A stretch of 24,490 nt of DNA from a virus, in the IMG/VR virus record IMGVR_UViG_3300036945_000367, positions 1-24,490 of that record; one strand, written 5' to 3'. This document shows, one piece after another, positions 1-24,490 of the stretch. The notes below the pieces were generated by a model that was not told the origin of the DNA, did no database searches, and worked only from the letters and a program-made list of their open reading frames with translations. The position numbers and the translations under genes are program-made. Within the stretch, counting starts at the first letter, position 1. Each line of letters starts with the position of its first letter.

Positions 1-30
1 TCAGTTTCACTGTCGAAACCAGTCAGGCCC
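1..30 (-). ncRNA. ssrA: tmRNA (ssrA), 5' end only, runs off the left edge
   Basis: Read on the minus strand from base 30 to base 1, the sequence begins GGGCCTGACTGGTTTCGACA. This fits the conserved tmRNA 5' end, which in bacteria reads roughly GGGGCTGA-nn-GGTTTCGAC. tmRNA rescues stalled ribosomes by acting as alanyl-tRNA and then as a short mRNA. Only 30 bases are present, so the tag reading frame and the 3' tRNA-like half lie outside the window and cannot be checked. It sits 25 bases downstream of the tRNA-Asn on the same strand, as expected for an RNA gene cluster. Some mycobacteriophages carry tmRNA genes, so a phage copy is plausible. The call rests on one conserved block. Confidence 0.65.
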
Positions 31-55
31 ATATTTAGTTGTTCTTTAATTATAG

Positions 56-127
56 CTCCCCTCCATGGATTCGAACCATGAACCTACGAGTTAACAGCTC
101 GTTGCTCTGCCGTTGAGCTAGAGAGGA
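56..127 (-). tRNA. tRNA-Asn (anticodon GUU)
   Basis: The minus strand folds into a complete 72-base cloverleaf. The acceptor stem is TCCTCTC with GAGGGGA, the D stem GCTC with GAGC, the anticodon stem ACGAG with CTCGT around loop CTGTTAA, and the T arm CATGG-TTCGAAT-CCATG. The anticodon GTT reads Asn codons and the discriminator base is G. The 3' CCA is not encoded, so it would have to be added after transcription. The gene probably shares a transcript with the tmRNA just downstream. Confidence 0.95.
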
Positions 128-145
128 TTGATTGTATCTGTATTC

Positions 146-151
146 TATACT
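146..151 (+). promoter_or_regulatory. -10 box TATACT of a probable leaderless promoter
   Basis: TATACT ends six bases before the ATG at 158, so the expected transcription start falls on the start codon. No ribosome binding site is visible for that gene. The minus-strand gene starting at 7514 has the same TATACT and the same six-base distance. No convincing -35 hexamer is visible. Confidence 0.45.
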
Positions 152-157
152 ATATTT

Positions 158-742
158 ATGGATCAAATTGAAATCATTAAAACTGTAAAGAACTTCTTAA
201 CTAAAGAAGAGATGCAGCTGTGGGTAGACTTTTGCGACTCTGCAGTTGAATCTAGGCAATCCGAGATGGCAATCTATGCCAACGGACTTAGGTATATCTT
301 TCAATTTGGAAAAGATAAGTGCGACACCCACTACGCGTCAAACACTGATCTAAGTGCCATACCGGAGCTTGAGTCCGAGTCCAGAGATCTATTTTCTCGG
401 ATCATCTCCACTAGCAAAGACTTATTCGAGGACAACTCAGAAATTTATATGACAGGATTCTGGGCTTCTAAGCAGCTACCTGGTTCCTACGTGGGGGAAC
501 ACGAAGATACAGACGAAGGGTTGAACGATCACTTTAAATATAGTGCTGTCTTGTATCTAAACACTTTAGCCACCACCGGGCAGCTGTTATTTACAGATCT
601 TGGGTTAACCATCAACCCCGAAGCCGGAGACTTAGTTATATTTAAATCACTGCCATCCGGAAAGCATAAAGTTGACCCGATCAATGAAGATAGATATACC
701 TTAGCCTTCTGGATGACAGAAGATGAAAATTATGCTATTTAG
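158..742 (+). CDS. 2OG-Fe(II) oxygenase, prolyl-hydroxylase-like, stand-alone
   Basis: This 194-residue protein has the signature of a 2-oxoglutarate/Fe(II) dioxygenase in a double-stranded beta-helix fold. The iron ligands would be H115 and D117 (HED motif) and H170, with R179 in DRYTLAFW binding 2-oxoglutarate. The sequence NPEAGDLVIF is the usual strand before the distal His. Unlike the oxygenases at 15.7-24.4 kb it lacks the Y-N-D-x-Y-E-G-G-E motif and has NTLATTGQLLF in that place, so it belongs to another subgroup. The frame is open back to a TTG at 128, but the ATG at 158 is preferred because it is the first Met and follows a -10 box at leaderless distance. It ends in an 8-base convergent overlap with the next gene. 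The substrate is unknown. Confidence 0.85.
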   Translation: MDQIEIIKTVKNFLTKEEMQLWVDFCDSAVESRQSEMAIYANGLRYIFQFGKDKCDTHYASNTDLSAIPELESESRDLFSRIISTSKDLFEDNSEIYMTGFWASKQLPGSYVGEHEDTDEGLNDHFKYSAVLYLNTLATTGQLLFTDLGLTINPEAGDLVIFKSLPSGKHKVDPINEDRYTLAFWMTEDENYAI

Positions 743-869
743 CTGTAACTAAGCGACGCTTCTGAGCGTCCCATACCTTTGGACGCTTCTTTACTGCCTT
801 ACCATTTTTGCGATCTGCACCAGAAGTGTTCTTAACTGGAGCCGCAGCTCCACCCTTGCCTTTTGCCAT
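735..869 (-). CDS. Small basic phage protein, 44 residues
   Basis: An ATG at 869 follows a strong ribosome binding site (AAGGAGAGAA) and opens a 44-codon frame ending in TAG. The product starts MAKGKGGAAAPVKN and has 14 Lys/Arg against 2 Asp. It has no recognisable domain. Such short basic proteins are common in phages and may bind nucleic acid, but the sequence alone does not show this. The 3' end overlaps the convergent oxygenase gene by 8 bases. I rate it real because of the strong binding site and because it fills an otherwise empty interval. Confidence 0.6.
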   Translation of the reverse strand: MAKGKGGAAAPVKNTSGADRKNGKAVKKRPKVWDAQKRRLVTAK

Positions 870-887
870 TTTCTCTCCTTGTTTTGA

Positions 888-1127
888 TTAAATATCTATG
901 CCGCGATTTGTTGCACGCCAAGTAGACGGCGAGTGGTTTGCTTCAACCGCCTCTTTGTGGGTAGGGTCCTCGTATAGCCTAATGACATGGATGCAGGGGT
1001 CTCCGCCATCTTCGAATTCGGCATCTTCCGGCTCTGACGTAGGCAGTCCATCATGGGTGTTACATACGGCTGGGCCGCACCAACCCATAGTTATACCGTG
1101 GGTTAACCACTCTTCAAAATCTTGCAT
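888..1127 (-). CDS. Conserved hypothetical phage protein (GWCGPAVCxTHDG type)
   Basis: This 79-residue acidic protein contains HGITMGWCGPAVCNTHDG followed by an acidic stretch (residues 31-43) and DPCIHVIRLYED. The overall pattern resembles a small protein family that I recognise from actinobacteriophages and that has no known function. Three cysteines (17, 22, 45) and nearby histidines could bind a metal, but that is a guess. The opposite strand has an open frame of almost the same length, which I regard as a shadow. No clear ribosome binding site precedes the ATG at 1127. A terminator hairpin lies immediately upstream on the same strand, so the gene is either read through from the holin-like gene or has its own start. 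Confidence 0.7.
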   Translation of the reverse strand: MQDFEEWLTHGITMGWCGPAVCNTHDGLPTSEPEDAEFEDGGDPCIHVIRLYEDPTHKEAVEANHSPSTWRATNRGIDI

Positions 1128-1130
1128 ACA

Positions 1131-1170
1131 TAAATAATAACCCCCACTGGACAGGACGTCAAGCGGGGGC
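1131..1170 (-). terminator. Rho-independent terminator
   Basis: On the minus strand CCCCCGCT pairs with AGTGGGGG (bases 1141-1169) around a 13-base loop that can itself pair GAC with GTC. It is followed by TTATTATTTA. It lies 17 bases past the stop of the holin-like gene and directly before the 79-residue gene, so it would end or attenuate transcription between them. Confidence 0.75.
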
Positions 1171-1186
1171 TGTTATTGATTTAGGT

Positions 1187-1462
1187 TTATAGGCCAGTTT
1201 CTTCAGGCGAAGCTGTCTCAGACTTCTTACCCTTACCAGCTTGACCGCCGAATGCAGAGTTGATCTCGTCAACATCTAGCTTTCCGTCAATCATGTAGGC
1301 GCGTGACAGGTTCTCTGCAACGTCCATTACACCGATAAATGCAGCCATAGCGCCTGCTTGCCAGAGTTCAACTCCAGCGATCGAACCACCAGCAAAAGTA
1401 CCACTTACGCGAAGGATAATTAGTGCTGCAGTTCTTCTAAATACTTCAGGAAATACTCCCAT
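1187..1462 (-). CDS. Holin-like small membrane protein
   Basis: This 91-residue protein has two hydrophobic stretches, about residues 12-31 (AALIILRVSGTFAGGSIAGV) and 34-49 (WQAGAMAAFIGVMDVA). A charged C-terminal half (GKLDVDEINSAFG, then a Lys/Glu-rich tail) follows. Size, two short membrane segments and a hydrophilic tail fit a phage holin, which makes holes in the inner membrane so that endolysin can reach the wall. The wording LWQAG..A.IG and DG.L...EIN.AFG is like putative holins annotated in actinobacteriophages, but I cannot confirm this by search. No endolysin is in the window. The ATG is preceded by TAGGAG at good spacing. A promoter-like box lies about 50 bases upstream and a terminator lies just downstream, so it may be its own transcription unit. 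Confidence 0.6.
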   Translation of the reverse strand: MGVFPEVFRRTAALIILRVSGTFAGGSIAGVELWQAGAMAAFIGVMDVAENLSRAYMIDGKLDVDEINSAFGGQAGKGKKSETASPEETGL

Positions 1463-1509
1463 TTTAGCTCCTAGGATAGATGCGATTAATATGCTTCTCT
1501 CCCAAGCAG

Positions 1510-1523
1510 TTCAATTGTACCAC
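1510..1523 (-). promoter_or_regulatory. Promoter-like box GTGGTACAATTGAA
   Basis: The minus strand carries GTGGTACAATTGAA right after the whiB stop codon. Its core GGTACAATT is identical to the core of the box at 7550 and one base from the box at 24393. TACAAT would be the -10 element, giving a start near 1507 and a leader of about 45 bases for the holin-like gene. This supports a common phage promoter type. Confidence 0.4.
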
Positions 1524-1850
1524 TTACCAGAGGTTAGGAGTAGGAGCCTTCCTTTTTAAGGTGATATTGGTTCTCTTTCTGAGCGACTCCCGCTGCGATT
1601 CGGTAGTGCCACCCCAGATACCAATCTCTGCGTTTTTAAGCGCATACTCCAGGCACTGCATAGCTAGGGGGCAGCCGGCACACACTCGTTTAGCCTCTGA
1701 TAAATTTGAATATTTAGATACAACTTTATTCGGACCAACTTCAAGTTCCTGGGGGAAAAACAGTTCAGGATCGACATCAGAGCAAGCTGGAGTATTGTCT
1801 CCAATAAATTGAGGAATTGACAGATCTCTAATACCTACCCGTTGTGTCAT
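1524..1850 (-). CDS. WhiB-family iron-sulfur transcription regulator
   Basis: This 108-residue protein has the WhiB layout: C23, C57, C60 and C66 (CAGCPLAMQC) are four cysteines placed to hold a [4Fe-4S] cluster. They are followed by the turn GIWGGTTESQR (residues 77-87) and a basic tail RKRTNITLKRK. WhiB-like proteins are found in Actinobacteria and their phages, where they bind the main sigma factor and DNA and respond to redox or nitric oxide. Phage copies such as WhiBTM4 can block host WhiB2. The ATG lies three bases after the fmdB stop, with the binding site GAGGAT inside the end of that gene, so the two are probably translationally coupled. It may control phage or host promoters. Confidence 0.92.
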   Translation of the reverse strand: MTQRVGIRDLSIPQFIGDNTPACSDVDPELFFPQELEVGPNKVVSKYSNLSEAKRVCAGCPLAMQCLEYALKNAEIGIWGGTTESQRESLRKRTNITLKRKAPTPNLW

Positions 1851-1853
1851 TAA

Positions 1854-2039
1854 TTATCCTCGTTTTGCGCTGAACCCAGTTCCGTTAAACGTGATGGGCG
1901 GTGTACCGAATATACGTAATAGCTTACCGTTACACTCAGCCTCTGCGCAAGTCGATCTAGTAGCTTCTTCTGACATTCCACGTTTTTCTGAGAACGTGTG
2001 CTCAGGGTTCTCTGAGCATTTATATTCGTACGTAGGCAA
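1854..2039 (-). CDS. FmdB-like zinc-ribbon protein
   Basis: This 61-residue protein begins MPTYEYKC, the standard opening of FmdB-type putative regulatory zinc ribbons, and continues to IFGTPPITFNGTGF, also typical. C31 and C36 form the second knuckle. The first knuckle has only C8, with H13 nearby in place of a second Cys. The start is a TTG at 2039: it is the only start that gives the conserved N-terminus, and it is preceded by GGGAGAG. The gene is the first of a minus-strand pair with whiB and is divergent from phoH. Members of this family are mostly uncharacterised; a role in gene regulation is assumed from the zinc ribbon. Confidence 0.8.
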   Translation of the reverse strand: MPTYEYKCSENPEHTFSEKRGMSEEATRSTCAEAECNGKLLRIFGTPPITFNGTGFSAKRG

Positions 2040-2062
2040 GGCATCTCTCCCGAACTGGTAGC

Positions 2063-2086
2063 ATTGATATTATAAATTGTATCAAT
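2063..2086. promoter_or_regulatory. Divergent promoter region with palindrome ATTGATA-N10-TATCAAT
   Basis: A perfect 7-bp inverted repeat with a 10-base AT-rich spacer sits between fmdB (minus) and phoH (plus). On the minus strand it contains two -10-like hexamers, TACAAT (2081-2076) and TATAAT (2074-2069). On the plus strand TATTAT (2068-2073) is a weaker candidate. The symmetry suggests an operator covering both promoters, though AT-rich promoters can be symmetric by chance. Confidence 0.45.
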
Positions 2087-2100
2087 AGGAGAGAGCGCCA

Positions 2101-3399
2101 GTGGCAACTACCTACATCCTCGACACCAGTGTATTACTGTCTAGCCCAAAATCTATATTTTCTTTCGAGGAGCACGAAGTTGTTCTCCCGTTAATAGTCA
2201 TAAAAGAGCTAGAGACTAAAAGAAATGATCCAGAGATTGGATATCTAGCCAGACAGGCACTCCGTTCTTTAGAAGAGCTTAGACAATCTAAAGGTGACTT
2301 AAAAACTGGTGTTGTAGTCAATGCCGACAGTGGCACTTTACGAGTAGAGGTTAGCCCGGGAGATAGATCCCTATTGCCAGAAACTTTGAGAGACAGCTAT
2401 TCTCACGACACTGCAATACTTTCTGTAGCAGCTACCTTGTCTAGTAGCGGGCAGAAAGTTGTACTAGTAAGTAAAGATCTTCCAATGCGGCTTTTAGCCT
2501 CAACGGCAGTTAATATTGTTGCAGAAGACTACAGAGCCGACATTTTGCCAGACTCCGGATACACTGGATTGGTTCAGGTCCAAGTGACCAAAGAAGTTTT
2601 GGACTCTTTATACGAAAATAAAACACTAAGAACTAGTTCCGTGAGCGAGGAACTAAAAGATGTTCCAGTTCATACGGGAGTTATTCTGAAATCCGGTAGA
2701 TCATCAGCTATTGCCAGAATTACCACTAGCGGCTCAGTTGAATTGATTCCGCAAGATCTTGAAGCTTTTGGGGTTCGCGGTAGATCTGCAGAGCAGAGAA
2801 TTGCTCTAGCTCACCTACTAGACCACTCTATTGGCGTGGTTTCCATGAGCGGAAGCGGCGGAACCGGAAAAAGCATGCTGGCTTTAGCAGCTGGCCTAGA
2901 TTCCGTCTTAGAGCAGCGGACTCACAAAAAGATAGTTGTGTTTAGGCCACTGTTTGCAGTTGGTGGTCAGGAGCTTGGCTTCTTGCCGGGTAGCGAAGCC
3001 GAGAAGATGAACCCTTGGGCTGCGGCTGTTTATGATGCACTAAGCGCTTTTGCGTCTAAAAATGCCATTGAAGACGTTATGGATCGAGGAATTATTGAGG
3101 TTCTACCATTAACTCACATTCGTGGTAGAACTTTCACTGACACAATCATAATTGTCGATGAAGCTCAGAACCTAGAGCGCAATGTACTACTCACCGCTCT
3201 AAGTAGGACAGGTGATAATACTCGCGTCTTTATAAGCAGTGACGTTGCTCAGAGAGATAACCTGCGCGTGGGTCGCCACGATGGCATTGCCTCAGTGGTA
3301 GAGAAGCTTAAGGGAGAAGAGCTATTCGCTCACATAAAGCTGACCAGATCTGAGCGCAGTAGAGTAGCAGAGATGGTAACCAGACTACTCGACGAGTAG
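2101..3399 (+). CDS. phoH: PhoH2-type protein: PIN nuclease domain fused to PhoH ATPase
   Basis: The 432-residue protein has an N-terminal PIN domain (about residues 4-135; D8 in YILDTSVLL, E37 in VIKELE, and DTAIL near 100) and a C-terminal PhoH-type P-loop ATPase. Walker A is GSGGTGKS at 251-258 and Walker B is IIIVDEAQN with D353 and E354. This PIN-PhoH arrangement (PhoH2) is known from mycobacteria, where it has RNA helicase and ribonuclease activity. PhoH genes are also very common in phages, where their benefit is unsettled. The GTG start follows AGGAGAGAG. It is a single-gene unit between the divergent promoter region and a terminator shared with the nrd operon. The length agrees with the two-domain family, so it seems intact. 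Confidence 0.93.
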   Translation: MATTYILDTSVLLSSPKSIFSFEEHEVVLPLIVIKELETKRNDPEIGYLARQALRSLEELRQSKGDLKTGVVVNADSGTLRVEVSPGDRSLLPETLRDSYSHDTAILSVAATLSSSGQKVVLVSKDLPMRLLASTAVNIVAEDYRADILPDSGYTGLVQVQVTKEVLDSLYENKTLRTSSVSEELKDVPVHTGVILKSGRSSAIARITTSGSVELIPQDLEAFGVRGRSAEQRIALAHLLDHSIGVVSMSGSGGTGKSMLALAAGLDSVLEQRTHKKIVVFRPLFAVGGQELGFLPGSEAEKMNPWAAAVYDALSAFASKNAIEDVMDRGIIEVLPLTHIRGRTFTDTIIIVDEAQNLERNVLLTALSRTGDNTRVFISSDVAQRDNLRVGRHDGIASVVEKLKGEELFAHIKLTRSERSRVAEMVTRLLDE

Positions 3400-3411
3400 C
3401 CCCCAACGAGA

Positions 3412-3440
3412 AAACCCCCTCTTTCGAGGGGGTTTCTTTT
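3412..3440. terminator. Bidirectional rho-independent terminator between phoH and the nrd operon
   Basis: AAACCCCCTC (3412-3421) pairs perfectly with GAGGGGGTTT (3426-3435) around loop TTTC. On the plus strand it is followed by CTTTTT; on the minus strand by TTTTCTCG. It sits 12 bases after the phoH stop and directly past the stop of the Cys-rich peptide gene, so it ends both converging transcripts. Confidence 0.9.
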
Positions 3441-3490
3441 TAGTTGTCCTTACCGCACGGGCAGGTTCCACCGCATTTGCAGCCGTCCAT
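3440..3490 (-). CDS. Cys-rich 16-residue peptide, metallothionein-like
   Basis: The frame encodes MDGCKCGGTCPCGKDN. Four of 16 residues are cysteines in the pattern CxCxxxCxC (positions 4, 6, 10, 12), which resembles the CxC clusters of metallothioneins. The ATG is preceded by an almost ideal ribosome binding site, AAGGAGGAATC, placed right after the nrdF stop (gap of 9 bases), and the stop codon abuts the shared terminator. It would thus be the last gene of the nrd operon. A role in binding Cu, Zn or Fe is inferred only from the cysteine spacing. Four thiols can hold at most one or two metal ions, so it may work as an oligomer or as a metal shuttle. The gene is too short for statistical support; the start signals are the main evidence. 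Confidence 0.55.
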   Translation of the reverse strand: MDGCKCGGTCPCGKDN

Positions 3491-3499
3491 GATTCCTCC

Positions 3500-6530
<3,031 letters not shown>

Positions 6531-6558
<28 letters not shown>

Positions 6559-6947
6559 AGTAGGTCGAGCCTCTCTTTTACTTGTTCTACGTCGTCTGGT
6601 GTTCCCATAATTTCAACGCGATACAGCAAAGGTACACCAGTTTTTGCTGAAATCATTTCGGCAGCCCGACAATAGTGGTCACCAAAATTTGTATTGCCCA
6701 TTCCGACAACACCGCGTAGCAGCTCTCTGTTGGCCTTAAAATTTAAAAACTTCTTGACCTGAACAGGGATTGTAGTTCCCTCATTGCCACCACCATAAGT
6801 GGGGACTACGAGTATGTACTCTTTTGTAGCCATAAGAGGCTCGTCACCGTTCCACCGGATAGGTATCCTGTGGTTTGGTAGGTCTAACTTCTCTACAAAC
6901 CTGTGCGTATTGTTAGAGACATTAGAAAAATATACAATGTCATACAC
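6531..6947 (-). CDS. nrdI: NrdI flavodoxin-like protein
   Basis: NrdI is a small flavoprotein that makes the oxidant needed to assemble the dimanganese-tyrosyl radical of NrdF. The 138-residue protein starts [17 protein letters not shown], where [10 protein letters not shown] forms the FMN phosphate loop. It continues with VVPTYGGG and [16 protein letters not shown], the other flavin loops of the family. The start is a GTG at 6947, two bases after the nrdH stop; an ATG four bases later is out of frame. No clear ribosome binding site is seen, so coupling with nrdH is likely. The gene order H-I-E-F is the classical one. Confidence 0.95.
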
Positions 6948-6949
6948 TT

Positions 6950-7168
6950 TTACGCAAGTGCAGATAGCTTGTCTGGGCGGAAACCGCTCCAGTGCTCATC
7001 ACCAGCAATCACAACGGGGGCAGCCTGGTACCCCAAAGACTTTACAAGTTCCATAGCCGCGACATCTTCGCTCAAATCTACAACCTCGAAAAATACATCC
7101 TTGTTTGTCAAGTATTTCTTAGTGCTTTCGCATTGAACACAAGCAGGAAGGGTGTACACAGTTACCAT
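6950..7168 (-). CDS. nrdH: NrdH glutaredoxin-like redoxin
   Basis: NrdH is the electron donor of class Ib reductase and is itself reduced by thioredoxin reductase. This 72-residue protein has the redox pair C10/C13 in CVQC, the cis-Pro region APVV and the ending WSGFRPDKL, all family signatures. It is the first gene of the nrd operon. The ATG follows GAAAGGT at about nine bases. The roughly 80-base leader in front of it folds into a hairpin and also contains a 9-base segment complementary to the bases directly before the ATG, described separately. The phage does not encode a thioredoxin reductase here, so host reductant is assumed. Confidence 0.95.
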   Translation of the reverse strand: MVTVYTLPACVQCESTKKYLTNKDVFFEVVDLSEDVAAMELVKSLGYQAAPVVIAGDEHWSGFRPDKLSALA

Positions 7169-7240
7169 TTTATTGGTACCTTTCGATGTTTAGACGAGAA
7201 ATCCTGACGCTTATCGACCAATAAATTGATCACGTCAGGA
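7169..7240 (-). promoter_or_regulatory. Structured leader of the nrd operon
   Basis: In minus-strand RNA, TCCTGACG (7240-7233) pairs with CGTCAGGA (7209-7202), and inside it GATCAA pairs with TTGGTC around loop TTTA. The segment TTTATTGGT (7225-7217), part of this inner hairpin, is also the exact complement of ACCAATAAA (7177-7169), which lies between the ribosome binding site and the ATG of nrdH. The two pairings exclude each other, which could control translation. No known riboswitch class is recognised and no clear NrdR box is seen. Confidence 0.4.
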
Positions 7241-7254
7241 CTGATTGGATAACC

Positions 7255-7260
7255 AGTATA
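7255..7260 (-). promoter_or_regulatory. -10 box TATACT upstream of nrdH
   Basis: Minus-strand TTCTATACTGG contains TATACT at 7260-7255, the same hexamer as at 146 and 7526. It would start transcription near 7248 and give a leader of about 80 bases before nrdH. No good -35 is seen. Confidence 0.4.
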
Positions 7261-7283
7261 GAACAAAATCTAGTAGTTGATTT

Positions 7284-7514
7284 TTATTCTTCTGCTAAGA
7301 ATAGCGATTCAACGATCTCTTTGCAAATTGGGCAGACTGGAAACTTTTTTGGGTCCCTACTCGGGATAAATAGTTCGCCGCAGAGAGCCAAGACCGGTTT
7401 ACCCATGACGTACCCTTCGGTCACTGACACTGATTCAGCATAGTGAGCGTACTTAGGTACTGCCGTATTTGCAGTTAGCTTCTCTGTAGAAGTGTCTTCA
7501 AGAGCAATGTTCAT
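7284..7514 (-). CDS. DUF3039-type zinc-binding protein
   Basis: This 76-residue protein ends with LALCGELFIPSRDPKKFPVC, then PICKEIVESLF, the pattern of the actinobacterial DUF3039 family. H24, C45, C61 and C64 form a probable H-C-CxxC zinc site. The function of the family is unknown. The open frame extends upstream to 7724, but that extension runs into the plus-strand promoter and tail gene and has no family resemblance, so the ATG at 7514 is preferred. That ATG lies six bases after a TATACT box, suggesting a leaderless mRNA. It lies upstream of nrdH on the same strand with a 115-base gap. Its presence supports an actinobacterial host. Confidence 0.8.
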   Translation of the reverse strand: MNIALEDTSTEKLTANTAVPKYAHYAESVSVTEGYVMGKPVLALCGELFIPSRDPKKFPVCPICKEIVESLFLAEE

Positions 7515-7520
7515 GCTCTT

Positions 7521-7526
7521 AGTATA
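7521..7526 (-). promoter_or_regulatory. -10 box TATACT of a probable leaderless promoter
   Basis: Minus-strand TATACT ends six bases before the ATG at 7514 of the DUF3039 gene, the same layout as at 146-158. The expected start of transcription is at or next to the start codon, and no ribosome binding site is visible. Confidence 0.45.
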
Positions 7527-7549
7527 GGGCTTATCAATTATCTGGCGGT

Positions 7550-7569
7550 GCGGTACAATTAAAGGGACT
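7550..7569 (+). promoter_or_regulatory. Promoter-like box in front of the tail-gene module
   Basis: GCGGTACAATTAAAGGGACT matches the box at 24393 in 18 of 20 positions. TACAAT is a good -10 element. Each copy stands before a plus-strand gene that begins a block, at 30 (here) and 28 (24393) bases past the box. It would drive the tail genes from 7599 to the terminator at 15610. No clear -35 is seen, so the wider box may be read by a modified or phage-specific initiation system. Confidence 0.6.
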
Positions 7570-7598
7570 CCAGCCCTCTCCCGTCGAAATGAGTTAAG

Positions 7599-7961
7599 TT
7601 GAGCTCCCCCGCAGGTCTTTACAATATAATCGCCGATCAAGGTTCGACACTTTCGCGCGTGATTTATTACAAAGATCCAGCTAAAAAGCCTATTAAGTTC
7701 AACGGATACACCGCCCGAATGCAAGTCAGACCCTCTGTCGAGAGTTCTAACATTATTTTGGAACTAACAACCGAAAATGGCGGAATAGAGCTCGGAGCTA
7801 CGGACGGAAGCATAGCCCTGTACGCGGAAGATAGCACAATGATAGCTATCCCCGAGGGTATCTACGTATACGACTTAGAGCTTATTGCCCCATCAGCAGA
7901 GCTTTTTGTCTACAAAATTCTTCAAGGCAATTTCGCAGTTAGGTCGGAGGTGACCAGATAG
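7599..7961 (+). CDS. Phage tail-associated beta-rich protein
   Basis: This 120-residue protein contains IADQGSTLSRVIYYKD, FNGYTARMQVRP, GGIELGATDGSI, YVYDLELIAPSA and ILQGNFAVRSEVTR. This series is like small proteins near tail or baseplate genes in many phages (QGxTxxRxxxxKD, GYTARMQIR, YDLEL, GxxxxxxEVTR). They are probably all-beta virion parts; the exact place is not known. The start appears to be TTG at 7599, because an ATG at 7589 is in another frame and closes at once; a binding site is not obvious. The stop overlaps the GTG of the next gene by one base (TAGTG). It is the first gene after the promoter-like box. Confidence 0.65.
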   Translation: MSSPAGLYNIIADQGSTLSRVIYYKDPAKKPIKFNGYTARMQVRPSVESSNIILELTTENGGIELGATDGSIALYAEDSTMIAIPEGIYVYDLELIAPSAELFVYKILQGNFAVRSEVTR

Positions 7962-8767
7962 TGGCTGGTTATACAGTTAGCTCAGTTACATCCGGTAAAT
8001 ACGCCAGACAGGTTTCAGTAGCAGCTTCAGGTCCTCAAGGTGCCGCTGGACCGACTGGAGCTACCGGTCCCGCTGGAGCCGCTGGAGCCGCTGGTGGGCT
8101 CTCTGCTAGATATAAATTTCTAAACAACTACAACGCAGCTAACCCTGGTGGCGGATACTTTGCTTTTAACAGCTCAACTTTTATGTCAGCAACAGAGCTG
8201 TATGTGTCGCAAAACGATATGGCTACTGACTCTCAGGCAGCGCTTTTAAGTGCAGTCATCCAGTCTACTAACGGCTATAAGTCTGTCATCACTGTGCAAA
8301 AAGTTAGTGATCCGAGAAAAACGGCACGATTCTATGTAACTGGCGGAACTGACAATTCCGGCTGGTGGGATTTCCAAATAGAGTACATTGGCGGATCCAT
8401 ACTAAGTTGGACCTACAACGAACAAGTAGAGATTCTTGTCGCCCCGATTGGAGACGCTGGAACTGTTGGAGCTACCGGCCCCACTGGTGCAGCTGGCCAA
8501 GGTGTGCCACTTGGAGGTGCCACGGGTCAAATTCTTAGGAAGACTTCGGATGCAAGCTACGCAACCGAATGGGTAGACCCAGAAGCAGTTCAAGACGTCT
8601 CGTTAAATGAATTAACAGACGTTAATTTAAGTTCATTAACCAACGGTCAAGTCCTTGTTTACGATCAAGACACTAACGCTTGGATTCCAACCTCTCCCGA
8701 AAATCTCCCTCAATCGGCCGGATATCTCTCTGGTACACTTGAGGGAGGATCCGCATCTACTTTTTAA
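7961..8767 (+). CDS. Collagen-like phage tail protein
   Basis: The 268-residue protein has two collagen-like Gly-X-Y tracts. Residues 24-46 hold seven triplets (GPQ GAA GPT GAT GPA GAA GAA) and residues 164-181 hold GDAGTVGATGPTGAAGQG. Between them lies a beta-rich domain of about 115 residues. The C-terminal part (PLGGATGQILRKTS, EWVDP) and NELTDVNLSSLTNGQVLVYD are segments common in tail fibre proteins. Such tracts form trimeric triple helices and are frequent in phage fibres. The protein ends GGSASTF, similar to the end of the 11610 protein. It is the only clear collagen-like substrate candidate for the many hydroxylase-like enzymes downstream, but the prolines sit at the X and not the Y position. 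Confidence 0.8.
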   Translation: MAGYTVSSVTSGKYARQVSVAASGPQGAAGPTGATGPAGAAGAAGGLSARYKFLNNYNAANPGGGYFAFNSSTFMSATELYVSQNDMATDSQAALLSAVIQSTNGYKSVITVQKVSDPRKTARFYVTGGTDNSGWWDFQIEYIGGSILSWTYNEQVEILVAPIGDAGTVGATGPTGAAGQGVPLGGATGQILRKTSDASYATEWVDPEAVQDVSLNELTDVNLSSLTNGQVLVYDQDTNAWIPTSPENLPQSAGYLSGTLEGGSASTF

Positions 8768-8777
8768 GGGTTAAATA

Positions 8778-9152
8778 ATGGCCATACAGATACAACTTCG
8801 AAATGATACTGCCGCCAACTGGACCTCAGCTAACCCGACGCTAGCTCGCGGCGAAGTGGGCGTTGAGATAGATACCAACAAGATGAAAATTGGTACAGGA
8901 TCTACCACTTGGGCTAATCTTCCATATACGGGCGTAGACTCCGAAGAATTGATTCCGCTTGTCTCCTACACACACAATCAGGGACAAACCAGCTCTACAT
9001 GGGAAATAGAGCACAACCTAGGCTTCTACCCGTCAGTCAACGTCTTTATGTCGTCTGGTGATGTTGTAGAGGGAGCAATCGAGCACCAAGACGTAAACAA
9101 TCTAACGATCACCTTCTCGGTAGCCATTTCGGGTACCGCTTACCTCTCCTAA
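8778..9152 (+). CDS. Tail protein with Mtd-like N-terminal domain
   Basis: Residues 1-52 (QIQLRNDTAANWTSANP, RGEVGVEIDTNKMKIG, TTWANLPY) match the short domain found at the N-terminus of the major tropism determinant of Bordetella phage and of many tail fibres. The rest (residues 60-124) contains WEIEHNLGFYPSVNVF, then SSGDVVEGAIEH and NNLTITFSVAISGTAYL, a beta domain common in small phage structural proteins. The same N-terminal domain begins the 794-residue fibre at 11859. The ATG follows TAAGGGTTAAATA at a gap of 10 bases from the previous stop. It is likely a small virion protein at the tail tip or fibre base. Confidence 0.8.
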   Translation: MAIQIQLRNDTAANWTSANPTLARGEVGVEIDTNKMKIGTGSTTWANLPYTGVDSEELIPLVSYTHNQGQTSSTWEIEHNLGFYPSVNVFMSSGDVVEGAIEHQDVNNLTITFSVAISGTAYLS

Positions 9153-9167
9153 GGAAAATAAGAAAAA

Positions 9168-11570
9168 ATGGCAAAACAGTTCTTAACGAACCTGAACCTC
9201 AATAAGAATGAGCTTCAAAATGCAAGAATTCAAAATCTTGCTTCTGCTCCCTCATCACCTGTTGTTGGTCAGATTTACTACAACACCGTCGACGGTCAAC
9301 TAAACGTATACACAGGCGTAACTAACGGCTGGGTATCTCTAGCAGCTGGTGGCAACGTAACAGAGGCAATCAACGCCGCTATTACAGCCCTAGATCTAGA
9401 CAACACTTATGACTCACTCGGTTCTGCAGATACTGCAGAGCAGAATGCTAAAAACTACGCTGATGATCTAGCTGTCAACTATGACGCAGCCGGTTCAGCA
9501 GCTAGCGCAGCAGCCACCGCATACAGCAACGCTGTTAGCTACGCCGATGGCCTAGCATCTAACTACGACGCAGCCGGTACAGCTACCACAGCCTACAACA
9601 ACGCTGTTAGCTACACAGATGGCGTAGCCCTAGAGCTAACCTCAGACATCGCTAACGCTAAGTCTGAAGCCATCACTGCAGCAGAAGGTTACACTGACAA
9701 CGCAATATCTGCTCTTGTAGACTCTGCTCCAGATCTACTAAACACCCTTGGTGAACTGGCAACAGCACTTCAGGAAAACCCAGACATTATCTCTGACTTG
9801 CAGGATATTGCTGCAGGTAAGCAGGACACTCTAACCGCAGGAACTGGCATCACCATCCTAGGTGACACCATCTCTGTAACTGAAAACACTTACGATGGCT
9901 TCGGCTCTGCAGGTGCAGCTCAGGAAAATGCAGAAGAGTACGCCGATGGTGTTGCTCTAACTGCAGAAAACAACGCAAAGGCATATGCTGACGGTCTAGC
10001 TGTTAACTATGACGCTGCTGGTGCTGCCGCAACTGCTTACACAAATGCTGTTTCACACGCAAACACTGTTGCTGCAACTGCCTACACAAATGCTATTTCA
10101 CACGCAAACAACGTAGCTGCAACTGCTTACACAAATGCTGTTTCACACGCAAACACTGTTGCAGATGCTGCTTACGACAACGCAGTTAGCTATGTAGATG
10201 ACGCAATTGGCAACATCGACCTTACCTACACAACTGATGATGTTACCGAAGGCACCAACCTATACTTCACCCAGGCTCGCGCCCGTGGTTCAGTAAACAC
10301 CGGTGACTCTACATTAGATTACAACTCAACTACTGGTGTATTCACTGCAAACACTGCAGTTATGGCTACACGTAACTACGTTGATGGTGAAATTACTGAT
10401 GTAACTTCTTATGTAGACGGCGAAATCACTGACCTATCGTCAGAGCTAACAACTGCTTACCAGGATGCAGACACTGCACTTGAGACCAGCCTAACCACTG
10501 CTTACCAGAACGCAGACAGCGCACTTGAGACCAGCCTTACTCAGGACTTCAACGATGCTGACAACGTTGTTCTTACAACCTTGCGTTCGGAAATTGCGGC
10601 AGCGTCTGAGGGTCTAAATGTCCACGCAGCAGTTAAGGCAGCAACCACCGAGAACATCAACCTTGCTGATGCATCAGGCCTAGTAGTTGATGGTGTAACC
10701 ATTAACAGCGGCGACCGCGTTTTGGTTCGCGCTCAGACTACTAGATCACAGAACGGTATCTACGTATCTAACGGAGTTGCACTTACTCGTGCAGCTGACT
10801 ACGACTCAGTTCCAGAGATTAGCACTGGTGACTTTGTATTCGTAGACCAGGGTACTTTATACGCTAACACCGGCTGGGTACAGCAGGATGCTGTAGTAAC
10901 CGTAGGCACTGACTCGATTGACTTTGCTCAGTTCTCTGGTGCGGGTACTTTCTCTGCAGGTAACGGTCTAACCCTAACCGGCGGCGAATTCAACGTAGTT
11001 GGAACCGCAGGTCGCATTGATGTAAGCGCTAACGCTGTTGACATCTCTGAAGACTACGTCGGTCAGACTTCGATCACCACAGTTGGAACCATCACTACTG
11101 GTACATGGAATGGCTCGACCATTGATGTTGCTCACGGTGGTACTGGTGCAACTACCCTAACTGGCTACGTAGTTGGAAACGGTACAGACCCACTAAGCAC
11201 CGTATCTGTAATTCCTGGTTCAGACATTGATGGTGACATTGATGGCAACGCCGCAAACGTAACCGGAACCGTAGCCGTTGAAAACGGTGGTACTGGAGCT
11301 ACTACAGCTGCAGGTGCTCGCGCTAACCTAGGTGCAACTACCAAGTATGCAGAGAACAACGGCAGCCTAACCCCTGCCAGTGGTATCGTAACTTGGACTG
11401 TATCTCACGCGCTAAACACCACAGACGTAACCGTCCAGATGCGCGACACTTCAACCAACGCAGTTGTTGAAGCTGACATCGTAATCACCAACGCTAACAC
11501 AGTAACTATCGCCTGGAACTCTTCGACCACTGTCTCTGCAGACAGCTACCGTGTCGTAGTTACTGGCTAA
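9168..11570 (+). CDS. Long tail fibre protein, Ala-rich repeats
   Basis: This 800-residue protein shows a mosaic typical of long tail fibres. Residues 1-60 form an attachment-like start (FLTNLNLNKNELQNARIQNL, QIYYNTVDGQLNVYTG). Residues about 90-345 are Ala/Tyr/Asn-rich repeats of NYDAAG, AYxNAVSYADG and AYTNAVSHANTV type, including a 15-residue tandem repeat. Then come VTEGTNLYFTQARARG, repeated SYVDGEIT and TAYQDADTALETSL units, a globular domain (INSGDRVLVRAQTTRSQNGIY) shared with the 11859 fibre, two HGGTGATT/NGGTGATT turns, and a C-terminal beta domain (WTVSHALNTTDVTVQMRD). Repeats suggest a trimeric shaft and the end probably contacts the host. The ATG follows TAAGGAAAATAAG. Confidence 0.88.
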   Translation: MAKQFLTNLNLNKNELQNARIQNLASAPSSPVVGQIYYNTVDGQLNVYTGVTNGWVSLAAGGNVTEAINAAITALDLDNTYDSLGSADTAEQNAKNYADDLAVNYDAAGSAASAAATAYSNAVSYADGLASNYDAAGTATTAYNNAVSYTDGVALELTSDIANAKSEAITAAEGYTDNAISALVDSAPDLLNTLGELATALQENPDIISDLQDIAAGKQDTLTAGTGITILGDTISVTENTYDGFGSAGAAQENAEEYADGVALTAENNAKAYADGLAVNYDAAGAAATAYTNAVSHANTVAATAYTNAISHANNVAATAYTNAVSHANTVADAAYDNAVSYVDDAIGNIDLTYTTDDVTEGTNLYFTQARARGSVNTGDSTLDYNSTTGVFTANTAVMATRNYVDGEITDVTSYVDGEITDLSSELTTAYQDADTALETSLTTAYQNADSALETSLTQDFNDADNVVLTTLRSEIAAASEGLNVHAAVKAATTENINLADASGLVVDGVTINSGDRVLVRAQTTRSQNGIYVSNGVALTRAADYDSVPEISTGDFVFVDQGTLYANTGWVQQDAVVTVGTDSIDFAQFSGAGTFSAGNGLTLTGGEFNVVGTAGRIDVSANAVDISEDYVGQTSITTVGTITTGTWNGSTIDVAHGGTGATTLTGYVVGNGTDPLSTVSVIPGSDIDGDIDGNAANVTGTVAVENGGTGATTAAGARANLGATTKYAENNGSLTPASGIVTWTVSHALNTTDVTVQMRDTSTNAVVEADIVITNANTVTIAWNSSTTVSADSYRVVVTG
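10026..10160 (+). repeat. Tandem repeat, three 45-base units inside the fibre gene
   Basis: Three adjacent 45-base units start at 10026, 10071 and 10116 and encode AATAYTNAVSHANTV with one or two changes. A fourth, degenerate unit (ADAAYDNAVSYVDDA) follows. The unit lies in the shaft part of the fibre, so copy number would set fibre length. Confidence 0.85.
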
Positions 11571-11593
11571 TAGTAAAATAAGTAAGACTCAAG

Positions 11594-11693
11594 AAAGAGG
11601 TCGCCCCAGATGGCAAGCAAAAAGTTCCTAACGCCAATTAACATTGTGCAAGGCGCTACGTTCCCAGTAGATGCTGATCAAGGCGACCTCTTT
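11594..11693 (+). promoter_or_regulatory. 12-bp inverted repeat covering the ribosome binding site of the 11610 gene
   Basis: AAAGAGGTCGCC (11594-11605) is the exact reverse complement of GGCGACCTCTTT (11682-11693), with 76 bases between. The left arm contains the only ribosome binding site (AAAGAGG) of the gene starting at 11610; the right arm lies in its coding region and is followed by more T residues. Pairing would hide the site or act as a long-loop attenuator. Arms this long are unlikely by chance at this distance. Confidence 0.5.
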
Positions 11694-11840
11694 TTTAGGT
11701 CTGACATAGGTTCCATGTACACCTACGATGGCACCGGTTGGATTTCTATGACTGGCAGTGACATCACAAACGTGGACGGCGGAGACGCCTCAAGCTCATA
11801 CAACATCAACTACGACGGTGGCGGACCGTCCTCTTTCTAG
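11610..11840 (+). CDS. Short tail-fibre-associated protein, 76 residues
   Basis: This small protein starts KKFLTPINIVQGATFP and has QGDLFFRSDIGSMYTYDGTG, which parallels the N-terminus of the 800-residue fibre (FLTNLNL, GQIYYNTVDGQLNVYTG). It thus looks like a stand-alone copy of the fibre attachment segment. The C-terminal part holds two similar units, VDGGDASSSY and YDGGGPSSF, and the end resembles GGSASTF of the collagen-like protein. A role in fibre attachment or assembly is inferred. The ATG is preceded by AAAGAGG, which lies in the arm of a long inverted repeat. The gap to the fibre gene is 39 bases with a weak -10 candidate (TAAAAT at 11574), so it may be separately controlled. Confidence 0.7.
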   Translation: MASKKFLTPINIVQGATFPVDADQGDLFFRSDIGSMYTYDGTGWISMTGSDITNVDGGDASSSYNINYDGGGPSSF

Positions 11841-11858
11841 GAATAGGGAAATAAGACA

Positions 11859-14243
11859 ATGGCAGTCAGAATTCAATTTAGACGCGGTACCGCCGCTGAA
11901 TGGGCCTCGGCCAATCCAATGCTAGCCGCTGGTGAGCTCGGTTACGAGACAGATACCGCTCAGATGAAGATTGGTAACGGTTCTCTTACCTGGAGCGCCT
12001 TACCATACAGCGCAGTAAACGAGGCATACGTAGATAACGCGATTGCTAACGTAGTAGGTTTGGCCCCGGAAACACTGGACACCCTAAACGAGCTAGCTGC
12101 CGCCATGGGAGACAACCCAAGTTTCATCTCTGACATAGAGGACGACATTGACAGCGCCAGAGCTTATGCTACTGGTTACACTGATAATGCAATAGCTAAC
12201 CTTATAGCTTCCGCTCCTGCAGCTTTAGATACACTAAACGAACTAGCTGACGCTCTAGGGTCCGACGCGAACTTCAGTACTACAGTCTCAACAGCTCTAT
12301 CAGAGAGACTTCAATTTGTAGCTGACAACGTAGCCAACTACGAAGCTAATAACCCAATCATCGATGCAAATATTCTAGCTATCGAAGTAGACAGCGGAAA
12401 CATTAAGATTGGCGATGGCGTAAACGCTTGGAACACTCTAGTTTACGTGAACCAGGCATTCTTCTCTGGCATGTTAGATACTCACATCTCTGACACAACC
12501 CAGATTCACGGAATAGCTAACACTGCAGAATTAGTGACCTCTACTGAACTGACAGAGGCCCTAGGTGACTACACAACAACCGACGACCTTGCTAACGGAT
12601 ACGTAAGCACCGGTGAGATAGCAAACTACGCTCTGTTAACTGCCCTAGATTCATATGCCACTAACACCGCCCTAGCCCTGAAAGCTCCACTAGCTAGCCC
12701 TTCTTTCACTGGTACGGTGTCGCTTCCTGCAAGCATTGAGATCAACAACATCAGCATTGGCAACACCACAGCAACAGAGATCTCATACCTTGCCAACGTG
12801 TCATCTGACGTACAAAGTCAAATTGACACTAAAGCCCCACTAAACTCTCCTTCATTTACCGGGACTGTCGAACTTCCGACGACAACCAGCATTGGAGACA
12901 TCACTTCTGCTGAATTGGAGCACCTGGATGGGGTAACCTCAGCTATCCAGCCTCAGCTTGACGGAAAACTTGCATCTTCGACCGCAGCCACCACCTACGC
13001 ACCACTAGCGGATGCAACTTTGACTGGTACCGTTTCTCTTCCAGCAACTACCTCTATTGGTGATGTTTCGGGCACAGAGATAGGTTATGTAAATGGCGTA
13101 ACCTCGGCTATTCAAACCCAACTAGATGCAAAGGCTCCCACAGAGAGCCCGACCTTCACAGGTAACGTTTCTGGTGTTACAAAAGCTCACGTAGGTCTCG
13201 GAAACGTGGACAACACCGCTGACGAAGACAAGCCAATCTCTGATGCAACTCAGACTGCATTGGATGCAAAGCTAGATCTTGCTGGCGGAACTCTTACTGG
13301 CCCATTGACCCTCTCGGGCGCACCAACCTCTGACCTACATGCAGCTACAAAGCTATATGTTGACGGCCTAGCAGCTGGAATTAACTTCCACCAGCCAGTG
13401 GTTGCCGCAACCGCTGGTAACCTAGCTGGTACATATGACAACGGAACCGCTGGCGTAGGTGCAACCCTTACCAAGGCATCGAACGGTGCAATCGGTACAA
13501 TTGACGGTGCATCGGTTTCTGTAGGTAACAGAATCCTTCTACGCGCACAGACTGACGCTAAAGAAAACGGCGTCTACGTGATTACTGCAGTTGGAAGCGC
13601 GAGCGCTCCATGGGTTATAACTCGTGCAGCAGACGCAGACAACAACCCAGCGGGCGAGTTGGCTAACGGAGACTTTGTATTCGTAACAAGCGGTTCAACC
13701 AACGGATCAAAGGGCTTCATCCTAAACACCACAGGCACAATCACAATCGGAACAACAGAAGTTGCTTACGCACAGTTCAACGCATCTGAAGCGGTTATTG
13801 CTGGAACAAACATCAGCAAGGTCGGCGAGACAATCTCGGTTGTATCAAACCCAACATTCGCAAATGTTGTGACAGTGAGCGCTGGGGTTAAGTTCTCTGA
13901 CAACACTATTCAGACATCTGCTGGTGTTCCGTCTTTGACTCAGTTTATCCAGAAGACATCAAGCTACACTCTTAATGACCTAACTCTGATTGATGAAGTG
14001 ATTGAGGTAGACAGCTCGTCTGCAACCACTATCACAATTCCAACTAACGCGACTCTAGCTTGGCCAGTAGGCGCGTCTGTGGACATCCTTCAGATAGGAA
14101 CCGGACAGGTGACAATTGCCGCTGCAGGTGGAGTTACCTTGAACTTTACGCCAGGAAACAAGCTCAGAACACGTTGGTCAAGCTGTACTATAATGAAACG
14201 TGGTACTGACAGCTGGATCCTATACGGCGATCTAACAGCATAA
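11859..14243 (+). CDS. Long tail fibre protein with Mtd-like N-terminus
   Basis: The 794-residue protein starts with an Mtd-like domain (RIQFRRGTAAEWASANP, GELGYETDTAQMKIG), with a degenerate second copy near residues 148-195 (RLQFVADNVANYEANNP, IKIGDGVNAWNTL). Two LDTLNELA units lie between. Residues about 275-430 contain three copies of a unit like APLxSPSFTGTVxLP, then SIGDxxxxEIxYLxGVxSxI and QxQLDxK. The fibre motif AHVGLGNVDNTADEDKPISD, LTGPLTLSG and ATKLYVD come next, followed by the globular domain shared with the 9168 fibre (VGNRILLRAQTDAKENGVY) and a C-terminal beta domain. The sequence shows a shaft with repeated knobs and a likely receptor-binding end. The ATG follows AATAGGGAAATAAG. 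Confidence 0.88.
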   Translation: MAVRIQFRRGTAAEWASANPMLAAGELGYETDTAQMKIGNGSLTWSALPYSAVNEAYVDNAIANVVGLAPETLDTLNELAAAMGDNPSFISDIEDDIDSARAYATGYTDNAIANLIASAPAALDTLNELADALGSDANFSTTVSTALSERLQFVADNVANYEANNPIIDANILAIEVDSGNIKIGDGVNAWNTLVYVNQAFFSGMLDTHISDTTQIHGIANTAELVTSTELTEALGDYTTTDDLANGYVSTGEIANYALLTALDSYATNTALALKAPLASPSFTGTVSLPASIEINNISIGNTTATEISYLANVSSDVQSQIDTKAPLNSPSFTGTVELPTTTSIGDITSAELEHLDGVTSAIQPQLDGKLASSTAATTYAPLADATLTGTVSLPATTSIGDVSGTEIGYVNGVTSAIQTQLDAKAPTESPTFTGNVSGVTKAHVGLGNVDNTADEDKPISDATQTALDAKLDLAGGTLTGPLTLSGAPTSDLHAATKLYVDGLAAGINFHQPVVAATAGNLAGTYDNGTAGVGATLTKASNGAIGTIDGASVSVGNRILLRAQTDAKENGVYVITAVGSASAPWVITRAADADNNPAGELANGDFVFVTSGSTNGSKGFILNTTGTITIGTTEVAYAQFNASEAVIAGTNISKVGETISVVSNPTFANVVTVSAGVKFSDNTIQTSAGVPSLTQFIQKTSSYTLNDLTLIDEVIEVDSSSATTITIPTNATLAWPVGASVDILQIGTGQVTIAAAGGVTLNFTPGNKLRTRWSSCTIMKRGTDSWILYGDLTA

Positions 14244-14260
14244 CATCAGGGAGAATTTAA

Positions 14261-15595
14261 ATGGCAAAGAAAGAAGCAGGCGCAAAGTCCTCTCAGCAGA
14301 ATGACTTTTTGGCTCCGTTACCTGCAGAAAACGTCACAGCTACAGATGTTGGTACTAACAGACCATACAACAATGGAACGCTGACTGTTACTTGGACTAT
14401 AAACAGCCTATCTCCAGCTGCAACTACCTACACAATTAAAGACTCCAACAACAACCAACTAGGTACAGGCTCGCTACCGGCTCCAGTGAGCGGGACATAC
14501 TCCGTACAAGTTTCTGGATTGCTGTCAAACACCACATACACAGTGAACGTGACACTAACTAATGCGTCCGGTGACTCTGCTCCGTCTGCTGCAGCGCCAG
14601 TTTTAGTTACAACAGTCCCTCAGACTCCAGCTGCTCCAATAGCCAACACTACAGTTGCAGACCAAGACAGTGTAACTTGGGTTGCGCCAGCTAATGGTGG
14701 TAAGGCCATAACACTGTACGCATGGGCTTGTGATGACGGTAAACAGGACAGCACCGGACTAACCTCTATAACAGTGGCCCAGGAAGGTGTTGGTCCATCG
14801 ACTAACGCTTACAGAGTTAGGGCAATTAACGCCAACGGTACATCAGAGTTTTCAAATTTCTCGAACTCCGTAGACACTCTCCCTCCATTCTTCCCTCCAT
14901 TCTTCCCGCCGTTCTTCCCTCCATTCTTCCCTCCATTCTTCCCGCCGTTCTTCCCCCCATTCTTCCCACCGTTCTTCCCTCCATTCTTCCCTCCATTCTT
15001 CCCACCGTTCTTCCCACCGTTCTTCCCACCTAGATTCCCATTCTTCCCACCGTTCTTCCCACCGTTCTTCCCACCTAGATTCCCATTCTTCCCACCTATC
15101 TTCCCTGCGCACCGTTGTATTGCAGAGGGAACTTTGGTTGACACTCCTCGCGGTAAGATTCCGGTTGAGCAGCTACAAGCTGGCGACATGGTTCTGTCTG
15201 TCATAATTGACGAACTATCTGTCGAGGACAACACTCCAGGGGCATTCTCAATTGGTTCATCACTAACTCTGTCAGGTGCAAAGCCTGTAGAGACTCAGGT
15301 GACTGCGATCCTTGAGAGCATCAAGACTGCAATCGTCTACTTCAACGGTAACGAGTCAGCTAGATACTCTGCAGAGCAGCCACTGTTCGTAAAGGTCGGT
15401 GACTCATACGAAGTGAGACTAGCCGGTAAGCTGGCCGTAGGAGACTACCTAATCAAGGTGGACGAAGACGGATCATCTTCTGAAGAACTAATCACAGAAG
15501 TTACCACTCTAGACACCCCAACCAGGGTGTACCAGATATCCTGTGACCCATACCACTGGTTTATTGCTGGTGGATATCTATCCCACAATAAGTAA
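14261..15595 (+). CDS. Fibronectin-like, FFPP-repeat and Hint-domain tail protein
   Basis: This 444-residue protein has three parts. Residues about 18-205 form two fibronectin type III-like domains (LTVTWTI, TTYTVNVTLTNASG; SVTWVAPANGG, YRVRAINANG). Residues 208-282 are a Pro/Phe tract of FFPP units with two RFP interruptions. Residues 286-444 are a Hint domain, the fold of inteins and Hedgehog proteins: it starts with C286 (CIAEGTLVDTPRGKIPVEQL) and ends HWFIAGGYLSHNK with H442 and N443. Block B reads SAEQP (370-374), so the usual catalytic His is Gln. Only Lys follows the HN, so it is not a normal intein with a C-extein. It may cleave itself or attach the tail part to something, or it may be a dead domain. 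It is the last gene before a terminator. Confidence 0.82.
   Translation: MAKKEAGAKSSQQNDFLAPLPAENVTATDVGTNRPYNNGTLTVTWTINSLSPAATTYTIKDSNNNQLGTGSLPAPVSGTYSVQVSGLLSNTTYTVNVTLTNASGDSAPSAAAPVLVTTVPQTPAAPIANTTVADQDSVTWVAPANGGKAITLYAWACDDGKQDSTGLTSITVAQEGVGPSTNAYRVRAINANGTSEFSNFSNSVDTLPPFFPPFFPPFFPPFFPPFFPPFFPPFFPPFFPPFFPPFFPPFFPPFFPPRFPFFPPFFPPFFPPRFPFFPPIFPAHRCIAEGTLVDTPRGKIPVEQLQAGDMVLSVIIDELSVEDNTPGAFSIGSSLTLSGAKPVETQVTAILESIKTAIVYFNGNESARYSAEQPLFVKVGDSYEVRLAGKLAVGDYLIKVDEDGSSSEELITEVTTLDTPTRVYQISCDPYHWFIAGGYLSHNK
14882..15106 (+). repeat. 12-base tandem repeat coding for FFPP
   Basis: About 225 bases consist of units such as TTCTTCCCTCCA, TTCTTCCCGCCG and TTCTTCCCACCG. Each encodes Phe-Phe-Pro-Pro; two TAGATTCCCA-type units give RFP. 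Third codon positions vary between units (CCA, CCG), which suggests that the amino-acid pattern is under selection and not only recent slippage. The strong strand bias (almost no A or G) also gives long false open frames on the minus strand. Confidence 0.9.
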
Positions 15596-15609
15596 TAAGC
15601 AAAAAAAAG

Positions 15610-15640
15610 TAGCCGCCCCCAACCGGGCGGCTATTTTTTT
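15610..15640 (+). terminator. Rho-independent terminator of the tail module
   Basis: TAGCCGCCC (15610-15618) pairs with GGGCGGCTA (15625-15633) around loop CCAACC and is followed by seven T. It starts 14 bases after the stop of the Hint protein gene. A run of A before the stem could allow weaker function on the other strand, but no minus-strand gene ends here. Confidence 0.93.
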
Positions 15641-15668
15641 ATACTAAGATTGCAGTAAGCTATAGGAT
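15640..15668 (+). promoter_or_regulatory. Candidate promoter of the oxygenase operon
   Basis: Between the terminator and the gene at 15703 lie TATACT (15640-15645), the hexamer seen at 146, 7260 and 7526, and TGCAGTAAGCTATAGGAT (15651-15668), which partly resembles the boxes at 7550 and 24393 (TGC-GTAA...TATAGG with one gap). A promoter is expected here because the strong terminator separates the blocks; which element is used is unclear. Confidence 0.3.
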
Positions 15669-15702
15669 AGATAAAGCAATCATTAAACCCAAAGGAAAAA
15701 CT

Positions 15703-16437
15703 ATGAACCACTGGTTTACGAAAGATCGTTCAGAGACAGTCACAAACACAATGGGAGATAGAAAAATCCATAGCGGTATTTCTGTCATAAACCCAGCTAT
15801 GGGCATAAACATTTACAGGGGAGCCATATCTAAAGAAACTGGGCAAAAGCACATTAACACCTTGGAGTCGAACCTAAACGGACAGACTTCATTCTCGTGG
15901 GCAGGGGCCCAGGTAACAAACTCGGATGAAGTTGATTTAGAGGCTAGAAATGCAAAAGATTTTAAGTTTAATTCCAAGGGATTAGGACCTAGGAATGACG
16001 AAAATGGAAAACTTTACGACATGCACGAAGAAGTTTTTCAAGCAGTTCGCGCATGCGTGAATGATTATGGGGATTACTGGGGCGTAGGAATGAACTTCTA
16101 CGAAGCGTTTAATTTTGTTAAGTATGAAGGCACCGGGACTCACTTTAAGGTCCATGCGGACCATGGTCCAACCTACGTGTGTACTGTTTCAGTTGTTGTG
16201 TATTTAAATGACGACTATGAGGGCGGAGAAATTATTTTCCCTCGATTTAATCTGACTCACAAACCTCAAGCGGGTGACATTATTATTTTCCCGTCAACAT
16301 ATGTATACGAGCATTCATCTGAAGACATGATCTCTGGCACCAAGTACGCAGTTGTGATTATGACAGACTATAATGACAGAGACGAAGTAAACCACAGAGT
16401 GCCGCAAACAATCCAAGAATACGAACTTAAATACTAG
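15703..16437 (+). CDS. 2OG-Fe(II) oxygenase, prolyl-4-hydroxylase-like
   Basis: The first gene of the oxygenase run encodes 244 residues. The C-terminal catalytic domain has H151 and D153 (HAD), YLNDDYEGGEIIF, QAGDIIIFPS, the distal H204 (YEHSS) and K214 (GTKYAVV) as the 2-oxoglutarate ligand. Lys at that place is as in prolyl 4-hydroxylases. The enzyme class couples decarboxylation of 2-oxoglutarate to hydroxylation of a substrate. The N-terminal 110 residues have no recognised domain and are probably the substrate-facing part. The next protein is its closest relative in the window (HFKVHADHG versus HFQEHHDHG). The ATG follows AAAGGAAAAACT. The substrate is not evident from the sequence. Confidence 0.9.
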   Translation: MNHWFTKDRSETVTNTMGDRKIHSGISVINPAMGINIYRGAISKETGQKHINTLESNLNGQTSFSWAGAQVTNSDEVDLEARNAKDFKFNSKGLGPRNDENGKLYDMHEEVFQAVRACVNDYGDYWGVGMNFYEAFNFVKYEGTGTHFKVHADHGPTYVCTVSVVVYLNDDYEGGEIIFPRFNLTHKPQAGDIIIFPSTYVYEHSSEDMISGTKYAVVIMTDYNDRDEVNHRVPQTIQEYELKY

Positions 16438-16448
16438 ATCGAGGAACC

Positions 16449-17219
16449 GTGTCAGAAGAATCCCTAAAAACCTCAGAAGACTCTGCTGCAGAAGCAGAAA
16501 AGAAGAGTCAAGAGGAACAAAAAAATATTCAAAATCGACTAGCGAACTGGTACCAAGTAGACGAGGTCACATGGAGCTCCGCCGAGGAAGTGTCTCCCGG
16601 CAGCGGAATCTGGGTCTATCACGATGTTCTACCCAAAGAGATGAACATCATTCAAAGGATCGAAGAAGTCATCGACAGCCCAGATAATAATTATCACTAT
16701 CAAGAGGCAATGGTTGGGTATTCTATGAAGATCCCCGAGTACAGAGACTGCGTAGATTTTAAGTATAAGGAAAATGATTTTGATGACGATCAAACTGAGT
16801 GGGGCGATAAGCTAAGACAGCTAGCTAAAGATACTAAGTATCGTCAGCTACAAATTGTAAAAGACTATACAAGACGCTACAACGTAGGAGAGCTTCGCTA
16901 CTGGGAGGCAACTAACTACGTCCGTTATGGCGTAGGCCAGCACTTCCAAGAGCACCATGATCACGGCTACTCGTATAATTGCGTAGTATCTCTAGTCGCA
17001 TACCCGAATGATGACTACGAAGGCGGAGAGCTTTTCTTTAGGCTACAAAATATAAGCGCAAAAGCTCGCGCAGGAGATGTCTTTATTTTCCCGTCAAACT
17101 TTATGTACCCTCACCGCGCCATGCCTGTCAGATTTGGAACCAAGTACTCGATGGTTACCATGCTGGACTATTCGGATAAGTACCACAGTGCAGAATTCTT
17201 TAGGGACACAGACAGCTAA
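16449..17219 (+). CDS. 2OG-Fe(II) oxygenase, prolyl-4-hydroxylase-like
   Basis: The 256-residue protein has H169-x-D171 (EHHDHG), YPNDDYEGGELFF, RAGDVFIFPS, the distal H222 (YPHRA) and K232 (GTKYSMVT). Residues 1-30 are Glu/Lys/Ser-rich and low in complexity, perhaps a flexible leader. The next 120 residues are a variable N-terminal region. The start is a GTG at 16449 behind GAGGAACC. The stop overlaps the next ATG by one base (TAATG), so translation is coupled to the DUF6065-like gene. Similarity to the preceding protein around both metal motifs suggests an old tandem duplication. Confidence 0.9.
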   Translation: MSEESLKTSEDSAAEAEKKSQEEQKNIQNRLANWYQVDEVTWSSAEEVSPGSGIWVYHDVLPKEMNIIQRIEEVIDSPDNNYHYQEAMVGYSMKIPEYRDCVDFKYKENDFDDDQTEWGDKLRQLAKDTKYRQLQIVKDYTRRYNVGELRYWEATNYVRYGVGQHFQEHHDHGYSYNCVVSLVAYPNDDYEGGELFFRLQNISAKARAGDVFIFPSNFMYPHRAMPVRFGTKYSMVTMLDYSDKYHSAEFFRDTDS

Positions 17220-17965
17220 TGAAGCAAATTTCAGTACAAAAACTGTTTCCGCCCGGAGGGAATGCTGACATATATCAGCTGCCGGCACGTAGGCCATGGA
17301 TGGATGATACGGAAGATAAGCACGCATACATGTGCTTCCCTCTAAATATCACTAACCGCTTAGGTTGGGCAATATCGTTCCCTGAAGATATTAGATTCAT
17401 CTGGGATGGCATCACAGACACAACGCCAGATCACATCACGATACTTGAAGGTGAAAAATTTTTAAGTAGATCTAGAGGGAACGCTACCATTGGCTTTCTC
17501 ACTGGTTTGAAGTTTACAACCGATGAGAAAACAACAATGTTGGCAATGCCAGTGCCGAACTTATTTGTACGTGGCGCTCAGTGCTACACCACCCTAATGA
17601 GCACCTCCTTCTACTTTCATATGCTTCCAGTTGCTTGGAGGCTTACCGAGCCTAACGTAGAGATTTACATTCCTGCAGGCACCCCCGTGGCGACTGTTAT
17701 TCCAATATCACTAACTGACCTAGAAGAGGATTACGAGTTGACTGTAAATGAAACGCCGGCATCTTCCGAGTACTGGGAAGAAGTGACTAAGTATGGGGAT
17801 GCTAACGAAATAAAGAATGGCGTAGGAGACTGGTCAAAAATGTATAGAGAAGCAGTTGACTATACCGGCGCCTCTGTCGGCTCCCACGAGACAAAATCTA
17901 TAAAGCTAAAAACTGTTACATGCCCATTTACCGGGGACTCCTATGAGGTAGAGGACGTGGAGTAG
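17219..17965 (+). CDS. DUF6065-like protein
   Basis: The 248-residue protein begins with a short lead and then ARRPWMDDTEDKHAYMCFPL, NITNRLGWAISFPEDI and FIWDG. It later has FHMLPVAWRL and IPAGTPVATVIPI. This pattern (RPWMDxTxxxxAYRCLPL, N..GW) matches what I recall of DUF6065, an uncharacterised bacterial and phage family. It shows no HxD iron motif and is not an oxygenase of the neighbouring kind. It lies in a coupled run of oxygenase genes, so a linked job, such as the same modification pathway or substrate handling, is inferred. The next gene encodes a protein with the same late motif (LPAGTPYAQIIPF), so the pair seem to be distant paralogues. Confidence 0.6.
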   Translation: MKQISVQKLFPPGGNADIYQLPARRPWMDDTEDKHAYMCFPLNITNRLGWAISFPEDIRFIWDGITDTTPDHITILEGEKFLSRSRGNATIGFLTGLKFTTDEKTTMLAMPVPNLFVRGAQCYTTLMSTSFYFHMLPVAWRLTEPNVEIYIPAGTPVATVIPISLTDLEEDYELTVNETPASSEYWEEVTKYGDANEIKNGVGDWSKMYREAVDYTGASVGSHETKSIKLKTVTCPFTGDSYEVEDVE

Positions 17966-18706
17966 GTGGACACTAAAAAAATTAAGTTTGTAGTCAACAG
18001 ACCGTGGCTAAATAGAGACAGTGATTCTACCCCCAAGCCGATAATTAAAACCATTCCCGACTGGTATAGAAACGGGGACAGGTTTGCCAAACACCCGATG
18101 ACAGGGGAGTATTGGAAAGACCCGCAAAATGGCGGAAAAATCCCTACATGGAAGTCATGCCCGTCTGTCTACGACATCATGGGGTCCGGGTATGCGTACA
18201 GAACCCCTTGCGATATCGAGTTTAAGGAAAACTCTTACGGTCAAATAGAGGCAAAAGTCTTAGACGAAAAGAATAAAGATTTTATACAGGTCAGAATGCC
18301 TATGCCAGGCTTTAAAGCACCGATGGGTTACCACGAAGTTCACTTCGCATGGTGGGCAGACTGGGCAGTAGAGCTGCCGGCGGGCTATAGCGCACTGTAC
18401 TCGCAGCCTTTCAATAGATTTGAGCTACCTTTTATAACTACAAGCGGCATCATCGATAACGATAAGGTTCACTTGCCTGGAACAATGCCGTTCTTTGTGG
18501 CTAAAGGGTTTCAGGGGATACTTCCTGCAGGCACGCCATATGCTCAAATTATCCCGTTCAAGCGGGAGAACTGGGAGTCAGAAATTGTAGACTCTATCGG
18601 CTATGAAGACATGCTCAAAAAGAACATGGAAAATAGCGATAAATATAGGGTTCCAGATGGTGGCGTATACCAGAGAGATGTCTGGGAGAGACGCAAGTAT
18701 GAGTAA
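17966..18706 (+). CDS. DUF6065-like paralogue, function unknown
   Basis: The 246-residue protein starts with KKIKFVVNRPWLNRD and contains IKTIPDWYR near residue 28, YHEVHFAWWADWAVELPAGY, SQPFNRFELPF, and GILPAGTPYAQIIPFKRENW. The last motif and the general order (N-terminal PW segment, Trp-rich centre, PAGTP-ATVIP-like strand) parallel the preceding DUF6065-like protein. Proteins of this appearance occur in environmental phages beside hydroxylase genes as far as I recall, without known function. It starts with GTG directly after the previous stop codon, with no gap. No metal-binding motif or membrane segment is visible. The call as a paralogue is inferred from short motifs only. Confidence 0.5.
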   Translation: MDTKKIKFVVNRPWLNRDSDSTPKPIIKTIPDWYRNGDRFAKHPMTGEYWKDPQNGGKIPTWKSCPSVYDIMGSGYAYRTPCDIEFKENSYGQIEAKVLDEKNKDFIQVRMPMPGFKAPMGYHEVHFAWWADWAVELPAGYSALYSQPFNRFELPFITTSGIIDNDKVHLPGTMPFFVAKGFQGILPAGTPYAQIIPFKRENWESEIVDSIGYEDMLKKNMENSDKYRVPDGGVYQRDVWERRKYE

Positions 18707-18720
18707 GGTAGGATAATCTA

Positions 18721-19389
18721 GTGAATAAAGAATATGCAAATGACGACATAACCCCCTACCAGTCGATAATTCCATCAGGTTTTTTCGGCGACTCCGTGGA
18801 CAATATTGTCGCAATAGAGAACTTTATGACAGATGAAGAGCTAACTTATCTGAATAATTTTGCAAAAAATAACCAGCTATGGGACGTCACAGAGACCCAC
18901 TACAGTGAAGATGGCACTGTAATCTACGATTCAAGCTACTGGGACCACCGAGTAGCTACAGCTCCTCTCTTAAAAGAAGCTGATCCAAAAGTTGTAGAGC
19001 TGATTTCAAACATGCAAGCTAGACTAAAAGAAAAAGTGGATCAGTTCTTTAACGTGGACGCCCACCCAACTAGTCCAGCGATTGTCCGATGGCTCCCAGG
19101 TCAGCGCCAGCAGCCACACGCGGATAAAGAGCTACACGAAGGCGAAGGCAGAGGAAAGCCAAACGACTTCCCTTACTACGATATTTCAGGACTTTTCTAC
19201 TTAAATGATGAGTATGAGGGCGGAGAGCTTTACTTCCCTAACCAGGGGATTCAGTTTAAGCCAAAGGCTGGAGCCGCATATTTCTTCCCGGGTGACATGA
19301 ATTATATCCACGGTGTGACAGAAATCAAGTCCGGGATTAGGTATGTTTGCCCATTTTTCTGGACTGTCAAATCCAACCAAATTAAATAA
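18721..19389 (+). CDS. 2OG-Fe(II) oxygenase, prolyl-hydroxylase-like
   Basis: The 222-residue protein has H133-A-D135, FYLNDEYEGGELYF, KPKAGAAYFFPG, the distal H197 (YIHGV) and R207 (IRYVCPFFW) for 2-oxoglutarate. The Arg-FFW ending is like the PKHD-type group. Before the catalytic domain lies IVAIENFMTDEELTYLNNFA, the usual opening helix of this superfamily (ENFLTxEECxxL). The start is GTG at 18721, after GGTAGGATAATCTA. A 40-base gap follows the gene, the longest in the run, with an AT-rich stretch and AAGAGAGTAAGGG. Confidence 0.9.
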   Translation: MNKEYANDDITPYQSIIPSGFFGDSVDNIVAIENFMTDEELTYLNNFAKNNQLWDVTETHYSEDGTVIYDSSYWDHRVATAPLLKEADPKVVELISNMQARLKEKVDQFFNVDAHPTSPAIVRWLPGQRQQPHADKELHEGEGRGKPNDFPYYDISGLFYLNDEYEGGELYFPNQGIQFKPKAGAAYFFPGDMNYIHGVTEIKSGIRYVCPFFWTVKSNQIK

Positions 19390-19429
19390 CATATAGAATT
19401 AGATCAGACAAAGAGAGTAAGGGTTTAAA

Positions 19430-20209
19430 TTGCATTTAGCGAAAAAGCTACACGAAGAAGTTTTCCTATACGAAGATGTTTTTGCTGATCCAGCTGGACT
19501 GATAAGCCTAATCGAAGAGCTGGACGAAGACGAGACTACCCACTCTGTCATCCCAGAATGGGGATTTTGGTTCTCAAATAGCCGAGATGGTCACAGCTTT
19601 GGTAGCAAGAAGGACTTTGCTCCGGAAAGACTCTCAGAGCTAGAGTCATCACGCAAGGCTGATGTAGAGAAGGTAGTTAGCACTATCCAAACAGCAGTCA
19701 GTGATGTGGCGCACGCTTACTATCGCGACCGCGGCCTTGAGGGCGAGCCAAACATGTCACCATTTGCTGGTGTTATGAAGTACCGCCCAGGCTGCGAGAT
19801 GGGTGCACACTTCGATGCTCAGGCTGGTGACAGAACCCTCAAGTACTCTATTGTCCTTTATTTGAACGAGGACTACGAGGGTGGAGAGATTTCTTTTATT
19901 GTCCGCCCTTACGACTTAAGAAATCCAAAAAATTTCCACCTTCAGCCAATCCCGGACGCTGATGACGAAAGAAATGCAGATCTTGTTGACTTTACCCTAA
20001 AACCTAAAGCCGCATCTGCTCTAATCTTCCCATCGACACATCCTTTTAAGCACCAGGTTCACATCGTTAAGAGTGGAGATAAGTACATCTTCCCTGGTTT
20101 TGTTTTCCAAGAAGACTTTAATCCAGAGAACGAAGACTCAAGACGCGAATATAACGCTGGATCTTTATTCGAGACACCAGAAGAAGGAAAGTACTTCGAC
20201 GAAGAGTAA
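19430..20209 (+). CDS. 2OG-Fe(II) oxygenase, prolyl-4-hydroxylase-like
   Basis: The 259-residue protein has H127-F-D129, LYLNEDYEGGEISF, LKPKAASALIFPS, the distal H208 (FKHQVH) and K218 (GDKYIFPGFVF). An insertion of about 35 residues between the EGGE strand and the LKPKA strand (YDLRNPKNFHL and DADDERNADL) marks it off from its neighbours and probably forms a loop over the active site. The start is TTG at 19430; the frame has no better start, and GAGAGTAAGGG lies upstream at rather long distance. The acidic C-terminal tail (EDSRREYNAGSLF, EEGKYFDEE) is not part of the catalytic fold. Confidence 0.88.
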   Translation: MHLAKKLHEEVFLYEDVFADPAGLISLIEELDEDETTHSVIPEWGFWFSNSRDGHSFGSKKDFAPERLSELESSRKADVEKVVSTIQTAVSDVAHAYYRDRGLEGEPNMSPFAGVMKYRPGCEMGAHFDAQAGDRTLKYSIVLYLNEDYEGGEISFIVRPYDLRNPKNFHLQPIPDADDERNADLVDFTLKPKAASALIFPSTHPFKHQVHIVKSGDKYIFPGFVFQEDFNPENEDSRREYNAGSLFETPEEGKYFDEE

Positions 20210-20215
20210 GTCTTT

Positions 20216-20833
20216 ATGTACGAAGTATTATCCCCTAAGGTTCTTTATTTTCCAAAATTTTTAGTAGATCACGAAAGATTTCTAGAGATCGTAGAGAAGA
20301 CTTCCACTTGGTCAGAGTGGAAGCCTAGTGATTCCAGCGCAGCCGAGTTCTCCTACGGATCACTAAAAACTTTTGGTACGCAGGAGTATAAAAATACCTT
20401 AGAGCCGAACAGTAAAAGCCAGATTAAATACATTGTCAACACAATAAAAAAAGTTAATCTAGCCTGCGGATACGAATATCTAAAGAGTCAAAATGCATCC
20501 GACTCAGAGTTGCTCAATTTGAAAAGATCTGTACTTTTAGATGACATAACTATAGGTATTAAGAAATACAGGGAAAACGGCCCAGCACTCGGGCCACACC
20601 CGGATACTGACCTAGAGAATCCCCGAGATGAGTTCAGTATAACTTTCTACCCTAATGATAATTACGATGGCGGCGAGTTGAACTTCCCTGAGATTGATCT
20701 AAAAATAAAGCCAAAAGCCGGCAGTGTGGTAGTATATCCATCGAAGCACATACATGAATCTCTACCAGTATTTTCCGGCGAGAAGTATGTAACTAATTAT
20801 GTATATCTAGCAGCGGAGAAATTGTGGAATTAG
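20216..20833 (+). CDS. 2OG-Fe(II) oxygenase, prolyl-4-hydroxylase-like
   Basis: The 205-residue protein has H128-P-D130, FYPNDNYDGGELNF, KPKAGSVVVYPS, the distal H180 (HIHES) and K190 (GEKYVTNYVY). The N-terminus VLYFPKFLVDHERFLEIVE is the typical first strand and helix and closely parallels the next protein (VVYFPGIVDNVDEIIEAIE), so the two are likely tandem paralogues. The ATG lies six bases after the previous stop with GAAGAGTAAG upstream. The end overlaps the GTG of the next gene by 10 bases. It is among the smallest of the set and is nearly only the catalytic core. Confidence 0.9.
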   Translation: MYEVLSPKVLYFPKFLVDHERFLEIVEKTSTWSEWKPSDSSAAEFSYGSLKTFGTQEYKNTLEPNSKSQIKYIVNTIKKVNLACGYEYLKSQNASDSELLNLKRSVLLDDITIGIKKYRENGPALGPHPDTDLENPRDEFSITFYPNDNYDGGELNFPEIDLKIKPKAGSVVVYPSKHIHESLPVFSGEKYVTNYVYLAAEKLWN

Positions 20834-21480
20834 AGTACAAGATACCGTATGAAAATGTAGTGTATTTTCCGGGCATAGTCGACAACGTTGACGAGATTAT
20901 CGAGGCAATAGAGACCACGAACAGCATTGCAATATCCCCCTGGGAAGTCTGGTACGCAAGCAGCGACACCTCTGGATATGCTTACGGCGAAGTTAAGTCT
21001 ATGAGCAAGCACCTACTCAGACAAGAGTCGGACCCAGCTATCGTCGAGAAATCTGAATATATAATTTCTACCCTGGTAGACGCGATGTCGATCGCAGCTA
21101 AGAAGTATTCTGAACTATACAATATTGACGATGCGTCACTAGATTACGCACTGCATGCGCTAAACATGGAAGGCACGAAGTACGGCATAAACAAGTACTA
21201 CGAACGCATGTACATGGGGCCGCACGTTGATTGGAATGAGCAAAACTCAGACATCACTTACACAATCGTGGTCTATCTAAATGATAATTATGAAGGTGGA
21301 GAACTCTACTTTGTAGATCCCGATATCGACATAAAAATAAAGCCAGAAAAGGGAAGTATCGTGATGTTCCCATCCACCTTGCCGTATCTACACCAATCTT
21401 GCGACATCATTAACGGCAGAAAGATGCTCATAACGCATCACTGGAAAAATGATTCGCTAGTAAAGAGAGACGAGTTTTAA
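20824..21480 (+). CDS. 2OG-Fe(II) oxygenase, prolyl-hydroxylase-like
   Basis: The 218-residue protein has H134-V-D136, VYLNDNYEGGELYF, IKPEKGSIVMFPS, the distal H190 (YLHQS) and R199 in GRKMLITHHW. K200 lies next to R199, so either could bind 2-oxoglutarate. The start is GTG at 20824, inside the end of the previous gene. GCGGAGAA lies just upstream. The stop overlaps the next ATG by one base (TAATG). The centre (residues 60-105) has a helix rich in Ala/Ser (STLVDAMSIAAKKYSELYN), seen also in the 19430 protein (STIQTAVSDVAHAYYRDRG). Confidence 0.9.
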   Translation: MELEYKIPYENVVYFPGIVDNVDEIIEAIETTNSIAISPWEVWYASSDTSGYAYGEVKSMSKHLLRQESDPAIVEKSEYIISTLVDAMSIAAKKYSELYNIDDASLDYALHALNMEGTKYGINKYYERMYMGPHVDWNEQNSDITYTIVVYLNDNYEGGELYFVDPDIDIKIKPEKGSIVMFPSTLPYLHQSCDIINGRKMLITHHWKNDSLVKRDEF

Positions 21481-22313
21481 TGGAAATCCCGGTACTTAAC
21501 TTCAGCAGCAAGCCAGAGCTATACTCCGAGCTCGAATCAGTAAAGGATAAGTATGTCTCTAACGGGATCGTAGTGCTTAGAGGTCTACACTTTACTGAAG
21601 CAGAGCAGGGCGAATTGACCCTATCTCTTGGGGACTTGATTGGGTGGTTCCCCAACCACAGTAGCAGCGATATCGGAAGAAAGTACACAGAGAGCCACTC
21701 CGGTAATCAGAATGTTGCTGGATCAAAAGGTGATCAGGTTATCTTAGATTGGCACATAGAGCACGTAGACTACGACCAGCAGTGCCCATTAGTGGCAGGG
21801 CTTTGGAATATGCAGCATTTTAATTGCGCTCCAGGGACTGGGTTAACCTACTTTGTCGACACCACAGAAGTTTTTAAGCTCCTAACAGAAGAAGAGCAGA
21901 GCTTCCTATCTTCCAGTGAGATTTCATGGGTAGACGCATACGGATTTGGCCCCCACCAAGGAGTCGCAGTGGTGCCTCACTGGTTGAACGGAAGCCCAAC
22001 CATACGTATAGAAATAACAAAGCATGTGAAGACAGAGCTAGTTTCGGTGCATGGAGAAGTGCCAACTGACCTTCAAACCGCTGAGTTCAAACGTATCTAC
22101 AAAAAGATCATTGATCTTATCGAGAATAATACAGATATAAGAATGACGCACCAGTGGGAACACGGAGACGTCGTAATTCCAGACTTATTCAAACTCGCGC
22201 ACGCAGTTACTGGTGGATTTGATCCTAAAGATCGAACATTTACTGGGCACTGGTTATTCTCTAAAGATCCAACCATACTTACAGACGAGGAGCTCCCTTA
22301 TGCCTGGAGATAG
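21480..22313 (+). CDS. TauD/clavaminate-synthase-like 2OG-Fe(II) oxygenase
   Basis: This 277-residue enzyme belongs to another branch of the 2OG/Fe(II) oxygenases. It opens with VSNGIVVLRGL, the usual TauD N-terminal strand. The metal triad would be H92-x-E94 in WHIEHVDY and the distal H241 in FKLAHAVTGG, with R252 in DRTFTGHW for 2-oxoglutarate. HxE in place of HxD is as in clavaminate synthase. APGTGLTYFVDT is the conserved strand after the first motif. Members act on small molecules such as taurine, amino acids or sugar-linked amines rather than on proteins, which suggests that this run of genes is not only about protein hydroxylation. Its start overlaps the previous stop by one base, and its end overlaps the next gene by 14 bases. 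Confidence 0.85.
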   Translation: MEIPVLNFSSKPELYSELESVKDKYVSNGIVVLRGLHFTEAEQGELTLSLGDLIGWFPNHSSSDIGRKYTESHSGNQNVAGSKGDQVILDWHIEHVDYDQQCPLVAGLWNMQHFNCAPGTGLTYFVDTTEVFKLLTEEEQSFLSSSEISWVDAYGFGPHQGVAVVPHWLNGSPTIRIEITKHVKTELVSVHGEVPTDLQTAEFKRIYKKIIDLIENNTDIRMTHQWEHGDVVIPDLFKLAHAVTGGFDPKDRTFTGHWLFSKDPTILTDEELPYAWR

Positions 22314-23181
22314 TGAAGTAGAGATCATCGGAGACTTTACTGTAAAGAAGTTATACCCCAAAATCTGGGTATTTAGTAAAGCAATCCAGAACCCGGATAA
22401 GTTGATTGACTACTATGTTAATGACCCAATCAATGTAAACAGATGGGTGCCTTGGTACACATTCGGGGATATGATCAGTGACTTTGGGCTGGGCTTTGGG
22501 AATATAGACCACTTTCCCAGTAAAGAAGAGTGGACTTCAAATTTTGCTGAGTGCGATGACTTGTATAAATTAGAGCTAGCTCACACATTTTATGATGCAT
22601 CAGCTCTATATGTTGAAAGTACTAAAGCTACATTGCCGAATTGGGAGTCACCTAACTGGGGGATTGCTAGGTATTTCCCGGATGTAGAGGATTTTTCAGG
22701 TGGAAGAACTATGCAATACCACACTGATTATCAGCAGGATAGAAAAGAGTATCCCGGCGCAAAAAACATGATTACTGCGGTCGGCTACCCTAATGACGAT
22801 TACAAAGGTGGGGAAATTTCATTTCGCATCGTAAAAGAGGGGACAAAAGATGAAGTAGAAAGAGAAATTATCTACAAGCCAGAAGCTGGCGATTTAATCA
22901 TCTTTCCTTCGGTGTTTCCTTACTATCACGGCGTCCTAAACGTAAAGAAAAATCCTAAGTACATCATAAGATTTTATTGGAACTCTGTAGAAGAGGCCAC
23001 TGAAGACTACGAGTACTTCTCTAATAAATATGGAGATAACTGGGATCAACTAGAGCTAGTCAGACGCAAGAGAGACAAAGCTATGGTGGAGGACCCCGTG
23101 TTGAGGCTTCGGTTGTCCATGCGGGAGTACTATGAAATGCTAGAGGCTGGCACTCTAGATGAATACTTTGAAGAGGTATAA
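22300..23181 (+). CDS. 2OG-Fe(II) oxygenase, prolyl-4-hydroxylase-like, with C-terminal extension
   Basis: Counted from the ATG at 22300 the protein has 293 residues. The motifs are H141-T-D143, YPNDDYKGGEISF, KPEAGDLIIFPS, the distal H210 (YYHGV) and K220 (NPKYIIRFYW). The frame is open back to 22213, but GAGGAG eight bases before 22300 and the fit of the N-terminus (VKKLYPKIWVFSKAIQNP) to this family favour the later start. About 70 residues after the catalytic core are charged and helical (YEYFSNKYGDNWDQLELVRR, RLRLSMREYYEMLEAG) and have no counterpart in most neighbours. The gene overlaps the TauD-like gene by 14 bases. Confidence 0.9.
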   Translation: MPGDSEVEIIGDFTVKKLYPKIWVFSKAIQNPDKLIDYYVNDPINVNRWVPWYTFGDMISDFGLGFGNIDHFPSKEEWTSNFAECDDLYKLELAHTFYDASALYVESTKATLPNWESPNWGIARYFPDVEDFSGGRTMQYHTDYQQDRKEYPGAKNMITAVGYPNDDYKGGEISFRIVKEGTKDEVEREIIYKPEAGDLIIFPSVFPYYHGVLNVKKNPKYIIRFYWNSVEEATEDYEYFSNKYGDNWDQLELVRRKRDKAMVEDPVLRLRLSMREYYEMLEAGTLDEYFEEV

Positions 23182-23183
23182 GT

Positions 23184-23645
23184 ATGTCTGATCTAAATAT
23201 GACAAACCAGACGATGGTAGACGAGTTTAAGGCTAGAGCAGCCGCCGGTAGAGGCGACTCTTATATGTTGACTATATCCAGAGATGGCGAGTCACCAGTA
23301 CGGTCCATATACTTCTATGACAACGCGATAGACGCCACTACTGGATACACAGCATATACAGACTGGGGGTTTGCTAAGGACTTCCTAACCGTAGAACTCT
23401 ATGAACCAACCGGTAGAGTGCACAGTAAAGTTCTTAGACGCCCGCGAGGCGGCGAGTGTGTTTTTGAAAGAGCACAGTATTACAAGGTAGCTGAAATACT
23501 AAACGCCACTAAGCCAAAAATTGATGAAGAAGTGTTCAACTATCTGACCTATGAGTTTGCTAAGCTATTCTCAAAGGACAACCAAAGATTTCAAGTAGAT
23601 CGCTTTTTCACAGATCTAGGGTATACAGGAGAAATTCATGACTAA
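23184..23645 (+). CDS. Unknown protein in the oxygenase operon
   Basis: I do not recognise this 153-residue protein. It starts MSDLNMTNQTMVDEFKARAA and contains YMLTISRDGESPVRSIYFYD, DWGFAKDFLTVELYEPTGRV and KVLRRPRGGECVFERAQYYK, with a helical C-terminal third. There are no HxD, P-loop, zinc or membrane features and only one cysteine. It lies two bases after the preceding stop and overlaps the following oxygenase start by 8 bases, so it is certainly co-expressed with both. The tight coupling suggests a role in the same process, for example as a partner or substrate-binding subunit, but nothing in the sequence proves this. Confidence 0.75.
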   Translation: MSDLNMTNQTMVDEFKARAAAGRGDSYMLTISRDGESPVRSIYFYDNAIDATTGYTAYTDWGFAKDFLTVELYEPTGRVHSKVLRRPRGGECVFERAQYYKVAEILNATKPKIDEEVFNYLTYEFAKLFSKDNQRFQVDRFFTDLGYTGEIHD

Positions 23646-24375
23646 CATCGAGACCACACCAACAGAGTTTGGCGATAAAGGCTACTTAAAAGATGACATT
23701 ATCTTTTACGATAACTTTCTCACTGAAGAAGAGGCAGAAAAGATCATAGCTTTCTTCGAGGACCCAGAGCAGCCATGGAGCATGTCTGCATTCTTCGAGT
23801 CATACGGCATGAGTATTATGCCCCAGGACCCTTTGCTAGAGAAGTATGGGCTATCGATTGACTACCTAGGGACCTTGGCAGACCGCATGCACAAGGCGGT
23901 AGAGGATGCTCACCTGCGTCCAGTAAAGTCAGTATCTTCTCACGCCCAGAAGTGGAATGTTGGCGCATTTGCCCCTTTCCACTCGGACAACACCGACATG
24001 GAGGGGAACTGGTCGGCATGGGAGAAGAGTAAGCTTGTCTGCCTCCTCTACATCAACGATGATTATGAAGGCGGCGAGTTAAACTTCAGAGACCACCCTA
24101 TCAAGCTAAAGCCAAAGGCCAGGCAGCTAATCACGTTCCCTGGTGGCATCAACAATGTCCACGAAGTTACAGTAGTCGAAGGGTCAACCCGTCATACAAT
24201 TGGCGCTTTCTGGGACTACGCCGAATCCACATACTCCGAAGAACGCATAAAGGAGTGGGAGGACGAGATTTCCAAGGTCCGTGAAGAACAGAAGGTTATG
24301 CAGGACGAGTGGAAAGACCAGCTAGATAAGGGTGTACACCCCCTTACAGAAGGCGGAAGCCAGGGCGGCTACTAA
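23638..24375 (+). CDS. 2OG-Fe(II) oxygenase, prolyl-hydroxylase-like
   Basis: The last gene of the run encodes 245 residues. It shows DIIFYDNFLTEEEAEKIIAF (opening strand and helix), H115-S-D117, LYINDDYEGGELNF, KLKPKARQLITFPGG, the distal H175 (NVHEV) and R185 (TRHTIGAFWD). A C-terminal charged helix (residues about 200-232, EERIKEWEDEISKVREEQKV) may form a coiled coil, and the tail ends in Gly/Ser (TEGGSQGGY). The ATG follows AGGAGAAATTC inside the previous gene. No clear terminator follows before the promoter-like box at 24393, so transcripts may continue. Confidence 0.9.
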   Translation: MTNIETTPTEFGDKGYLKDDIIFYDNFLTEEEAEKIIAFFEDPEQPWSMSAFFESYGMSIMPQDPLLEKYGLSIDYLGTLADRMHKAVEDAHLRPVKSVSSHAQKWNVGAFAPFHSDNTDMEGNWSAWEKSKLVCLLYINDDYEGGELNFRDHPIKLKPKARQLITFPGGINNVHEVTVVEGSTRHTIGAFWDYAESTYSEERIKEWEDEISKVREEQKVMQDEWKDQLDKGVHPLTEGGSQGGY

Positions 24376-24392
24376 CTAGGTTTAGTAAAACT

Positions 24393-24412
24393 GCGGTAAA
24401 ATTATAGGGACT
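24393..24412 (+). promoter_or_regulatory. Promoter-like box, second copy
   Basis: GCGGTAAAATTATAGGGACT matches the box at 7550 in 18 of 20 positions; TAAAAT is the presumed -10. A start near 24409 would leave a leader of about 30 bases before the ATG at 24440, close to the spacing at 7550-7599. The similarity stops outside the box, which argues for a functional element rather than a copied gene start. Confidence 0.6.
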
Positions 24413-24439
24413 AGTCAAGCCCCCCTGTAAGGACTCGCA

Positions 24440-24490
24440 ATGGGTTATCTCCGCGGCAATATGCACGATCTGATTACGGACCAAGGATCT
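24440..24490 (+). CDS. Start of an unidentified gene, cut by the right edge
   Basis: An ATG preceded by TAAGGACTCGCA (AAGGA at good spacing) opens 17 codons, MGYLRGNMHDLITDQGS, to the end of the window. It stands 27 bases after the promoter-like box. QGS resembles the DQGSTLSR stretch of the 7599 protein, but this is too short to name a family. Confidence 0.6.
   Translation, partial: MGYLRGNMHDLITDQGS

Follow-up and report, generated by a model that had tools for sequence, protein, structure and literature searches.

A block of diverged prolyl 4-hydroxylase (P4H)-like genes probably constitutes a phage-encoded system that hydroxylates the FFPP-type repeats of the phage's own tail-region protein, whose gene lies immediately upstream. 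P4H-like and other 2OG oxygenases are common among the so-called auxiliary metabolic genes of aquatic phages and are usually read as altering host metabolism, and their use by viruses has been called uninvestigated or cryptic (PMC9301287, PMC9602691). Fixed pairing with a proline-rich tail-region gene provides a concrete, testable substrate, and the recognition of the upstream FFPP-repeat protein as the likely substrate is the new result of this analysis. The window, by which we mean the whole stretch of DNA analyzed (24,490 nucleotides; IMG/VR record IMGVR_UViG_3300036945_000367), derives from an uncultured aquatic phage.

Composition of the oxygenase block

Profile searches of the block (15703-24375) identified eight PF13640 (P4H-like) genes and one TauD-like gene, and the intergenic gaps of -14 to +40 nt bear out the gene coupling noted in a preliminary description of this DNA (Table 1). 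That description had presented the block as a run of nine oxygenases; the number stands, but the block also contains three genes, D1, D2 and U1, that are not oxygenases by profile. All eight P4H-like ORFs exceeded the curated Pfam cut-off for PF13640 (27 bits), as did Ox0, the tenth oxygenase placed at position 158, with scores of 34.6-52.6 bits. In alignment to Ox2, the H, D, distal H and K/R were present in all nine PF13640 copies, in agreement with the intact HxD...H...K/R motifs described earlier. Loss of competent metal sites, one of two outcomes that the preliminary description had singled out to look for, was not seen, and the sites of the PF13640 copies are predicted from sequence to be competent. 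The TauD-like ORF (PF02668 cut-off 27 bits) carries HIE at residues 92-94, along with a plausible distal H and R, read by eye.

Table 1. Features of the window and the evidence for their assignment
Feature	Position	Strand	Evidence or description
Ox0, P4H-like oxygenase outside the block	158..742	+	PF13640 38.7 bits; H115 D117 H170 R179
Tail-fiber gene cluster, upstream	7599..14243	+	Pfam/PHROGs
Candidate substrate, 444 aa	14261..15595	+	fn3-type N-terminus, (FFPP)n, C-terminal Hint-like domain
Repeat tract, 74 aa (PPFFPPFF...)	14882..15103	+	36 Pro and 35 Phe; tandem repeat, period 12
Hairpin, T-runs on both sides	15610..15633	.	9-bp stem, 7 G-C pairs
Ox1, P4H-like 2OG/Fe(II) oxygenase, core	15703..16437	+	PF13640 42.7 bits; H151 D153 H204 K214
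Ox2, P4H-like oxygenase, core	16449..17219	+	PF13640 47.9 bits; H169 D171 H222 K232
D1, DUF6065 protein, core	17219..17965	+	PF19541 E 2.8e-24
D2, phrog_7084 protein, core	17966..18706	+	E 2.8e-32
Ox3, P4H-like oxygenase, core	18721..19389	+	PF13640 36.7 bits; H133 D135 H197 R207
Ox4, P4H-like oxygenase, variable array	19430..20209	+	PF13640 42.1 bits; H127 D129 H208 K218
Ox5, P4H-like oxygenase, variable array	20216..20833	+	PF13640 41.9 bits; H128 D130 H180 K190
Ox6, P4H-like oxygenase, variable array	20824..21480	+	PF13640 52.6 bits; H134 D136 H190 K200
TauD-like 2OG/Fe(II) oxygenase, variable array	21480..22313	+	PF02668 74.8 bits, E 1.4e-20
Ox7, P4H-like oxygenase, variable array	22300..23181	+	PF13640 37.2 bits; H141 D143 H210 K220
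U1, 153 aa, no family	23184..23645	+	Homologues in related loci
Ox8, P4H-like oxygenase, right end of block	23638..24375	+	PF13640 34.6 bits; H115 D117 H175 R185
Next structural gene, start only, cut by contig end	24440..24490	+	MGYLRGNMHDLITDQGS; similar to 7599-7961

Structure prediction, carried out for Ox2, yielded an AlphaFold model (pLDDT 92.4) with a predicted P4H-type DSBH fold. All 50 PDB matches listed by Foldseek were prolyl hydroxylases (TMt 0.58-0.71), and among these listed matches were algal, HIF, bacterial and collagen enzymes, including a bacterial P4H solved with EF-Tu (4iw3, 5v7y). The best match was algal Cr-P4H-1 (PDB 2JIG, 3GZE; E 2.5e-10), whose structure was determined in the presence of a (Ser-Pro)5 peptide. 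Together with hydroxyproline-rich glycoproteins, this enzyme is among the nearest known counterparts; it differs in being eukaryotic, with 14-15% identity. The sequence profile also retrieved lysyl hydroxylase LH3 and PKHD-type PiuC, and enzymes related by sequence include lysyl and 3-prolyl hydroxylases.

Pairwise identity among the PF13640 copies of the window is 18-32%, and in a phylogenetic tree Ox1-Ox8 each cluster with counterparts from other loci, where orthologues reach about 95% identity. The copies are thus not recent duplicates but old, non-redundant paralogues; recent tandem amplification, against which the preliminary description had argued, is ruled out. The arrangement Ox1-Ox2-D1-D2-Ox3 followed by a variable array (mostly 4-12 oxygenases in relatives) is kept in more than 100 IMG/VR contigs, with the position of D2 shifted in one clade, and the block is accordingly a unit conserved across many phages and not a set of scattered insertions.

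D1 resembles D2 distantly (hhalign probability 83%, E 8.5e-6), and the beta-rich AlphaFold model of D2 (pLDDT 93.1) found a dUTPase as its best PDB match (E 6.8e-4) with a TMq of only 0.24, making D2 weakly dUTPase-like at the level of the model. D1 and D2 were rejected as additional oxygenases, as no hydroxylase was among the matches listed for the D2 model. Searches of PDB sequences returned no convincing relatives of D1, D2 or the PF11397-type glycosyltransferase of some related phages. U1 had no Pfam or PHROG match and is often kept beside Ox8 within the near clade. Proteins of unknown function, many oxygenases in an array and a nearby Hint-like domain might also be found in a small-molecule or peptide biosynthesis cluster that oxidizes a secreted product, although no scaffold-forming enzyme was recognized in the block or the neighbors examined, and we regard such a cluster as highly improbable. 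Modification of DNA bases, which had been proposed earlier, was discarded, since nothing in the block or the neighbors examined hinted at it.

Association of the hydroxylases with an FFPP-repeat gene

The gene upstream of the block encodes a Pfam fn3 match (E 6.3e-8), the Phe/Pro tract and a Hint_2 match (E 8e-6) that, at 26.7 bits, falls below the cut-off of 28.4. As read from the sequence, the Hint-like domain has the Cys (RCIAEGT) and HN-K, and its block-B His is replaced (SAEQPLF). Of the fiber genes that precede it, 7961-8767 contains short Gly-X-Y runs, and Mtd_N domains occur in 8778-9152 and 11859-14243. A virion protein was among the targets envisaged in the preliminary description, and the genomic context agrees, with the FFPP-repeat protein as a candidate that it had not named. 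Between this gene and Ox1 lies a hairpin, called on the minus strand with the plus-strand T-run read from sequence, which is likely a bidirectional terminator separating the repeat gene from the oxygenases; this is a point against hydroxylation of the repeat by the block.

Every one of the 70 block loci that have at least 2,718 bp of sequence ahead of the block carries an FFPP-type repeat gene there, as do 51 of 51 once identical Ox1 sequences are removed. Viral contigs were also scanned in reverse, seeded by repeat DNA alone: of 72 repeat loci, 59 are followed on the same strand by a P4H-like gene no more than 2.5 kb away (29 of them within 200 bp), against 0 of 66 loci of a control pattern (Fisher 1e-26, a raw P value that overstates independence because many associated loci belong to related phages). 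PF13640 was likewise present in 38 of 40 whole repeat contigs of at least 20 kb and in 2 of 36 controls, which were unmatched for habitat or host, and no P4H-like gene was found in 120 control viral loci (1.03 Mb). The repeat occurs near a P4H-like gene in several distinct protein architectures: two loci (L244 and L271) encode fibers of 839 and 971 aa that contain the repeat, with a single oxygenase 6 bp downstream, and short PASTA-like proteins carry it as well. This conserved pairing suggests that the phages modify their own fibers.

In the phage collection, no isolate with the repeat-hydroxylase pair was found, and tblastn recovered none with the repeat, a weak negative because the low-complexity filter masks the repeat; in one such search the match was confined to the Hint part. 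Among 84,980 genomes of a genome collection, there were 28 matches to the repeat pattern, mostly single and with no oxygenase nearby. Genuine repeat proteins were encoded by four MAG contigs (L288, L294, L303 and L305), three of which carry oxygenases; these contigs may be phage-derived.

Large collagen-like fibers follow the block in the clade of the window (23 of 58 loci with room). In a 95% relative (L010), Ox8 is followed by a gene that resembles 7599-7961 (124 aa) and then by a 1040-aa collagen-like fiber (PF01391 E 1.6e-79). The main substrate could then be such a Gly-X-Y tail fiber, on the model of the classical P4H/lysyl hydroxylase system, with the FFPP protein merely a neighbor, and the closest solved enzymes by sequence do include collagen hydroxylases. 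Nevertheless, in the other clades no collagen-like gene lies next to the block, yet Ox1-Ox3, D1, D2 and the FFPP gene are all retained. The animal collagen system, with its related P4H and LH3/PLOD enzymes, differs in a further respect: Pro, common at X in the phage Gly-X-Y repeats, occupies Y in only 57 of about 5,540, and Y is mainly Thr, Gln or Ala, with Lys not among the commonest residues, so that the hydroxylatable Pro or Lys at Y of a collagen system is largely missing. We therefore consider a collagen-like main substrate unlikely.

The pairing also bears on a role in the host, in which the enzymes would reprogram metabolism or modify host components (EF-Tu, ribosomal proteins, 2-oxoglutarate levels). 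The EF-Tu-associated P4H among the Foldseek matches points in this direction, and the 24 2OG oxygenase genes of cyanophage S-SCSM1 have been read as host-metabolism genes (PMC9602691). A location amid fiber genes and a constant repeat-protein partner would, however, be unexpected for such a role, and eight paralogues exceed the needs of a metabolic switch, which makes it improbable.

Proposed system and related systems

In the proposed hydroxylation system, the diverged enzymes would hydroxylate the FFPP/YFPP/FFP repeats of the upstream-encoded tail-region protein, and similar proline-aromatic repeats elsewhere in the same genome, with separate copies serving separate positions or registers of the repeat. 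We infer that proline is the target and that the repeat protein is carried in the virion, where hydroxylation would be expected to confer solubility, stiffness or adhesiveness on a Phe/Pro rod that is otherwise very hydrophobic. In some relatives, an enzyme of the hydroxyproline-GlcNAc-transferase family might then add a sugar. PF11397, which we take to be the family of the Skp1 hydroxyproline GlcNAc-transferase, is encoded between the repeat and Ox1 in some of them (for example L021). Of 50 contigs from these phages, 6 carry it, compared with 0 of 41 controls. The majority of these phages' contigs lack it, and none was matched in the 24.5-kb record, which is possibly a fragment. A glycan, suggested earlier as a target, is involved only by an indirect route, through the glycosyltransferases of these relatives. 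A comparable sequence of steps is known from the Dictyostelium PhyA/Gnt1 Skp1 pathway, in which a prolyl hydroxylase is followed by a hydroxyproline glycosyltransferase (PMC3515798), although that pathway senses oxygen through a single Skp1 proline.

Among viral enzymes, the prolyl 4-hydroxylase vCPH of the chlorovirus PBCV-1 (PDB 5C5T) is like Ox2 in fold and sequence, but it is a single enzyme of a eukaryotic virus, whereas here eight copies in a phage are tied to a specific repeat gene. To our knowledge, the PBCV-1 enzyme has no fixed partner gene. Despite its activity, hydroxyproline was sought in PBCV-1 virion proteins and not found (PMC7019647). Cyanophage PF13640/phrog_61 oxygenases belong to the same family, with many copies, some beside tail-fiber genes; they are nonetheless dispersed over the genome, and the FFPP repeat was absent from the five cyanophages tested although cyanophages have P4H-like genes, which indicates that other substrates exist. 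Nothing linking FFPP repeats to phage hydroxylases was found in the open-access literature.

More tentatively, FFPP/YFPP rods matured by a hydroxylation cassette (in some phages also glycosylation), with enzymes matched to the repeat, may represent a new class of phage fiber, spread over several unrelated tail-protein architectures of aquatic phages, a good number of which show signs of infecting actinobacteria. If so, these rods would parallel, in bacterial viruses, the hydroxyproline-rich glycoproteins or mussel-type adhesives. The fixed pairing would in any case shift many such genes from metabolism to virion maturation. If the proposed hydroxylation system is right, the block is a cassette of several hydroxylases devoted to a structural protein of bacterial viruses and a possible source of hydroxyproline-rich biomaterials, and the trait could affect phage-host binding.

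Variation of the oxygenase array

Across relatives, the core is constant, while both the count and the kinds of oxygenase in the array differ. In contrasts covering 55 loci, oxygenase number was weakly related to repeat length (r 0.32, p 0.02), and Ox8-like copy number rose with the Tyr content of the repeat (r 0.59), a link noticed and tested on one data set and for which a sister-pair test (5:0, p 0.06) fell short of significance. TauD was seen only in loci whose repeat has almost no Tyr. These patterns would fit both fibers being substrates, with Ox1-Ox3 acting on FFPP, part of the array on other fibers or non-proline residues, and TauD on a further target; as the contrasts cover 55 loci and assign no enzyme to a residue, we also judge this division of labor unlikely. 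Younger duplications, of Ox8- and Ox7-like copies, were observed in two relatives (L021 and L030).

Gene content of the oxygenase block

The preliminary description had proposed a run of nine 2OG/Fe(II) oxygenases with intact motifs, and a tenth apart, in this IMG/VR virus record of 24,490 bases. All ten genes are present and score above curated Pfam cut-offs. In alignment to Ox2, the second block enzyme, H, D, H and K/R are retained in 9/9 PF13640 proteins, which bears out that part of the motif claim; the TauD-like protein carries HIE at 92-94, its distal residues being judged by eye. The block is tightly packed (gaps of -14 to +40 nt) and includes three previously unmentioned genes, D1, D2 and U1. 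A hairpin flanked by T-runs probably sets transcription of the upstream repeat gene apart from that of the block.

Features of the oxygenase block and its surroundings
Feature	Position	Location	Content or source
PF13640 gene (Ox0)	158-742		tenth oxygenase
WhiB-like gene	1524-1850 (-)		ORF list
FmdB-like zinc ribbon	1854-2039 (-)		ORF list
NrdA/NrdB/NrdI/glutaredoxin-like set	3500-7168 (-)		ORF list
Repeat protein gene	14261-15595	directly upstream of block	fn3 domain, Pro/Phe repeat, Hint-like C-terminus
Hairpin	15610-15633		flanked by T-runs
Oxygenase block	15703-24375		eight PF13640 genes, one TauD gene
D1, D2	17219-18706	within block	DUF6065; phrog_7084
U1	23184-23645	within block	no family

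The AlphaFold model of Ox2 (pLDDT 92.4) matched prolyl hydroxylases in all of the 50 Foldseek matches listed against the PDB; the best of those listed was an enzyme from Chlamydomonas, for which a structure with a Ser-Pro repeat peptide also exists, and HIF, bacterial, collagen and PBCV-1 enzymes were among them. A block-enzyme profile matched PDB sequences of collagen P4Hs, P3H1, LH3 and the PKHD-type PiuC. Together, these sequence matches and the single Ox2 model suggest proline as the likeliest target residue, with lysine or another residue possible.

Conservation in other phages

Viral contigs scanned twice, with D2 and Ox4 as seeds, yielded ~150 loci whose gene maps share a common layout, starting with fibre genes and a gene for a proline-rich protein, then Ox1, Ox2, D1, D2, Ox3 and variable oxygenases, with TauD and U1 in some loci only. 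Most intact blocks hold 4-12 oxygenases (minimum 2, in locus L072), and whole records up to 15. In the tree, Ox1 copies from different phages group together, as do those of Ox2 and those of Ox3 (support 91-100, varying by group); the array is therefore old and not freshly duplicated, in agreement with the earlier reading. Ox7- and Ox8-like copies are multiplied in some relatives, and Ox0 is a long branch without placement. D1 and D2, both core genes, are distantly related to each other (hhalign probability 83%), and the D2 model weakly resembles dUTPase. D2 homologues in Hafunaviridae haloviruses (L161, L162) adjoin baseplate/tail genes, with no annotated oxygenase within ~9 kb. WhiB genes above the Pfam cut-off, found in 16/23 tested contigs of these phages, point to actinobacterial hosts, which the window's WhiB-like gene (recognised by eye), FmdB-like gene and NrdA/NrdB/NrdI/glutaredoxin-like genes would fit.

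Association with a proline-phenylalanine repeat

The candidate substrate is the upstream repeat protein, whose 74-residue tract after fn3 contains 36 Pro and 35 Phe. A gene for such a repeat protein lies upstream of Ox1 in 70/70 loci with at least 2,718 bp there (51/51 with distinct Ox1), a limit chosen afterwards, every locus without the repeat gene having proved truncated by the contig end. Its relatives share the fn3 part and the repeat but differ in the C-terminus, where Hint, Cys-rich, acidic or short tails replace one another; high variability after the repeat was noted for the window's protein, L153, L160, L244 and L271. The window's Hint-like part scores slightly under the Pfam cut-off, and autoprocessing is doubtful because this copy lacks the block-B His.

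In the reverse direction, viral contigs were scanned solely with DNA coding FFPPFFPPFF. An in-frame ORF followed by 2.5 kb of sequence was present at 72 loci, of which 59 had a same-strand P4H-like gene within 2.5 kb downstream, 29 of them within 200 bp, against 0/66 for a control pattern. When entire contigs of 20 kb or more were compared, a PF13640 gene was found in 38/40 repeat contigs versus 2/36 controls, and none of these controls carried the repeat; since many loci come from related phages and controls were unmatched for habitat, the P values are descriptive only. Common descent alone could produce such an association, but the repeat occurs in differing protein contexts, each with a hydroxylase gene nearby, which counts against it. 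Examples are collar/Hint fibres followed after 6 bp by a single oxygenase gene (L244, L271), proteins rich in PTPTP (L229, L248) and short proteins resembling PASTA.

The block might instead act on collagen-like fibres, which follow it in the window's clade; other clades lack them, including a distant one in which D2 precedes Ox2 and the right side has no adjacent collagen-like fibre, and Pro is nearly absent at the Y position of these phages' Gly-X-Y repeats. A role in host metabolism is the common reading of cyanophage 2OG oxygenases (PMC9602691); cyanophages share P4H-like genes with the window, but the FFPP repeat was absent from the five cyanophage genomes tested. PBCV-1 is a warning for virion hydroxylation: its P4H is active, but no hydroxyproline was detected in virions (PMC7019647).

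The analysis shows the genes, their catalytic residues, the fold of Ox2, the synteny and the association with the repeat, and from these we infer substrate, target residue, product and effect. Hydroxylation of the FFPP repeat would fall within virus-encoded protein hydroxylation, a kind already known, with a fair chance that it represents a new type of maturation for phage fibres.

Repeats bearing Tyr (YFPP) occur chiefly in phages with at least two Ox8-like copies (median Tyr fraction 0.24 vs 0). By independent contrasts on a D2+Ox2 tree, r was 0.59, and phylogenetically independent sister pairs split 5:0 (p 0.06); this link is a lead, because one dataset served for both discovery and test.

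Accessory genes and further repeat loci

In some relatives a PF11397 gene lies between the repeat gene and Ox1 (L021, E 9.4e-23); L155 has one on the opposite strand (E 8.5e-34). We take this to be the family of the enzyme adding GlcNAc to Skp1 hydroxyproline. It was found in 6/50 contigs of these phages versus 0/41 controls, with no match in the 24,490-nt window. The gene makes a suggestive accessory outside the core. The Skp1 hydroxyproline-glycosylation pathway has been described (PMC3515798). Two other proteins between repeat gene and Ox1 (L021:5703-6494; L039:2120-2713, matching phrog_2954) show HxD and a distal H by eye and may represent a more distant oxygenase family.

FFPP segments also occur in Ig-like, fn3-like or multi-segment proteins with no oxygenase in the vicinity (L169, L171, L249, L257); the L171 contig has six oxygenases elsewhere and the 36.8-kb L169 contig zero. 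Four bacterial MAG contigs (L288, L294, L303, L305), which may be phage or prophage DNA sorted into bacterial bins, encode FFPP-repeat proteins, with P4H-like genes close by in 3/4.
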